From Ensifer sp. BR816 (GTDB taxonomy: Bacteria > Pseudomonadota > Alphaproteobacteria > Rhizobiales > Rhizobiaceae), in NCBI RefSeq assembly GCF_000378985.1, contig NZ_KB905370.1:3865342-3929341 (forward strand): a stretch of 64,000 nucleotides of DNA. Reading direction: 5' to 3'. A model generated the notes under the pieces. The model made no database searches, was not told the origin of the DNA, and saw only the letters and a program-made list of their open reading frames with translations. The position numbers and the translations under genes are program-made. Every line of letters starts with the position of its first letter. The stretch's first letter is position 1. This document shows, one piece after another, positions 1 through 64,000 of this stretch.

Positions 1-914
1 GAGTTCTGAATTTATCGCTGGGAAACGCAGAACTGCGGCTCCTTCGCGTCTTTGCGTCGGTCGTCCAGCACGGTGGGTTCTCCGCCGCCCAAGCCGCGCT
101 CGGCATGACGCAGGCGACAATCTCCACCCATATGCGCCACCTGGAAGAACGCCTGGGCCTCCGCCTATGCAGCCGCGGGCGCAGCGGTTTTCTGCTCTCT
201 GACGAGGGACGGCTCGTCTACGAGGCGACGCTGGAACTCTTCGGCTCCCTAGAAAAATTCCAGAGCCGCGTCGGCGAAGCACAGGGTGAGCTTACCGGCA
301 GTCTCAGCTTCGGCACCGTGGACGCCATGATCACCAATCTGACTCTCGACCTGCAGGGCGGGCTTGCCGCATTCCACCGGCAGGCACCGCGCGTGCATCT
401 GGAAATCGACGTCGCCGCGCCGCAGGTGTTGCACCAGGGCCTCCTAAACGGGTCCTACCAGATCGTGCTCATGCCCTCGGTCGGTAGCGTCATGCCGCAC
501 GTCCGCAGCCAGTCCGTCTTTTCCGAAGTGCAGAAGCTCTACTGCGCCCAGCGGCACCCGCTCTTTAACATGCCCGATGCCGAAATCACCGACGAGATTC
601 TGGAAGCCCAGTCCTTCGCCGGCCGCACCTATATGCTGAATGAGACGATCTGCGGCGTGGACTTCACCTGGGCGGCCGCGACGCCGCATATGGAGGGAAC
701 GCTGCTGCTCCTCCTCTCAGGCGCCTATATCGGCTTCCTGCCCGATCACTATGCCGACGAATGGGTGCGCAACGGCCGCCTGCGGGTGCTTGCGCCCGAG
801 CGGATGACCTTTGAGGACATGTTTCATATCGCTTATCCGCGCAACAAGCCGTCCCGCGCGGCCGAAACATTAGCCCAGGCCATTACAGAGAGCGTGCGCA
901 AACCGCATTGTTAG
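1..914 (+). CDS. LysR-family transcriptional regulator, 5' end cut by window edge
   Basis: The frame is open from base 3, well before the first ATG at 105. The translation upstream of that ATG (LRLLRVFASVVQHGGFSAAQ) is the first half of a LysR winged helix-turn-helix, so the true start lies at or just before the window edge. About 303 residues are visible, the normal LysR length. The helix-turn-helix continues through QATISTHMRHLEERLGLRL and is followed by a periplasmic-binding-like effector domain. The gene converges on the betaine-type transporter operon to its right. Its target is unknown; the nearby transporter and DddD-like cluster is one possibility. Confidence 0.88.
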   Translation, partial: VLNLSLGNAELRLLRVFASVVQHGGFSAAQAALGMTQATISTHMRHLEERLGLRLCSRGRSGFLLSDEGRLVYEATLELFGSLEKFQSRVGEAQGELTGSLSFGTVDAMITNLTLDLQGGLAAFHRQAPRVHLEIDVAAPQVLHQGLLNGSYQIVLMPSVGSVMPHVRSQSVFSEVQKLYCAQRHPLFNMPDAEITDEILEAQSFAGRTYMLNETICGVDFTWAAATPHMEGTLLLLLSGAYIGFLPDHYADEWVRNGRLRVLAPERMTFEDMFHIAYPRNKPSRAAETLAQAITESVRKPHC

Positions 915-1692
915 ACTTTGAGGCCATGATGTGCTCCTTGAAACGGATATGTGGTCACGAACCACAAATGAGCGATCGCCCTTCAGTACCGGATCATGAT
1001 CACTCCTTCGTTGAACCAAGAAAGAAACGCAGCCGCCTTCTCTGGAAGCCGGTCGGCAGCGGCGAGTGCGCCGATGTCGAGGCCGAGCCGGCGGGCAATC
1101 GAGGAGCGGATTTGCTCCTTTCTAAACTGGCCCTTAATCTCTCTGGATTTCAGTCCCCAGTTAGAGTGTAAAGAACTCATTCAGCACGAAGATCAAACCC
1201 CAGCGCTTCCATCCGGCCGAGTAGGCGAGCGTGCCTATGCCGCACCCGTAAGACATTCTCCGGGCATTTCCACCGCATCGAAAATCTCGACACGATTATT
1301 GAGGCCAGCAGCGACAACTGCCGCAGGCCAACATTCCGCGTGCTGGTTCCCGTTAATACATTATGCGATTTTGGAAGCACGAACGAGAACATCTCCCGCT
1401 GCGACGCCTCGAGCGGGCTGAGGTACGACCGCTATCGACCCAGCTGCGGCTCGCTATAGTTGCGACAATGTCGGGTGCCGGTGAGCAATGTTGCCGTTTG
1501 ACACTGTTGCTGCGAATTTCCCTAATCCACCCATCCACGACGCTTCGGTGGATGGAAACTAGCCGCGGCAGTAATGGCAATGGTACAGTGAATACTTTGC
1601 ACTGAGCTCTGACATTCAACTTCCAGCCACCAATGCTGATCCGGCGCGAGGTGCGGTCGCGTCGGCTGTCTACCGCGACAGAGAAATGCGCT
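915..1692. other. Gene-poor intergenic stretch with decayed sequence
   Basis: About 780 bases separate the convergent LysR gene and transporter ATPase gene. No open frame here has a credible start or family resemblance, apart from the DUF4172 remnant listed separately. Composition is less GC-biased than in the flanking genes. This looks like eroded coding DNA. Confidence 0.6.
1049..1236 (-). pseudogene. Remnant of a Fic-family (DUF4172) protein
   Basis: Two minus-strand frames that join near 1177-1180 read RHARLLGRMEALGFDLRAE and then FRKEQIRSSIARRLGLDIG followed by ALAAADR. These match, from memory of the family, the DUF4172 domain that precedes the Fic AMP-transferase fold, where the motifs LLGRMEALGFDLR and VRSSIARRLGLDIG lie about 35 residues apart. 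The copy has a stop and a frame change between the motifs and no Fic catalytic HPFxxGNGR segment follows. Only about 60 codons survive. The resemblance is clear by eye but unsearched. Confidence 0.6.
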
Positions 1693-2766
1693 TCACCCAG
1701 TGCAGCGAAGGCCCGTCTTCATCTCTCCGCCGTCGACCATGAACGCGAGAACGCGCTCCAGCGTCACCGTTCCGATCGTCTGCCTGTCAGGGTCGACAAC
1801 CGCAATTTCTGTTTCCCCGGCGCGTGTCATTACCCTTGCTGCTTCTTCTAATGTGGCGCCAACCGGCACCGAAACTCTCGTTACTGAATCGGCGGTGCGC
1901 GGTCCGAGCGCGATCGTCTCGATTTTGAGCACGCGCGCGCGGTTCACTTCCTTGACGAAGCTTGCGATGTATTCATTGGCGGGGTTCATCACAATTTCTT
2001 GGCCGGTTCCCTGCTGCACCACCTCACCGTCTCGCAAGATCGCAATCCGATCGCCCAGCCTCAGCGCTTCGTCGAGATCGTGGGTGATGAACACGATCGT
2101 TTTCTTGATCTCCTTCTGGAGGTCGAGCAGCACTGTTTGCATGTCCATGCGAATGAGGGGGTCGAGCGCAGAGAAGGCCTCGTCCATGAGGAGAATCGGC
2201 GCATCGCTCGCGAGCGCTCGGGCAAGTCCGACCCGCTGCTGCATTCCGCCCGAAAGCTGGTTCGGATATTTCCGTTCAAAGCCCTTGAGCCCCACACGTT
2301 CGATCCACTGCATCGCGCAATCTATCTGGCGCGTGCGCGGCGCCCCTTGAATCTCCAGGCCGTAAAGCACGTTTTCCACAACGGTACGGTGCGGAAGAAG
2401 GGCGAACTTCTGGAACACCATCGCCGTTCTGTGCCGACGGAATTCGCGCAGTTGCCTCGAGTCCATCTTCACCACGTCTTCGCTGCCAATGAGGACCTCG
2501 CCCGACGTCGGATCGATCAGGCGATTGATGTGGCGGATCAGCGTGGATTTCCCCGAGCCGGAAAGACCCATGATCACCTGAATCCCGCCAGCCGGCATGG
2601 AGATGTTGATGTCCCTCAACCCGAGAACATGACCGTAGCGACTGTTCAGTTCGGCTTTGGTGAGACCGTCTTCCACCAGCTTGATATAGTCTGCGCCGTT
2701 GGGCCCGAATATCTTGTAGAGGTGTTTGATCTCGATACCCAAACCACCGATTTTTCGATTACCCAT
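1693..2766 (-). CDS. Betaine/choline-type ABC transporter ATP-binding protein (ProV/ChoV family)
   Basis: This 357-residue ATPase would energise uptake of a quaternary amine or sulfonium compound with the two genes upstream. Visible motifs are Walker A (GLSGSGKST), the signature LSGGMQQR and Walker B (ILLMDEAFSALD). The N-terminal extension before the core (FGPNGADYIKLVEDG) is typical of ProV-type subunits, and the C-terminal 80 residues resemble a CBS-like regulatory tail. The chosen ATG overlaps the permease stop by 8 bases and has GGGAG about 7 bases upstream. Substrate is inferred from context: choline, glycine betaine or DMSP. Confidence 0.85.
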   Translation of the reverse strand: MGNRKIGGLGIEIKHLYKIFGPNGADYIKLVEDGLTKAELNSRYGHVLGLRDINISMPAGGIQVIMGLSGSGKSTLIRHINRLIDPTSGEVLIGSEDVVKMDSRQLREFRRHRTAMVFQKFALLPHRTVVENVLYGLEIQGAPRTRQIDCAMQWIERVGLKGFERKYPNQLSGGMQQRVGLARALASDAPILLMDEAFSALDPLIRMDMQTVLLDLQKEIKKTIVFITHDLDEALRLGDRIAILRDGEVVQQGTGQEIVMNPANEYIASFVKEVNRARVLKIETIALGPRTADSVTRVSVPVGATLEEAARVMTRAGETEIAVVDPDRQTIGTVTLERVLAFMVDGGEMKTGLRCTG

Positions 2767-3531
2767 GAACAATCTCCCGATGCTTCTGTAGTCGCAGACC
2801 ATAGGCCTGGCTGACCCGGTCGAAGATGATGGCGATACCGACGATGGCGAGGCCGTTAAAGATGCCGAGCGTGAAATATTGGTTGGAGATCGCCTTCAGC
2901 ACCGGCTGGCCGAGACCCTGCACGCCGATCATCGAGGCGATGACGACCATGGCGAGCGCCATCATGATCGTCTGGTTGATGCCGGCCATGATGGTGGGTA
3001 GCGCAAGCGGCATCTGCACGTTCTTCAGCTTCTGCCAGTTCGACGAGCCGAAGGCGTCGGCCGCTTCCAAGACGTCCTTATCGACGAGGCGGATGCCGAG
3101 ATTGGTAAGCCGGATCATCGGCGGAATGGCGTAGATGATGACGGCGATCAGGCCGGGAACCTTGCCGATACCGAGCAGCATGACGACCGGAATCAAGTAC
3201 ACGAAACTCGGCATCGTCTGCATGACGTCGAGGATCGGGTTGAGAGCATTCTGCACCCGATCGGAGCGCGACATGACGATGCCGATCGGTATGCCAATAA
3301 CAATGGAGAGGACCGTACAGACGAAGATCATCGAGACCGTCTTCATGGTGTCGTCCCACATGTCGAAGTAGCCAATGAGGAGCAGCGTGCCGACGGCGCC
3401 GGTGACGATCTTCCAGTTGCGGCTGGCGAGCCAGGCGATGAGGCCGAAGCGCGAAAGCCCTCGTCGATTGCCTTCTTGAGGTTGCGAAGCCCGTTAGCAT
3501 CCATCGTCGGAAATTTCATGAACCAATCCAT
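2759..3531 (-). pseudogene. Betaine/choline-type ABC permease (ProW/ChoW family) with N-terminal deletion and frameshift
   Basis: The expected N-terminus starts at 3531 (MDWFMKFPTMDANGLRNLKK) behind a GGGATC-like site. It runs about 28 codons to IDEGF, then leaves frame. The conserved permease sequence resumes in another frame (FGLIAWLASRNWKIV, IGYFDMWDDTMKT) and is intact to the stop. ChoW-like proteins have roughly 50 more residues, including the first membrane helix, at the junction. Position of the break is about 3440-3455. The remaining part carries several hydrophobic helices and the permease EAA-like loop (EAADAFGSSNWQKLKNVQMP). It could be a real pseudogene, a restart product from the Met at 3361, or an assembly error. 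Confidence 0.75.
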
Positions 3532-3621
3532 GCCGATCCCTTTCTCGCCTTGCTGGCCGCAAAGCATCCCCGCATCGGCGCGCCAGAAGGCGCGCCGGCC
3601 GATTGTTAGATGAGGTGTTGC

Positions 3622-4623
3622 TTAGAGCGCGGCTTTGATATTTTCCGCCACTTCCGGCGAGACCCACTGGGTCCAGAGCGCTTCGTTCTCTTCCAGAAAG
3701 TGCTTGGCGCCATCCTCGCCGGTCGCCTGGTTATCGGTCATCCAGGCCATCAGTTTATTGACCGTGTCGTTCGTCCAGGAGCGCTTACCGAGATAGCCCA
3801 TGACCTCGGCGCCCGCGCGATCCGAGAAACCTTTGGTGACAAGTGTCTGGACCTTGTCCTTCGGCCAATCGTTCTTCTTCGGGTCGGCGCAGTCGGCAAC
3901 CGTGTTGCAGCGCTTCCACTCGGCCTCGTTGAAAGCGACGCCGTGGTCGAGCTTCACCATGTCGTACTTGCCGAGCAGCGCAGTCGGTGCCCAGTAATAG
4001 CCGACCCAGCCTTCGTTGCGCTCGTAAGCCTTGGCGATCGAGCCGTCGAGGCCGGCGGCCGAGCCGGTGTCGATCAGCGTGAAGTTGGCTGCCGCGCCGC
4101 CATAGGCCTTGTAGAGCTGGCCAGTCACAACCGTGCCGCCCCAACCGGCCGGGCCGTTGTGAACGGCCCCCTTGCTCTTGTCTTCTGGGTCAGGGAAAAG
4201 TTCCGGATGCTTGAGGGCGTCGTCTATCGTCTTAATGTCTGGGTGGGCGTCTGCGACGTATTTCGGGATCCACCAGCCCTGCACGCCACCGTCAGAGAGC
4301 GAGTCGGCGGCGGCGACGAGTTTACCGTCCCGGATACCGCCGTTGACGACCTCCGGCAGCAGGCCGACCCAGCCTTCAGGCGCGACATCCGGCTCACCCT
4401 TCTCGATCATCGAGGTGATCGTCGGAACCGTGTCACCCACGATAATTTCGGCGTTGCAGCCATAGCCTTCGGTCAGGATGAATTTGTCGAGCGCGGCAAG
4501 GACCTCGGCGCTCTGCCAGTTCATGCTAGCGATGGTTACGTCGCCGCAGGCGGCGTTCGCGGTGCCCGTCACGGCCAGAAACCCGGCAACGAGGCAGGCA
4601 GAAGCAAGCAGTTTCTTCATCAT
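3622..4623 (-). CDS. Periplasmic substrate-binding protein of a betaine-type ABC transporter (OpuAC family)
   Basis: This is a 333-residue secreted binding protein. It begins with a Sec signal (MMKKLLASACLVAGFLAVTG, cleavage near TANA-AC) and continues with the OpuAC fold. Tryptophan-rich segments (PEGWVGLLPEV, GGVQGWWIPKYV, NEGWVGYYWAPTALL) are of the kind that form aromatic boxes around trimethylammonium or dimethylsulfonium groups. I chose the start at 4623 because a GGGAGGAAAC site sits directly upstream; a longer open frame extends to 4758 without a site. It heads the transporter genes and follows the CoA-transferase gene by 107 bases. Likely ligands are choline, betaine, carnitine or DMSP. 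Confidence 0.87.
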   Translation of the reverse strand: MMKKLLASACLVAGFLAVTGTANAACGDVTIASMNWQSAEVLAALDKFILTEGYGCNAEIIVGDTVPTITSMIEKGEPDVAPEGWVGLLPEVVNGGIRDGKLVAAADSLSDGGVQGWWIPKYVADAHPDIKTIDDALKHPELFPDPEDKSKGAVHNGPAGWGGTVVTGQLYKAYGGAAANFTLIDTGSAAGLDGSIAKAYERNEGWVGYYWAPTALLGKYDMVKLDHGVAFNEAEWKRCNTVADCADPKKNDWPKDKVQTLVTKGFSDRAGAEVMGYLGKRSWTNDTVNKLMAWMTDNQATGEDGAKHFLEENEALWTQWVSPEVAENIKAAL

Positions 4624-4730
4624 GTTTCCTCCCAATACGATGTCCGTTCTTCGTCCCTGACGCCATCGCCAAACATCGAGGACTGTCGGGCGGCTCCGGC
4701 TCCTCCACGAACCGGCACCACCGTTGTCCG

Positions 4731-7244
4731 TCAGCTCGGCAGATACTCCGCGCTCCATGTTTCGCTTGCCGTTTCCGAAGCGATCATCCGATCGATCTCA
4801 GCATCGGTGTAATTCAGGGCCCTGAGGACCGAGCGCGTTGAGGCGCCATATTTTTCCGCCGGAGTCACTGCGATGACCTTGCCGACCGTCGGCCGGATCG
4901 CGAAAGGATCAAGCTGGGTAACCGCGTGACCGCTCGGATGGTCGGGGAAGATCGAAAAGGAATAGCTGCCACGGTCGGTGCCCGGAGTTCCGTCCGAAAC
5001 CCTCGCACTCCTGGCCCTAATCGTCTCGATGTTCTCGCAAAGCGACACGCCGACATCGGCCTGTAACAATCGGTGCTGCCAGGTTTCGGCCGGTGCGGAC
5101 CTGAAGGCGCGGGCAAGCCAGCCTTCACGGTCTGGCACCGCGACCGAATCGAGCCCCTCCAGCCCTTCAACAGTTATAAGCCGCGGCAGATCCTTTTCGG
5201 TTGCGCATAGGAGAAGATAGTCACCGGATCCTGTTTCGTAGAGCCGTGACAGGGCGTCATACCCTTTGATGTCGCGGCCGGACGGCTCGTCGAAGGGCCC
5301 GCGCCCCTCGTATTCATAGCAGAACGGAATCTGCGCAAGTCCGGTCAACGCCGAAAGGGAAGTCCGTGGCCGGCCGACGATACCCGTCTTCGATTTCTGA
5401 TAGAGGGCAGCCGCCACACCCAGAGCGGCTCCAAAGCCGCACATGACATCGATCGTACCAACATGCGCATGCTCTTCCGGCGTCTGCATCGATCCGCCAA
5501 AACGCAGCATGATGCCCGTTGCCGACTGGACCAGATCGTCATAGCCGAGATAGTCTGTGCGCGGCCCCTTCCTCACGCCGCCGAAGCAGTCGAGTTGGCA
5601 GAAGATCGCATTCGGATTGAGCGCCTCCAGGCTCTCGGCATCGAGGCCCATCCACTTCACTTGCCGATCGGTGGCGTTCCAGACCACGACATCAACGGAT
5701 TTTACCAACTGTTCGAAGACCACTCGCCCGTCGGGCGAGCCGATATTCAAGAGAACTGACTGCTTGCCGCGCATATGCGACATGCCGAAAATCACGGTAT
5801 TCCAGCAGTCGTAAAGCGGCTTGGCGGGGTCAATCTTGATGACCTCCGCCCCGAAGCGGGCGAGATAGGCGACCGAATGGGGACCGGCTATGACGTTGCA
5901 GAGGTCAAGCACCTTTACGCCATTCAGCCAGCCTCCGGAGTTGCTCGCCGTCGCGGCCGGCACCTGCAACGAGCCCGTGCGGGACAGCAGTTCCACCGCT
6001 TCATCGACAGATCCCCACCGTCGCGGTTGCGGCGTAAGCATGGCTTCGGCGCTTTCCTGGAGCCAAGCCAAAGGCCCCGGCTGCGTCATGCGTCCGTAAA
6101 CCGGATCGTCGACCTTGATCATCAGCCCCGCGGCGTTGGCGTGATCATCGCTGATCCACTCCTTCAGCCAGCGCTGCGGCGCGCCCGGAAACAGACCTTC
6201 CCCAAAAATGCGTTCCCATTCTGCCGCCGTCTTCGTCAGGAAAACCTCTTTCATCCGAGCCGCGATTTTGTCGGCCCAGTGTTTCGGCAAGGGATAAACG
6301 CCAAGCGAGACATCCGAAGACCACTGCGAAACCGGCAGGTAAGTGTCTTCCTCTTCGCGAAGACCCTCGGCGGCGAGCGCATCGTAGAGGCCCAGCGCCT
6401 GCAGGCAGCGCTTTGCATGATTCCTGTGGCTGGGGCAGACGACGTAAAACATGCGCCCATCGCTGCACATGTAGCTGCGATAGAAGGGATCCAGAAACTC
6501 CTGGAGGTCCTCGTAGGACATGTCCATCGGCAGGCCTTCGCGCTGCCGCCGCTCGATCTCTCGCTCGCGTTGGGTCTGGTAGCGCAGCGGATAGTCGTCG
6601 ATCTTGATCGAGTTATAGGAGAGCCCCTCCATCACCGCGCTTGCCAGTGGCACTTCGATATGGTCGCCGTGGCCGGTGCGTTCCCGTGCCTGGAGCGCGA
6701 GCACCGTCGCGGAGGCCGCCAGCATTGTGCCATAGGCGGAGGCCAACGGCAGCGGCGAGAAGGACGGGTTGATGCCCATCAACACCCGGTTCAGCCCCAT
6801 ATCGGTGAAGACACCGGAGGACGCCGCAATCACCGTTTCGAAAGCCCGCCAATCGCGGCGCAACTGGTCGTTGGAGGCAAAACCGGGGATCGACAGGGTA
6901 ATCAGCTCCGGGCGCGCCGAGCGTAACGCTTCAAAATCGAGGCCAAGCCGGGCCATGACGCCGGGGCGGAAATTCTCGATGACAATATCGGTCCCGGCAA
7001 TGAGCGCCCTCGCCTCTTCAAGTCCATCCGCGGTCTTCAGATCGATGGTGACGATCAGCTTGTTGCGATTGAGGATCGCGTTCGCGGGATTGTCCCACAT
7101 GGGACCTCCGGGTGGATCGACATGCACGACGGTTGCGCCGAGATCGCCGAGGATCATGGCCACCGCTGGCCCGGCGATATATTGGCCGAAGTCGACCACC
7201 CGAACGCCGGATAGCGGAAGCGCCGAACGCGAGATCGATGTCAT
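4731..7244 (-). CDS. dddD: Two-domain CaiB/BaiF (class III) CoA-transferase, DddD-like DMSP CoA-transferase/lyase
   Basis: The 837-residue protein has two complete class III CoA-transferase domains in tandem. The first begins at VDFGQYIAGPAVAMILGDLG (about residue 15), the second at VLDLCNVIAGPHSVAYLARFG (about residue 440). Length and tandem layout match DddD, which makes dimethyl sulfide and 3-hydroxypropionyl-CoA from DMSP. In domain 2 the segment HVGTIDVMCGFGAALG keeps an Asp where this family has its acyl-carrying Asp. In domain 1 the equivalent segment PLPLASAYGTMLAAS has none, as expected for DddD with one active half. An SD (GGGAGGACACCTCA) precedes the ATG. Neighbours are a GMC dehydrogenase and a betaine-type importer. 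A carnitine-type transferase is the main alternative. Confidence 0.75.
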   Translation of the reverse strand: MTSISRSALPLSGVRVVDFGQYIAGPAVAMILGDLGATVVHVDPPGGPMWDNPANAILNRNKLIVTIDLKTADGLEEARALIAGTDIVIENFRPGVMARLGLDFEALRSARPELITLSIPGFASNDQLRRDWRAFETVIAASSGVFTDMGLNRVLMGINPSFSPLPLASAYGTMLAASATVLALQARERTGHGDHIEVPLASAVMEGLSYNSIKIDDYPLRYQTQREREIERRQREGLPMDMSYEDLQEFLDPFYRSYMCSDGRMFYVVCPSHRNHAKRCLQALGLYDALAAEGLREEEDTYLPVSQWSSDVSLGVYPLPKHWADKIAARMKEVFLTKTAAEWERIFGEGLFPGAPQRWLKEWISDDHANAAGLMIKVDDPVYGRMTQPGPLAWLQESAEAMLTPQPRRWGSVDEAVELLSRTGSLQVPAATASNSGGWLNGVKVLDLCNVIAGPHSVAYLARFGAEVIKIDPAKPLYDCWNTVIFGMSHMRGKQSVLLNIGSPDGRVVFEQLVKSVDVVVWNATDRQVKWMGLDAESLEALNPNAIFCQLDCFGGVRKGPRTDYLGYDDLVQSATGIMLRFGGSMQTPEEHAHVGTIDVMCGFGAALGVAAALYQKSKTGIVGRPRTSLSALTGLAQIPFCYEYEGRGPFDEPSGRDIKGYDALSRLYETGSGDYLLLCATEKDLPRLITVEGLEGLDSVAVPDREGWLARAFRSAPAETWQHRLLQADVGVSLCENIETIRARSARVSDGTPGTDRGSYSFSIFPDHPSGHAVTQLDPFAIRPTVGKVIAVTPAEKYGASTRSVLRALNYTDAEIDRMIASETASETWSAEYLPS

Positions 7245-7266
7245 TGAGGTGTCCTCCCAAAGTATT

Positions 7267-8964
7267 TCATGCGTGCTGCCGGGCTTCTTCAACGATCCAG
7301 CGCGCCGTCTTTTCCGCAATCATCAGTGTCGGCGCATTCGTGTTGCCGCTGGTGATTTTTGGCATGATGCCCGCGTCGACGACGCGAAGGCCGGCGATTC
7401 CTCTCACCCGCAGGCGACTGTCGACCACCGCCGTCGGATCGTCATTGCGTCCCATCTTTGTCGTCCCGACAGGATGGAAAATGGTATTGGCGATGTCCCC
7501 GGCGAGCTTGGCGAGTTCTTCGTCGCTCCGGAACTGGGGGCCAGGCTTCCACTCCTCCGGCCGATATTTCGCAAGAGCCGGCTGCGTCACGATCCTGCGG
7601 ATCTGGCGGATGCTGTCGGCAGCAATCCGCCGGTCGTCTTCCGTGCTGAGATAGTTCGGCGCGATCGCCGGCGCATCGCTGGCCTTGTCGGAGCGCAGGC
7701 GGACGGTTCCGACACTCGTCGGATTGAGGTTGCAGACGCTCGCGGTAAAGGCGGGAATGCGGTGCAGCGGCTCGCCGAAGGCATCGAGACTGAGCGGCTG
7801 GACATGAAATTCCAGATTGGCGTGGGCCTGCGCTGCATCCGACCGGATGAAGGCGCCAAGCTGTGAGGGCGCCATGCTCATCGGGCCGCTGCGCCGTAGT
7901 GCATATTCAAGCCCGATCATCGCCTTACCCATCAGGCTGTTGGCAAGCGTGTTCAGTGTTTTCGCGTTGCCGACCTTGTAAACGGCACGAATCTGCAAGT
8001 GATCCTGCAGGTTTTCTCCCACGCCAGGTAGATCATGCACCACCTCTATGCCGTGGCGCTTCAGCAGGTGTGCCGGCCCAATGCCCGACAATTGCAGGAT
8101 ATGCGGAGAGCCGATCGCGCCGGCGGAAAGGATGACCTCCTTCTTGGCGCGTACCTCCACCCTGTGCCCACGACGGCTCAGAACGACGCCGGCGCAGCGC
8201 GTGCGCCCTGAAGCGTCGGTCTCCAACATCAGCTTCTCGACATGCGACTGCGTCCAGATGCTGAGGTTCGGCCGTGTCTTGGCAGGGCGGAGGAAGGCTT
8301 TCGACGTATTCCAGCGCCAGCCGGATCTCTGGTTCACTTCGAAATAGCCGACGCCTTCATTGTCACCGCTGTTGAAATCGTCCGAACGCGGGATGCCGGC
8401 CTGAACGGCCGCCTCGGCAAAGGACTCCAGGATGTCCCATTTCAGCCGCTGCTTCTCGACGCGCCATTCACCGCCATGACCGTGCATGTCGGAGAACCGA
8501 CTGTTGCCGCCCGTCTGCGGATCCGCGCCGCCGTCCAGACGGTAATGATCCTCATGGGCTTTGAAGTCCGGCAGAGAATTCTCCCACGACCAGGCATCGT
8601 CTCCCGTTGCCGCGGCCCAGCCGTCAAAGTCGCGGGCCTGCCCGCGCATATAGATCATGCCATTGATGGAGGAGCAGCCGCCGAGCGTCTTGCCGCGGGG
8701 ATAGCGTAGCGACCGGCCATTCAGCCCGGCGTCCGGCTCGGTCTTGAATAGCCAATCGGTGCGCGGATTGCCGATGCAATAGAGGTAGCCGACAGGGATA
8801 TGGATCCAGGGATAATCATCCTTCCCGCCCGCTTCCAGCAAAAGCACGCGCGTCGCGGGATCGCGGCTGAGGCGGTTTGCCAGCAGGCAGCCGGCGGAGC
8901 CTCCACCGACGATGATGTAGTCGAACTCTAGGTTGTTGTCGCGCACGCCGGAGGTCTGTTTCAT
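7267..8964 (-). CDS. GMC-family FAD alcohol dehydrogenase, choline dehydrogenase-like (DddA candidate)
   Basis: The 565-residue flavoprotein has an N-terminal FAD-binding site (DYIIVGGGSAGCLLANRLS), the GMC signature (GKTLGGCSSINGMIYMRG) and the C-terminal catalytic region (FHPVGTTKMG, then NTNAPTLMIAEKTA). The start at 8964 has AGGAG 10 bases upstream. The stop lies 22 bases before the CoA-transferase start, so the two are probably co-transcribed. In Halomonas a protein of this family, DddA, oxidises 3-hydroxypropionate made from DMSP; that role is inferred here from the neighbour. Choline or another primary alcohol remains possible. Confidence 0.8.
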   Translation of the reverse strand: MKQTSGVRDNNLEFDYIIVGGGSAGCLLANRLSRDPATRVLLLEAGGKDDYPWIHIPVGYLYCIGNPRTDWLFKTEPDAGLNGRSLRYPRGKTLGGCSSINGMIYMRGQARDFDGWAAATGDDAWSWENSLPDFKAHEDHYRLDGGADPQTGGNSRFSDMHGHGGEWRVEKQRLKWDILESFAEAAVQAGIPRSDDFNSGDNEGVGYFEVNQRSGWRWNTSKAFLRPAKTRPNLSIWTQSHVEKLMLETDASGRTRCAGVVLSRRGHRVEVRAKKEVILSAGAIGSPHILQLSGIGPAHLLKRHGIEVVHDLPGVGENLQDHLQIRAVYKVGNAKTLNTLANSLMGKAMIGLEYALRRSGPMSMAPSQLGAFIRSDAAQAHANLEFHVQPLSLDAFGEPLHRIPAFTASVCNLNPTSVGTVRLRSDKASDAPAIAPNYLSTEDDRRIAADSIRQIRRIVTQPALAKYRPEEWKPGPQFRSDEELAKLAGDIANTIFHPVGTTKMGRNDDPTAVVDSRLRVRGIAGLRVVDAGIMPKITSGNTNAPTLMIAEKTARWIVEEARQHA

Positions 8965-9118
8965 CGCGCGAACGCTCCTGCGCATCGAGACACAGGCTTA
9001 TAAAGCTCGATCGGTAATTGGCTCATTTCACACGCCTCCCTCGTCCTTTCTTAGATAAAACTTGAATCCGAGAGAAATCCAATTAGAAGTGTGGCAAAAC
9101 ATTATAAGCGGGACTAAT

Positions 9119-10045
9119 ATGCCTCACCCGATCGACTTGAAGACCCTGAGGGCCTTTGTTGCGGTGGCTCGCGAAGGAAATGTCACGCGGGCTTCCGAGC
9201 AACTGCACCTCACCCAGCCCGCTCTCAGCCAGCACCTGAAACGTCTTGCCTCCGATACAGGCGTCACCCTGTTCCGGCGAACGTCCAAGGGATTGGAACT
9301 GACCCATGAGGGCGCGTTGCTGGCCGCGAAGGCCGAACAGGTGTTCGCCGCTCTCCAAGATTTCGGGCAGACGGCCCGACATTTAGGCGCGCAGGTGCGC
9401 GGCAAGCTCCGGATCGGCACGATCATCGATCCGGAGTTCACCAGGCTTGGCGGTTTTCTGAAGGCGCTCGTTGACAGCGGACCGGGGATCGAAACGGAGC
9501 TTCGCCATGGCATGAGCGGCGATGTGCCGGAAGGGCTCCGGCGAAACGAACTGGATGTCGGTTTTTTTCTTGGCGATATCAAAGACTTCGATCCAGTGGC
9601 GAGCGTCGTTGCGGACGGAAGCGACAGCCTTTTTCACGTTCGGGAATTGGCCCGACTGACCTACCGCGTTGTCGCGCCTCCATCGCTCGCGGCTTTTGTA
9701 CGTGGACAGGACTGGGTTGCCCTTGCGGCCCTGCCGTGGATCGGCACGCCGCACGCGTCCGTCCACAATCGCCTTTTGAACGAGGTGTTTGGAAAGCTAG
9801 GGGTCCGCCAAAACATCGTCGCATCCGTCGATCAGGAGCCATCCATGCTTGCAATGGTCCGGACGGGTCTTGGGCTAAGCCTCTGCCGGGAATCCATTGC
9901 ACTACATGAGCAGCAAGCACACGGACTGGTAATTGCCGACCGCGTTGCAATCGAAACGGCTTTGAGTTTCGTGTGCTTGAGTGCGCGCATCGACGATCCG
10001 GCAATCAAGATTGCATTTGATGCTGTCAATCGCGTGTGGAACTGA
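9119..10045 (+). CDS. LysR-family transcriptional regulator, divergent from the DddD-like operon
   Basis: This is a 308-residue LysR regulator. The winged helix-turn-helix lies at about residues 5-63 (LKTLRAFVAVAREGNVTRAS, LTQPALSQHLKRL), followed by an effector-binding domain. The ATG at 9119 follows GGGA weakly; an in-frame TTG at 9062 is less likely. It is transcribed away from the GMC dehydrogenase gene, with 154 bases between, the usual layout for a LysR activator of the adjacent operon. Known ddd clusters often carry a LysR regulator. The inducer is not visible from sequence. Confidence 0.87.
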   Translation: MPHPIDLKTLRAFVAVAREGNVTRASEQLHLTQPALSQHLKRLASDTGVTLFRRTSKGLELTHEGALLAAKAEQVFAALQDFGQTARHLGAQVRGKLRIGTIIDPEFTRLGGFLKALVDSGPGIETELRHGMSGDVPEGLRRNELDVGFFLGDIKDFDPVASVVADGSDSLFHVRELARLTYRVVAPPSLAAFVRGQDWVALAALPWIGTPHASVHNRLLNEVFGKLGVRQNIVASVDQEPSMLAMVRTGLGLSLCRESIALHEQQAHGLVIADRVAIETALSFVCLSARIDDPAIKIAFDAVNRVWN

Positions 10046-10521
10046 GGTTGAGCTCGGCGCGGGCGACGGGCAATCACCGGGCCGGCCGAGCGCAAGGCCG
10101 CGGCCACGAACGTCTTTGAATATCCCACTCCCGAACCGTCGGACAACATCCCCGATTCGAGCAAGTTGTTCGAGGCGACGCACAAGCTTTCGACAATCCT
10201 GGTCAGCCCGAACGGCGGTGCTGACGAACGCTGTTGCCGCCCTATCCCCGTCGCTACGAAGCTTCCGTACATGGAAGTTCTATCGGTGATGAAGAAGCTT
10301 CGCCTCCTACAAGCGCGAGTCTGCTCTGATCGCGATCAGCGGTAGCTGCTTTTTTTGCGGCTAAACTTCCGCTGTCCACCCGAAGCGGTGGTTCGCCTCG
10401 GGTACAAAGCGTTAGACGGTTACCGTTAAGCTCAGGACCGTTTTTCAGCCCGTTTCGGCGCATCTATGCTAAGCTTCGCTGCGCGAATGGGAAAATATCA
10501 CAGAAATGCGCAAAACTTGCG

Positions 10522-10550
10522 TTGAACTGTGACATTCGCCATGCTAGACA
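10522..10550 (+). promoter_or_regulatory. Candidate sigma-70-type promoter of the paaABCDE operon
   Basis: TTGAAC and TAGACA are separated by exactly 17 bases and lie 65-93 bases before the paaA start. The match to the consensus is only partial. The TetR-type dyad begins 3 bases after the -10 box, so a bound repressor would cover the start of transcription. Confidence 0.45.
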
Positions 10551-10552
10551 AA

Positions 10553-10570
10553 TGACCGATCGGTCGGTCA
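10553..10570. promoter_or_regulatory. TetR-type operator upstream of paaA
   Basis: TGACCGATCGGTCGGTCA is an imperfect dyad with half-sites TGACCGA and TCGGTCA. Eighteen bases starting at 10555 match 15 of 18 bases of the dyad at 20593-20610 in the paaG promoter region. A TetR gene lies within the same cluster at 17261-17857, so this is probably its binding site. Confidence 0.7.
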
Positions 10571-10614
10571 ATAAATTCGCACCGTCGACCGGGCGATGAT
10601 GCAGGAGGCGAGCC

Positions 10615-11619
10615 ATGTACGCACAGATGGTCAAGACCGATGGCACCCGCGTCAAATCGCTCGACGACATGGAACCCGAGGAGCGCGCCTTCCAGCAGCG
10701 CATCGAAGCCGGGCAGAAGATCGAGCCGAAGGAATGGATGCCGGAGGCTTACCGCAAGACATTGGTGCGGCAGATCAGCCAACACGCCCATTCGGAGATC
10801 GTCGGGCAACTGCCGGAAGGCAACTGGATCACCCGCGCGCCGACGCTGGAGCGCAAGGCGATCCTGCTCGCCAAGGTCCAGGACGAAGCCGGCCACGGCC
10901 TCTATCTCTATTGCGCCGCCGAGACGCTCGGCATCAGCCGCGACGAGATGTATGAGCAGCTGCACAGCGGCAAGGCGAAATATTCCTCGATCTTCAACTA
11001 CCCGACGCTCTCCTGGGCGGATATCGGCGCTATCGGCTGGCTCGTCGACGGCGCCGCGATCATGAACCAGGTGCCGCTGCAGCGGTGCTCCTATGGGCCC
11101 TACGCGCGCGCCATGGTGAGGATCTGCAAGGAGGAAAGCTTCCATCAGCGCCAGGGCTTCGACATCCTCGCCAAGATGGTGAAGGGCACGCCGGCGCAGA
11201 AGGCCATGGTCCAGGATGCGCTTGATCGCTGGTGGTGGCCGTCGCTGATGATGTTCGGCCCTTCGGACGATGCTTCGGTTCACTCCGCACAATCGATGGC
11301 CTGGAAGATCAAACAGAACTCGAATGATGAACTGCGCCAGAAGTTCGTCGACCAGACCGTGCCGCAGGCCGACTATCTCGGCCTGACGGTGCCCGACCCG
11401 GAACTCAAGTGGAACGAGACGAAGGGCGGCTACGATTTCGGCGAGCCGGACTGGAAGGAGTTCTTCGAGGTGATCGCCGGCAACGGCCTCTGCAATGCCG
11501 AGCGGCTCGGTGCGCGCCGGAAAGCCTGGGACGACGGAGCCTGGTTCCGGGAGGGACTGCTCGCCCATGCGGCCAAGGCGGAAGCTCGCCGAACCACGGC
11601 ACCGGCGGCGGCAGAATAG
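10615..11619 (+). CDS. paaA: Phenylacetyl-CoA 1,2-epoxidase, catalytic subunit A
   Basis: PaaA is the diiron oxygenase subunit that inserts oxygen into phenylacetyl-CoA to give the ring 1,2-epoxide. The 334 residues are full length. Metal-ligand motifs are visible as [13 protein letters not shown] (around residue 95) and [15 protein letters not shown] (around residue 170). GGAGG stands 6-10 bases before the ATG. It is the first gene of a seven-gene rightward run, with a promoter and TetR-type dyad just upstream. Confidence 0.95.
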
Positions 11620-11647
11620 AGCAAGGCGTCAAACAGGAGGAGTGCCC

Positions 11648-11932
11648 ATGTCGAGTGAGTGGCCGCTTTGGGAAGTCTTCATTCGAGGCCAGCACGGCCT
11701 GAACCACCGCCACGTGGGCAGCCTGCACGCGCCCGATGCGGAAATGGCGATCCACAATGCCCGCGACGTCTATACCCGCCGCAACGAGGGCGTCAGCATC
11801 TGGGTGGTGCGATCGACCGACATCACCGCAAGCACGCCTTCCGAGAAGGGCCCGCTGTTCGATCCCGCCAATTCCAAGGTCTACCGCCATCCAACGTTCT
11901 TCGACGTTCCGGACGAAGTGGGGCACATGTGA
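11648..11932 (+). CDS. paaB: Phenylacetyl-CoA epoxidase subunit B
   Basis: This 94-residue small subunit is needed for epoxidase activity but has no catalytic metal. The start WPLWEVFIRGQHGLNHRHVG and the segment RRNEGVSIWVVRSTDI are characteristic of the family. GGAGG (AAACAGGAGGAGTGCCC) fixes the start at 11648 rather than a longer upstream frame. The stop overlaps the next start (TGATG), suggesting translational coupling with paaC. Confidence 0.94.
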   Translation: MSSEWPLWEVFIRGQHGLNHRHVGSLHAPDAEMAIHNARDVYTRRNEGVSIWVVRSTDITASTPSEKGPLFDPANSKVYRHPTFFDVPDEVGHM

Positions 11933-12711
11933 TGAGCGTGACGCCCACCCCCTCCGGCGACGGGACCGTGCTTTTCGAATTCCTGCAGCGCATGGGCGAC
12001 AATGCCCTGATCCTCGGCCATCGGCTGTCGGAATGGTGCGGCCACGCGCCGGCGCTGGAGGAAGACATTGCGCTTGCCAACACTGCCCTCGACCTGATCG
12101 GCCAGACGCAGTTGTGGCTTGGCCTCGCCGGCGAGGTGGAAGGCAAGGGCCGCACCGCCGATAACCTTGCCTACCTGCGCGACGCGACAGAGTTTCGCAA
12201 CGTGCTGCTCGTCGAGCGCCCGAACGGCGATTTCGGGAAAACGCTGATGCGGCAATTCCTGTTCGATGCCTGGCATCTAGTGATCCTGCAGGCACTGCGC
12301 TCGGCCGCCGACAAGCGCATTGCCGATATCGCCGAAAAGGCCGCCAAGGAAGTCGCCTATCACCTCGACCGCAGCCGCGACCTGATCGTCCGGCTCGGCG
12401 ATGGCACGGCGGAAAGCCACCGTCGCATGCAGGAAGCGCTCGACGAGCTCTGGCCCTATACCGGCGAACTTTTCATCGGCGACACAGGTGATGCGGAACT
12501 CGCTGCGGCTGGCATTATCCCCGCGCCGGAGAGCCTGAAAGGGGCGTGGGACGACGTGGTCGGCGAAACCTTGGCCGAGGCGACATTGAAGAAGCCGGCC
12601 GACGGTTACATGCACAAGGGCGGCAAGCGTGGCGTCCATACCGAGCATATGGGCTTCATCCTTGCCGAAATGCAGTTCCTCCAGCGCGCCTATCCGTGCG
12701 CCACCTGGTAA
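11932..12711 (+). CDS. paaC: Phenylacetyl-CoA epoxidase structural subunit C
   Basis: PaaC is a 259-residue ferritin-like partner of PaaA in the epoxidase heterocomplex. It is recognisable by the start region (FLQRMGDNALILGHRLSEWC), LALANTALDLIGQTQ-like sequence near residue 45, and the C-terminal GGKRGVHTEHMGFILAEMQF. PaaC generally lacks a working diiron site. The ATG overlaps the paaB stop by one base. The next gene starts 16 bases after the stop. Confidence 0.94.
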   Translation: MSVTPTPSGDGTVLFEFLQRMGDNALILGHRLSEWCGHAPALEEDIALANTALDLIGQTQLWLGLAGEVEGKGRTADNLAYLRDATEFRNVLLVERPNGDFGKTLMRQFLFDAWHLVILQALRSAADKRIADIAEKAAKEVAYHLDRSRDLIVRLGDGTAESHRRMQEALDELWPYTGELFIGDTGDAELAAAGIIPAPESLKGAWDDVVGETLAEATLKKPADGYMHKGGKRGVHTEHMGFILAEMQFLQRAYPCATW

Positions 12712-12727
12712 CGGAAGGAGGCCGGCC

Positions 12728-13252
12728 ATGGCGACCGCGACGCTGCCCTCCACCGCCGAAATCTGGCACTGGCTCGACGAGGTGCCGGATCCCGAAATCC
12801 CGGTGATCTCGGTCGTCGATCTCGGCATTATCCGCGCGGTCCGGTGGGAGGGCGAGACATTGGTCGTCACCGTGACACCGACGTATTCGGGCTGTCCCGC
12901 GACGGCGGTGATCAACCTCGACATCGAGCAAACGCTGCGGGAAAAGGGCGTCGCTAAGCTCAGGTTCGAGCGGCGGCTTTCGCCCGCCTGGACGACCGAC
13001 TGGATCAGCGCCGAAGGCCGCGAAAAATTGCGACGCTACGGCATTGCGCCACCCGTGGACGGCGCCGCCAGTGATGCCATGCTGCGCCAGCGCAGCGCGC
13101 GGCTCTCGGGTCGCTCCGATCCGATCATCGCCTGCCCGCAATGCGGATCGACGAAGACCGAGAAGATCAGCCAGTTCGGTTCGACGCCGTGCAAGGCAAG
13201 CTACCGTTGCACCGACTGTCTCGAACCATTCGACTACTTCAAGTGCATCTGA
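12728..13252 (+). CDS. paaD: Phenylacetyl-CoA epoxidase-associated protein D (DUF59/MIP18 family)
   Basis: The 174-residue protein has an N-terminal DUF59 domain (DPEIPVISVVDLGIIRAV) of the kind linked to iron-sulfur or metal-centre assembly. A C-terminal zinc-ribbon-like part contains the pairs CPQCGS and CTDC and a final Cys three residues from the end. It is required for the epoxidase in vivo in known systems. The start at 12728 has GGAAGGAGG upstream; a longer frame from 12629 would overlap paaC and has no site. Confidence 0.92.
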   Translation: MATATLPSTAEIWHWLDEVPDPEIPVISVVDLGIIRAVRWEGETLVVTVTPTYSGCPATAVINLDIEQTLREKGVAKLRFERRLSPAWTTDWISAEGREKLRRYGIAPPVDGAASDAMLRQRSARLSGRSDPIIACPQCGSTKTEKISQFGSTPCKASYRCTDCLEPFDYFKCI

Positions 13253-13277
13253 CCTTTTGCCCAGTGAGATCCGCAAG

Positions 13278-14354
13278 ATGGCCCGATTCCATTCCCTGCA
13301 GGTAACCGAAATCCGTCAGGATACGCGCGATGCCGTGGTCGTGACGCTCACCCCGCAGGAGCAGGACCGCGGCATCTTCGATTTCACGCAGGGCCAATAC
13401 CTGACATTCCGCCGCAGCTTCGATGGCGAGGAATTGCGCCGCTCCTATTCGATCTGCTCCGGGCGGCACGAAGGCACGTTGCGCGTCGGCATCAAACGGG
13501 TCGAGGGGGGCTGTTTCTCGACCTGGGCGAACGAGGAGCTGCGCGTCGGCGACACCATGGAGGCCATGCCGCCGATGGGTGCGTTCTTCACCCCGATCGA
13601 GCCGGAGGCGGCGAAGAACTATCTGGCCTTTGCCGGCGGCAGCGGTGTCACGCCCATCCTGTCGATCATCAAGACGACGCTCGCCAGCGAGCCGCGCTCT
13701 CACTTCACCCTCGTTTATGCCAATCGCCAGATCGGCTCGATCATGTTCCGCGAAGAGTTGGACGACCTGAAGAACATCTATCTCGGCCGGCTCGCCATCC
13801 TGCATGTGCTGGAGAGCGAATCCCAGGATATCGACCTCTTCGCGGGACGCGTCGACGCGGAGAAATGCACGGCTCTCTTCAAGCACTGGATCGATATCGA
13901 GGCGGCCGACATGGCCTTCATCTGCGGTCCGGAACCGATGATGCTGGCTGTCGCCGCGGCACTGCGCGGGCATGGGATGCGTGACGAGCAGATCAAGTTC
14001 GAGCTCTTCGCCTCCTCGCAACCGGGCCGTGCTCGCCGAAAGGCCGAAAGCGTTGCTGCGGCGGAGCGCGGCATCGCCTGCGAGGCGACCGTCACGCTCG
14101 ACGGCGCCACGCGCGTTTTCAGCATGCCGAAACAGGGACAGTCGCTTCTGGAAGCGGCACTCGAGAACAGAATGGACGCGCCCTATGCCTGCAAGGCCGG
14201 CGTCTGCTCGACCTGCCGCGCGAAGGTGCTCGAGGGAGAAGCCGAGATGGAAGTCAACCACGCGCTCGAGGACTACGAGGTCCGCCAGGGCTATGTCCTC
14301 ACCTGCCAAAGCTATCCGCTGAGCGACCGAATCGTCGTCAGCTACGATCAGTGA
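13278..14354 (+). CDS. paaE: Phenylacetyl-CoA epoxidase reductase subunit E
   Basis: PaaE passes electrons from NADPH through FAD and a [2Fe-2S] centre to PaaA. In the 358 residues the order is FAD domain (RRSYSICSG near residue 57), NAD(P) domain (FAGGSGVTPILSIIKTTL) and C-terminal plant-type ferredoxin domain. The cluster ligands are visible as CKAGVCSTC plus a distal LTC. The start at 13278 follows the paaD stop by 25 bases. The domain order is complete and no residue appears missing. Confidence 0.94.
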   Translation: MARFHSLQVTEIRQDTRDAVVVTLTPQEQDRGIFDFTQGQYLTFRRSFDGEELRRSYSICSGRHEGTLRVGIKRVEGGCFSTWANEELRVGDTMEAMPPMGAFFTPIEPEAAKNYLAFAGGSGVTPILSIIKTTLASEPRSHFTLVYANRQIGSIMFREELDDLKNIYLGRLAILHVLESESQDIDLFAGRVDAEKCTALFKHWIDIEAADMAFICGPEPMMLAVAAALRGHGMRDEQIKFELFASSQPGRARRKAESVAAAERGIACEATVTLDGATRVFSMPKQGQSLLEAALENRMDAPYACKAGVCSTCRAKVLEGEAEMEVNHALEDYEVRQGYVLTCQSYPLSDRIVVSYDQ

Positions 14355-14382
14355 CACGCGCCAAGGCGGAGGGAGGATGCCG

Positions 14383-15138
14383 ATGTCTGAAACGATGTCC
14401 ATCGAGGAATACCTCCGGCAAGGCGGCGTGCTGACGTCGCCCGACAATGCGCCGCCGCGCTACCGCGGCGAAGTGCTGCGCCTGATGGCAAGCTTCGTCG
14501 ATAGCGAACTTGCCGGGGCCGCCGGTTTTGCCGACATCATCAACGATGCTCCCGGCATCAAGGAGCGCATTGCAACCGCCCGGATCGTGCTGGAGAAGAC
14601 CGACCATGCCGGCCGCGTGCTCGACGTCATGGGGACTTTCGGCGCCGATGTCGAGCGCTATGCCGTACACCACGCCTGGAATGCGCGGCTCGCCCGTGAC
14701 GCCGACATCGGCGCGGCGCGCCAGGGCGGCGACATGCGCCTGTCCGTCTTCCACTATCCGCTCCAGGGCTGGGTGGATGCGGTCGTCCTGAACGTACTGA
14801 TGGGAATGGCGACCGTGATCCAGTTGCGCGAACTGACACATGTCTCCTACCAGCCGCTCGCCGAAATCTTCCGCGAGATCCTGCCGCGCGAAGCGCATCA
14901 CACTGCACTCGGTGTCGAGGCGTTGGAGCGCATTGTCGGGGACGAAGGATCACGCCGCGCCGCCTTGGAGTCCGTTGGCTACTGGCGCCCGCGCGTCGCG
15001 GCGAGTTTCGGCCTTGCAGGCTCCGCCCGCTACGAGATGCTCAAGCGCTTGGGGCTTCGCCATAGGCCGAATGAAGCCTTGCTTTCCGAATGGCAGACCA
15101 CCCTCGACGGGCAGCTTGCCGCATTGAACCTGAACTGA
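14383..15138 (+). CDS. Extra PaaA/PaaC-family (phenylacetate epoxidase-like, ferritin-fold) protein
   Basis: The 251-residue protein belongs by eye to the same ferritin-like family as PaaA and PaaC, but it is neither, since both are already present upstream. Possible metal ligands include RIVLEKTDHAGRVL (about residue 65) and the ExxH motif of REAHHTALGVEAL (about residue 165), aligned with the PaaA motifs. The start at 14383 is favoured over 14377 because GGAGGGAGG directly abuts the earlier ATG. It lies 28 bases after paaE and 18 before paaZ, so it is very likely co-transcribed. Its role is unknown: a second oxygenase, a chaperone or a regulator of the complex. Confidence 0.8.
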   Translation: MSETMSIEEYLRQGGVLTSPDNAPPRYRGEVLRLMASFVDSELAGAAGFADIINDAPGIKERIATARIVLEKTDHAGRVLDVMGTFGADVERYAVHHAWNARLARDADIGAARQGGDMRLSVFHYPLQGWVDAVVLNVLMGMATVIQLRELTHVSYQPLAEIFREILPREAHHTALGVEALERIVGDEGSRRAALESVGYWRPRVAASFGLAGSARYEMLKRLGLRHRPNEALLSEWQTTLDGQLAALNLN

Positions 15139-15156
15139 CCGCGAAGGAAAAAGAAA

Positions 15157-17214
15157 ATGGATGCTCCGGCAAACCGGCCCCGCAAGCTCGAAAGCCATGT
15201 CTACGGATCCTGGGTTCCGGGCAGCGGGGAAGGTGCGACGCTGCTCGACGCGTCGACCGGTGCCCCCGTGGCGCTGATCGATTCGACCGGCATCGACTTT
15301 TCCGCGGCGCTTGCCTACGGCCGCGAAAAGGCGGGGCCGGCCCTGCGGCGCATGTCCTTCCACGAACGCGCCGCGCTGCTGAAAGCACTTGCTCAGGCGC
15401 TGATGGACCGGAAGGAAGAGTTCTATGCGCTCTCGTCGGCGACCGGCGCGACCCGGACCGACAGCTGGATCGACATCGAGGGCGGCATCGGCACCCTGTT
15501 CGCCTATTCGTCCAAGGGCCGCCGCGAGCTGCCGAATACTCGGGTCCTCGTCGAGGGTGACGTCGAGCCCCTCTCGCGCGACGGCACGTTCTCGGCCCGC
15601 CACATCCTGTCGCCGCTCGAAGGCGTTGCCGTCCACATCAACGCCTTCAACTTTCCTGTCTGGGGCATGCTGGAAAAGCTCGCGCCGACATTGCTCGCGG
15701 GCATGCCGGCGATCGTCAAGCCGGCGAGCCAGACCGCCTATCTCACCGAGCTCGTCGTCCGTCGCATGCTGGAAACCGGGCTTCTGCCCGAAGGCGCGGT
15801 GCAACTGGTCTGCGGGTCGATCGGCGACCTCCTCGATCACGTCGATGGACAGGACGTGGTGACGTTCACCGGTTCGGCCTCGACCGGCCGCAAGCTGTGG
15901 ACCCACCCGGCGATCGTCGAGAATTCGATACGCTTCACGATGGAGGCGGACAGTCTCAATGCCTCGCTGCTCGGCCGCGATGCGGCGCCCGGCACGGAGG
16001 AGTTCGAGCTTTTCGTCAAGGAGGTGGCGCGCGAGATGACGGCCAAGGCGGGCCAGAAGTGCACGGCCATCCGTCGCGTCCTGGCGCCACGCGCCTATTG
16101 CGACGCGGTCGTCGCCGCGCTCGGCGAGCGGCTTGCCAAGACCGCGCTCGGCAACGCCGCTGACGAGAATGTCCGCATGGGACCCCTGGCGAGCCTCGGC
16201 CAGCGCGAGGAGGTCCGCGCCCGCATTCGCGACCTGGCGGCGGACGCCGAAGTCGTCGCCGGCGACCCCGACAATCCGCGGCTCGTCTCCGGCGATGCGC
16301 GGGTCGGCGCCTTCCTCAACCCCGTCCTGCTCTATTGCGATGCGCCGCTCAAGGCGAAAGCCGTTCATGACGTCGAGGCCTTCGGCCCGGTCAGCACCGT
16401 GATGCCCTATGACACCGCCGAGGAGGCCCTCGAACTTGCAAGGCGGGGCAAGGGCAGCCTCGTCTCGTCGGTGTTCACGAACGACCCGGCCTTTGCCGAG
16501 GCGGTGGTGCTCGGCATGGCGCCGTTCCACGGGCGCGTGCTGATCGGCAACCGCACGACCGCGAAGTCCTCCACCGGCCACGGCTCGCCGCTGCCCGGTC
16601 TGGTCCATGGCGGCCCCGGACGCGCCGGCGGCGGCGAGGAGCTTGGCGGGATTCGCGGCGTGAAGCACTACATGCAGCGTACCGCCGTTCAGGCTTCGCC
16701 GACCATGCTTGCAACGGTAACCGGGCGCTGGGTCGCGGACGCCGAGGTGCGTAGCGACCACGAGCATCCGTTCCGCAAGTCGCTCGCGGAACTCCGCATC
16801 GGCGACCAGCTCATGACAGGCGCGCGCACCGTGACACTCGAGGACATCGAACATTTCGCGCATTTCACCGGTGACACCTTCTACGCGCACATGGACGAAG
16901 AGGCGGCGCGGGCGAACCCGTTCTTCGAGGGTCGCGTCGCCCACGGTTATCTGATCGTCTCGCTCGCGGCCGGGCTCTTCGTGGATCCGGCACCCGGCCC
17001 GGTTCTGGCCAACTACGGCGTCGACAACCTGCGCTTCCTGACGCCGGCCTATCCGGGCGACAGCTTGCAGGTGCAACTCACCTGCAAGGAAATCAACCCA
17101 CGCATCGGCGCCGACTATGGCGAAGTTCGCTGGGATTGCCGGGTGTCCAATCAGAACGGCGCCGTCGTGGCGCAATACGACGTTCTGACGATGGTCGCCA
17201 AGACACGGAGTTGA
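15157..17214 (+). CDS. paaZ: Bifunctional oxepin-CoA hydrolase / 3-oxo-5,6-dehydrosuberyl-CoA semialdehyde dehydrogenase
   Basis: PaaZ opens the oxepin-CoA ring and oxidises the resulting aldehyde. The first ~520 residues are an aldehyde dehydrogenase with the nucleophile Cys in GQKCTAIRRVLAP and the preceding FTMEADSLN segment. The last ~150 residues are a MaoC-type hydratase with HFTGDTFYAHMDE and FFEGRVAHGYLIVS supplying the Asp/His pair. At 685 residues it is full length. GAAGGAAAAAG precedes the ATG. It ends the rightward operon and converges on the TetR gene 46 bases later. Confidence 0.95.
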   Translation: MDAPANRPRKLESHVYGSWVPGSGEGATLLDASTGAPVALIDSTGIDFSAALAYGREKAGPALRRMSFHERAALLKALAQALMDRKEEFYALSSATGATRTDSWIDIEGGIGTLFAYSSKGRRELPNTRVLVEGDVEPLSRDGTFSARHILSPLEGVAVHINAFNFPVWGMLEKLAPTLLAGMPAIVKPASQTAYLTELVVRRMLETGLLPEGAVQLVCGSIGDLLDHVDGQDVVTFTGSASTGRKLWTHPAIVENSIRFTMEADSLNASLLGRDAAPGTEEFELFVKEVAREMTAKAGQKCTAIRRVLAPRAYCDAVVAALGERLAKTALGNAADENVRMGPLASLGQREEVRARIRDLAADAEVVAGDPDNPRLVSGDARVGAFLNPVLLYCDAPLKAKAVHDVEAFGPVSTVMPYDTAEEALELARRGKGSLVSSVFTNDPAFAEAVVLGMAPFHGRVLIGNRTTAKSSTGHGSPLPGLVHGGPGRAGGGEELGGIRGVKHYMQRTAVQASPTMLATVTGRWVADAEVRSDHEHPFRKSLAELRIGDQLMTGARTVTLEDIEHFAHFTGDTFYAHMDEEAARANPFFEGRVAHGYLIVSLAAGLFVDPAPGPVLANYGVDNLRFLTPAYPGDSLQVQLTCKEINPRIGADYGEVRWDCRVSNQNGAVVAQYDVLTMVAKTRS

Positions 17215-17260
17215 GGCGATCGGAACCGGTCCCGACGTCCTCTCGCACACTGCAGAAAGT

Positions 17261-17857
17261 CTAGCGAACCGCCTTCACTCCATTGAGGAGCAATGTCGTG
17301 GCGAGATCGGCATATTCGTCGCGGCTGATCGGGCCGCCCGGCCGGAACCACATATAGACCCAGTTCATCATCCCGAAGAGCGACATGGTGACGGGCATCA
17401 GCAGCGGCTTTTCACCGTTGAGGCTCGGATTGATTTCGCCGATCGTGTTGGCGAAGCGTTTGACGATGCGTCGCTCGATGCTTCTCAGATGCTCCAGCTG
17501 TTCCGCGCTCAGGGCGCTGGTGCCGTTGAGCTGCACCTTGTGCTCGTTGTCGGCGCCGCGATAGTTGTCGAGCACCTGGCGCACCAGAGCCCGCAGACGG
17601 TCCTCGGGGCACAGATCCTGACGATCGACGCTTGCGATCCCCGCGTCCAGCTCTTCGAGATGCGTGCGGATGATATCGAAGATCAGCGCATCCTTGCCGG
17701 GATAGTAGTGATAGAGCAGCGCTTTCGACACATTGCTGCGCGAAGCGATTTGCGCCATCGACGCCTTCTCCATGCCGAGTTCGGCGAAGACCGCAGCCGC
17801 ATTGCTCAAGATGCTGCGTTGCTTTTCCTCAAAATCGACCGCGCGCGTTCGTGCCAT
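17261..17857 (-). CDS. paaR: TetR-family repressor, probable PaaR of the phenylacetate cluster
   Basis: This 198-residue TetR protein has an N-terminal helix-turn-helix (SMAQIASRSNVSKALLYHYY, about residues 33-52) and a ligand-binding C-terminal domain. It lies downstream of paaK on the same strand, separated by 100 bases that contain an inverted repeat. Two near-identical dyads in the cluster at 10553 and 20591 are likely targets. In known paa systems PaaR of this family releases DNA on binding phenylacetyl-CoA; that inducer is inferred here. AGGAT lies upstream of the ATG. Confidence 0.82.
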   Translation of the reverse strand: MARTRAVDFEEKQRSILSNAAAVFAELGMEKASMAQIASRSNVSKALLYHYYPGKDALIFDIIRTHLEELDAGIASVDRQDLCPEDRLRALVRQVLDNYRGADNEHKVQLNGTSALSAEQLEHLRSIERRIVKRFANTIGEINPSLNGEKPLLMPVTMSLFGMMNWVYMWFRPGGPISRDEYADLATTLLLNGVKAVR

Positions 17858-17892
17858 GTTGATCCTGCGTTTTCATGCGCCTCCCCGTGATA

Positions 17893-17914
17893 CGGGAAGC
17901 AATCGTGCTTCCCG
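17893..17914. repeat. Perfect inverted repeat between paaK and the TetR gene
   Basis: CGGGAAGCA and TGCTTCCCG flank a four-base loop (ATCG). The 9-bp GC-rich stem lies between two same-strand genes. No T-run follows on the minus strand, so it is more likely a partial terminator, an RNA-stabilising hairpin or an operator than a strong terminator. Confidence 0.5.
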
Positions 17915-17957
17915 CATCTTGGGACGGAATGTCTAACTTCGTCCCAGCATGCGGGCC

Positions 17958-19268
17958 TCACGCCTTGGGCCGATGATCGACGACCCGCTTCGCCTTTCCC
18001 TCGGAGCGCGGGACGCTACCCGGGTCGCGAATCGCGATCGTCGCCGTAACACCTACGACATTCTTGATAGAGTGGGCGAGCGTCTGGGCGCAGGCGGCGC
18101 GGGCATTCTCGTCCGCCGATTCCGCCGTGCATTCGACATGCACGGTCATCGTGTCCATCCGTCCGCTGCGACTGAGTTCTATCTGGAAATGCGGGGCAAG
18201 GCCCCGGCATCGCAGAATCTGCTCTTCGATCTGCGTCGGGAAGACATTGACGCCGCGCAGGATGATCATGTCGTCGGAGCGGCCAGTTATCTTTTCCATC
18301 CGTCGCATGGAACGTGCCGTGCCGGGCAGCAGCCGGGTAAGATCGCGGGTGCGGTAGCGGATGATCGGCAGGCCTTCCTTGGTGAGCGTGGTGAAGACCA
18401 ACTCGCCCATTTCCCCATCGGGCAGAACGTCGCCGGTCTCCGGATCGATGATCTCCGGATAGAAATGGTCCTCCCAGACATGCAGCCCGTCCTTCGTCTC
18501 GACGCATTCGTTCGCCACTCCCGGCCCCATGACCTCCGACAGCCCATAGATATCGACGGCATGCATGTCGAAGGATTGCTCGATTTCCTGGCGCATCGCG
18601 TTGGTCCAGGGTTCGGCACCGAAAATGCCGACCGCCAATGAACTCTGGCGCGGATCGAAACCCTGGCGGCGGTACTCGTCTAGGATCGACAACATGTAGG
18701 AGGGCGTCACCATGATGACACGCGGCCTAAAGTCCTCGATCAACGTCACCTGGCGTTCCGTCATGCCGCCGGACATCGGCACCACGGTGCAGCCCATCCG
18801 CTCCGCCCCGTAATGGGCGCCGAGCCCGCCGGTGAACAGGCCATAGCCATAGGCGACATGCACGAGGTCGCCGCGGCGGCCGCCGGCGGCGCGGATCGAG
18901 CGCGCGACGAGATCGGCCCAGGTGTCGACGTCCCTTTGCGTATAGCCGACGACGGTCGGCTTGCCGGTCGTGCCGGAAGACGCATGGATGCGCACGAGCC
19001 GCTCGCGCGGCACGGCGAACATGCCGAAGGGATAGGTGTCCCTGAGGTCCTGCTTCGTCGTGAAGGGAAATTTTGCGATATCGCTGAGCGATGTCAGGTC
19101 CGAAGGGTGGATGCCGGCCGCGTCGAAGTGCGTCCGGTAGAAGCGCGAATGCTCATAGGCGTGGCCGAGCGACCATTTCATGCGGCCGAGTTGCAGCGTC
19201 GCTATTTCGTCGCGCGACGCCGTTTCGATCGCTTCGAGGTCGCCGGGACGCGGCGAAAGCTCTTCCAT
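17958..19268 (-). CDS. paaK: Phenylacetate-CoA ligase
   Basis: PaaK activates phenylacetate to phenylacetyl-CoA with ATP, the entry step. The 436-residue adenylate-forming enzyme shows the P-loop-like motif ASSGTTGKPTVVGYTQ (around residue 95), the DIYGLSEVMGPGVA segment and the C-terminal hinge region with GRSDDMIILRGVNVFPTQIE. It is the third gene of the leftward paaG-paaI-paaK run; paaI ends 31 bases upstream. Length is normal for the family. Confidence 0.95.
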   Translation of the reverse strand: MEELSPRPGDLEAIETASRDEIATLQLGRMKWSLGHAYEHSRFYRTHFDAAGIHPSDLTSLSDIAKFPFTTKQDLRDTYPFGMFAVPRERLVRIHASSGTTGKPTVVGYTQRDVDTWADLVARSIRAAGGRRGDLVHVAYGYGLFTGGLGAHYGAERMGCTVVPMSGGMTERQVTLIEDFRPRVIMVTPSYMLSILDEYRRQGFDPRQSSLAVGIFGAEPWTNAMRQEIEQSFDMHAVDIYGLSEVMGPGVANECVETKDGLHVWEDHFYPEIIDPETGDVLPDGEMGELVFTTLTKEGLPIIRYRTRDLTRLLPGTARSMRRMEKITGRSDDMIILRGVNVFPTQIEEQILRCRGLAPHFQIELSRSGRMDTMTVHVECTAESADENARAACAQTLAHSIKNVVGVTATIAIRDPGSVPRSEGKAKRVVDHRPKA

Positions 19269-19299
19269 AAGATGACTCCTTCGAACTCCGTTTGTCGGC

Positions 19300-19749
19300 C
19301 TACGGCTCTTCCGCGAGATGGGTTCCCTTGACAGTGCGCGAATGGCCGCGGAATTCAGCCAGTTGCTCTCCCTTCTGGTTGCTGACGCTGACGTCGTAGA
19401 TGCCGCCGCGGCCGCGCCGGGACACTTCTCGCGCCGTCGCCGTCAACCGGTCGCCGGCGAAGGCCGGCGCGATATAGGTGATGGAGCAATGCTGGGCGAC
19501 AGCGCGCTGGTTGTAGCTGTTGCAGGCAAAGGCAAAGGCCGAATCCGCCAGCGCGAAGATATAGCCGCCGTGACAGATGCCGTGACCGTTGGCCATCTCT
19601 TCCTGGACCGGCATGGAAAGAACGGCCGCGCCGGGCGCCACCTGTTCGAGGACCATGCCGAGGCGGCGGGAGGCGTTGTCCCCGCGCCACATCGTATCGG
19701 CAGCGGCCTCGGCAAGTTCCTGTGCCGTGAATTGGCGCATTTCCGTCAT
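19300..19749 (-). CDS. paaI: Hydroxyphenylacetyl-CoA thioesterase (hotdog fold)
   Basis: PaaI is thought to rescue CoA from dead-end phenylacetyl-CoA derivatives. The 149-residue hotdog protein has the motif NGHGICHGGYIFALADSAF, including the catalytic Asp region. The true start at 19749 is given by the ATGA overlap with the paaG stop; a much longer frame running into paaG is a shadow. Order and overlap indicate translational coupling. Confidence 0.92.
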   Translation of the reverse strand: MTEMRQFTAQELAEAAADTMWRGDNASRRLGMVLEQVAPGAAVLSMPVQEEMANGHGICHGGYIFALADSAFAFACNSYNQRAVAQHCSITYIAPAFAGDRLTATAREVSRRGRGGIYDVSVSNQKGEQLAEFRGHSRTVKGTHLAEEP

Positions 19750-20540
19750 TGGCCCGTGAAATCCGGCTTGCGCTTTTCCAGAAAGGCCGCGACGCCCTCG
19801 GCGTAGTCCATGCTGTGTCCAGCCTCGCGCTGCAGGTCGCGCTCCAGCTCCAGCTGCTGTTCGAGGGAATTCGACGCGGCCGACTGGATGGCCCGCTTGG
19901 TCAAGCCCAGCCCCTTGGTGGGCCCCGCGGCAAGCCGGCCGGCGAGGGCCGCCGCCTCGTCGAGGAGCGCCGCATCGTCGACCGCCTTCCAGATCAGGCC
20001 CCAATTCGCCGCAGTCTCGGCATCGATCGGCTCAGCGGTCAGCGCAAGTGCCTTGGCACGCGCTTCGCCGATCAGATGAGGAAGGCTCCATGTGCCTCCG
20101 GAGTCCGGCACCAGGCCGATCTTGGCGAAGGACTGTATGAAGCGCGCCGAGCGCGCCGCGAGGATAATGTCGCAGGCGAGCGCGATGTTTGCGCCCGCCC
20201 CCGCAGCCACGCCGTTGACCGCACAGACCACCGGCTTATCGAGGCTGCGGATGAGCTGGATCAAGGGATTATAGAAGAGCTCAAGGGTCCGTCCGAGATC
20301 CGGCAGCTCGCCGCCCTGGCGCGGGTCGCGGTCGCCGAGATCCTGCCCGGCGCAGAAGCCTCGGCCTGCTCCGGTCAGGAGCACGGCGCGGACCGCAGGA
20401 TCCTGATGCGCTCTTTCCAGGCCGGTCCGCATGGCCACATGCATCTCGTCGTTGAAGGCGTTGAGCTTGTCCGGACGATTGAGCGTCAAGCGAAGAACGC
20501 CGTCGGCGACAGCCGACAGGACGGTTTCGGTCTCGGGCAT
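19746..20540 (-). CDS. paaG: Ring 1,2-epoxyphenylacetyl-CoA isomerase (enoyl-CoA hydratase family)
   Basis: PaaG converts the unstable epoxide to oxepin-CoA. The 264-residue crotonase-fold protein has LTGAGRGFCAGQDLGDRD (oxyanion-hole region, about residues 55-75), GVAAGAGANIALACD and the Asp-containing segment FAKIGLVPDSGGTWSLPHL. It begins at 20540 behind TTGGAGGAATC; the longer open frame to 20609 would run through the operator. It is the first gene of the leftward paa run. Confidence 0.93.
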   Translation of the reverse strand: MPETETVLSAVADGVLRLTLNRPDKLNAFNDEMHVAMRTGLERAHQDPAVRAVLLTGAGRGFCAGQDLGDRDPRQGGELPDLGRTLELFYNPLIQLIRSLDKPVVCAVNGVAAGAGANIALACDIILAARSARFIQSFAKIGLVPDSGGTWSLPHLIGEARAKALALTAEPIDAETAANWGLIWKAVDDAALLDEAAALAGRLAAGPTKGLGLTKRAIQSAASNSLEQQLELERDLQREAGHSMDYAEGVAAFLEKRKPDFTGQ

Positions 20541-20590
20541 GATTCCTCCAATGCAGCCACCTCGCAGGGCTACCGAGAAAAGAGTTGCAT

Positions 20591-20610
20591 AAACCGGCCG
20601 GTCAGTCAAT
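20591..20610. promoter_or_regulatory. TetR-type operator between paaG and the FadB-type gene
   Basis: The sequence AAACCGGCCGGTCAGTCAAT contains the perfect core ACCGGCCGGT. Its 18 bases from 20593 match 15 of 18 bases of the dyad at 10555-10572. It lies 51 bases before paaG and 107 before the divergent gene, so one repressor could control both directions. Confidence 0.68.
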
Positions 20611-20716
20611 TATAAAGAGGGAAAGAACGTCTTCTCACTCCGACGTTGCGAGCGGCGGATGTCGAACGCGCCAACAAAGATTGGATCGAGCGTCGCAGTT
20701 TGCAAAGGCCTCCCGC

Positions 20717-22762
20717 ATGACTGTCAAGATTGAACGCATCGGCGAGATCGCCATCGTGACCGTCGATAATCCTCCAGTGAACGCCCTGTCACAGGCGCTT
20801 CGGCAGGACCTTTTGGACGCGGCGGAGACCCTGGACGCGGACCTCACTGTCCGAGCCGTTGTCCTCAGCTGCGCAGGGCGCACCTTCATCGCCGGAGCGG
20901 ATGTCACCGAATTCGGCAAGCCGCCGCTACCCCCTCACCTGCCCGACGTCGTCGCGCGGATCGAAACCGCCCGAAAACCCTGGGTGGCGGCGATGCACGG
21001 CAGCGCGCTCGGGGGCGGTTTGGAGGTCGCTCTCGGATGTCGTTTCCGTGTCGCCTCCGCCTCCGCCAAGCTGGGCCTGCCGGAGGTCCGTCTCGGGCTC
21101 GTCCCCGGTGCCGGCGGCACCGTCCGCCTCCCGCGCCTGGTCGGCCCCGCCAACGCTGCGGAAATGATCAGTTCGGGCACACCCGTCGATGCGCGAGAGG
21201 CACTGTCTCGGGGACTGATCGATACGCTGATCGACGGAGATCTCGAAAAGGGCGCCATCGACTTTGCCCGTGCTGCGCTGAAACGGCCGCTGCCGACCCC
21301 GCTGATCGAGCGCGCGGTACCGGCCATCGAGGAGGCCTCCTGGGAAATGATCGCCAAGACGGTCGCTGCCCGCGCAAAGGGCGAGGACGCGCCGATTCGT
21401 GCGCTCGCCTGCGTCCGGCGGGCCATCGATGCCGATTTCAAAACGGCCATGGCCTTCGAGAGGGAGACGTTTCTCGACCTGCGCGGCTCTGCCCAGGCCG
21501 CGGCACTCCGGCATGTGTTCTTCGCAGAGCGGGCCGCACGGCGCCCGCCGGAACTCGCGGGCGTGATGCCGAAGCGCTTGGACACGGCCGCCGTCATTGG
21601 CGGCGGAACCATGGGAGCCGGCATCGCCGCAGCCCTGCGTGACGCGGGCCTACCGGTTACGCTCGTCGAGCGCGACGAGAAGGGCCTCGCCCGCGGGCTC
21701 GCCACTCTGCAAACGATCTTCGACGGCGCCGCAAAGCGCGGTCGAATAAGCCCGGAAACGGCCTCCGAGCGGGTCGCAGGCGTGGTCGGCACGACCGACT
21801 ACGGCATGCTTGGAAACGCCGACCTCGTCATCGAAGCCGTGTTCGAGGACATGGCGGTCAAGCGCGCGGTCTTTGCCCGCCTTGCAGACGCTTGCCGGCC
21901 GGACGCCATTCTCGCCACCAACACGTCCTATCTCGATCCCGAGCAGATCGCGGCCGGCGTCGAACGACCGGATCGCTTTCTCGGATTGCACTTCTTCAGC
22001 CCAGCGCATGTGATGAAGCTTCTCGAAATCGTGCCGACGGCGGCGACAGCGCCCGAGGTTCTGGCAACCGGCTTCGAACTCGCCCGCAGGCTGAACAAGG
22101 TGCCGGTACGCGCCGGCATATGCGATGGTTTCATCGGCAACCGGCTACTCAAGGTGACGCGCACCCAGGCGGAGCGATTACTGCTGTCCGGCGCGACGCC
22201 GCGGGCCGTCGATGCGGCAATGCGGCGTTTCGGCCTGCCGATGGGGCCGTTCGAAGCACAGGATCTGGCCGGCCTCGATATTGCCGCCTTCCAGCGGCAA
22301 GCGGCGCGCGCTCGGGGCGAAACACCCTTCGCGCCGGTCGCGGAACGGCTCTGCACGATGCAGCGGCTCGGGCAAAAGACCGGCGGCGGCTGGTACGACT
22401 ATGCGAGCGGCGATCGGACACCGCGGCCTTCCGAAATCGTCTCGGCGATCATTGCCGAAGCGGCGGCCGGATGGACGCAGCATCCGTGGGGCGAGGCGGA
22501 GATCATCGACTGCATTGTCCTGCCGATGATCAATGAAGCGGCCCGCATCCTGGAAGAAGGCGTTGCGATCAGGACCGAAGACATCGACCTCGTCGAGATC
22601 CACGGCTACGGATTCCCGCGCTGGCGCGGCGGCCTCATGCATTATGCCGAGGCCCGTGGACTTCAAGATGTCGTCAATGGGGTCCAGAAACTCACGGACC
22701 GAGGACTTGCCGAACCGCCGACAACAACGCTCAAGCAGGGCAGGCTCGAGCCGCGCGGCTAG
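20717..22762 (+). CDS. Fused enoyl-CoA hydratase / 3-hydroxyacyl-CoA dehydrogenase (FadB-type; covers PaaF and PaaH steps)
   Basis: The 681-residue protein joins a crotonase domain to a dehydrogenase. The hydratase part has CAGRTFIAGADVTEF, with glutamates in GGGLEVALG and GLPEVRLGLVPGAGGT. The dehydrogenase part has the NAD site AVIGGGTMGAGIAAALRDAG (about residue 290) and LHFFSPAHVMKLLEIV. It resembles peroxisomal-type bifunctional enzymes. Placed in the paa cluster and lacking separate paaF and paaH neighbours, it probably performs the beta-oxidation steps of the pathway. The ATG at 20717 has only a weak upstream site. No paaJ thiolase lies in the window. Confidence 0.85.
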   Translation: MTVKIERIGEIAIVTVDNPPVNALSQALRQDLLDAAETLDADLTVRAVVLSCAGRTFIAGADVTEFGKPPLPPHLPDVVARIETARKPWVAAMHGSALGGGLEVALGCRFRVASASAKLGLPEVRLGLVPGAGGTVRLPRLVGPANAAEMISSGTPVDAREALSRGLIDTLIDGDLEKGAIDFARAALKRPLPTPLIERAVPAIEEASWEMIAKTVAARAKGEDAPIRALACVRRAIDADFKTAMAFERETFLDLRGSAQAAALRHVFFAERAARRPPELAGVMPKRLDTAAVIGGGTMGAGIAAALRDAGLPVTLVERDEKGLARGLATLQTIFDGAAKRGRISPETASERVAGVVGTTDYGMLGNADLVIEAVFEDMAVKRAVFARLADACRPDAILATNTSYLDPEQIAAGVERPDRFLGLHFFSPAHVMKLLEIVPTAATAPEVLATGFELARRLNKVPVRAGICDGFIGNRLLKVTRTQAERLLLSGATPRAVDAAMRRFGLPMGPFEAQDLAGLDIAAFQRQAARARGETPFAPVAERLCTMQRLGQKTGGGWYDYASGDRTPRPSEIVSAIIAEAAAGWTQHPWGEAEIIDCIVLPMINEAARILEEGVAIRTEDIDLVEIHGYGFPRWRGGLMHYAEARGLQDVVNGVQKLTDRGLAEPPTTTLKQGRLEPRG

Positions 22763-22809
22763 AGCGGGATGAGGAAAGGTGTGCGCGGTTTTCCGCCCGC
22801 ATCCCGCTC
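22762..22809. repeat. Rhizobial palindromic intergenic element, probable two-way terminator
   Basis: GAGCGGGAT (22762-22770) pairs with ATCCCGCTC (22801-22809), with a nested GGAAA/TTTCC pair inside. From memory this matches a short palindromic element widespread between genes in Sinorhizobium. It sits exactly between two convergent genes, where a bidirectional terminator is expected. Confidence 0.65.
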
Positions 22810-22822
22810 AAACTCACTAGAA

Positions 22823-23290
22823 TCACACCGGAACCGCGGTCGAGTATTTCACGCTCTTCAGGGCGAAATGCGAGGACGAGTTAGCCACCGCGTCGTGCGT
22901 CAGGATGCCGTGCATCAGCAATCGTTCGTAATCGGCAACATCGGCCACGACGACCCGCAAGAGATAGTCCCACTCGCCGGACATCGAATAGCATTCCAGC
23001 ACTTCTTCGTGGCTCTCGACAAAGCGCTCGAAGCTGCGACGGGCCACTTGGTCGTGCGATTTCATCCGCACATGGCAGAAGACGTTCAGGCCGCGTCCGA
23101 CCAACTCAGGATTGACGAGCCTGACGGTCTTTCCGAGCACGCCGGCCGTATCGAGAGCCTTGATGCGCCGCCAGCAGGATGCCGGCGAAGCACCGACGGC
23201 CTCGGCCAATGCGGCATGGCTGATATCGGCCTGTTCCTGCAGGACTCTCAGGATCTTTCGGTCGACCGCGTCGAGATTGAATGCATCCAT
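22823..23290 (-). CDS. bkdR: Lrp/AsnC-family regulator, probable BkdR
   Basis: The 155-residue protein has the Lrp helix-turn-helix (LAEAVGASPASCWRRIKALD, about residues 27-46) and a C-terminal RAM-type ligand-binding domain with GEWDYLLRVVVADVADYE. It is divergent from the 2-oxoacid dehydrogenase operon with 122 bases between. That is the BkdR arrangement, in which the regulator senses branched-chain amino acids and activates bkd. The name is inferred from position. Confidence 0.8.
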   Translation of the reverse strand: MDAFNLDAVDRKILRVLQEQADISHAALAEAVGASPASCWRRIKALDTAGVLGKTVRLVNPELVGRGLNVFCHVRMKSHDQVARRSFERFVESHEEVLECYSMSGEWDYLLRVVVADVADYERLLMHGILTHDAVANSSSHFALKSVKYSTAVPV

Positions 23291-23412
23291 CAGAATTCTT
23301 CCAAAAGCGAAACAGACTGATCAAGTGATACCGAAACGACCCCAAGATTGAAACCGATTTGCGCCTCGGACGGGGTATTCTCTCAATGAGGAATTTGGGA
23401 GGATTTCATACG

Positions 23413-25491
23413 ATGGGACAGGCTGTACTCAAACCTGACCGGCGCAACGCACCCGACGAGAGCATCGACTGGAAGAGAGTCGTTCAACTGATGCTCCTCT
23501 CCCGTGAACTCGACGAGATGGAGGAGAAGCGCCTCGTCCCGGAAAAGAAAGTCCTCTATCAGTTCTCCGCCCGCGGCCATGACATGGCCCAGATTCTCCT
23601 CGGGCTGCACCTCACGGGAAGGCACGACGCCGCCTGCGGTTACTATCGGTCGCGGCCGCTGCTCCTGTCGCTGGGCGTCGATCCGGCCGACGCGCTCGGT
23701 TCAGCCATGGCGCGTGCCGGGGGTTATTCCGATGGCCGCGACATCGGCGTCGTCTTCAACTATCCCAATCCCAACGGCGCGTCGGCCCTGCCGATGTGCG
23801 GCGGCGTCGGGTCCCAGTACACACCGACGGCCGGATGGGCGCAGGCGATCACCTATTTCAGCATGACGCTCAAGAACAAGGACTACGATCGGGACATCGC
23901 CGTCGTCCTCGGCGGCGATGGTTCCGTCGCCTCCAACGGTTTCTGGTCCGCGCTGACGGTCGCCACGACGCAAGGACTGCCGATGCTCTTCTATATCGAA
24001 GACAACGGCTTCGGCATCTCGGTTCCCTCGACCCTCCAGACCCCCGAGGGCAACATCGCCGCCAATCTCGCGGCCTGGAAAAACCTGACCGTCCTCGATG
24101 GCGACGGTTCGGACCCGGAAGAAGCCGCCCGGCTGACGAAGGGGGCCGTCGAGTTGGTGCGCGACGAACGCCGTCCGGTCCTCCTGCGAATGAGAGTGCC
24201 CCGCCTCGAGGGACACAGCTTCCAGGATACCCAGACCTATAAGAGCGAGGATCTCGTCAGAAGCGAATGGGCGCGCGATCCCTTGCCGCGGCTCAAGGAC
24301 TATCTGGTGCCAGCCGTCCTGAGCGAAGCGGAGTGGGATCAGGTCGCCGGCGCTGCCAAGGCGGCGGCCGAACAGGCACGCAGCGAGGCCGAATCCCGGC
24401 CGGTCGCCGATCCGGAAATGGTCACCCGCAATGTCTTCTTCGAAGGCGAAATGCAGGTCATGGGCGGCCAGCACCGTGCCGGCTACCGCCCCCCGGAGAC
24501 GACCGAGACGCCGGCAAGCAACGGCCAGCGGATCAACATGGTGACAGCGATCCGGCGGACGCTCGACCACGAAATGTCGCTCAACGAGCGGGTCATCCTG
24601 TTCGGCGAGGACATCGGCCCGAAAGGCGGCGTCCATGCCGTCACCCTCGGACTGCAGGAAAAGTACGGTACGACCCGTGTGTTCGACACTTCGCTATCCG
24701 AGGAAGGCATTGTCGGCCGTGCGGTCGGGATGGCGCTGGCCGGCCTTGTACCCGTTCCGGAAATCCAGTTCCGCAAATATGCGGAGCCGGCGAGCGAACA
24801 GATCAACGATTGCGGCACGATCCGCTGGCGGACCAACAACCGCTTCGCCGCGCCGATCGTGCTGCGCATGCCGGGCGGTTTCTTCAAATGCGGAGATCCG
24901 TGGCACAGCCAGACGAACGAAGTCGCCTTCGTCCATCAGCCGGGCTGGAAGGTCGCCGTGCCGTCCAATGCCGAGGACGCCGTCGGGCTCTTGCGCACGT
25001 CACTGCGCGGCAATGATCCGGTGATCTTCTTCGAGCATCGAGCCATGCTGGACCATAGCTGGGCGCGGCGCCCTTATCCGGGCGACACCTTCGCACTGCC
25101 TTTCGGCAAGGCGAAGCTCACGCGCGAGGGGAGCGACATCACCATCGTCACCTGGGGCGCCATGGTGCCTCGTTGCGAAGAGGCCGCAGAGGGAATTTCC
25201 GCCGACGTGATCGACCTTAGGACATTGATGCCATGGGATCGGACAGCGGTGCTTTCCTCCGTCCGCCGCACCCGCCGCTGCCTCATCGTTCACGAGGATC
25301 TCGGCACCGCGGGCTTCGGGGCCGAAATCGCCGCTGCCGTTGCCGACGAAGCCTTCATCGATCTCGACGCCCCGGTTTCGCGGCTGACCATGCCCGATAT
25401 CCCAAGTCCCCATAATCCGGTCCTGCTCGACTGGGCGGTTCCCTCGGTCGAGCGGATCCGCCGGAAAATTACCGACCTTCTGGAGTATTGA
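23413..25491 (+). CDS. Branched-chain 2-oxoacid dehydrogenase E1, alpha and beta subunits fused
   Basis: The 692-residue protein carries both halves of a thiamine-diphosphate E1. Residues up to about 330 are E1-alpha, with the cofactor motif GGDGSVASNGFWSALTVATT ending near IEDNGFG. From INMVTAIRRTLDHEM (about residue 375) the E1-beta half continues with LFGEDIGPKGGVHAVTLGL and ends DLLEY. In many bacteria the halves are separate genes. The chosen ATG has GGGAGG 10 bases upstream. Together with E2 it would decarboxylate 2-oxoisovalerate and related acids; the Lrp neighbour favours branched-chain substrates. Confidence 0.85.
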   Translation: MGQAVLKPDRRNAPDESIDWKRVVQLMLLSRELDEMEEKRLVPEKKVLYQFSARGHDMAQILLGLHLTGRHDAACGYYRSRPLLLSLGVDPADALGSAMARAGGYSDGRDIGVVFNYPNPNGASALPMCGGVGSQYTPTAGWAQAITYFSMTLKNKDYDRDIAVVLGGDGSVASNGFWSALTVATTQGLPMLFYIEDNGFGISVPSTLQTPEGNIAANLAAWKNLTVLDGDGSDPEEAARLTKGAVELVRDERRPVLLRMRVPRLEGHSFQDTQTYKSEDLVRSEWARDPLPRLKDYLVPAVLSEAEWDQVAGAAKAAAEQARSEAESRPVADPEMVTRNVFFEGEMQVMGGQHRAGYRPPETTETPASNGQRINMVTAIRRTLDHEMSLNERVILFGEDIGPKGGVHAVTLGLQEKYGTTRVFDTSLSEEGIVGRAVGMALAGLVPVPEIQFRKYAEPASEQINDCGTIRWRTNNRFAAPIVLRMPGGFFKCGDPWHSQTNEVAFVHQPGWKVAVPSNAEDAVGLLRTSLRGNDPVIFFEHRAMLDHSWARRPYPGDTFALPFGKAKLTREGSDITIVTWGAMVPRCEEAAEGISADVIDLRTLMPWDRTAVLSSVRRTRRCLIVHEDLGTAGFGAEIAAAVADEAFIDLDAPVSRLTMPDIPSPHNPVLLDWAVPSVERIRRKITDLLEY

Positions 25492-25494
25492 CGC

Positions 25495-26688
25495 ATGGGC
25501 GATCTCATCGACATCAACGCCCCCATCGAGCAGGAGGGGACGAAGGCGGTCGTCCGCAACTGGCTCAAGAAGGTCGGCGAAAGCGTGAAATCGGGCGACC
25601 CGCTGGTCGAGCTTGAAACCGACAAGGTGACCCAGGAGGTCGCCGCCCCCGCCGACGGCATCCTCGAGGAGATATTGATGGAGAATGGCGACGACGCCAT
25701 GCCCGGCGCCGTTCTCGGCCGGATCGGCGGTCGGGTTGCCGACGTCGGCCAAGGCACGGTGGACACGCCGCCTCCCCACCCCGCGCATTTTTCGCCGGCC
25801 GTGCGCCACGCAGCCGAAGAATACGGCATCGACCCTGCGACCGTCCGCGGCACCGGCCGGGACGGCCGCGTCAGCCGCGCCGACATGGACAGGGCCTTTG
25901 CCGCCAAGGCGGAACGCTTCGAAGCCGCGGCCAGGACCGAGCCGCCGGTACCGGCTGCAGACCCAGTCTCGGTCGACAGCGGAACGGCGGCGCGTTCGCA
26001 CAGGACCCCACACAGCGGCATGCGCAACGCGATCGCTGCGCATATGCTGCAGTCGGTGACGACGGCGCCGCACGTCACGGCCGTCTTCGAAGCCGATTTT
26101 ACGGCGATCATGCGCCACCGCGAACAGCATAGGGGGAAGCTGGCCGCGGAGGGCATCACGCTTTCCTATACGGCCTATATCGTATCCGCCTGCGTCGCGG
26201 CGATGCGCGCCGTTCCCGAGGTCAACAGCCGCTGGCACGAGGATGCGCTCGAAATTTTCGACGACATCAATGTCGGCGTCGGAACCGCCCTTGGCGACAA
26301 GGGCTTGGTCGTGCCGGTGATCCACCAGGCCCAGCACCTTTCGCTTGCCGAGATCGCAGCAAAGCTGCAGGACCTTACTGCACGTGCGCGATCGAACGCG
26401 CTCAGCGCCGCGGACATGAGAGGCGGCACCTTCACCATTTCCAATCATGGCGTGTCGGGATCCCTGCTCGCCGCGCCGATCATCATCAACCAGCCGCAAT
26501 CGGCGATCCTCGGTGTCGGAAAGCTCGAGAAACGGGTCGTCGTCCGCGAGATCGACGGCGTCGATACGATCCAGATCCGCCCGATGGCCTATGTTTCGCT
26601 GACCATCGATCACCGCGCGCTCGACGGCCACCAGACGAATATGTGGCTGACCCACTTCGTCCAGACTCTCGAGGGCTGGACGCAATGA
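25495..26688 (+). CDS. 2-oxoacid dehydrogenase E2 (dihydrolipoyl acyltransferase)
   Basis: The 397-residue E2 has one lipoyl domain with the modified Lys in ELETDKVTQEVAAP (about residue 43), a short peripheral-subunit-binding domain (SPAVRHAAEEYGIDPATVRG, about residue 100), an Ala/Pro-rich linker and a catalytic core ending in the active-site motif DHRALDGH. It starts 3 bases after the E1 stop. The E3 gene that usually follows is reduced to a scrap, so the complex must borrow lipoamide dehydrogenase from elsewhere. Confidence 0.9.
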   Translation: MGDLIDINAPIEQEGTKAVVRNWLKKVGESVKSGDPLVELETDKVTQEVAAPADGILEEILMENGDDAMPGAVLGRIGGRVADVGQGTVDTPPPHPAHFSPAVRHAAEEYGIDPATVRGTGRDGRVSRADMDRAFAAKAERFEAAARTEPPVPAADPVSVDSGTAARSHRTPHSGMRNAIAAHMLQSVTTAPHVTAVFEADFTAIMRHREQHRGKLAAEGITLSYTAYIVSACVAAMRAVPEVNSRWHEDALEIFDDINVGVGTALGDKGLVVPVIHQAQHLSLAEIAAKLQDLTARARSNALSAADMRGGTFTISNHGVSGSLLAAPIIINQPQSAILGVGKLEKRVVVREIDGVDTIQIRPMAYVSLTIDHRALDGHQTNMWLTHFVQTLEGWTQ

Positions 26689-26803
26689 AAGCGCCTATGA
26701 CTAGGACGGGCTTGCCATCGGCGGCGGGCCTCGCGGCTATGCCTGCGCGGATACGGGCCCGGAAATTGCCAGCGTCGGCCGGACGCTCGCACCCTTGCCG
26801 TGA
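26685..26803 (+). pseudogene. Remnant of a dihydrolipoamide dehydrogenase (E3) gene
   Basis: An ATG overlaps the E2 stop (ATGA) as a real E3 start would. About 26 bases later, in another frame, DGLAIGGGPRGYACA appears, a slightly damaged FAD-binding N-terminus of lipoamide dehydrogenase (family pattern IIGGGPGGYxCAIRA). The frame closes at 26803 and the remaining ~440 codons are absent. The next gene ends 10 bases further on the opposite strand. Confidence 0.6.
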
Positions 26804-26812
26804 TCTCCGCCC

Positions 26813-27760
26813 TCAGCCAGCACCTCGGATCCAGATCGGGCTCTCGGAGCGGTATCGCGCGCCCTCCTCCAAAAGCCAGTCCCGAACACGCCGCGCCTGT
26901 GCATTGAGTTCCCGCGATCGCGGCCAAACGACATAGAAGGCGTGGCCGGTCTTCAGCACGTGTCCCCCGACTGGCACCAGCGCGCCGGAGCGCACCTGCC
27001 CGGCGATCAGATGCTCCCAGCCAAGCGCGATGCCTTCGCCAGCGAGCACGGCCTGGACCACCAGGACATAGTCGTTGATCGCCAGCCGCTTGCCCTGTGA
27101 GGGAGAGGCGAGGCCGGCGCTTCCAAACCACTCCGTCCAGTCACAGGCGCGCCTGACCGGCTCCTCAAGGTGGATGAGGCTGTGCTGCAGCAGGTCCGCC
27201 GGCGTCTCGGGCATGCCATGCACATCGATATAGGCTGGCGACGCCACGGCATTGATCACCTCGTCGGCAAGCAAAGCTGCGTGATAGCGCGGCCATTGAC
27301 TGGGGTCGCCGCCGCGAACGCCAAGGGGTATTGGTTCCTCGTCGAGATCCAGGTCGCGAACGCTCGTCTGAATGCGAAGGTCGATCTCCGGCAGATCCTC
27401 GCGCAGCCGGTTGAGGCGCGGCAGCATCCACATCGAAGCGAAGGCCGTCGAGGCCGACAGGGTGACGTTCGTCTCGCGGCCCTTGGCGCGAATGTCTTCG
27501 GCCGACTTCTGGATACGGGCCAAACCGACGGACACATCGGCATGGAATTTTTCGCCGGCTTCGGTGAGTTCGACAGCCCTGTGCACGCGATGGAAGAGCA
27601 GCACCCCGAGCTGGTCCTCAAGACCGCGGATGGCATAGGACACCGCCGCCTGCGTCATCCCGAGCTCGCCGGCGGCACGCGTGAAATTCTGATGGCGGCC
27701 GGCTGCCTCGAAGACAATGAGGCTGGCGGCGGACGGAAGGAGGCGGCGCATGGTTTCCAT
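26813..27760 (-). CDS. LysR-family regulator, GcvA-like, divergent from mttB-type gene
   Basis: The 315-residue protein has the start region RLLPSAASLIVFEAAGRHQN and the helix-turn-helix AAGELGMTQAAVSYAIRGLE (about residues 28-47), followed by an effector domain. It resembles the GcvA subgroup. It is divergent from the MttB-family gene with only about 90 bases between, so it probably controls that gene. The ligand may be a methylated amine, an inference from the neighbour. Confidence 0.86.
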   Translation of the reverse strand: METMRRLLPSAASLIVFEAAGRHQNFTRAAGELGMTQAAVSYAIRGLEDQLGVLLFHRVHRAVELTEAGEKFHADVSVGLARIQKSAEDIRAKGRETNVTLSASTAFASMWMLPRLNRLREDLPEIDLRIQTSVRDLDLDEEPIPLGVRGGDPSQWPRYHAALLADEVINAVASPAYIDVHGMPETPADLLQHSLIHLEEPVRRACDWTEWFGSAGLASPSQGKRLAINDYVLVVQAVLAGEGIALGWEHLIAGQVRSGALVPVGGHVLKTGHAFYVVWPRSRELNAQARRVRDWLLEEGARYRSESPIWIRGAG

Positions 27761-27850
27761 AAGCTACGCTTATATCATGCGTAGAATTTTTCCAGCGTTA
27801 CAATGGTCTTTCTCGCAAATACCATCATCGCAAATCATGGGAGATCGACG

Positions 27851-29403
27851 ATGGCATTGGCGACTGCGCGACGGGCGGCGAGGCCTCGAGACGAACGCGG
27901 GGCGGGCGGCCGCAACGGCGGGAAGGGGGCGGCAGAAATCTTGGCGTTCCCTATATCGTCCGCAATATTCCGACCTACGATATTCTCGGGGAGGAGAGCC
28001 TGACGCGGATCGAGACGACCGCCGATCGCATTCTCGCGGAAGTCGGCATCGAATTTCGCGACGATCCTAAGGTGCTCGACCACTGGCGCCGCGCCGGCGC
28101 GAAGATCGAGGGTGTCCGCGTCACCTTCGAGCCCGGCATGTTGAAGGAGATCGTCCGCTCGGCGCCGGCGCAATTCACCCAGCACGCCCGCAACGCCGCC
28201 CGCAGCGTCGAGATCGGTGGCCGCAACGTCGTCTTCTCCCCGGCCTACGGCTCTCCCTTCGTCATGGATCTCGATCATGGCCGGCGCTACGGCACCATCG
28301 AGGATTTCCGCAATCTGGTGAAGCTCGCCCAGTCGAGCCCCTGGCTGCACCACTCCGGCGGGACGATCTGCGAGCCGGTCGACGTGCCGGTCAACAAGCG
28401 CCATCTCGACATGGTCTATAGCCACATCAAATATTCCGACCGCTGCTTCATGGGCTCGATCACGGCCGAGGAGCGTGCCGAGGATTCGATCGAGATGGCC
28501 CGGATTCTCTTCGGCGCCGAATTCGTCGACAACAACTGCGTCATCCTCGGCAACGTCAACGTCAACTCGCCGCTTGTCTGGGACGCGACGATGACGAAGT
28601 CGCTGCGCGCCTATGCGCGTGCCAATCAGGCGGCGGTCATCGTGCCCTTCATTCTCGGCGGCGCAATGGGTCCCGTCACCAATGCCGGCGCCATCGCCCA
28701 AGCCTATGCCGAAACGCTTGCCGGCTGTGCGCTGACGCAGCTCGAACGCAAGGGCGCGCCGGTGATCTTCGGCAACTTTCTGTCGTCGATGTCGCTGCGC
28801 TCCGGCTCGCCGACCTTCGGCACGCCCGAGCCGGCAATCGGCAGCATGGTGGTCGGCCAACTCGCCCGCCGGCTGGGCTTGCCGCTGCGCTGCGCCGGCA
28901 ATTTTTCCAATTCGAAGCTGCCGGATGCGCAGGCGATGCAGGAAGGCGCCATGTCGATGCTGTCGGCCGTGCATTGCGGCGCCAATTTCATCCTGCATTC
29001 GGCAGGCTTCGTCGACGGTCTGCTCGCCATGTCCTACGAGAAATTCATGATGGATACCGACTTCTGCGGTGCGCTGCATTCCTACCTCGCCGGCGTGGTC
29101 GTCGATGACAACACACTTGCGATGGACGCGTTCCTGCAAGTGGGCCCAGGCAGTCATTTCCTCGGCTGCGATCACACCTTGCGCAACTACCAGACCGCCT
29201 TCTGGGACTCCGCACTTTCCGATAACGAACCGTTCGAGAAATGGGTCGAACAGGGCGAAACCGACATGGCGCTGCGGGCCAACCGCGCATGGAAGAAGAC
29301 GCTTGCCGAATACGAAGCGCCGCCGCTCGACGTGGCGATCGACGAAGCGCTGCTCGACTATGTCGCCCGACGCAAGAACAGCATGGCCGACGCTTGGTAC
29401 TGA
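27851..29403 (+). pseudogene. MttB-family (trimethylamine methyltransferase-like) gene with apparent frameshift near the start
   Basis: From about 27940 the frame reads LGVPYIVRNIPTYDILGEE and continues as a complete MttB-superfamily barrel to 29403. No ATG, GTG or TTG occurs in that frame before a GTG at 28072, which is inside conserved sequence. A good start (ATG 27851, with GGGAG 7 bases upstream) opens another frame, MALATARRAARPRDERGAGG, the basic leader usual for this family. A one- or two-base change within the G-rich stretch 27900-27945 would join them. There is no in-frame TAG, so this is the pyrrolysine-free branch; its rhizobial substrate (perhaps a betaine) is not known. No corrinoid protein gene is nearby. 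Either a pseudogene or a sequencing error. Confidence 0.7.
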
Positions 29404-30014
29404 GCGCGGTCGGTTGATGGGATGCCGGGGTGCTGGGAACCAGCCCCCTGGCAGACCGGCCGAAGACCGACGCCCCGGCGGCGAGCCCGCTGCCCCCGCC
29501 GCATGATCGATGGCATGACCGCATGGCAGACCGTCCGCGGGCGGCGTTAGCATATTGCGGCCGGCGGTTTTTCGCGGCGTCGAGCACTTCGGCGAAGCGC
29601 TGTTCGGCGTCCGGTCCAATATGGTTCTTCTGTCTTCATGATCGGGCGTCTCCCGGGCCATCGCTTCGCACTACAGCTTTTTTGGCTGCCCTGAGTTCTT
29701 CAAGCAAAAACTCGGTGCGTAGTTCCTTCCTCCTGGCGAGAAGCAGTTCCTGTTCGCAACGCGCCGAATGCATCTGGACGGCGGCGCGGTCGCTCGAGCG
29801 CGTCGCATTGGCGGCGCAATTCTGCGACCCTCGTGCGCAGAACCATGCCCGGCGGTCTTCATTTCGGACCAGTCACGACAGTCCGACGAGCTTGGACCGG
29901 TAGTTTCCAGCGTGGATGCCGCCGCGGACTGTTCCAAACAAGGAACTCCAGAGGCCGCCCGCCGTTCTCCTCTTGGAAATCAATTCTGATGCCCAGACTT
30001 GGAGGACCAACACA
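29404..30014. other. Intergenic stretch without a convincing gene
   Basis: Several open frames exist, but none has a usable ribosome site and a family resemblance. The best candidate is a 45-codon minus-strand frame (29636-29773) rich in Glu, Leu and Arg (CEQELLLARRKELRTEFLLE), coiled-coil-like but without an SD. It may be a small gene or a frameshifted remnant. Confidence 0.4.
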
Positions 30015-30425
30015 ATGGCACAGGAAAAGACAATTGGTTCCCCCGTACCGCGCGGGGTCGTCGATACAAGGAGCGGCACGGTCGGCGTTCCGAATGAGAA
30101 GAGCATTGAAGAAGAGGTCCGCTGGCTGCGCGAGCAGGTCAACACGCTGAAAGATGCTATCACCAACCTCGGCATCCCCTCCGGCAGGGCCGTCGCCAAT
30201 ACCGTCAGGGACACCGGCCGCAAGGCCGGAGAGATGGCGCGGGAGCATCCCGCCTGGACCGCCATCGCCCTGGTCGGTCTAGTGGGCCTGATCCTGGCAA
30301 GCACCAGCCGCCCATCCTGGTATATGCGACGTTCCTCGCGCATCGAGGACGTTATTTCCGACATCGAGGATCGCTTGAGCGAGTTGAAAGACCGCTATTG
30401 GTCAACCGGCTGGCGGTCCTGGTAG
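30015..30425 (+). CDS. Small membrane-anchored protein of unknown function
   Basis: The 136-residue protein starts behind GGAGGACCAACACA. A charged helix (KSIEEEVRWLREQVNTLKDA, about residues 30-49) precedes a single membrane segment (HPAWTAIALVGLVGLILAS, about residues 80-98) and a second charged helix (IEDVISDIEDRLSELKDRYW). The layout recalls ribosome- or envelope-associated ElaB/YqjD-like proteins, but I do not recognise the family. No operon partner is evident. Confidence 0.7.
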   Translation: MAQEKTIGSPVPRGVVDTRSGTVGVPNEKSIEEEVRWLREQVNTLKDAITNLGIPSGRAVANTVRDTGRKAGEMAREHPAWTAIALVGLVGLILASTSRPSWYMRRSSRIEDVISDIEDRLSELKDRYWSTGWRSW

Positions 30426-30689
30426 CAGCGCCGCTGGCAGACCGCGTTGCGCATTCTCGCCGAGATGATGTCCGGTGCCTGGCGCGCGCGGGCCAAGCGG
30501 CCGGCTTGGGTCGTCCTCGGCATCGTCAAGCTCGACTTGCCGCACGCCAGCGCGCCTTTGACGAAAGGGGTTGAACGGCCGGATATCTGGAGAAGATCGG
30601 TTCGATCACGATTTCGTGGTTTCAGCACCGATGCGAGCGGGTTCATTATTCCGGTCAAATCCAGCAAGGCTATTGAGAGGCGCGACCCG

Positions 30690-31607
30690 ATGGCGATCAC
30701 CCGGCGCGCGACCGTTCAGGGGCTTGGTATCGGTGCATTGCTGCCGCTCGCGCCGCGACTGGCGCGTGGCCAGCCGGCCGGCATCCGCACCAGGCCGATA
30801 CCCTCAAGCGGGGAACCGATCCCGGTGGTCGGTCTCGGCACCTGGATCACCTTCAATGTCGGCGACGATCCGGTGCTCATGGCGGAATGCGCCGCGGTGA
30901 TGGCCGCCTTCTTCGAGGGCGGCGGCCGCATGATCGACTCCTCGCCGATGTACAGCTCCTCGCAGCCGACGATCGGTTACGGTCTGCGCAAGCTCGGCTA
31001 TCCGGACCGCCTGTTTTCCGCCGAGAAGGTCTGGACATCGGACCCGGGAAAGGGAGGCGCGCAGATCGAGGCGTCGCGCGCCTATTGGGGCGTCGACAAG
31101 TTCGATCTCATGCAGGTGCATAACCTCGTCTCCTGGGAGGAACACCTGCCGGCTCTCCTCGAAATGAAGGCGGCAGGACAGTTACGCTATGTCGGCATCA
31201 CGACATCAGAGGGGCGCAGGCATCGCGAGATCGAGAAAGTCATGGCGAGCCAGCCCATCGACTTCGTCCAGGCGACCTACAATATCCTCGACCGCGAGAT
31301 CGAGGAGCGCATTCTGCCACTGGCCCGGGAAAAAGGCATCGCCGTCATCGTCAACCGGCCGTTCCGGGAGGGTGACCTGATCCGCCAGATCGAGGACGAG
31401 CCTCTGCCGGAATGGCTCGCCGAGACGGGCGCCCGCAACTGGGCCCAGTTCCTCTTGAAATTCATCATCTCCCATCCGGCGGTCACCTGCGTCATCCCGG
31501 CAACCACCCGGGCCGACCACGTGCGCGAAAACCTCGAGGCCGCAAGCGGCGCTCTGCCGGACGAGAAGCTGCGCCGGCGCATGATCGACTATGTGGAAGC
31601 GCTGTGA
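30690..31607 (+). CDS. Aldo/keto reductase with Tat-type signal peptide
   Basis: This is a 305-residue NADPH-dependent reductase. It begins MAITRRATVQGLGIGALLPL, a twin-arginine type leader, so the mature enzyme is probably periplasmic. The catalytic tetrad is visible as Asp and Tyr in RMIDSSPMYSSSQPTIG, Lys in FSAEKVWTS and His in LMQVHNLVSW. The start at 30690 follows GAGAGG; the frame extends upstream to 30447 without a better site. Substrate is unknown. The next gene starts 34 bases later and may be co-transcribed. Confidence 0.82.
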   Translation: MAITRRATVQGLGIGALLPLAPRLARGQPAGIRTRPIPSSGEPIPVVGLGTWITFNVGDDPVLMAECAAVMAAFFEGGGRMIDSSPMYSSSQPTIGYGLRKLGYPDRLFSAEKVWTSDPGKGGAQIEASRAYWGVDKFDLMQVHNLVSWEEHLPALLEMKAAGQLRYVGITTSEGRRHREIEKVMASQPIDFVQATYNILDREIEERILPLAREKGIAVIVNRPFREGDLIRQIEDEPLPEWLAETGARNWAQFLLKFIISHPAVTCVIPATTRADHVRENLEAASGALPDEKLRRRMIDYVEAL

Positions 31608-31641
31608 GCGGCCGCTCGGCTCCTGACGGGAAGCTTGGCTG

Positions 31642-32298
31642 ATGTCCGAATGGGGGACCTACACGCTCGCCGACTTTCTGATGTTCTCGCCGCGCGTCTA
31701 TTTCCGCCTCATCGAACGCTACAATCAGGAATTCTGGCCGCTGCAGCTTGTCTTCATCGCAGGCGCGCTCGCCCTGCTTGTTCCGGCAGCCCTGCAGGCT
31801 TCCCGCGCGCGGATTGCGGTTCTCCCGCTCTTCTCCCTGGCATGGGCCTTCTGCGCCTGGCAGTTCCTGTGGACGCGCTATGCAAGCATCAACTGGGCGA
31901 TGTCCTATGCTGCCGCCGCTTTCTTCGCGCAGGCGGGATTGCTGGTTCTCGCCGCCCTTCTGCCGCGCTCGCCCACCAACTCGGGCGACCTGCGGCATCA
32001 CGGCGGCATCGCCCTCGCCGTTTGCGGCCTGCTCGCCTATCCCTTCATCGCCCTTGTCGCAGGCCGTTCGCCCGCCACCGCGGAAACCTTCGGGATGATG
32101 CCCGATCCGACTGTTGCGACGACCTTCGGCGCGATGCTGATGGTCGGACAGAAGAGGCTGTGGCTGCTTCTGCCCATCCCGATCGTGTGGTGTCTCTATA
32201 GCGGGCTCACCCTTTGGGCCATGGAGGACCTGGGCGCCCTGGCGCCGTTTGCCACGGTCCTCGCCCTCCTTGTCTTCCTGGTTGCGGGCAAGCGATGA
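31642..32298 (+). CDS. Integral membrane protein, DUF6064 family
   Basis: The 218-residue protein has about six hydrophobic segments. The start (MSEWGTYTLADFLMFSPRVY) followed by RLIERYNQEFWPLQ matches, by memory, the DUF6064 family of unknown function. It lies 34 bases after the aldo/keto reductase on the same strand and converges on the ABC permease gene 12 bases beyond its stop. Confidence 0.75.
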   Translation: MSEWGTYTLADFLMFSPRVYFRLIERYNQEFWPLQLVFIAGALALLVPAALQASRARIAVLPLFSLAWAFCAWQFLWTRYASINWAMSYAAAAFFAQAGLLVLAALLPRSPTNSGDLRHHGGIALAVCGLLAYPFIALVAGRSPATAETFGMMPDPTVATTFGAMLMVGQKRLWLLLPIPIVWCLYSGLTLWAMEDLGALAPFATVLALLVFLVAGKR

Positions 32299-32310
32299 TA
32301 CGTGAGACCG

Positions 32311-33210
32311 TCACTCCTTGACCGCGCCGGTCATCGACGAAACGTAGTAGTCGACGAAGAACGAATAGAGGATGACGACCGGCAGCGACCCGAACAGCGC
32401 GCCGGCCATCAGCGCACCCCATTCGAACACGTCGCCGCGCACCAGCTCCGTCAAGACGCCGACCGGCACGGTCTTGTTTTCCGACGACTGGATGAATGTC
32501 AGCGCATAGATGAACTCGTTCCAGGACAGCGTGAAGGCGAAGATGCCGGCCGATATCAGCCCCGGCACGGCGAGCGGCAGGATGATCCTGACGAGGATCT
32601 GCCAGCGCGTCGCCCCGTCCACCAGCGCGCTTTCCTCGAGCTCGAACGGGATAGAGCGGAAGTACCCCATGAGCAGCCAGGTGCAGAACGGGATGAGGAA
32701 GGTCGGATAGGTGAAGATCAGCGCCAGCTTGGAATCGTAGATCCCGAACTTGAAGACGATGAAGGCGAGCGGAATGAACAGGATCGACGGCGGCACCAGA
32801 TAGGCGAGGAAGATCATCAGTCCGACCGGCCGGGAGCCGGTGAAGCGCACCCGCTCGATCGCATAGGCCGCGAAGATCGACGCGGCGAGCGAAAGGACCG
32901 TCGAGCCGAGGGCGACCAGCATCGTGTTCCACAGCCAGCCCGGATAGGAGGTCTCGAAGAGCAGGTATTTGATGTGGTCGAGGGTCGGGCCGACGACCCA
33001 GAAGGGGCTGTAATTGTTGTAGTCGGTGAGCTGCGAATTCGGCTTCACCGCCGTGATCGCCATCCAGTAGAACGGGAACAGCAGCACGAAGACGAAGACC
33101 GCCATCGGCAGGTAAAGCGTGACGATCCGGCGCGGCAGGCGGTTGAGATAGCTCATGCCTTCGGCGGTATCGGTGAGGACCTCGTCCTGCGTTCTTGTGG
33201 TCGCGTTCAT
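32311..33210 (-). CDS. Carbohydrate ABC transporter permease (MalG-type)
   Basis: The 299-residue permease has six predicted helices and the inner-membrane permease loop EESALVDGATRWQILVRIIL that docks on the ATPase. The N-terminus has a 40-residue cytoplasmic lead (VLTDTAEGMSYLNRLPRRIV). It starts behind CGGAGGATAG, 15 bases after the partner permease. It is the last gene of the seven-gene leftward operon. Confidence 0.9.
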   Translation of the reverse strand: MNATTRTQDEVLTDTAEGMSYLNRLPRRIVTLYLPMAVFVFVLLFPFYWMAITAVKPNSQLTDYNNYSPFWVVGPTLDHIKYLLFETSYPGWLWNTMLVALGSTVLSLAASIFAAYAIERVRFTGSRPVGLMIFLAYLVPPSILFIPLAFIVFKFGIYDSKLALIFTYPTFLIPFCTWLLMGYFRSIPFELEESALVDGATRWQILVRIILPLAVPGLISAGIFAFTLSWNEFIYALTFIQSSENKTVPVGVLTELVRGDVFEWGALMAGALFGSLPVVILYSFFVDYYVSSMTGAVKE

Positions 33211-33225
33211 TCTATCCTCCGGATC

Positions 33226-34158
33226 TCAGTCCTGTCCGCCCTGCTGCCATTTGCGGCGCTGCAGTCCGAAGAAGCTGAACATGATGGCGGCGAGCAGGAA
33301 GGGGATCATGGCGACAGCGATCGCCGCTCCTTCGCCGAGCTGGCCGCCGGGAATGCCGCGCTGGAAGGAAAGCGTCGCCATCAGGTGCGTCGCGTTCACC
33401 GGCCCGCCCTTGGTCAGCACGTAGATGAGCTGGAAGTCGGTGAAGGTGAAGAGCACCGAGAAGGTCATCACCACGGCGATGATCGGCGTCAGCATCGGCA
33501 AAGTAACATATCGGAAGCGCTGCCAGCTGGTGGCGCCGTCGAGCGAGGCGGCCTCCTGCAGCGATACCGGAATCGTCTGGAGCCCGGCGAGCAGCGAGAT
33601 CGCCACGAAGGGAATGCCGCGCCAGACATTGGCGGCGATGACCGAGGCGCGCGCATTGGTCGGATCGCCGAGGAAGTTGATCGGCCCGTCGATCAGCCCG
33701 AGCTGCATGAGCGACCAGGAAATGATCGAGAACTGCGAATCGTAGATCCACCAGAAGGCAAGCGCCGAGAGCACCGTCGGCACCACCCAGGGCAGAAGCA
33801 CGATGGCGCGGAAGAAGGACTTGAACGGCAGGTTCTCGTTCAAGAGAAGCGCCAGCCAGAGGCCGAGCACGAATTTCAGAATAGAGGCCACGAAGGTATA
33901 GAGCAGCGTGTTGAAGACCGAGAGCCAGAAGACCGAATCGCGCGCCAGGAACTCATAGTTCTCAAGCCCGATGAAGATGCCGTCGCGGCCGATGCGGGTG
34001 TCGGTGAAGCCGAGCCAGACGCCGAGCCCCAGCGGATAGGTGAGGAAGCAGATGAGAAAAACCGCGGCCGGCAGCATGAACAGCAGGCCGAGCACGTTGT
34101 TGTTCTGCATCAGCGAGGCCATGGCAGATGGCGGCTTTCCGGACGACGTGATGGACAT
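33226..34158 (-). CDS. Carbohydrate ABC transporter permease (MalF-type)
   Basis: The 310-residue permease pairs with the MalG-type subunit. The ATPase-docking loop is EAASLDGATSWQRFRYVTLP (about residues 212-231). CGGAGAAATTCG precedes the ATG. About 100 bases separate it from the binding-protein gene. Sugar, polyol or acid-sugar transport is expected from the family; the operon context favours a four-carbon acid or related polyol. Confidence 0.9.
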   Translation of the reverse strand: MSITSSGKPPSAMASLMQNNNVLGLLFMLPAAVFLICFLTYPLGLGVWLGFTDTRIGRDGIFIGLENYEFLARDSVFWLSVFNTLLYTFVASILKFVLGLWLALLLNENLPFKSFFRAIVLLPWVVPTVLSALAFWWIYDSQFSIISWSLMQLGLIDGPINFLGDPTNARASVIAANVWRGIPFVAISLLAGLQTIPVSLQEAASLDGATSWQRFRYVTLPMLTPIIAVVMTFSVLFTFTDFQLIYVLTKGGPVNATHLMATLSFQRGIPGGQLGEGAAIAVAMIPFLLAAIMFSFFGLQRRKWQQGGQD

Positions 34159-34258
34159 CGAATTTCTCCGGCCACGAAATGGGTTCAGACGCTGGACCGG
34201 CGACCCCCGCCGCCGGCCTCATCGAGGGTCATGGCGGCCGACGAGCCGCCATGAAGGA

Positions 34259-35563
34259 TCAGACGCGATAGTAGCGGTTCGCCCGCCGCTCGGCCTCGGT
34301 GACGGCGTCCTCCGGCGTCATCTGGCCGGTCACAGCGGTCGCGAACATGTCGACCAGCACGTAATCGGCCATGACCCCCGCCGAGGCGTAGCCGAGCGGG
34401 CCCGCATAGCCGTTCGGCCGCAAGGTCTCGGAAGCCTTCGCATAGGGGGCGTGGATCGGGTCGGACGTCCAGACCGGGTTGTTGGCGAAGGCCTTCAGCG
34501 GCTGGCAGCAATAGGCGCTCGAGCCCTGGATCCAGGCATTCATCTGCTCCGCCTCCATCATGAACTTGATGTAGGCCTTGGCCGCTTCCGGATATTTGCT
34601 GTGGCTGAAAAGCAGGATCGAGCTCGTCTGGTGCAGTTCGACGCTCTGGCCGACCGGGCCCACGGGGAAGTTCGTCGTGCGGATATCCGCCGCCAGCTCG
34701 GCAAGCGCCGCATCCTTCCTGGCGGCGTAGTAGAGCGAGACGCCGTTCGCCGTCAGCGACACCTGGCCGGCGAGGAAGGCACGGTTGTTGTTGATGTCCA
34801 GCCAGCTTTCGGTGCCCGGAATGAAGGTCTCGTAGAGCTGCTTGGCGTAGTTGATCGCCGCCAGCGTCTCCGGGCTGTTGATGGTGACCTTGCCGCTTTC
34901 GTCGACCATCTTGCCGCCGTGGCTCCAGAGCAGCCAGTGGGCATAGTTGTTGCCGTCGCCGACGGCCTTGCCGTGCGGGAAACCGGCCGGGGTGCCCTTC
35001 GCCTTCATCGCCTTGCAGAGTTCGAGGAAGCCCGCCGTGTCCTTCGGAAATTCACTGAAGCCCGCCGCTTTCATGTGGCTGTCGCGGTAGCAGACGGCAT
35101 TGCCGATCGCCGTCAGCGGCATGGCGATGAACTTGTCGTCGTGGGTCGCATAGCCCTTCACGCCATCATACCAGCCGCCATACTTGCCGCCGAGATAATT
35201 CGCGAGCTCGGTCATGTCGACGAGCTTGTCCGGATATTGATGCGCGTCGTCGAACCAGCACATCACCATGTCCGGGCCGGAGCCGACATTCGCGGCAACG
35301 GCCGCCTTCGGGCGAATATCCTCCCAGCTTTCCTTGTCGATGCGGACCTCGACGCCGGTCGCCTCGGTGAACTTCTTGGTGTTGGCGAGCCAGGCGTCCT
35401 CGTCGCCTTTGACGAACGGCGTCCACCGCAGCAACCGGAGGCTCGCGCCTTCTTCCGGCTTGTAGCTCGGCTCGGCCTGCGCAAAAGACGGGCGGATGCC
35501 AAGACCCGCGGTGCCGGCAAGGGCGGCGGAGGCCGCAAGGAAATCACGTCTCTTTATCGGCAT
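34259..35563 (-). CDS. ABC transporter substrate-binding protein with Tat signal (extracellular solute-binding family 1)
   Basis: The 434-residue protein begins MPIKRRDFLAASAALAGTAG, a clear twin-arginine leader, and has the type 1 sugar-binding fold (RLLRWTPFVKGDEDAWLANT). It supplies ligand to the two permeases downstream. The start at 35563 has AAGGAGGAGTACC upstream; a longer frame to 35806 runs into the ATPase gene. The ligand cannot be read from sequence. The operon's D-erythronate dehydrogenase suggests an acid sugar or a tetrose/erythritol-like compound. Confidence 0.88.
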   Translation of the reverse strand: MPIKRRDFLAASAALAGTAGLGIRPSFAQAEPSYKPEEGASLRLLRWTPFVKGDEDAWLANTKKFTEATGVEVRIDKESWEDIRPKAAVAANVGSGPDMVMCWFDDAHQYPDKLVDMTELANYLGGKYGGWYDGVKGYATHDDKFIAMPLTAIGNAVCYRDSHMKAAGFSEFPKDTAGFLELCKAMKAKGTPAGFPHGKAVGDGNNYAHWLLWSHGGKMVDESGKVTINSPETLAAINYAKQLYETFIPGTESWLDINNNRAFLAGQVSLTANGVSLYYAARKDAALAELAADIRTTNFPVGPVGQSVELHQTSSILLFSHSKYPEAAKAYIKFMMEAEQMNAWIQGSSAYCCQPLKAFANNPVWTSDPIHAPYAKASETLRPNGYAGPLGYASAGVMADYVLVDMFATAVTGQMTPEDAVTEAERRANRYYRV

Positions 35564-35714
35564 TTGGTACTCCTCCTTGAAACAGCGGGAGCATTTTGCT
35601 TCGGACATCCGCAGTCCCGCTTGGCGAATGCCGCGGTCATGATGCCGGCTCGTACCTGGCATCTTCCGCGCGTCAGTCGGGCAAGGCTCCTCTCCCTGCC
35701 CTCCCGCTCGGGAA

Positions 35715-36782
35715 TCACTCGTACAATCGCCGCCCAGTTTCGGCGTCGAACAGATGAACATGCGCACCGTCGATCTTGAGGCGGATCGTCTCGCCGGGCT
35801 TGGCATTCACCCTCTCGCGAAAGACGCAGGTCACGTCATTGCCGCCGAGTCTTGCGATCATTTGCGTTTCGTAGCCGGTCGGCTCGATCACCACGACCTC
35901 GGCGGGCAGGCCGTTCGGGTCGAGCGACATGTATTCGGGCCTGAGGCCATAGACGAGATCGCGGCCCCGCGCGGCGGCAGTCGGCCGGGCGACGGGGAGC
36001 GCCGTGCCGTCCGCGGTCATGAAGGCCGTCGGATCTTCGGGGTGAAGCCGGCCGCGGATCATGTTCATCGCCGGCGAGCCGATGAAGCCGGCGACGAAGA
36101 GATTGGCCGGATGGTCGTAGAGTTCGAGCGGCGCGCCGATCTGCTCGACGATGCCGTCATGCATGACGACGATCTTGTCGGCCATGGTCATCGCCTCGAT
36201 CTGATCGTGGGTGACGTAGACCGTCGTCGTCTTCAGCCGCTGGTGCAGTTCCTTGATCTCTGCGCGCATGGCGACGCGCAGCTTCGCATCGAGGTTCGAG
36301 AGCGGTTCGTCGAACAGGAAGACCTGCGGGTCGCGCACGATCGCCCGGCCCATGGCGACGCGCTGGCGCTGGCCGCCAGAAAGCTGGCGCGGGTAGCGGT
36401 CGAGCAGTTTCGAGAGCCCGAGGATTTCCGCCGCGACGCCGACCCGCTTGTCGATGTCCGCCTTCGGCTTGCTTGCCAGCATCAGCGAGAAAGCCATGTT
36501 GTCGGCGACCGTCATATGCGGATAGAGCGCGTAGTTCTGGAACACCATGGCGATGTCGCGATCCTTCGGCGGCAACCGGTTGACGACCCGGTCGCCGATG
36601 CGGATCTCGCCGGCGGTGATGTTCTCGAGGCCCGCGAGCATCCGAAGCAAGGTCGATTTTCCGCAGCCGGACGGGCCGACGAGGATAACGAATTCGCCAT
36701 CCTCGATCTCGATGTTGACGCCCTTGATGACGGGAAACTGCCCGAAGGATTTCCGGACATCGACAAAATCCACGCCTGCCAT
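35715..36782 (-). CDS. Carbohydrate ABC transporter ATP-binding protein (UgpC/MsmK type)
   Basis: The 355-residue ATPase has Walker A (GPSGCGKST), signature LSGGQRQR and Walker B ([16 protein letters not shown]), then the OB-fold TOBE regulatory domain in the last ~110 residues. TGGGAGGAACGCG precedes the ATG at 36782. It is placed between the SDR gene and the binding-protein gene, and probably serves only this importer, although such ATPases can be shared. Confidence 0.92.
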
Positions 36783-36851
36783 TCGCGTTCCTCCCAGAAC
36801 TGGTATCTGCCTCTGCCCATCCCACTCCGCTAGACGGACAGGGCTTTGATC

Positions 36852-37628
36852 CTATCCGCGGCCGACCAGCGGCATCTTCGTCGCCATCACCGTCATCGTC
36901 AGCACGTTTGCCGAAAGCGGCAGGCTCGCCATGTAGACGACCGCATCGGCGACATGCTCGACGGGAATAGTCGGCTCCGCCGCGATCTCGCCATTGGCCT
37001 GCAGCACGCCGCTGCTCATCTTCTGCGTCATGTCGGTTGCGGCATTGCCGATGTCGATCTGCCCGCAGGCAATGTCGAAGGGCCGGCCGTCGAGTGCCGT
37101 CGACTTGGTCAGCCCGGTGATGGCGTGCTTGGTGGCGGTGTAGGGCGCCGAATTGGGCCGGGGGGTCGTCGCCGAAATCGAGCCATTGTTGATGATCCGA
37201 CCGCCGCGCGGCTCCTGCGCCTTCATCAGCCGGAAAGCCTGCTGGGTGCAGAGGAAGGCGCCGGTGAGGTTCGCGGCAAGAATTCCGCTCCATTGCTCGA
37301 ACGTGACCTCTTCGAGCGGCACCGGCGGCACGCTCGAACCGGCATTGTTGACGAGCAGGTCAAGCCGGCCGAACTCCGCCCGGATTGCATCGAACAGCGA
37401 CGCAACCTGCTCGGGGTCGCCGACATCGCAGGCAATTGCCCGGACAATGCCGCCGGTGTCCGCGGCGACTTCGGCAGCCGCTTTCTCCAACACGTCCGGA
37501 CGACGTCCGGTGATGACAAGGCGATAGCCTTCGCCACTCAGGCGGCGGGCAATACCGAGGCCGATGCCGGACCCTCCGCCCGTCACCAGCGCGATCTTTC
37601 CCTCGCCCGATCTGTTGCCCTGTGTCAT
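36852..37628 (-). CDS. Short-chain dehydrogenase/reductase
   Basis: The 258-residue classical SDR has the cofactor site [15 protein letters not shown], the NNAGSS motif and the catalytic Ser and YxxxK (GSISATT, then YTATKHA). The start at 37628 lies one base after the stop of the epimerase-type gene. A probable oxidoreductase for the imported compound or an intermediate; the precise substrate is unknown. Confidence 0.87.
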
Positions 37629-37629
37629 G

Positions 37630-38613
37630 TCAGATCTTTCCCCCGAGTTCGTCCTCGATATGGATCCGGATGATCTCGTCGAAGCTGCTCTCGGCCGCAA
37701 AGCCCAGTTCACGGGCACGGCGCGCGTCGAAATTCGTCGGCCAGCCGGCGACGATCGCGGCGATGACCGGGTCCGGTTCGCGGCGGATGAGCTCCGCGGC
37801 CTTCGGGCCGGCAATGCGCTTCAGCGCCTCGATCTCCTCGCCGACGAGCGCCGACAATCCCGGCATGGTCAGGTTGCGCCGCGGCCCGATCCGGCTCGTC
37901 TCCATGCGCGCCGCGTGAACGAAAAAGCCGACCGCCGAGCGTGGGCTTGCGAACCAGTGCCGGACGCTTTCGTCGACCGGCAGAACGGCCTCCTGCCCGG
38001 CGAGCGGCTCGCGCAGGATGTTGGAGAAGAAGCCCGAGGCCGCCTTGTTCGGCTTGCCCGGCCGGATGCAGATGGTCGGCAGGCGGATGCCGATGCCGTC
38101 GAAGAGGCCGCGCCGCGAATAGTCGGCGAGCAGCAATTCGCAGATCGCCTTCTGCGTGCCGTAGCTCGTCAGGGGAGTCGTGAAGAACTCATCGCCGATC
38201 CTTTCCGGGAAGGGCTGACCGAAGACGGCAATCGAGGAGGCGAAGATGACGCGCGGGACATAGCGCTCGCGTTGACCCTCGGCGCGGATCGCCTCGAAGA
38301 GCGCTTGCGTCCCGTCGAGATTGACGCGGTAGCCCTTGTCGAAATCCGCCTCCGCCTCGCCCGAAACGATCGCCGCGAGATGAAAGATGACGTCCGGCCG
38401 GGTCGCGACGAGCTGCCCGGCGCTGCCTTCCGACGAGAGATCGAGCGCCAGCGCCGTCGAGATCGCGGAAAGGGCCGCGGGAACCGGCGGTTCCATCACG
38501 TCGACCAGCGTGAGCCGGCCGATCTCATAACCGAGGGCCTCCGGCTCCGCCGCCAGTTTCTCGACAAGTTTCCGGCCGATCATGCCGGCCGCACCGATGA
38601 TCATGACATGCAT
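37630..38613 (-). CDS. denD: NAD-dependent epimerase/dehydratase-family enzyme, D-erythronate dehydrogenase (DenD)
   Basis: DenD oxidises D-erythronate to 2-oxo-tetronate, which OtnI, OtnK and OtnC then process. The 327-residue extended SDR has [19 protein letters not shown] at the N-terminus, [14 protein letters not shown] and the YxxxK motif in [14 protein letters not shown]. The start at 38613 has GAGGAGG upstream. Its partner enzymes are encoded 2-8 kb away (otnC, ltnD, otnI, otnK), which supports the assignment. Other sugar-acid dehydrogenases of the family are possible. Confidence 0.78.
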
Positions 38614-38646
38614 TCGCGGCGAACCTCCTCGTTCGGCCACACCCGG

Positions 38647-39423
38647 TCATCCCGGGTTGCGCGTGCCCTTCTGTTTCTGTTTCCTGCCGTTTGCGTCGAC
38701 GAGCAGTTCCTTCGTCGTCTGGTAGATGCGCATGAGATGGTGGCGAAAGGCCGCGACGACTGCTTCGCGGTCGTGCCGCCGCAGCGCCTCGACGATTTCG
38801 CGGTGATCCTTGTAGCTGGCCTCGATCGCGCCCGGGCGCGACATGGCGCTACGCCGGTAATCCATCATATAAGTATAAAGGTCCGTCACGAAATCCGAGA
38901 GCAGCGGATTGCCGCAGGCCCTGTAGATCGCCACGTGGAACTCCCGGTCGCAGATCAGGAAGCGCATCGCATCGTCGCCGCAGAGTTTTTGCACCTCGAG
39001 CAGGCTCTCGAGCTTGTTCAGCGCCTCCGCGTCGATGTTTTCCGCCGCGTCGCCAACCACCTTCAGCTCGATATGCAGGCGAGCGGCATGAACGTCCTCG
39101 AGATCATAGCTGTCAATGGCGTTCGGCGAGGCAATCGTCACGGTGACGTCGCTGAGATCGACATCGGCAACGCGGCTGCGGCTCCCCTGGGAAACCTCGA
39201 TGATGCCGCGTGCCGCAAGCGTCTGAATGGCACCGCGCACCGTCTCGCGGCTGACATGGAGTACGTTGGCGAGCTCCCGTTCCCCCGGCAGTTCGTCACC
39301 CGGGCGGAGCATATTCGTCGCCACCAGCACCATCAGCTTGTCGGCAATCACCTCACGCGCCGTGCGGCGGTCGAGGCTGCGCCCCACCTTCGGCATCTGC
39401 GTGAGTATCGGACTGCCAGTCAT
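38647..39423 (-). CDS. GntR-family (FadR/FCD) regulator of the ABC importer operon
   Basis: The 258-residue protein has a winged helix-turn-helix (LANVLHVSRETVRGAIQTLA, about residues 52-71) and a C-terminal FCD all-helical ligand domain (FLICDREFHVAIYRACGNPL). GGAGGAGTGGCGCCG precedes the start at 39423. As first gene of the leftward operon, followed by denD after 33 bases, it is probably self-regulated by the dyad immediately upstream. Confidence 0.86.
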   Translation of the reverse strand: MTGSPILTQMPKVGRSLDRRTAREVIADKLMVLVATNMLRPGDELPGERELANVLHVSRETVRGAIQTLAARGIIEVSQGSRSRVADVDLSDVTVTIASPNAIDSYDLEDVHAARLHIELKVVGDAAENIDAEALNKLESLLEVQKLCGDDAMRFLICDREFHVAIYRACGNPLLSDFVTDLYTYMMDYRRSAMSRPGAIEASYKDHREIVEALRRHDREAVVAAFRHHLMRIYQTTKELLVDANGRKQKQKGTRNPG

Positions 39424-39439
39424 CGGCGCCACTCCTCCA

Positions 39440-39468
39440 CTGATCCACTGGTTGGTCCACCGGATCAG
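39440..39468. promoter_or_regulatory. Dyad operator upstream of the GntR-headed operon
   Basis: CTGATCC (39440-39446) and GGATCAG (39462-39468) form the outer arms of a 29-base dyad. The interior (ACTGGTTGGTCCACC) also shows TGG/CCA symmetry. It lies 17 bases before the GntR start, as expected of an autoregulatory operator. Confidence 0.6.
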
Positions 39469-39685
39469 TAATACGAATAAATGTCGCACGGAGCGGGAGG
39501 TCAACCCCAGTTCGTTGCGGCGACGCATCAAAAGTACGGGATGCTGTTGTGCAATGCGAAAAGGAACAGCGCCAAGGGGGCCGAAATGGCGTCTTTAGGA
39601 AGAGGCGTCCGGTAGCCTCTTGGACACAAAAAAGCGCAAAACTCTCCTCATCGCATGTAGGCATAGTTCCAGCAACAAGCACGGC

Positions 39686-40708
39686 ATGACAGATCAGCCC
39701 AAATTCGAACGCTTCGACGATCTCGGCCATGGTCCGGCACCGTCCATCGACGCCGCGCCCGCACGCCGCTTCACTTCGCTTGAGGCGCGGATAGACGCAG
39801 CCGCGCATCGGGTCCTCGACGCCCTGCCCGCGCACGGCTTCGCAGGTGTGTTGGTTGAATTCACCGTCTTCGGGTTGAAGCAGGCATGGGCGTGCCTGTT
39901 CGGCGGACTGCTGCTCGCCCTGATCATCGCGTCGCACCAGTTCTGGCCCGAAAATGCTCTCCTGGCCCGCTATGACTTTCTCTTTCTGGCGGCGCTCGGC
40001 ATTCAATTTGCAATGCTCGCAGCAAGGCTCGAAACCTTGTCCGAGGCGAAGGTCATTCTGATCTTCCACGTCGTCGGCACGGTCATGGAGGTCTTCAAGA
40101 CCGCGGCAGGCTCATGGATTTATCCTGAGGAAAGCATTTTCCGCATCGGCGCCGTGCCGCTTTTCTCCGGTTTCATGTATGCGGCTGTCGGCTCCTATCT
40201 CGCCCGCATCAGCCGCATCTTCGACATGCGCTACACGCATTATCCGCCGGTCTGGTCGACCGCGCTTCTGGCCGTTGCGATCTATGTCAACTTCTTCAGC
40301 CACCACTTCACCGTAGACGTTCGATACGGACTGTTCGCGGCGACTGCGATGATCTATCTGCGCACGGTAGTGCACTATCGCGTCTTCCGCTTTCGCCACC
40401 GCATGCCCTTGATGCTCGGCTTCCTGCTGGTGGCGCTGTTCATCTGGTTCGCAGAGAACATCGCCACATGGTCACGTGCGTGGATCTATCCGTCGCAATC
40501 GCACGGCTGGGCGCCCGTATCCATCAACAAGCTCGGCGCTTGGTATTTGTTGATGATCATTTCCTTCGTGCTGGTCACGCTGGTGCATAGGCCGCGCAAG
40601 CCGGACGGAGCTGCATCGATAAGTCCGGCAACCGGCGCGCGACAGCTCAGCCGTGATCATGCCCCTCATGATCATGATGCGACGGCAGTTCGAGGCCGAA
40701 AGTCCTGA
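39686..40708 (+). CDS. Integral membrane protein, DUF817 family
   Basis: The 340-residue protein has about eight hydrophobic helices and strongly conserved DUF817 segments (FGLKQAWACLFGGLLLALII, VVGTVMEVFKTAAGSWIYP, LVALFIWFAENIATW). Function unknown. The ATG at 39686 has no strong SD. Its last 62 bases overlap the 3' end of otnC on the other strand, and both genes encode His-rich tails there. Confidence 0.8.
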   Translation: MTDQPKFERFDDLGHGPAPSIDAAPARRFTSLEARIDAAAHRVLDALPAHGFAGVLVEFTVFGLKQAWACLFGGLLLALIIASHQFWPENALLARYDFLFLAALGIQFAMLAARLETLSEAKVILIFHVVGTVMEVFKTAAGSWIYPEESIFRIGAVPLFSGFMYAAVGSYLARISRIFDMRYTHYPPVWSTALLAVAIYVNFFSHHFTVDVRYGLFAATAMIYLRTVVHYRVFRFRHRMPLMLGFLLVALFIWFAENIATWSRAWIYPSQSHGWAPVSINKLGAWYLLMIISFVLVTLVHRPRKPDGAASISPATGARQLSRDHAPHDHDATAVRGRKS

Positions 40709-41324
40709 CGAGATCGGTCACCTGGTCCGGCGTCAGATAGCGCGGGTTGAGGTTGCGCAACAGCAGATAGAGCTTCGCCGTTTCCTCCAGTTCCTCGGTG
40801 GCGAAGACCGCCGCCTCGAGGCTGTCGCCGGCGACGACCGGGCCGTGATTGGCGAGCAGCACGGAGGAATATTTGCCGGCGAGGCCGCGGATTGCGTCGG
40901 CGACCGCCGGATCGCCGGGACGGTAGTAGGGCACCAGCGCCGTTTCGCCGGCACGCATGAGGTAGTAAGGGGTCATCGGAGGCAGCGCGGCGCGCGGATC
41001 GATCTCCGGCAGCATGGTGAGCGCGACCGCGTGGGTCGAATGGAGATGGACGATCGCCCGGGCGCTGCCGCGCGACTGGTAGAGGGCCGTATGGAGCGGT
41101 ATCTCCTTCGTCGGCTTGTCGCCGGAGACGAGCTGCCCCTCGGCATCGAGCCGCGAGATGCGGGCCGGGTCGAGAAAGCCGAGCGAGGCGTTGGTGGGCG
41201 TCACCAGCCAGCCGCCATCGTCGAGCCTCAGCGAGATATTGCCGGAGGAGCCAGGCGTCAGTCCGCGCTCGAACAGCGATCGCCCGTAACGGCAGATTTC
41301 CTCGCGCAGGCGGCTCTCGGACAT
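40647..41324 (-). CDS. otnC: Class II aldolase-type 3-oxo-tetronate 4-phosphate decarboxylase
   Basis: OtnC decarboxylates 3-oxo-tetronate 4-phosphate to dihydroxyacetone phosphate. The 225-residue protein has the aldolase II metal ligands (HLHSTHAVAL and a distal LLANHGPVVAG) and the acid/base Glu region TKEIPLHTALY. The start has GAAAGGATC upstream. It follows the LacI gene by 19 bases and is probably co-transcribed. The C-terminal SHHDHEGHDHG tail is unusual and lies in the overlap with the DUF817 gene. Confidence 0.85.
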   Translation of the reverse strand: MSESRLREEICRYGRSLFERGLTPGSSGNISLRLDDGGWLVTPTNASLGFLDPARISRLDAEGQLVSGDKPTKEIPLHTALYQSRGSARAIVHLHSTHAVALTMLPEIDPRAALPPMTPYYLMRAGETALVPYYRPGDPAVADAIRGLAGKYSSVLLANHGPVVAGDSLEAAVFATEELEETAKLYLLLRNLNPRYLTPDQVTDLVRTFGLELPSHHDHEGHDHG

Positions 41325-41343
41325 GGGGCAGATCCTTTCAATT

Positions 41344-42345
41344 CTAGGCGGTTGCGCCTTCGACCAGTTCGAAGCCGAGATCGACCACCTGGGGCGGCGC
41401 GTTGGTGACGACAAGCTCGGCCGCCAATTGCCCCGTCCGGACGCGGGGCGTGCGTATGGTCGAGAGCGGCTGCGGCGTCACCCTTCCGATGTCGAGGCCG
41501 TTATAGCCGAAGATCGCCAGCTGCGAGGGAATCGCGATTCCCCACGCCAGGCAATGGAAGTAGCCGCCGAGCGCCATGTCGTCGTTCGAAAAATAGACGG
41601 CATCGAGATCGGCGTGCCGGGCGAGCAGCCGCTCCAGGCCCAGCCGTCCGCTTTCCACCGAAGACGCGCCGGAACAGATCTCCCGAGCGACCAGCGGCGA
41701 GCCGCCGGACGCGAGCGTTTCGCAGAAGCCGGCAAAGCGCTTGCCGGCGCGGGTATCGCGTTCGAGCTCATGCCCGACATAGCCGATGCGGCGATAGCCC
41801 CGCTTCAGCAGGAATTCGGCACTGGCACGCCCGGCTGCACGATTGGAAAAGCCGACGGCCAGATCGACGGCCGTGCCGTCGACATCGAGCACTTCGGCCA
41901 CCCGGCAGCCGCTGGCACGCAGCATCTTCAGCGTGCCTTCCGAATGTTCGAAGCCGGCGAGCATCACCGCCGTCGGCCGCCAGGCGAGCATGGCGGCGAC
42001 AAGCGCCTCCTCGCGCTGCGGATCGTAGTCGGTCACCGAGAAAACGGCCTGATGCCGGTTCGCCTCCAAGACGCCGCTTGCCCCGCGCAGCACGTCGGGG
42101 AAGACGATGTTGGAGAGCGAGGGAATGACGAAGGCGACGAGCCGCGATCCGGCCGAAGCAAGCGTTCCGGCAATCCGGTTCGGCACATAGCCGAGCCGCT
42201 CGACGGCCTCCATCACCCGCTCCCTCGCCTTGCGCGAGAACGACCCCTCGTTTCTGAGGACCCGCGAAACCGTGCTCTCACCGACGCCGGCGGCCGCGGC
42301 GACCTCGGCGAGCGTGACGGTGCTCTGCTTGAAATCGAAATCCAC
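41344..42345 (-). CDS. LacI-family repressor of the tetronate cluster
   Basis: The 333-residue protein has the LacI helix-turn-helix (TLAEVAAAAGVGESTVSRVL, about residues 10-29) and a sugar-binding-like effector domain. I chose GTG at 42345 because GGGAG sits 6 bases before it; the open frame runs on to 42531 through the operators, which is unlikely to be coding. It is divergent from the MFS gene, with three identical-core dyads in the gap. Confidence 0.86.
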   Translation of the reverse strand: MDFDFKQSTVTLAEVAAAAGVGESTVSRVLRNEGSFSRKARERVMEAVERLGYVPNRIAGTLASAGSRLVAFVIPSLSNIVFPDVLRGASGVLEANRHQAVFSVTDYDPQREEALVAAMLAWRPTAVMLAGFEHSEGTLKMLRASGCRVAEVLDVDGTAVDLAVGFSNRAAGRASAEFLLKRGYRRIGYVGHELERDTRAGKRFAGFCETLASGGSPLVAREICSGASSVESGRLGLERLLARHADLDAVYFSNDDMALGGYFHCLAWGIAIPSQLAIFGYNGLDIGRVTPQPLSTIRTPRVRTGQLAAELVVTNAPPQVVDLGFELVEGATA

Positions 42346-42432
42346 CTTCGACTCCCACCTCCAGCTGCGTACGCCGCATCGCTCCTCGTCGCTGGCGGCC
42401 CACCTCATCTTTTTCAGATACGCCATTTGTTT

Positions 42433-42446
42433 TGGCAGCGCTACCA
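42433..42446. promoter_or_regulatory. LacI-type operator copy 1
   Basis: TGGCAGCGCTACCA is a near-perfect copy (one mismatch) of the palindrome found twice more to the right. Its centre lies 23 bases from copy 2. Confidence 0.78.
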
Positions 42447-42455
42447 TTTTTGACT

Positions 42456-42469
42456 TGGCAGCGCTGCCA
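42456..42469. promoter_or_regulatory. LacI-type operator copy 2
   Basis: TGGCAGCGCTGCCA is a perfect 14-base palindrome with the CG centre typical of LacI-family operators. Its centre lies 32 bases (about three helical turns) from copy 3. Confidence 0.8.
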
Positions 42470-42487
42470 AATTGCGCTAGGAAAAAG

Positions 42488-42501
42488 TGGCAGCGCTGCC
42501 A
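42488..42501. promoter_or_regulatory. LacI-type operator copy 3
   Basis: A second perfect TGGCAGCGCTGCCA, 68 bases before the MFS start codon. Three copies in the 223-base divergent region suggest cooperative repression of both directions. Confidence 0.8.
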
Positions 42502-42568
42502 ATTCTTGGCGCCGCATCGTCGGAGTTCCAAAGGGAGGTGCCGGCGAGCCTACTGGAGGAGGAAAATC

Positions 42569-43885
42569 ATGACCCTGGAAACCCAGGCGCCGATCGACGG
42601 CGTCTATGCAGATCGATCGGTGGAGGATCGCGCCTATAGCAAGGTCTTTTGGCGCATCATCCCGTTCCTGATGCTCTGCTACGTGGTCGCCTATCTCGAC
42701 CGCGTCAATGTCGGCTTCGCGAAACTGCAGATGTCGAGCGAGCTCGGCCTTTCGGAAGCGGCCTACGGTATCGGCGCCGGCATCTTCTTCATCGGTTATT
42801 TTCTGTTCGAGGTGCCGAGCAACGTCATCCTCAACAAGGTCGGCGCCCGGGTCTGGATTGCCCGCATCATGATCACCTGGGGCGTCATCTCCGCCGCCTT
42901 CATGTTCACCACCTCGGAGACCGTTTTCTACATCCTGCGCTTCCTGCTGGGTGTCGCCGAGGCAGGGTTCTTCCCCGGGATCATTCTCTACCTGACGACC
43001 TGGTATCCGGCGCATCGTCGCGCCAAGATCATCACCACCTTCATGTCGGCAATCCCGATCTCCTCCATCTTCGGCAATCCGCTTTCCGGTCTGCTGATGG
43101 ACAGTTTCCACGGAACGCACGGACTTTCCGGCTGGCAATGGATGTTCCTGATCGAGGCCATTCCTGCGGTTCTCTTCGGTGTCGCCACCTTCTTCTATCT
43201 CGACGACACGATCGGTCATGCGAAGTGGCTGACGAAGGAAGAAAAGAAGGTGCTGAGCGACAATATCGACGCCGAGAACCGGACCAAATCGTCGAGCCCG
43301 CACAGCATCGCCGGCACGCTCGCCGACCGGCGCGTCTGGCTGATGTGCCTGATCTACTTCTGCTTCGTGCTCGGACAATACGGCCTGAACTTCTGGATGC
43401 CGACGCTGGTCAAGGCGACCGGCGTAACCGGCAACCTCAATATCGGCCTGATTTCCGCCATCCCCTATATCTGCACCTTCATCGCCATGCTGGCGCTCGG
43501 GCGCTCCTCTGACCGGCTGCGCGAACGCCGCTGGCACCTCGTCGTCCCGGCCCTCATCGCCGCCGGCGGATTCCTCGCGGCGACGACTGCGACGAGCACC
43601 ACGCTCGCGATCGTCTGCCTGTCGCTCGCCGCTGCCGGCGCCATCAGCTGCGCACCGCTCTTCTGGTCGCTCCCGACGGCCTTCCTTGCCGGGACCGGAG
43701 CGGCAGCCGGCATCGCCTGGATCAATTCGGTCGGCAATCTCGCCGGCTTCCTCGGGCCATTCCTGGTCGGCTATCTCAAGGACTTCACCGGCAGCAACAG
43801 CGCCGGCATGTATCTCCTGGCCGCGGCCCTCGTCATCGGTTCGCTGGCGGTGCTGGCGGTTCCCGCAAAGACCGTGAACCGGTAA
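42569..43885 (+). CDS. MFS transporter, anion:cation symporter family
   Basis: The 438-residue protein has twelve predicted helices. Family marks are VAYLDRVNVGFAKLQMS near helix 1, the GVAEAGFFPGIILYLTTWY segment and WMPTLVKATGVTG. These are typical of the ACS branch that imports tartrate, galactonate, phthalate and related acids. TGGAGGAGGAAAATC precedes the ATG. As first gene of the rightward tetronate run it is the likely importer of L-threonate or D-erythronate. Confidence 0.88.
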   Translation: MTLETQAPIDGVYADRSVEDRAYSKVFWRIIPFLMLCYVVAYLDRVNVGFAKLQMSSELGLSEAAYGIGAGIFFIGYFLFEVPSNVILNKVGARVWIARIMITWGVISAAFMFTTSETVFYILRFLLGVAEAGFFPGIILYLTTWYPAHRRAKIITTFMSAIPISSIFGNPLSGLLMDSFHGTHGLSGWQWMFLIEAIPAVLFGVATFFYLDDTIGHAKWLTKEEKKVLSDNIDAENRTKSSSPHSIAGTLADRRVWLMCLIYFCFVLGQYGLNFWMPTLVKATGVTGNLNIGLISAIPYICTFIAMLALGRSSDRLRERRWHLVVPALIAAGGFLAATTATSTTLAIVCLSLAAAGAISCAPLFWSLPTAFLAGTGAAAGIAWINSVGNLAGFLGPFLVGYLKDFTGSNSAGMYLLAAALVIGSLAVLAVPAKTVNR

Positions 43886-43955
43886 GCTTCCAACCGCACC
43901 GCCGGATTCGGTCCGGCGGTGCCCGCCTGCCTCATCAGGGATGGAGAGTCTATTC

Positions 43956-44885
43956 ATGTCATCGCATGCTGAAAGTCCCGAACGCGTCACCGCGGCGGTG
44001 ATCGGTCTCGGATCGATGGGCTTCGGAATGGCCCAGTCCATGAAGCGCGCCGGCCTCGATGTCGTCGGCTACGACATTACCGCAGCGGCCGTCGAACGCT
44101 TCGCCGCCGAGGGCGGCCGCGGCGCCGCTACGCTGCGGGAGGCCGCGGCCGATGCCGATATTGTCGTTTCGGTGGTCGTGAATGCCGCCCAGACCGAGGC
44201 CGTCCTGTTCGGCGCCGACGGCATCGCAGCGGCCATGAAGCCCGGCGCGGTCTTCGTCTCGTCGGCGACCATGGATCCGGCCATTGCACGCCGCCTGTCG
44301 GAGCAGCTCGAAGCGCTCGGCCTCCACTATCTCGATGCGCCGATTTCCGGCGGCGCCGCCCGCGCCGCGAAGGGCGAACTGACGATCATGGCGTCGGGCT
44401 CGCCGCAAGCCTTCGCCGCAGCCCGCCCGGCGCTCGACGCGATGGCCGCCAAGGTCTACGAACTCGGAGACGCGGCCGGAACCGGCGCGGCCTTCAAGAT
44501 GATCAACCAGCTTCTTGCCGGCGTGCATATCGCCGCCGCCTGCGAGGCGATCACCTTTGCCGCCAAGCAGGGCCTCGATCTCGACAAGGTCTACGAGGTG
44601 ATCACCGCCTCGGCCGGCAGTTCCTGGATGTTCGAGAACCGCGTCCCGCATGTGCTCGCCGGCGACTATACGCCGCTCAGCGCCATCGAGATCTTCGTCA
44701 AGGACCTCGGCATCGTCCAGGACATGGCGCGCGCCGAGCGCTATCCGGTGCCGCTGGTGGCGGCTTCCCTGCAGATGTACCTCGCCGCTTCCGGCGCCGG
44801 CATGGGGCGCGACGACGATTCCTCGCTCGCGCGGCTCTATGCCCAGCTTTCCGGCGCCAAGCTGCCCGGCATGGACAAGGGATAA
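43956..44885 (+). CDS. ltnD: L-threonate-type dehydrogenase (beta-hydroxyacid dehydrogenase family)
   Basis: LtnD oxidises L-threonate to 2-oxo-tetronate. The 309-residue protein has the Rossmann motif AAVIGLGSMGFGMAQSMKRA, the substrate-binding DAPISGGAARAAKGELTI segment and the catalytic Lys in AAFKMINQLLAG. GGAGAGTCTATTC places the start at 43956 rather than 43941. It follows the transporter by 70 bases and precedes otnI by 13. A paralogue (glxR) lies at 50106-50990. Confidence 0.85.
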   Translation: MSSHAESPERVTAAVIGLGSMGFGMAQSMKRAGLDVVGYDITAAAVERFAAEGGRGAATLREAAADADIVVSVVVNAAQTEAVLFGADGIAAAMKPGAVFVSSATMDPAIARRLSEQLEALGLHYLDAPISGGAARAAKGELTIMASGSPQAFAAARPALDAMAAKVYELGDAAGTGAAFKMINQLLAGVHIAAACEAITFAAKQGLDLDKVYEVITASAGSSWMFENRVPHVLAGDYTPLSAIEIFVKDLGIVQDMARAERYPVPLVAASLQMYLAASGAGMGRDDDSSLARLYAQLSGAKLPGMDKG

Positions 44886-44898
44886 GAGGACGATCGAG

Positions 44899-45675
44899 AT
44901 GCCCGTTTTCGCCGCCAATCTGACGATGATGTTCAACGAGTGGTCGTTCCTCGACCGCTTCGACGCCGCCGCGGAAGCGGGTTTTACGGCCGTCGAATAT
45001 CTCTTCCCCTACGAGGCGCCGCCGGAGGCGATCGCCGAACGGCTGACGCGCAACAAGCTCGAGCAGGCGCTCTTCAACCTGCCGCCGGGCGACTGGGCAG
45101 CAGGAGAGCGCGGTATCGCCGCCCTTCCCGGCCGCTTCGAGGAATTGAAATCCGACGTCGAGCGTGCCCTTGATTATGCGGCCGCAACCGGTGTGAAGCG
45201 CCTGCATCTGATGGCCGGTCTCGCCGATCCCTCCGACGCAGAGGCAGCAGACTGTTACCGGCGCGCCGTTTCCTGCGCCGCCGAGCGGCTGGCGGAGAAG
45301 GAAATCGACCTCCTGCTCGAGCCGATCAACGCCCGCAATATGCCCGGCTATTTCCTCAACGATTTCGGGGCCGCCGAGCGGCTGATCGCCGAGCTAGGCC
45401 TTGCCAACCTGAAGCTCCAGTTCGACATCTACCATCGCCAGATCATCCATGGCGACGTCACGATGGCGCTCCGGCGGCTCATGCCGATCACCGGCCACAT
45501 CCAGATTGCCAGCGTGCCGTCGCGACACGAGCCGGACGGCGAAGAGCTGAATTATCCGTATCTCTTCGCCGAGATCGACCGGCTCGGCTACAGCGGCTTC
45601 GTCGGCTGCGAATACACCCCGCGCGGCGCAACGCTCGACGGCCTGGCCTGGTTCAAACCCTTTGCACGGAGCTGA
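44899..45675 (+). CDS. otnI: 2-oxo-tetronate isomerase (hydroxypyruvate isomerase family)
   Basis: OtnI interconverts 2-oxo- and 3-oxo-tetronate. The 258-residue TIM-barrel protein starts MPVFAANLTMMFNEWSFLDR and has metal-ligand segments LLLEPINARNMPGYFL and FDIYHRQIIHGD, ending GCEYTPRG. It closely resembles the Hyi protein at 51026-51811, but its operon with ltnD and otnK assigns it to tetronate catabolism. Spacing to otnK is 3 bases. Confidence 0.86.
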   Translation: MPVFAANLTMMFNEWSFLDRFDAAAEAGFTAVEYLFPYEAPPEAIAERLTRNKLEQALFNLPPGDWAAGERGIAALPGRFEELKSDVERALDYAAATGVKRLHLMAGLADPSDAEAADCYRRAVSCAAERLAEKEIDLLLEPINARNMPGYFLNDFGAAERLIAELGLANLKLQFDIYHRQIIHGDVTMALRRLMPITGHIQIASVPSRHEPDGEELNYPYLFAEIDRLGYSGFVGCEYTPRGATLDGLAWFKPFARS

Positions 45676-45678
45676 CCA

Positions 45679-46959
45679 ATGACAATTTTGCTCGGATCGA
45701 TTGCCGACGACTACACGGGCGCCTCCGACCTCGCCAACACCCTGACGAAGAACGGGCTCAGGACCGTGCAGACGGTCGGCATTCCCGATCCGGCACTCGC
45801 CCTGCCGGAGGTCGACGCGGTGGTCGTCTCGCTGAAGATCCGCTCCGTCGCCGCCGACGAGGCCGTCGCTGCGGCAGGCAAGGCGGACCGCTGGCTGCGC
45901 GACCGCGGCGCCGCCCACGTCCTCTACAAGATCTGCTCGACCTTCGATTCCACCGACCAGGGCAATATCGGCCCGGTGACGGAGGCCCTGAGCCGAGCCG
46001 CCGGTTGCGGTATCGTGCTCGTCACGCCGGCCTTTCCGGAAACCGGCCGGACGGTCTATCTCGGCCATCTTTTCGTCAATGGCCAGCCGCTCAGCGAAAG
46101 CCCGCTCAAGGATCACCCGCTCAATCCGATGCGTGACGCCAATCTGGTGCGCGTCATGGGCCGGCAGTCGCACGGCCACGTCGGTGTCGTCGATCTGGCG
46201 ACGATCATGGCCGGCCCCGCCGCCGTAAGGGCCCGGCTCGACGCCCTGCGCGCCGAGGGGCTTTCCGCCGCCATTGCCGACGCAATCTCGGAGCGCGACC
46301 TCGAAACGCTCGGCGAGGTGGCGCTGCAGACGCCGGTATCGACCGGCGCCTCCGGCCTTGGGCTCGGCCTCGCCCGTGCCATCGTGCGCTCCGGTCGCGC
46401 TTCTTCGGCAGGCACCACGACGACGGACGCCGTGCGCCCCGTCGGCGGGCTTGCCGCCATTGTCGCCGGCAGCTGCTCGGCAGCAACGCTGCGGCAGCTC
46501 GATATTGCCGAACGCTCCATGCCGGTGCTGCGGCTCGACACCGAGAAGCTGCTCAGCGGATCCGACGAAATTGCCGCGGCGATCGCCTGGGCCGGCGAGC
46601 GGATTGCCGATGGGCCCGTGGCCATTGCCGCAAGCGCGTCACCCGAGGTCGTTTCACACCTGCAGTCTCAATACGGCCGGGAGGCGTCCGGTCACGCCAT
46701 CGAAACCGCGACCGCAACCATCGCCAGCGAACTGGTGGCGCGCGGCGTCAAGCGCCTCGTCGTCGCTGGCGGCGAGACCTCCGGTGCGACGGTCGACAGG
46801 CTCGCCATCCCCGCCTTCCTGATCGGCCCCGAGATCGCTCCCGGCGTGCCGGTGCTTCGCACGGTCGGCAATGCTCAGGGCGACATGCTGCTGGCGCTGA
46901 AGTCCGGCAATTTCGGCGGCGACGATTTCTTCGCCGCGGCACTGGCGATGATGCGGTGA
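45679..46959 (+). CDS. otnK: 3-oxo-tetronate kinase (DUF1537 family)
   Basis: OtnK phosphorylates 3-oxo-tetronate at C4 with ATP. The 426-residue protein begins with the family mark GSIADDYTGASDLANTL, then YKICSTFDSTDQGNIGP, and has the C-terminal nucleotide-binding segment VVAGGETSGATV. It is the last gene of the rightward run and is followed by a strong GC-rich stem-loop. OtnC (opposite strand) takes the product. Confidence 0.88.
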   Translation: MTILLGSIADDYTGASDLANTLTKNGLRTVQTVGIPDPALALPEVDAVVVSLKIRSVAADEAVAAAGKADRWLRDRGAAHVLYKICSTFDSTDQGNIGPVTEALSRAAGCGIVLVTPAFPETGRTVYLGHLFVNGQPLSESPLKDHPLNPMRDANLVRVMGRQSHGHVGVVDLATIMAGPAAVRARLDALRAEGLSAAIADAISERDLETLGEVALQTPVSTGASGLGLGLARAIVRSGRASSAGTTTTDAVRPVGGLAAIVAGSCSAATLRQLDIAERSMPVLRLDTEKLLSGSDEIAAAIAWAGERIADGPVAIAASASPEVVSHLQSQYGREASGHAIETATATIASELVARGVKRLVVAGGETSGATVDRLAIPAFLIGPEIAPGVPVLRTVGNAQGDMLLALKSGNFGGDDFFAAALAMMR

Positions 46960-46960
46960 G

Positions 46961-47002
46961 AAAGCCCCTCCCCGACCCCTCCCCACGGGTGGGAGGGGCT
47001 TT
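46961..47002. terminator. GC-rich stem-loop after otnK, part of a CT-rich repeat
   Basis: AAAGCCCCTCCC (46961-46972) pairs perfectly with GGGAGGGGCTTT (46991-47002). A second internal pairing (CCCCTCCC with GGGAGGGG) is also possible. The stem starts 2 bases after the otnK stop. It looks like a terminator built from a dispersed palindromic repeat; a related copy lies at 47089-47124. Confidence 0.6.
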
Positions 47003-47088
47003 GGCGCCCGCGGCAATCGCATGCCAATTTCAACGATCGGATCAGGCTGAAGTCTTCGAATGGACACGGAGGCGGTGCGGCAGGTCAG

Positions 47089-47124
47089 CCCCTCCCACCT
47101 TTGGGGAAGGATTGAGGAGGGGGG
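47089..47124. repeat. Second copy of the CT-rich palindromic repeat
   Basis: CCCCTCCC (47089-47096) faces GGAGGGGGG (47116-47124), with the interior CACCTTTGGGGAAGGATTGA. The pattern resembles the stem after otnK, separated by about 90 bases. It may terminate the leftward DUF930 gene, which ends at 47167. Confidence 0.5.
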
Positions 47125-47166
47125 AAATCTGTACGCCTGCCACTTTCCATGTCGCGTCGTCCAGCC

Positions 47167-48108
47167 TCAATCCTTCGGCAGCTGGCGAACGGCCCACTCG
47201 CTTTTCGGGATTGCCTTGCCGATGGCGAAGCTGAAGGAGGCGACCGACGTCGTCTCCGGATTGACCTCGCATTTGAAGTCGACCGCATACCATTTCGATC
47301 GGCTGCGGAAGGCTCCGCCGCTAGCGTTGAGACCGGAAGCCGAAACCAAACCGCCAACGGGGCCGAAGGGCACAAGCATATCTGGAAAGGCATCCGGCCT
47401 CTGACGGCGTATCTGTTCGAGCGCCTCGATGGTACAAAGCTGCACGATGCGGCGCTTCGGCGGCAGCCTGCCGATCGCCTGTTTGACGCGCGGATCGGAT
47501 AGCGCATCCTTGGAATAGAGTTGCTTCGCCTGAACGAGGGCGCTCACCTGCTGCTCCGATGCAGCCTCTGCGGGCTTTTGCGCGGCATCCGCCTTCGCTT
47601 CTTCCACCGCGGGCTTCTCCGCCGGTACAGGCGCGCTTTGAACCGCCGGCGCAGCATCGCCCGCCTCGTTCACCGCGTCCTCTGTATCGACGTGCAACTC
47701 GGCCAATGCTGCCGTCTTTGTCTCGGACGGCTTGGCGGCGCTCTCCGGCTTGGCGGAGGCGGGGCTGGCCTGCTCTGGGGCTGGTTGCGGCGTCTCCGGT
47801 TTACTCGGCGCTGCGGGCGGCAATTGCGGCTGGACCGGTTCTTTCTTGTCGGGCTCAGCCGAGGCGGATTCAAACACTTGCGGCTGCGATCGAGACGGCT
47901 GGACTTTTGCCTCGTTCGGCTTCTCTTGAGGTTTCTCCGTGCGCTTCGGCGGTGGAACGAGCTCGACATTGATGCTCTCGTCCTTCGCCGGCGCGGAATG
48001 CTCGGGCAGCCGGACCAGCAGCAGGAACGCCAGCGCCAGATGCAAGGCGATCGAGGTCGGAATGCCCCACCCGGTTTCTCCCCACATTGTTCTGGCCGTC
48101 TGCAGCAT
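47167..48108 (-). CDS. DUF930 protein with TonB-like N-terminal half
   Basis: The 313-residue protein has one N-terminal membrane segment (SIALHLALAFLLLVRL), then about 150 residues rich in Pro, Ala, Glu and Lys as in TonB or TolA spacers. The C-terminal DUF930 domain is recognisable by LCTIEALEQIRRQRPDAFPD and GGAFRSRSKWYAVDFKCEVN. A periplasm-spanning role is plausible; its function is unknown. The start lacks a strong SD. Confidence 0.75.
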   Translation of the reverse strand: MLQTARTMWGETGWGIPTSIALHLALAFLLLVRLPEHSAPAKDESINVELVPPPKRTEKPQEKPNEAKVQPSRSQPQVFESASAEPDKKEPVQPQLPPAAPSKPETPQPAPEQASPASAKPESAAKPSETKTAALAELHVDTEDAVNEAGDAAPAVQSAPVPAEKPAVEEAKADAAQKPAEAASEQQVSALVQAKQLYSKDALSDPRVKQAIGRLPPKRRIVQLCTIEALEQIRRQRPDAFPDMLVPFGPVGGLVSASGLNASGGAFRSRSKWYAVDFKCEVNPETTSVASFSFAIGKAIPKSEWAVRQLPKD

Positions 48109-48188
48109 TGCTCAATGGATCACGGACTCGATCGCCTGAACCTAAGAGCTTGATGGCCCCGCAACAAGGGCACAGGCGACAATGTCCG

Positions 48189-48680
48189 CTACGCGTATTC
48201 GACCCGGTAGGGCGTGTCGAAGAAATGTTCCTCGAGGTTGCAGCCTTCGCCGCCGCGGTCGACGACGACGAAATCGGAGACGCCGTAGAGCGGCGTCAGA
48301 ATGCCGTGCCAGACATTGCGGGCGATGTTGACGCCCTGGCCGGGCGCCGTCTCAAAGGCGATCGGTTCGCCCGGCCTGCCACCCTCATCCGGAGCGACCA
48401 CGACAAGAAAGGCGTTCTCCGTCAGCGGCACGAAGGCCTGGCTGCCAAGCGGGTGGCGCTCCACCATCTTCAGCGGCACTGGAATTTCGTAGGGCTCGCC
48501 GCGCAGCAGGCTGATCAGGGCGCGCGCCTCCGGCCCGGTCGTTTCGACCGTTGCGAGATCGTGGTAGCGGATGCATTTGCCCGCGTTGATCGGGAAGCTT
48601 CTTGCCTCGTCGACTTCGATGACGTCGCCGAAGGGGGCGAACTCGGCCCGCGACAGGGGCCGGATCGGCAGGGATTTCAT
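48189..48680 (-). CDS. allA: Ureidoglycolate lyase
   Basis: AllA splits ureidoglycolate into glyoxylate and urea, the last step of allantoin breakdown. The 163-residue cupin-like protein has the start SLPIRPLSRAEFAPFGDVIE and the metal/active-site region NIARNVWHGILTPL. GGGAGGAAATGCG precedes the start at 48680. It follows the glycerate kinase gene by 40 bases on the same strand, so glyoxylate made here can pass straight into the gcl route. Confidence 0.9.
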   Translation of the reverse strand: MKSLPIRPLSRAEFAPFGDVIEVDEARSFPINAGKCIRYHDLATVETTGPEARALISLLRGEPYEIPVPLKMVERHPLGSQAFVPLTENAFLVVVAPDEGGRPGEPIAFETAPGQGVNIARNVWHGILTPLYGVSDFVVVDRGGEGCNLEEHFFDTPYRVEYA

Positions 48681-48720
48681 CGCATTTCCTCCCATCTGTT
48701 GTCGTTTGCTCCGGCCGCGC

Positions 48721-49989
48721 TCATTGGATCAGCATCGCCCGGAAGTCGTTGACGTTGGTGCCGGTTGGCCCCGGCTTGAAAAGGTCGCCGAGCGCATCGA
48801 AGGCCGACCAGCTGTCGTTGCACTGAAGCAGCGCCGCCGCATCGATCCGCTGCTTCAGCAGCCGGCCGATCGTCGTGTCGTCGGCAAAGGCGCCGGCATT
48901 GTCTTCCGAACCATCGATACCATCCGTGTCGGCAGCGAGCGCCGAAATGCCGCCAACGCCGTCGATGCCGAGGGCGAGCGACAGCAGGAACTCGCTGTTG
49001 CGGCCGCCCCTGCCGGCGCCGTTCACCGTCACGGTGGTTTCGCCGCCGGAAAGCACGACCACCGGCTTGCTGAAAGGTCGGCTTCGGGTCGCCACCTCGC
49101 GGGCGATCGCGGCATGGACGAGCCCGACATCGCGCGCTTCGCCCTCGATCGAATCCGAAAGAATGATCGCCTCGACGCCGGCAGCGCGCGCCTCCGCCGC
49201 AGCCGCCTCCAGCGAGACGCCGGCCGATGCGATCAGTCGAACTTCATTCCGACCGAAGCACGGATCGTCAGGTCTTGGCGCATCCGCCGCTTCGCTCGCC
49301 AGCCACGCGTGGACGCGTTCCGGCAGCGCCAGACGGTAGCGCTCGATGATCTTCAATGCATCAGCGCGCGTAGTCTCGTCGGCAATCGTCGGGCCGGAGG
49401 CGACCAATGCCGGATCGTCGCCGGGAATGTCGGAAACGACGAGCGACACGACACGTGCCGGATGGGCTGCGGCGGCCAGCCGCCCGCCCTTGATCATCGA
49501 GACATGCTTGCGTACGGCATTCATCGCCCGGATCGGCGCGCCCGAAGCGAGCAGCGCGCGGTTGACGGCGATCTCGTCCTCGAGCGAGAGCCCATGCGGC
49601 GGCGACGGCAGCAGCGCCGAACCGCCGCCGCAGATCAGCGCAATGACGAAGTCGTCCTCGGTGAGGCCGCTGACCTCGGAAAGCAGTCGTTTCGAGGCCC
49701 GTAGCCCGCTTTCGTCCGGCAAGGGATGCGAGGCTTCCAGAACGGCGATATGCCGGCAGGTAGCGCCGAAACCGTAGCGCGTCACGACGGCGCCGCTGAA
49801 CGGCCCCTGCCACAGCGCCTCGAAGGCCTGCGCCATCTGTGCGGCACCCTTGCCGGCGCCGATGACGACGGTGCGGCCCTTCGGCGGTTCCGGCAGGTTG
49901 GCGGCGATGACACGCTCCGGATCGGCGGCAGCGACCGCCGAGTTGAACAACACTTCCAGGAATTGACGCGGATCGGCAATGGCGGCCAT
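48721..49989 (-). CDS. Glycerate kinase, MOFRL/DUF4147 type
   Basis: This enzyme phosphorylates D-glycerate, probably to 2-phosphoglycerate. The 422-residue protein has the N-terminal VVIGAGKGAAQMAQAFEALW, ALICGGGSALLPSPP, and the C-terminal MOFRL region with VLSGGETTVTVNGAGRGGRN. The start at 49989 has CGGGAGGAAAA directly upstream. It is the fourth gene of the gcl-hyi-glxR-kinase-allA order. Confidence 0.9.
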   Translation of the reverse strand: MAAIADPRQFLEVLFNSAVAAADPERVIAANLPEPPKGRTVVIGAGKGAAQMAQAFEALWQGPFSGAVVTRYGFGATCRHIAVLEASHPLPDESGLRASKRLLSEVSGLTEDDFVIALICGGGSALLPSPPHGLSLEDEIAVNRALLASGAPIRAMNAVRKHVSMIKGGRLAAAAHPARVVSLVVSDIPGDDPALVASGPTIADETTRADALKIIERYRLALPERVHAWLASEAADAPRPDDPCFGRNEVRLIASAGVSLEAAAAEARAAGVEAIILSDSIEGEARDVGLVHAAIAREVATRSRPFSKPVVVLSGGETTVTVNGAGRGGRNSEFLLSLALGIDGVGGISALAADTDGIDGSEDNAGAFADDTTIGRLLKQRIDAAALLQCNDSWSAFDALGDLFKPGPTGTNVNDFRAMLIQ

Positions 49990-50105
49990 TTTTCCTCCCG
50001 TTGGCAAAGGCCCGGGCGGCGGCTCCTCCTTCCGCCGCCCGGATGCATGATTGCCGCAGTGGATGGGGACGCCCGCCCGGCCGATCATGCGCTTTTCTTA
50101 AAATC

Positions 50106-50990
50106 TCAGGCGACCTCGTGGTTCGCCATGCGCTCGAGCGCCCGGACCAGACCGGAATGGTCGAGCCCGCTGTCGCCATTGGCGGCGCAGTTGTTGAAGA
50201 GCTCCTGCGTCGCCGCCGTGTTCGGCAGCGAGATGCCAAGGCTCTTCGCCCCCTGCAGCGCCAGGTTCAGATCCTTCTGGTGCAGCGAGATCCGGAAGCC
50301 CGGCTCGAAGGTCCGCTTGATCATCCGATCGCCATGCACCTCGAGAATGCGCGAGGAGGCAAAGCCGCCCATCAGCGCCTCGCGGACGCGGGCCGGGTCG
50401 GCGCCCGCCTTCGAGGCGAAGACCAGCGCCTCGGAAACCGCCTCGATCGTCAGCGCGACGATGATCTGGTTGGCAACCTTGGTGACCTGCCCGTCGCCGC
50501 AATCGCCGACAAGGGTGATGTTCTTGCCCATCAGCTTGAAGAGCGGCAAGGCACGCTCGAAGGAGTCCGGCGCGCCGCCGGCCATGATGCTGAGCGTGGC
50601 ATTCCTGGCACCGACCTCACCGCCGGAAACCGGCGCGTCGATGTATTCCGCCCCGGTTTCGCGGATCTTCCTGGCGAATTCCTTCGTCTCGATCGGCGAG
50701 ATCGAGCTCATGTCGATGACCAGCTTGCCCTTGCCGAGACCGTAAGAAACGCCGTTCTCGCCGAAGAGGACATCCTTCACTTCCGGCGTATCCGGCAGCA
50801 TCAGGATGATGGTGTCGACGGTCTCGGCGAGCGCCTTCGGCGTCTCGACGAACCGCAGGCCATGATCGAGCAGTTCCTGGCGCGGCGGGATGGCGAATTT
50901 CGAGGTGATGATGGTGTGGCCCGCATCCTGCAGGTGGCGCGCCATCGGCGTCCCCATGATGCCCAGTCCGATAAAGCCGATAGATGCCAT
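50106..50990 (-). CDS. glxR: Tartronate semialdehyde reductase
   Basis: GlxR reduces tartronate semialdehyde to D-glycerate with NAD(P)H. The 294-residue protein has the Rossmann motif IGFIGLGIMGTPMARHL, DMSSISPIETKEFARKI, the substrate segment DAPVSGGEVGARNATLSIM and the catalytic Lys in VTKVANQIIVALT. It lies 35 bases after hyi. Its paralogue ltnD is in the tetronate operon of this window. Confidence 0.92.
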   Translation of the reverse strand: MASIGFIGLGIMGTPMARHLQDAGHTIITSKFAIPPRQELLDHGLRFVETPKALAETVDTIILMLPDTPEVKDVLFGENGVSYGLGKGKLVIDMSSISPIETKEFARKIRETGAEYIDAPVSGGEVGARNATLSIMAGGAPDSFERALPLFKLMGKNITLVGDCGDGQVTKVANQIIVALTIEAVSEALVFASKAGADPARVREALMGGFASSRILEVHGDRMIKRTFEPGFRISLHQKDLNLALQGAKSLGISLPNTAATQELFNNCAANGDSGLDHSGLVRALERMANHEVA

Positions 50991-51025
50991 TGTGCTTAGC
51001 TCCTGATCTTGATGATGTCTGCGGA

Positions 51026-51811
51026 TTAGTTGCGCTTGCGCTCGGCTCCGAGCCAGCCGAGCCCCTCCGCCGTGGTCGCGCGCGGCTTGTACTCGCAACC
51101 GATCCAGCCCTCGTAACCGGCTGCTTCCAGCGCGTCGAAAACGAAGGGGTAGTTGATCTCGCCGGTACCCGGCTCGTTGCGGCCCGGATTGTCGGCGAGT
51201 TGGATATGGGCGATCCGGTCCGAATGGCGCTTATAGGCGCCGATCAGTTCGCCCTCGGTCCGCTGCTGGTGGTAGAGGTCGTACTGGATGAACAGGTTAT
51301 CGCTGCCGACCTCTTCGATGATCGCGGCCGCCTGCCCCACCGTATTGAGATAAAAGCCGGGAATGTCGAAGCGGTTGATCGGCTCCATCAGGAGGCGGAT
51401 GCCCTGCTTGCCGAGTTCGCTCGCCGCGAGCCTCAGATTGGCGACAAGGGTCGTGCGCAGCACGCTGTCCGGCACGCCGTCCGGCGCGATGCCGACGAGG
51501 CAATTGACCTGCTTGCAGTCCAGCGCCGTCGCGTAATCGATGGCGCTCGCAACACCCCGACGAAATTCGTCGATCCGGTCCGGCAGGATGGCAATGCCGC
51601 GTTCACCGCGCGCCCAGTCGCCGGCGGGAAGGTTGTGAAGAACCTGCGTCAGGCGGTGGCGATCGAGCGCGGCACGCAGGGCCATTTTCTCGAATTCGTA
51701 GGGAAACAGATATTCCACGCCTTCAAAACCGGCCTTGGCCGCAAGCGCAAAGCGGTCGAGGAACGGCGCCTCGTTGAACAGCATGGTCAGGTTTGCCGCA
51801 AATTTCGGCAT
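51026..51811 (-). CDS. hyi: Hydroxypyruvate isomerase
   Basis: Hyi interconverts hydroxypyruvate and tartronate semialdehyde. The 261-residue TIM-barrel protein starts MPKFAANLTMLFNEAPFLDR and has LLMEPINRFDIPGFYLN and QYDLYHQQRTEGEL for metal binding. It is placed between gcl and glxR, as in E. coli-type glyoxylate operons, which distinguishes it from the similar OtnI. Confidence 0.9.
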   Translation of the reverse strand: MPKFAANLTMLFNEAPFLDRFALAAKAGFEGVEYLFPYEFEKMALRAALDRHRLTQVLHNLPAGDWARGERGIAILPDRIDEFRRGVASAIDYATALDCKQVNCLVGIAPDGVPDSVLRTTLVANLRLAASELGKQGIRLLMEPINRFDIPGFYLNTVGQAAAIIEEVGSDNLFIQYDLYHQQRTEGELIGAYKRHSDRIAHIQLADNPGRNEPGTGEINYPFVFDALEAAGYEGWIGCEYKPRATTAEGLGWLGAERKRN

Positions 51812-51881
51812 GCGGTTACTCCTCTTGGAAGCTGAAGCGAATGGGGCGGGAAGGGCCTTCCTGATCCCGCTCTGGTGATTT

Positions 51882-53666
51882 TCAGTCGAGCAGGGCGGCG
51901 ATCGCGGTCGGCGCATCCTCGCCGCGCTCGGCAAGTTCCTCGAACTCGACGACCGCGTTGATGTCGGCGCCCATGGCGATGTTCGTGACGCGCTCGAGGA
52001 TGAATTCGATGACGACTGGCACCTGGTGTTCCTCCATCAGGGCCTGCGCCCGTTCGAAGGCATCGGCGAACTCATTGGGGCTCTTGACCCGGATCGCCTT
52101 GCAGCCGAGGCCCTCGGCAACGGCGACATGATCGACGCCGTAGCCCTTCTCCGCGTCGCCGCCGGCATTGATGTTGTCGAAGGCGAGGCTCACCTCGAAA
52201 TCCATGTCGAAGCCGCGCTGGGCCTGGCGGATCAGACCGAGATAGGAGTTGTTGACGACGACATGCAGGTAGGGGAGCTTGTGCTGCGCCCCGACTGCGA
52301 GTTCTTCGATCAGGAACTGGAAGTCATAGTCGCCGGAAAGCGCGACGATCGGCCGGTTCGGATCCGCGGCGCGGACGCCGAGCGCTGCAGGGAGCGTCCA
52401 GCCGAGCGGCCCGGCCTGGCCGCAATTGATCCAGTTGCGCGGCCTGTAGACATGCAGGAACTGTGCGCCGGCGATCTGGCTCAAGCCGATGGTCGAGACG
52501 TAGCAGGTGTCGCGGCCGAAGGCTTTGTTCATCTCCTCGTAGACGCGCTGGGGTTTCAGGGGCGTCTGGTCGTAATGAGTCTTGCGTAGCATGGTGCTCT
52601 TGCGCTCGCGGCATTCCGCCGCCCAGGCCGACCAATCGCGCAACTTGCCGGCAGTCTTCCATTCGGTTGCGACGTCGAGGAAGAGTTTCAGCGCAGCGCC
52701 CGCATCCGAGACGATGCCGAAATCCGGCGCGAAGACGCGGCCGATCTGCGTCGGTTCGATATCGACATGGATGAACTTGCGCCCCTCCGTATAGGTCGGG
52801 ACATTGCCGGTGTGGCGATTGGCCCAGCGGTTGCCGATGCCGAAGACGAAATCGGAGGCAAGCAACGTCGCATTGCCGTAGCGATGCGAGGTCTGCAGAC
52901 CGCACATGCCGGCCATCAGCGGATGGTCGTCGGGAATCGTGCCCCAGCCCATCAGGGTCGGGATGACCGGAACGCCGGTGATCTCGGCAAATTCGGTGAG
53001 GAGGTCCGACGCATCCGCATTGATGATACCGCCGCCGGCGACGATGAGCGGCCGTTCCGCCGCGTTTAGCATGGCAAGCGCCTTTTCGGCCTGGGCGCGC
53101 GTTGCGGCCGGCTTGTAAGGCGCGAGCGGCTCATAGGTCTCCGGATCGAACTCGATCTCTGCAAGCTGGACGTCGACCGGCAGGTCGATCAGAACCGGAC
53201 CGGGACGGCCCGAGCGCATCAGATGGAAGGCCTTCTGGAAGACGAAGGGAACGAGCGCCGGCTCCATGACCGTGACCGCCCACTTGGTGACCGGCGCGGC
53301 GATCTTGGCGATATCGACTGCCTGGAAATCCTCCTTGTCGAGGCGCGCCCGCGGCGCCTGCCCGGTGATGCAGAGGATCGGGATCGAATCGGCCGAGGCC
53401 GAGTAAAGGCCGGTGATCATATCTGTGCCGGCCGGCCCCGAGGTACCGATGCACACGCCGATATTGCCGTGCTTTGCCCGCGTGAAGCCCTCCGCCATGT
53501 GGGATGCGCCTTCGACGTGGCGGGCAAGAATATGGCGGATCGATCCACGCGCTCTGAGCGCCGAATAGAGCGGATTGATCGCCGCCCCCGGGACGCCGAA
53601 CGCACAATCGATCCCCTCCTTTTCCAGAATATGAACCGCTGCATCGACAGCGCGCATCTTGGCCAT
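51882..53666 (-). CDS. gcl: Glyoxylate carboligase (tartronate semialdehyde synthase)
   Basis: Gcl condenses two glyoxylates to tartronate semialdehyde and CO2 using thiamine diphosphate. The 594-residue protein has the N-terminal segment [16 protein letters not shown] with Val at residue 51, where most thiamine enzymes have Glu; this Val is the known hallmark of Gcl. The cofactor region appears as [33 protein letters not shown] precedes the ATG. It heads the leftward operon and is divergent from the IclR gene. Confidence 0.95.
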
Positions 53667-53684
53667 GGGAACTCCTCCTGTTTA

Positions 53685-53701
53685 ATGGAAACATAATCCA
53701 T
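53685..53701. promoter_or_regulatory. IclR-type operator 1 upstream of gcl
   Basis: ATGGAAACATAATCCAT is a dyad with five-base arms (ATGGA/TCCAT). It starts 19 bases before the gcl ATG in an AT-rich segment. It resembles the TGGAA-TTCCA type of site known for AllR-like IclR proteins. Confidence 0.6.
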
Positions 53702-53724
53702 AATTCATTGTCGTCAACATAAAA

Positions 53725-53741
53725 ATGGAATTAATTGCCAT
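53725..53741. promoter_or_regulatory. IclR-type operator 2 in the gcl/IclR intergenic region
   Basis: ATGGAATTAATTGCCAT is a 17-base dyad of the same shape as operator 1. The two centres are 40 bases apart, close to four helical turns, compatible with binding of an IclR dimer pair on one DNA face. Confidence 0.62.
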
Positions 53742-53840
53742 TATACGGAAATTAACGAAGCAGGACGATCGCAGGCGGCACTGGTCAAAACCGAATGGCG
53801 TCGCTATTGGCTATGAGAGAGACATGACGGGGTATTGGCG

Positions 53841-54671
53841 GTGGCTATCGTATCGGAGCAGACAAAAGGCAAACGCGGCCGGAAGGCGGGCGCCAACGCG
53901 ACGCCCTCCTCGGTCCAGGTGCTCGACCGCAGCCTGGCACTGTTCAGCCTCGTGGCCGATCGCGATGGTTCGACATTGACCGACCTGGCAGACGAGACGG
54001 GGCTGGCGCCGTCGACGATCCATCGCCTGCTGACATCGCTTTCAAGCCACGGCATGGTCGCGCACGATCCCGACACCGGCGAGTGGACGATCGGCGTGAG
54101 GGCCTTCGAGATCGGCAACGCCTTCCTGCGCTTCCGCAAGCTCGGTACGATCAGCCGGCCCTACCTGAAGCGACTGATGGACGAGAGCGGAGAGACCGCC
54201 AATATCGGCATCGAGGACGATGGCGACGTCGTGTTCATCTCGCAGGTCGAAAGCCATGCACCGATGCGGGCCTTCTTCCGCCCCGGACGGCGGGGCCCGA
54301 GCCATGCCTCCGGGATCGGCAAGGCGATTCTTTCGACCTGGTCGGATACCGAGATCGCCAAGACGCTTGGCGGGAGGACCTTGACGCATTTCACCGACCG
54401 GACGCTCGACACGTTGCCGGCGCTGATCCGCGACATCCAGGAGATCCGCAATCGTGGCTGGTCGATCGACGATGAGGAACACACGCTCGGTATGCGCTGC
54501 ATCGCCGCGCCGCTGTTCAACGAATATGGCGAGGCGATCGGCGGCATATCGATATCCGGACCGTCGGTCCGCATCGACGATAAAAAGCTCGACCCGCTTG
54601 GCTCGCTCGTACGCCGGACGGCGGACGAACTGACCCGCGCCATCGGTGGCCACCGTCCCGGGGAGGGGTGA
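53841..54671 (+). CDS. IclR-family regulator of the glyoxylate operon
   Basis: The 276-residue protein has a helix-turn-helix (LADETGLAPSTIHRLLTSLS, about residues 49-68) and the IclR effector domain (SHASGIGKAILSTWSDTEIA, DDEEHTLGMRCIAAPLFNEY). It is divergent from gcl with two dyads between them. Start is uncertain: GTG 53841 fits a GGGG site 8 bases upstream; an in-frame TTG at 53835 is possible. Glyoxylate or allantoin-type effectors are known for AllR relatives. Confidence 0.83.
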   Translation: MAIVSEQTKGKRGRKAGANATPSSVQVLDRSLALFSLVADRDGSTLTDLADETGLAPSTIHRLLTSLSSHGMVAHDPDTGEWTIGVRAFEIGNAFLRFRKLGTISRPYLKRLMDESGETANIGIEDDGDVVFISQVESHAPMRAFFRPGRRGPSHASGIGKAILSTWSDTEIAKTLGGRTLTHFTDRTLDTLPALIRDIQEIRNRGWSIDDEEHTLGMRCIAAPLFNEYGEAIGGISISGPSVRIDDKKLDPLGSLVRRTADELTRAIGGHRPGEG

Positions 54672-54707
54672 GGCGCGGCTCATAACAATGAAACGATGAA
54701 ATGATCT

Positions 54708-55583
54708 CTAGCCGAACATCGCCTCGGTCGCTTCCAGGAAGCTTGCGGCCACCGGGCCGGGGTTCGGCCGGCTGAGGACATGGACATCGGCTTCCGGGGC
54801 GGGATCCGCAAGCGGACGATAGACCACACCGGGACGCGAGAGATTTCTGATGCATTCTGGAACCAGCGCGACCCCGAGACCGGCGGAGACCAGGCTGGTC
54901 AGCGAATAGGATTCGACCACTTCGTTGGTGATGTTCGGCACGAAGCCTGCAGCGACGCAGCAGTCGTGCAGGTAGCGGGCGAAGCGGGAGTCTGCCAGCC
55001 GGAGAAAGACGAAGCTTTCCTGCTGCAGCGCGGCGAGCTCGACCGTTTGATGGCCGGCGAGCGGGTGATGAGCCGGCAATGCGACGCCAACCTTTTCGTG
55101 CCAGGCGACCCGGCCCACGAGTTCGGCATTGTAGCGCGGCCTGCGCACGAAGCTGAGGTCGGTGCGGTGCGAAAGCAGCGCCAGTTCCTGCGCCTGCGGG
55201 TCCATTTCATGGATGCGCACAAAGACACCCGGCCAGCGGTCCCGGAACCGCGCGATCAGCGTCGACAACTGGCCGAGGAGGACCGAGCCGGTCGTGCCGA
55301 TATTGAGCATGCCCACCTGGCCGGATCCAATGGCGCGCGCCTGATGCGTAGCATGCTCCACCTGTCCGAGGATCATCCTCGCCTGTTCGAGAAAACTGGC
55401 GCCGGCCTCGGTGAGCTCGACATGTCGGCTCGAACGTTCGAAGAGTCGGGTACCGACCTCCTCCTCCAGATCCTTGATCTGCTGGCTCAAGGGCGGCTGC
55501 GAGATGTTCAAGTTCTTTGCCGCGACAGTAAAGCTCGTCGCCTCGGCGACGGCGATGAAATAGCGCAGATGCCGAAGCTCCAT
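54708..55583 (-). CDS. LysR-family regulator divergent from dctA-type transporter
   Basis: The 291-residue protein has the N-terminus MELRHLRYFIAVAEATSFTV and helix-turn-helix LNISQPPLSQQIKDLEEEVG, resembling the BenM/CatR group, then an effector domain. GGAGGTCGCG precedes the ATG at 55583. It is divergent from the transporter gene across 247 bases, which contain the perfect palindrome CTTGATCAAG (55622-55631), and probably regulates the dctA-allE pair. Confidence 0.86.
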   Translation of the reverse strand: MELRHLRYFIAVAEATSFTVAAKNLNISQPPLSQQIKDLEEEVGTRLFERSSRHVELTEAGASFLEQARMILGQVEHATHQARAIGSGQVGMLNIGTTGSVLLGQLSTLIARFRDRWPGVFVRIHEMDPQAQELALLSHRTDLSFVRRPRYNAELVGRVAWHEKVGVALPAHHPLAGHQTVELAALQQESFVFLRLADSRFARYLHDCCVAAGFVPNITNEVVESYSLTSLVSAGLGVALVPECIRNLSRPGVVYRPLADPAPEADVHVLSRPNPGPVAASFLEATEAMFG

Positions 55584-55830
55584 CGCGACCTCCACCTTCA
55601 ACAGATCGATATGATATACGTCTTGATCAAGTCAAACAATATATTGGACATATCGCCTTGCTTTTGTTCCCATCACTATGGATGGCCGGGCGTCGCACGA
55701 GGAGGGTGCACGCCGTTAGAGACGGCCAATCCATGAGCGAGCGGCGGCAGCAGGCCGCGCGACGGCTTAGGCACAAAAAGCCATTGCCTCGTCGCAGCGC
55801 CGGGCTCACAGCGTTTCTGGGAGGAAGCAA

Positions 55831-57180
55831 ATGTCCAGGTTTAGCAGGTCCTTGTTCGGACAAGTCATCATCGCACTCGTCCTTGGTATCCTTGTCGGCG
55901 TTTTCTGGCCGCAATTTGCCGCACAGCTGAAACCGCTGGGAGACGGCTTTATCAAATTGATCAAGATGGTGATTGCGCCTCTGGTCTTCGGCGTGGTCGT
56001 TCACGGCATCGTCGGCGCCGGAGACTTGAGAAAAGTCGGGCGGGTCGGCCTCAAGTCGCTCATCTATTTCGAGGCGGTAACGACGCTGGCGCTCGCGCTC
56101 GGGCTGATCGCAGCCTATGTCTTCGGCCCCGGCCATGGGATGAATGTCGATCCGACGACGCTCGATGCGAGTGCCTTGGGCGCCTACACCGAAAAGGTCT
56201 CGCAGGTCACCGGCACCGTCGACTTCCTGATGCGGATCATCCCCACGACAATCCTCGATGCTTTCGCCAAGGGCGACGTCTTGCAGGTGCTGCTGTTCGC
56301 CGTGCTGTTTGGATCGGGCCTTGCCCTCATCGGCGAGCGCGGCAAACAGGTTGCCGAAGTGATCGACCAGACGACGCAGGTGCTCTTCAAGGTGATCGGC
56401 TTCATCGTCCGGCTCGCTCCGATCGGCGTCTTCGGCGCCATCGCCTACACGGTCGGAAAATACGGCATCGGCTCGCTGCAGCAGCTCGGCTATCTGGTCG
56501 TTCTGCTCTATGCGACGATCATCCTCTTCGTTTTCGGCGTTCTCGGCCTGATCATGAAAATTGCCGGGTTCAGCATCTTCAAGTTCCTCCGGTATCTGCG
56601 CGAGGAGTTGATGATCGTCATGGCGACGGCTTCCTCGGACAGCGTTCTGCCGCAGGTCATGCGAAAGCTCGAACGGCTTGGAATCAAGGATTCGACGGTC
56701 GGTCTGGTCATCCCCACAGGCTATTCTTTCAACCTCGACGCTTTCTCGATCTATCTGACGCTCGCCGCCGTGTTCATCGCGCAGGCGACCAATACGCCGC
56801 TTGCACCCGGCGACCTGTTGCTGATCCTCGGCGTGGCGCTGCTGACCTCGAAGGGCGCCCACGGCATCCCCGGCTCCGCCATCGTCGTGCTGGCGGCGAC
56901 GCTTTCCGCCATTCCGGTCATCCCGGCCATCGGCCTTGTGCTGGTCCTGTCTGTCGACTGGTTCGTCGGCATTGCCCGGGCGCTCGGAAACCTGATAGGC
57001 AATTGTGTGGCCGCCGTCGTCATCGCCGTTTGGGAGGGCGACATCGACCGCGAGCAGGCCCACCGGGTGCTGGATGGCGACCAGGCTGCAAGTCCCAGGC
57101 CCGCACCTGTATTCCAAACCTCTGCTGCCAGCGACGTGATCCCGACCTCCGCGATCGCGCATCCCGTCAACGGCCGCTAG
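55831..57180 (+). CDS. Dicarboxylate:cation symporter, DctA family
   Basis: The 449-residue membrane protein has about eight helices plus re-entrant loops. Family marks are FIKLIKMVIAPLVFGVVVHG, ATASSDSVLPQVMRKLERLG (the serine-rich hairpin) and PTGYSFNLDAFSIYLTL. TGGGAGGAAGCAA precedes the ATG. It lies 43 bases before allE, so its substrate may be a ureide or related acid (ureidoglycolate, oxalurate, allantoate) and not only C4-dicarboxylates; this is inference. Confidence 0.87.
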   Translation: MSRFSRSLFGQVIIALVLGILVGVFWPQFAAQLKPLGDGFIKLIKMVIAPLVFGVVVHGIVGAGDLRKVGRVGLKSLIYFEAVTTLALALGLIAAYVFGPGHGMNVDPTTLDASALGAYTEKVSQVTGTVDFLMRIIPTTILDAFAKGDVLQVLLFAVLFGSGLALIGERGKQVAEVIDQTTQVLFKVIGFIVRLAPIGVFGAIAYTVGKYGIGSLQQLGYLVVLLYATIILFVFGVLGLIMKIAGFSIFKFLRYLREELMIVMATASSDSVLPQVMRKLERLGIKDSTVGLVIPTGYSFNLDAFSIYLTLAAVFIAQATNTPLAPGDLLLILGVALLTSKGAHGIPGSAIVVLAATLSAIPVIPAIGLVLVLSVDWFVGIARALGNLIGNCVAAVVIAVWEGDIDREQAHRVLDGDQAASPRPAPVFQTSAASDVIPTSAIAHPVNGR

Positions 57181-57223
57181 GGCCGTTCCGGTTCGAACAG
57201 ACACTTCAACAGGTAACGAAAAG

Positions 57224-58060
57224 ATGCAAAGCAACTACTATTTCCCAGAAGGCGGGCATCCGCCGCAAACGAACCTGCTGACGGATCGGGCAGTGTTCAC
57301 CGAAGCCTACGCGATCATTCCGAAGGGCGTGATGCGCGATATCGTCACCAGCTACCTGCCGCATTGGACGAACACCCGTCTCTGGGTCCTTTCGCGGCCG
57401 CTGTCCGGGTTCTCCGAGACGTTCTCGCAATACATCATGGAAGTCGGGCCTTCGGGCGGAAGCGATCGGCCCGAGGGCGACCCCCGCGCCGAAGCCGTGT
57501 TGTTCGTCGTCGACGGGGACTTCCGGCTGACGATCGGCGGTGAAGCCCATCGCATGCGGCCCGGCGGCTATGCCTTCATTCCGCCCGGCGCCGAATGGAG
57601 CCTGCACAATGACGGGTCCACGCCAACCCGATTCCACTGGTTCCGCAAGGCCTACGAAAAGGTCGATGGAATCCCCCTCCCCGAACCGATCGTCACCAAC
57701 GAACGTGAAATCACCCCAACGCCGATGCCTGGCACGGAGGGCCGCTGGGCGACGACCCGCTTCGTCGATCCGTCCGACATGCGCCACGACATGCATGTGA
57801 CGATCGTCACCTTCGAGCCCGGCGGCGTCATCCCCTTCATGGAGACCCATGTGATGGAACACGGGCTCTACGTTCTCGAGGGCAAGGCGGTCTACCGCCT
57901 CAACGCCGACTGGGTCGAGGTCGAGGCGGGCGACTATATGTGGCTCAGAGCCTTCTGCCCGCAGGCCTGCTATGCCGGCGGACCGGGCAAATTCCGTTAC
58001 CTGCTCTACAAGGACGTCAACCGCCATATGACGCTCGGCACGCCAGGCCGATTCGCCTGA
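57224..58060 (+). CDS. allE: (S)-ureidoglycine aminohydrolase, bicupin
   Basis: AllE converts ureidoglycine to ureidoglycolate and ammonia. The 278-residue protein has two cupin domains: the first around FVVDGDFRLTIGGEAHRMRP, the second around PFMETHVMEHGLYVLEGKAV, which supplies His and Glu ligands for Mn. The start MQSNYYFPEGGHPPQTNLL is typical. With allA and gcl in the same window it completes ureidoglycine to glycerate. Confidence 0.9.
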   Translation: MQSNYYFPEGGHPPQTNLLTDRAVFTEAYAIIPKGVMRDIVTSYLPHWTNTRLWVLSRPLSGFSETFSQYIMEVGPSGGSDRPEGDPRAEAVLFVVDGDFRLTIGGEAHRMRPGGYAFIPPGAEWSLHNDGSTPTRFHWFRKAYEKVDGIPLPEPIVTNEREITPTPMPGTEGRWATTRFVDPSDMRHDMHVTIVTFEPGGVIPFMETHVMEHGLYVLEGKAVYRLNADWVEVEAGDYMWLRAFCPQACYAGGPGKFRYLLYKDVNRHMTLGTPGRFA

Positions 58061-58147
58061 TGGCTGGAGCTACCGAGCCGGAACGCTTCGTTCCGGCTCG
58101 CGTCAGCCGATATTGCGGGTTCGACGGATAGGCCATAGCTTGGTCGC

Positions 58148-60610
58148 ATGGCGACGTCGAAGCTTGAGGCCTACCGCAAGAAGCGCGATTTTTCGAAGAC
58201 GCCGGAGCCGGTCGGGCGCCCCGCCGGCGGCGGCAACCGTTTCGTCGTGCACAAACACCACGCGACAGCGGACCACTATGATCTGCGGCTTGAGGTTGGC
58301 GGCGTGCTGAAGAGCTGGGCGGTTCCCAAGGGGCCCTCGCTCAACCCGGCCGACAAGCGCCTGGCGGTGGAGACCGAAGACCATCCGATCGACTATATCG
58401 ACTTCGAGGGCGTCATCCCTGAGGGCCAATATGGCGCCGGCCCGATGATCGTCTGGGACACCGGCGTCTGGGCTCCGATGGACGACCTCGAGACAAGCCT
58501 GCGGACCGGTGCCTTCAAGTTTCGCCTGGCCGGCGAAAAGCTCAACGGCGGCTGGATGCTGACGCGGCTGAAGCCGAGGCCGGGCGAAGAAGACCACCGC
58601 CACTGGCTCCTCTTCAAGGAGCGCGATCCCGCCGCCGATCCTTCGACAGACATTCTCGCCGCACGGCCGGAGAGCGTCAAATCCGGGCGGCGGATCGAGG
58701 AACTGGTCGAAAAGCCGAAACCTGCGGCGAAGCCGGTCAAGCTCAACCCCGCCGCGCTTCCCGGCGCAGCGAAGGCGCCGATGCCGACGCGCATCGAACC
58801 GCAACTCGCGATGCCATCCACCGCACCGCCTGGCGGTGCCGCCGGACGCGAGGTCTGGCTGCACGAGATCAAGTTCGACGGCTACCGCACGATGGCGCAT
58901 TTATCCGGCGGCGAGGTGCGCCTCATCACGCGCGGCGGCCTCGACTGGACGAGGCGCTACGGCGATCTGCCCGAGGCGTTTCGCCGGCTGCCATGCCGCG
59001 AGGCCGTGATCGACGGCGAGATCGTCGTGTTGGACGACGAAGGTATCAGCCGTTTCGCGCTCCTTCAGGAGGCGCTTTCCGCCGGCGCCGGCAACAGGCT
59101 GGTGTTCTATGCTTTCGATCTTCTGCATCTCGACGGCTGGAACCTCGCCGCCGCCCCGCTCGAGAAGCGCAAGGTTCTGCTCGGGCAGGTGCTCGGGGCG
59201 CAATTGTCGAGCCGCTCCGCCATCCAGTTGAGCGACCACGTCGTCGGCGACGGGCGCGCCTTTTACCAGCAAGCCTCGGAACTGGGGCTCGAGGGCGTCA
59301 TTTCCAAACGCGCCTCGGCGCCCTATCAGAGCGGCCGTTCCAAGACCTGGACCAAGACCAAGGCGCTGAAGGCGGAAGATTTCGTCATCGCCGGCTATAC
59401 CATGTCCGAAGCCGCCGAAGGCCTTGCCGCGCTCGCGCTCGGCGAATGGATCGATGGCGAACTGCAGTATCGCGGCAAGGTCGGAACCGGCTTTGACGCC
59501 GAAACGCTGAAACAATTGCTGGCGCGGCTGGAACCGCTGAGGGGGGGTGCGGCGAAGCTCGAGGGTGCGCCGAAGGAGATCATCTGGGTCCGGCCGGTAC
59601 TGCGGGCGCGTATTCACTACGGGAATCGAACAGCCGACAATATTCTCCGTCATGCGGTGTTCCAGGGGCTCCGTGACGTCGACCTCTCGACGCCCGTTTC
59701 GCCGCGGCAAAAGCGGCTGATCTCCGACGCCGACCTTGCCAGCATCTCCATCACCAATCCGACGCGCCGTCTGTTCGGCAAGTCCGGACCCACAAAGCTC
59801 GATCTTGCTCTCTATTACGCCATGGTCGGCGATTTCATGCTGCCGCACATCCTCGGCCGCCCGGTCTCGCTCGTCCGCTGCCCGACGGGCAAATTCGCGG
59901 ATTGCTTCTTCCAGCGGCACCCCTTTACCGGCATGCCGCCCTCGGTGGCCGGCTTTCAGTCCACCAATTCCGAAGGCGAGACCAAGACCTATCTCTCGGT
60001 CGAGGACGCCAAGGGATATCTGGCGCTGGCGCAATTCGGTGTCGTCGAATTCCATTCCTGGGGGTCGACGCGAAAGCGTCTCGACAAGCCCGACCGAGTC
60101 GTCTTCGACCTCGATCCCGGCGAGGGCGTCGGCTGGCGCGAAATCGTCGAGGCGGCGGTCCACATCAGGGCCGAGCTCGAGACGCTCGGCCTCGTCCCCT
60201 TTGTCAAGACGTCCGGCGGCAAGGGCGTTCACGTCGTCGTGCCGGTCAGCGCGAAGCTCGACTGGAAGAAGACCCATCGGGCAACCAGCGGCATCGCCGC
60301 GCGGCTGGCGGCGACCGCACCCGAGCGCTTCACCACCAGCATGGGCAAGGACAAGCGCGTGAAGCGCATCTTCATCGACTTCCACCGCAATGCCCGCGGG
60401 CATACCGCGGCTGCGCCCTATTCGCTTCGCGCCCGCACCAACCTGCCGGCCTCCACGCCCTTGAGCTGGGCCGATCTCGAGACTATCGACGCTCCCGAGG
60501 ATTTAAATTATTCTTCTCTACCGGGCCTTTTGGCCACGTCCGGCGATCCCTGGGCCGATATCGACGACTGTGCGAGGGATTTGCCTATGCTTTCCAATGC
60601 GGAGAAGTAA
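58148..60610 (+). CDS. ligD: ATP-dependent DNA ligase D with phosphoesterase, ligase and polymerase domains
   Basis: LigD joins double-strand breaks with Ku. The 820 residues have the order phosphoesterase (HKHHATADHYDLRLEVGGVL, about 36-55; EGVIPEGQYGAG), ligase and primase-like polymerase. The ligase nucleophile is Lys 242 in HEIKFDGYRT. The polymerase domain (from about residue 530) has the acidic pair in FDLDPGEGVGW (about 653-655) and TSGGKGVHVVVPV. This is the Pseudomonas-type order, not the mycobacterial one. ku follows after 26 bases. Confidence 0.94.
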   Translation: MATSKLEAYRKKRDFSKTPEPVGRPAGGGNRFVVHKHHATADHYDLRLEVGGVLKSWAVPKGPSLNPADKRLAVETEDHPIDYIDFEGVIPEGQYGAGPMIVWDTGVWAPMDDLETSLRTGAFKFRLAGEKLNGGWMLTRLKPRPGEEDHRHWLLFKERDPAADPSTDILAARPESVKSGRRIEELVEKPKPAAKPVKLNPAALPGAAKAPMPTRIEPQLAMPSTAPPGGAAGREVWLHEIKFDGYRTMAHLSGGEVRLITRGGLDWTRRYGDLPEAFRRLPCREAVIDGEIVVLDDEGISRFALLQEALSAGAGNRLVFYAFDLLHLDGWNLAAAPLEKRKVLLGQVLGAQLSSRSAIQLSDHVVGDGRAFYQQASELGLEGVISKRASAPYQSGRSKTWTKTKALKAEDFVIAGYTMSEAAEGLAALALGEWIDGELQYRGKVGTGFDAETLKQLLARLEPLRGGAAKLEGAPKEIIWVRPVLRARIHYGNRTADNILRHAVFQGLRDVDLSTPVSPRQKRLISDADLASISITNPTRRLFGKSGPTKLDLALYYAMVGDFMLPHILGRPVSLVRCPTGKFADCFFQRHPFTGMPPSVAGFQSTNSEGETKTYLSVEDAKGYLALAQFGVVEFHSWGSTRKRLDKPDRVVFDLDPGEGVGWREIVEAAVHIRAELETLGLVPFVKTSGGKGVHVVVPVSAKLDWKKTHRATSGIAARLAATAPERFTTSMGKDKRVKRIFIDFHRNARGHTAAAPYSLRARTNLPASTPLSWADLETIDAPEDLNYSSLPGLLATSGDPWADIDDCARDLPMLSNAEK

Positions 60611-60636
60611 CCGGGTAGACCGCGCAGGAGACGAAT

Positions 60637-61521
60637 ATGGCACCCAGGGCAAGTTGGAAGGGTTACCTGAGGCTGAGCCTCGTGAGCTGTCCCGTACGGC
60701 TCTATCCCGCCACGACGACGAGCGAACGCATCACCTTCAATCAGTTGCACAAGGATACGCACAACCGGATCAACATGAAGCCGGTCGATCCGGAGCTCGG
60801 CCTGGTCGAGCGATCCGACCTGGTGAAGGGCTATGAATACGAGGACAAGAAATACATCGTCATCGACGAGGCCGACCTCGACAGCGTCAAGATCGAATCC
60901 AACCATACGATGAACATCGAGGCCTTCGTCGAAGAAGGCTCAGTCGACGTGATCTATCAGGACGCCCCCTATTATCTCGCGCCGGACGGGGCGATGGCCG
61001 AGGAGACCTTCATCGTCTTGCGGGAGGCCCTGCGCCGGAGCGGCAAACTCGCCATCGCGCGTCTCGTGCTTTCGAGCCGCGAACGCGTGATCGCCATCGG
61101 GCCCCGGGAGACCGGCATGTTCGTCTGCACGCTCAGGAACCCCAACGAAGTGCGCGGCACCGCCGAATATTTCGGCAACATCCCGGTCGGCAGTCCCGAG
61201 CCGGAAATGCTGCAGCTCGCCGAGGCGCTCATCAAGCAAAAGACCACGACCTTCGATCCGAAGAACTACGAGGATCGCTACGAGATCGCCCTCATGCAGA
61301 TGATCCGCGAGAAGCTCAAGGGCCACAAGCCGATCATCGCGGCGCCGCCGGATCGCGGCAATGTCATCAACCTCATGGATGCGTTGAAGGCGAGCCTGTC
61401 GCAAGCGAAGCCGCCGGCCAAGAGCAAGAGCAAGGCTGAGCCGGCTGCAAAACCCGCTGCGAAGGGCGCTGCAGCCAAGCCCGCCGCAGGAAAGAAGACG
61501 ACCGCACAGAAGAAGGCCTGA
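60637..61521 (+). CDS. ku: Non-homologous end-joining protein Ku
   Basis: The homodimeric Ku ring binds DNA ends and recruits LigD. The 294-residue protein has the typical start WKGYLRLSLVSCPVRLYPAT, the GYEYEDKKYIVIDEADLDSV segment and the ring core to about residue 230. The C-terminal ~50 residues are Lys/Ala/Pro-rich (KSKSKAEPAAKPAAKGAAAK), the flexible DNA-binding tail seen in longer bacterial Kus. The stop overlaps the next start (TGATG), implying coupled translation. Confidence 0.95.
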   Translation: MAPRASWKGYLRLSLVSCPVRLYPATTTSERITFNQLHKDTHNRINMKPVDPELGLVERSDLVKGYEYEDKKYIVIDEADLDSVKIESNHTMNIEAFVEEGSVDVIYQDAPYYLAPDGAMAEETFIVLREALRRSGKLAIARLVLSSRERVIAIGPRETGMFVCTLRNPNEVRGTAEYFGNIPVGSPEPEMLQLAEALIKQKTTTFDPKNYEDRYEIALMQMIREKLKGHKPIIAAPPDRGNVINLMDALKASLSQAKPPAKSKSKAEPAAKPAAKGAAAKPAAGKKTTAQKKA

Positions 61522-62603
61522 TGGGGGTCGCCGGCAAGACATTCGGTATCGTGGGGGCGCTCGCCGCCTTTCCGCGGCGGCTGATCGCACGGGAGGTCGA
61601 GCGCCAGGGCGGACATCTCCGGCGCGGCGTCACCCGGCAAACCACGCATGTGGTCTTCGGCCGCGGCATGCTCCTGAAGGCGACCGACGCGGAGATCGAG
61701 ACGCGTTTCGAGCGCGGGGCCGGCAACGGCCGGGACCTTCTCAGCGAGAACGGCTTCCTGCGGTTGCTGGGCCTGGCGACGGCGCCGGAGACATCGGCGC
61801 TGCCGCGCCAATCGCTGATCGACCAGGCGAAGATCGCGCCGCGCCTCTTCGACCTGCTGTCGCTTTTCGACGCTTTCGAACATGACAAGGAGCCCTATTC
61901 GTTCCGCGACGTGATCCTCGCCCGCAAATATGCGGGACTGATCGCAAGCGGCGCCGGCTGGGGAACGATCGCTCGCTCCGTCCAGCGCTCCAGCCACGCT
62001 TCGCTGACGGCGCTGTCGCTTCATCATGAAGGCTCGAAGACGATCTACGCGCGACGTATCGAAGGCTTGAGCGAGCTCGACGGACAATTGCTGCTCGATC
62101 TCGGGGCGGTCGAGGAAGCAGAGCTCGAAGAGCTCTTTGCGCAAGCGGAAGAGGCCGAAGAAGACGGCGAATACGAGGACGCCGCCGCGATCTACCAGCG
62201 CTACCTCGCTATCGATCGCACCGACTCAGTCGCCGCCTTCAACCGTGCCAATTGCCTTCGGGCCGCGGGGCACGAACTCGACGCCGCGCATGATTATGCG
62301 CGCGCGCTCAAGCTCGACCCTTCCTTTGCCGAGGCCTGGTTCAACCTCGCCGGGCTGATGAGCGAGCGCGGCCGCATCGACACCGCCCGCCGACATCTTC
62401 AGAAGGCGATCGACACCGATGGCGACTATGCCGACGCGATCTTCAACCTGGCAAAGCTCGAATTCGATGCCGGCGACCTCGGAGAGGCGCGCCGCTGGTG
62501 GAAGCGTTACCTCGAACTCGACAAGGATTCCGAATGGGCGCGGACCGCAGAACGCGGCGTGCAGTTCGTGAATCTGCAGCTTCTCCCGACGACGCGCGCG
62601 TGA
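61521..62603 (+). CDS. BRCT-like / helix-turn-helix / TPR protein in the NHEJ operon
   Basis: The 360-residue protein has three parts. Residues 1-85 (KTFGIVGALAAFPRRLIARE, TRQTTHVVFGRG) look like a BRCT domain, a module that binds repair partners. Residues about 120-190 (VILARKYAGLIASGAGWGTI) resemble a MerR-type DNA-binding helix-turn-helix. Residues from about 205 form three tetratricopeptide repeats (AAAIYQRYLAIDRTDSVAAF; ALKLDPSFAEAWFNLAGLMS). The start overlaps the ku stop, so it is made with Ku. The combination suggests a scaffold or regulator of end joining; no function is established that I know of. Confidence 0.82.
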   Translation: MGVAGKTFGIVGALAAFPRRLIAREVERQGGHLRRGVTRQTTHVVFGRGMLLKATDAEIETRFERGAGNGRDLLSENGFLRLLGLATAPETSALPRQSLIDQAKIAPRLFDLLSLFDAFEHDKEPYSFRDVILARKYAGLIASGAGWGTIARSVQRSSHASLTALSLHHEGSKTIYARRIEGLSELDGQLLLDLGAVEEAELEELFAQAEEAEEDGEYEDAAAIYQRYLAIDRTDSVAAFNRANCLRAAGHELDAAHDYARALKLDPSFAEAWFNLAGLMSERGRIDTARRHLQKAIDTDGDYADAIFNLAKLEFDAGDLGEARRWWKRYLELDKDSEWARTAERGVQFVNLQLLPTTRA

Positions 62604-62696
62604 TCACGGTGCGGCGCTGTGGCGCTTTGGTTTGCCGCGTGATCTTATCCTGAGATCGCTCCGATTACGGAATCATCCAAAGGACGGCTGACTGAA

Positions 62697-63335
62697 ATGG
62701 TCGAAAAATTCCTGTTCGACGGACCGGAGGACGCGCCGGCCACCATTCTTCTCGCGCATGGCGCCGGCGCGCCGATGGATTCTGCCTCGATGACGGCAAC
62801 GGCCAGCGCGCTCGCCGAGGCAGGCTTTCGGGTGGCCCGCTTCGAGTTCGGCTATATGGCGGCGCGGCGCACGGGTGCGCGCAAGCCGCCACCGCGCGCC
62901 GAGACACTCAATCCGGAATACCGGGCGGCCGTCGCGGAACTCGGCGCGAAGGGGCCGCTTATCATCGGCGGCAAGTCGATGGGCGGGCGCGTCGCCAGCA
63001 TGATCGCCGACGAGTTGCATGCCGGCGGAAGGATCGCCGGACTGCTTTGCCTCGGCTATCCCTTCCACCCGCCGGCCAAACCCGAACAGCTTCGCACCAG
63101 GCATCTCGCCGGCCTTCGGACGCCGACACTGATCTGCCAGGGAACCCGCGACGAGTTCGGCACACGCGACGAGGTTGCGGGATACACGCTGTCCGACCGG
63201 ATCGAGATCCTCTGGCTGGAAGACGGCGACCACGACCTCAAGCCGCGCAAGAGCGTCTCCGGCTTTGCGGCCGCCGATCACCTGAAGACGCTGGCCGAAA
63301 CCGTGAAACGATGGGTCGACGGTCTGGGCCGATGA
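62697..63335 (+). CDS. Small alpha/beta hydrolase
   Basis: The 212-residue protein begins with EDAPATILLAHGAGAPMDSA (oxyanion region) and has the nucleophile elbow GGKSMGGRVA, the acidic residue region CQGTRDEFGTRDE and the catalytic His in LEDGDHDLKPRKS. It belongs to the KANL3/Tex30-like dienelactone hydrolase group. Substrate unknown. It lies 93 bases after the BRCT-TPR gene and 7 before the exonuclease gene, so it is at least co-transcribed with the latter. Confidence 0.85.
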   Translation: MVEKFLFDGPEDAPATILLAHGAGAPMDSASMTATASALAEAGFRVARFEFGYMAARRTGARKPPPRAETLNPEYRAAVAELGAKGPLIIGGKSMGGRVASMIADELHAGGRIAGLLCLGYPFHPPAKPEQLRTRHLAGLRTPTLICQGTRDEFGTRDEVAGYTLSDRIEILWLEDGDHDLKPRKSVSGFAAADHLKTLAETVKRWVDGLGR

Positions 63336-63342
63336 GCCAAGC

Positions 63343-64000
63343 ATGAAGATCGCCACCTACAACATCAACGGCGTGAACAAACGGCTCGACAGCCTCCTGG
63401 CCTGGCTCACGGCGGCCGAGCCGGATGTCGTCTGCCTCCAGGAATTGAAAGCGACCGACGCCCAGTTTCCGCAGCCGGCGATCGAGGCGGCGGGCTATGG
63501 CGCCGTCTGGCGCGGACAGGCGGCCTGGAACGGCGTCGCGATTCTGGCCCGCGGCAACGAGCCGGTCCTGACGCGCACGGAACTGCCCGGCGACCCCTCT
63601 GACACGCAGAGCCGGTACATCGAAGCGGCCGTCAACGGGATTCTGATCGCCGCACTCTACGCTCCCAACGGCAATCCCCGGCCCGGGCCGAAATTCGATT
63701 ATAAGCTCGCCTGGCACGAGCGTCTTGCGCTGCACGCCGCCGGGCTGTTCGAGACCGGGCTGCCGGTGGTGCTCGCCGGCGACTACAACGTCGTTCCGGA
63801 GCCGCGCGACATCTATCCGACCCGCTCCTATGACGACAATGCCCTCGTCCAGCCGGAAAGCCGCGCCGCCTTCCGGCAACTGCTCGACCAAGGCTGGCTC
63901 GATGCGCTGCGCAAGATTTATCCGGAGGAACAGCTCTTCACCTTTTGGGACTATCGGCGCAATCGCTGGCAGCGCAATGCCGGCCTGCGGCTGGACCATA
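63343..64000 (+). CDS. xthA: Exodeoxyribonuclease III (partial at right window edge)
   Basis: This AP endonuclease/3'-exonuclease repairs abasic sites and cleans 3' ends. The visible 219 residues include MKIATYNINGVNKRLDSLL (Asn ligand), VVCLQELKATD (catalytic Glu), LYAPNG and VLAGDYNVVPEPRDIY (Asp/Asn). The C-terminal GDH segment lies beyond the window. The start is 7 bases after the hydrolase stop. Its position downstream of ligD-ku extends the repair gene group. Confidence 0.92.
   Translation, partial: MKIATYNINGVNKRLDSLLAWLTAAEPDVVCLQELKATDAQFPQPAIEAAGYGAVWRGQAAWNGVAILARGNEPVLTRTELPGDPSDTQSRYIEAAVNGILIAALYAPNGNPRPGPKFDYKLAWHERLALHAAGLFETGLPVVLAGDYNVVPEPRDIYPTRSYDDNALVQPESRAAFRQLLDQGWLDALRKIYPEEQLFTFWDYRRNRWQRNAGLRLDH

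Follow-up and report, generated by a model that had tools for sequence, protein, structure and literature searches.

The genome that carries the window (by which we mean the whole stretch of 64,000 nucleotides that was analyzed) amounts to 6.95 Mb in 3 contigs, and the region described here lies on the 6.13-Mb main contig. It contains six genes: one for a LysR-type regulator on the plus strand and, on the minus strand, those for a GMC flavoprotein, a tandem CoA-transferase and the binding protein, permease and ATPase of an ABC importer. In window coordinates the features are:

1645-10381, no strand: limits of the cassette (8.7 kb), the stretch common to Sinorhizobium fredii NGR234 pNGR234b, 96-97% DNA identity
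1693-2802, minus strand: ProV-type ABC ATPase with a CBS domain, 369 aa (TIGR01186, 353.7 bits against a cut-off of 326.6; PF00571)
2759-3361, minus strand: ProW/ChoW-type permease core of 200 aa, readable in frame only if started at an internal ATG (PF00528)
3343-3531, minus strand: 62-aa out-of-frame remainder of the 5' end of the permease gene, with a 115-bp deletion inside near 3447; overlaps the first codons of the core
3622-4623, minus strand: OpuAC-type periplasmic binding protein, 333 aa (PF04069)
4731-7244, minus strand: dddD, 837-aa tandem class III CoA-transferase/DMSP lyase, ATG start (PF02515 in two stretches)
7267-8985, minus strand: dddA-like GMC flavoprotein of the choline-dehydrogenase type, longest ORF 572 aa (PF00732 and PF05199)
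9062-10045, plus strand: divergent LysR regulator, probable start at ATG 9119 (PF00126 and PF03466)
9101-9118, no strand: ATTA-N10-TAAT palindrome, a putative LysR-box, from 14 aligned intergenic sequences

All genes named in a preliminary description of this DNA are present where it had placed them, and chance or misassembled ORFs are ruled out by end-to-end matches in NGR234 and GR64 (for the permease, matches to the core only). The same description had the GMC dehydrogenase follow the CoA-transferase; the dehydrogenase gene is there, but in transcriptional order it comes before dddD. An annotated relative in locus L021 begins ~8 residues further in than the GMC ORF, and the start of the LysR gene was likewise judged from an annotated relative in that locus. 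Directly before this probable start stands the palindrome, whose half-sites and spacing are the same in 14/14 aligned intergenic sequences and which, by analogy with AcuZ of Halomonas D47, may be the site of the LysR regulator; a promoter and terminator scan of 8850-9250 found nothing.

The longest of the six gene products is a single polypeptide with two class III CoA-transferase domains, a size and layout that match DddD (~830-840 aa). The asymmetric tandem noted earlier was recovered in the two PF02515 stretches and in the residues of the active site: Asp599 of the second half, within an EEHAHVGTID motif, aligns with an Asp that three single-domain CoA-transferases encoded in this genome have in common; at the corresponding place of the first half stands Pro166. 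In a tblastn search of a plasmid collection, where 115 records matched at least 80% of the dddD query in one place, the best match was the DddD of S. fredii NGR234 (96.8% identity over the full 836-residue query) and the next best was GR64 (96.7%). Among the best 120 of 2857 matches of a protein search, an annotated DddD scored 1428 bits, and the annotated DddD proteins of Modicisalibacter ilicicola and Rhizobium subbaraonis were 74% identical. The chains of the PDB included no close relative of DddD, the best scoring 128 bits. Todd et al. (2007, in Science) reportedly expressed the NGR234 gene in E. coli and observed DMS. The alignment proposed earlier as a check on the catalytic Asp places Asp at 599 in 218/218 rows, with the matching first-half site being Pro in 214, Gly in 3, Thr in 1 and never Asp, the rows comprising 194 proteins and 24 further rows that are not all independent (the window protein is counted twice and some other loci probably duplicate listed proteins). 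In Marinomonas DddD the catalytic Asp is numbered Asp602. Two published dddD primer sites, given in PMC7370799, translate as NVIAGPHS and EEHAH(L/F)GT, and the window protein carries NVIAGPHS at 450 and EEHAHVGT at 590.

The NGR234 protein AAQ87407.1 is listed among functionally ratified DddD proteins in Table 3 of PMC8520302, and NGR234 is treated as a dddD strain in PMC3338564 and PMC7370799. The identity of the 837-residue protein as DddD, suspected in the preliminary description, is strongly supported by this comparison, and its activity is predicted on account of the 96.8% identity to the NGR234 enzyme. The same three papers show that a soil symbiont with dddD, which had been put forward as ecologically notable, was already in print for NGR234.

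The surroundings of dddD were compared in 22 loci, of which a pattern scan supplied 13 and the other 9 were chosen by hand among 60 listed plasmid matches, with only the best-scoring HSP kept per gene per locus (the GMC and dddD genes of L018 matched partly). The GMC gene stands directly upstream of dddD in 20/22 loci and nearby downstream in one (Paraburkholderia), and it was not found in the remaining one of the 22 (Dinoroseobacter). The GMC protein is 75% identical to the product of a Nitrincola gene located between dddC-type and dddD genes, in a locus that reads in a row MMSDH/dddC-type (674 bits), GMC, dddD, an aminotransferase gene and LysR; the order in a Phaeobacter locus is LysR, GMC, dddD, BCCT, LysR and MMSDH. 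Against generic choline dehydrogenase models the protein remains below the cut-offs (561.6 against 605 and 466.5 against 732.1 bits), and its best PDB match is a chloramphenicol-inactivating oxidoreductase, with choline dehydrogenase close behind. As no specific curated model was passed and the PDB matches are mixed, the assignment of a substrate rests on synteny. In H. bluephagenesis, growth on 3HP requires DddA, an enzyme of the choline-dehydrogenase type (PMC7940609). The family domains, the synteny and the dddC-type neighbor in Nitrincola support well the earlier suggestion of a DddA-like enzyme, and by synteny, context and family the GMC protein is probably of the DddA type, with sequence by itself leaving the substrate undecided. 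The cassette contains no dddC or BCCT gene; an unlinked MMSDH at C1:291762 of the same genome, which scores 652 bits (cut-off 448.5), can fill the predicted role of dddC.

The binding protein, permease and ATPase were all matched at 75% or more in 10/22 loci, locus L022 (R. bangladeshense) gave only a 137-residue binding-protein match and none for the permease or the ATPase, and in 11/22 loci neither the binding protein nor the permease was matched; these include L025, annotated with a BCCT carrier, and L026, annotated with another type of ABC transporter.

In this strain the permease gene itself is disrupted. Alignment with 10 relatives, namely NGR234, GR64 and 8 further rhizobial loci, shows that the gene lacks 115 bp that every one of them has, so that its 5' portion has lost the frame, and blastn against the NGR234 locus shows the same gap; an assembly error is an unlikely source of it. 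Translation from the old start at 3531 gives the 62-aa peptide that stops at 3343, and the 200-aa core requires the internal ATG at 3361. The NGR234 permease is intact (295 aa); compared with it, the core keeps the Pfam core domain and has lost the N-terminal 95 residues, which hold 1 of the 5 hydrophobic segments found in the NGR234 protein by a simple hydropathy scan. The core is 99-100% identical to that of NGR234 and GR64, and, since its 200 codons show zero codon differences from GR64, the deletion is recent. Re-initiation giving a 195-200-aa core is possible because the old frame stops across the first codons of the core; the importer of this strain may be dead or truncated.

The best PDB match of the binding protein is 7yle (E 1.4e-71, ~39% identity), presumably the RnDmpX-DMSP structure described in PMC10030565, since its residues agree with the pocket positions given in that paper (W35, T64, W84, E113, W152, A153, Y200 and W202). 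The pocket of the window protein reads W, T, W, Q, W, G, Y, W, i.e., 6/8 residues are as in RnDmpX, the equivalent of Tyr200 included, with Glu113 replaced by Gln and Ala153 by Gly. Six full-length paralogues of the binding protein, 52-80% identical, are encoded in the same genome, as are two BCCT carriers. The closest paralogue (L068), located outside the cluster, has the same eight pocket residues, and the pocket thus does not diagnose the substrate; a reading of DMSP specificity from the aromatic box was dropped for this reason. Of the importer in the preliminary description, the binding protein and ATPase genes are intact and the permease gene is frameshifted. Given this disruption and a pocket that does not tell DMSP from other betaines, the uptake of a tertiary sulfonium or quaternary amine proposed there is weaker than stated.

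Comparison of the window with pNGR234b by blastn gave 96.1% identity over 3447-10381 and 97.4% over 1645-3447, with no window match outside 1645-10381 in the 26.5-kb NGR234 locus aligned. The paa genes of the window fall outside this shared stretch and were rejected as part of the system; the paaA of an NGR234-like genome of the genus sits on its 3.9-Mb contig. Nearby DNA that has a match in pNGR234b is less alike, 85.3% (L043) and 88.8% (window ~30-44 kb). Because the cassette is 96-97% identical to the NGR234 copy as against 85-89% for other DNA nearby, these identities suggest recent transfer or recombination between replicons as the simplest reading. In NGR234 an 88-aa phage-integrase fragment lies just outside the cassette. 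Counting this genome, dddD was found in 3/33 genomes of the genus, the NGR234-like one being another of the three, and in 19/394 genomes of the family (E up to 1e-200 in both searches; in the family, the top 2 candidates per genome were scored), and the family matches comprise 12 at 62% identity or more, this genome again included, and 7 at 45-53%. The Dinoroseobacter sequence (L027, 45%) resembles the latter group. The cassette is apparently mobile and compact and is carried in plant-associated Rhizobiaceae.

Taken together, the cluster very likely represents an NGR234-type cassette for DMSP catabolism, with a damaged importer permease in this strain. The betaine-type ABC importer would take in the osmolyte DMSP, and DddD would move CoA from acetyl-CoA to DMSP via Asp599 and then eliminate dimethyl sulfide to give 3-hydroxypropionyl-CoA or 3-hydroxypropionate, an activity that other workers have demonstrated for enzymes of the DddD type. 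The GMC flavoprotein, as a DddA-type enzyme, would convert 3-hydroxypropionate to malonate semialdehyde, and the unlinked CoA-acylating methylmalonate-semialdehyde dehydrogenase would complete the route to acetyl-CoA. LysR would govern the divergently transcribed operon; its effector is plausibly 3-hydroxypropionate, as described for AcuZ of Halomonas D47 in PMC13104084. Uptake in this strain would require the truncated permease core or another transporter. A dddD cassette in plant-associated Rhizobiaceae is in keeping with DMS being produced on land from the DMSP of plants; at the same time, gene presence alone may overstate the capacity, since the linked importer is damaged here.

The substrate could be questioned in two ways. 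The natural substrate might be a nitrogen analogue, beta-alanine betaine or another betaine, cleaved to trimethylamine and 3-hydroxypropionyl-CoA, with DMSP cleavage being a side reaction. The soil and plant setting, an importer of the betaine group, of which the genome encodes several close paralogues, a pocket sequence that is not DMSP-specific and a Km of Marinomonas DddD for DMSP of >40 mM (PMC5395565) would agree with such a substrate, which we nevertheless regard as quite improbable: the enzyme of NGR234 figures on the list of ratified DddD proteins, the GMC-dddD pairing is found again in loci of Nitrincola, Loktanella and Phaeobacter, DMSP is reported as widespread in plants in PMC13352529, and the gene annotations listed for the flanks include no trimethylamine-named product. 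That the protein is a carnitine/crotonobetaine (CaiB-like) CoA-transferase merely resembling DddD hardly deserves credence. It does belong to the same Pfam family, and some of its relatives are named carnitine dehydratase or CaiB-like. However, the closer relationship to such transferases that the preliminary description had named as evidence against DddD is not seen: the L-carnitine CoA-transferase model NF002914, with a cut-off of 413 bits, gives 105.7, CaiB chains of the PDB give 38-40 bits, and on these scores the identity was rejected, as the tandem form and the match to NGR234 DddD also argue.

A DMSP cassette of the NGR234 type may still be on its way out of this strain: its permease being broken, DMSP uptake would be lost and the operon would decay. 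The frameshifting deletion speaks for this, as do the dN/dS of the ATPase gene, which at 0.37-0.40 indicates weaker constraint, and the lone binding-protein fragment of R. bangladeshense. Yet the ORFs of dddD, GMC, LysR and the binding protein are open and have dN/dS of 0.09-0.24 (against NGR234, 0.24, 0.16, 0.14 and 0.10, respectively), the permease lesion is recent, and re-initiation of its core is possible. Moreover, the importer is dispensable, given that 9/22 loci (L007, L008, L011, L015, L016, L017, L023, L024 and L025) retain GMC-dddD with no binding-protein or permease match, and the two BCCT carriers and six paralogous binding proteins could substitute for it. We therefore consider decay conceivable and, on balance, unlikely. 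A related permease is present in 33/33 genomes of the genus (E up to 1e-150), and in 30/30 loci examined, one each from 30 of the 33 genomes, no ATPase gene was found within ~1.5 kb of the related permease/binding-protein pair; in this genome a 10-kb stretch yielded none either. The orphan pair of this genome is close to that of the cassette (binding protein ~79% and permease ~94% identical), and one may speculate, at rather long odds, that the intact ATPase of the cassette powers the permease encoded elsewhere and is supplied to or shared with the orphan pair. If so, deletion of the cassette's own permease would be tolerated and DMSP uptake would proceed through a mixed core/accessory transporter.

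Several known systems resemble the cassette in part. Burkholderia ambifaria AMMD is alike in the linkage of dddD to an ABC importer, whose genes, according to PMC10030565, enable E. coli to take up DMSP. DmpXWV of marine roseobacters and SAR11 (RnDmpX, PDB 7yle) is alike in providing the best PDB match of the binding protein with most of its pocket, and unlike in its distance, in the Glu113 and Ala153 replacements and in its permease, which is broken here. The bacteria with dddD are described in PMC13104084 as mostly marine gammaproteobacteria, a point that weighs against the present reading. The ddd-acu cluster of Halomonas HTNK1/D47 (DddD, DddT, DddA, DddC, AcuNKIRZ) shares DddD, a choline-dehydrogenase-type DddA and LysR with the cassette (PMC13104084; PMC7940609), whereas it has the BCCT carrier DddT in place of an ABC importer and includes dddC and acu genes, both of which the cassette lacks. 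The closest system is the pNGR234b cassette of the legume symbiont S. fredii NGR234, with the same six genes in the same order and orientation and products that are each 96-99% identical (the permease over its core), so that the cassette is known biology, a near copy of the NGR234 gene set in the same genus. In NGR234 it resides on a megaplasmid, has the phage-integrase fragment as neighbor and encodes an intact permease; here it differs in its placement on a large contig beside paa genes and in its damaged permease.

In an alignment with 10 relatives, the permease gene of the dddD-type cassette (window 2759-3531) carries a deletion of 115 bp that shifts the reading frame. Codon comparison shows that, the deletion aside, every codon of the remaining core is the same as in GR64, a rhizobial relative that keeps the 115 bp. 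A paralogous importer pair lies elsewhere in the genome:

G000 C1:5025809-5027897 (L099:3810-5898), binding-protein/permease pair, paralogue of that of the cassette

An ATPase gene was looked for near this pair and none was found, the same layout being present in all 30 loci examined across the genus. In Rhizobium bangladeshense p4 (L022:14628-15686), the sole match 3' of dddD is to binding-protein residues 2-138, and an annotated HicAB toxin-antitoxin pair comes after it.

More distant tandem CoA-transferases (L027:12001-14463, from Dinoroseobacter, and L086-L092) match the window DddD at 44-53%. A single second-half Asp is common to the seven proteins aligned (7/7; L027 and L086-L091, with L092 left out). 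No GMC dehydrogenase match was found near the tandem CoA-transferase at the L027 locus.

Further features of the main contig:

G000 C1:4298136-4298651, repC gene, on the 6.13-Mb main contig, as is window 1-64000
window 10615-20000, phenylacetate (paa) gene cluster, immediately adjoining the cassette

The main contig combines genes that the NGR234-like genome G007 splits between its 3.9-Mb contig and a contig of pNGR234b length; it may be a chromosome-chromid fusion. In G007 paaA is located on the 3.9-Mb contig, whereas in the window the paa cluster lies beside the cassette.
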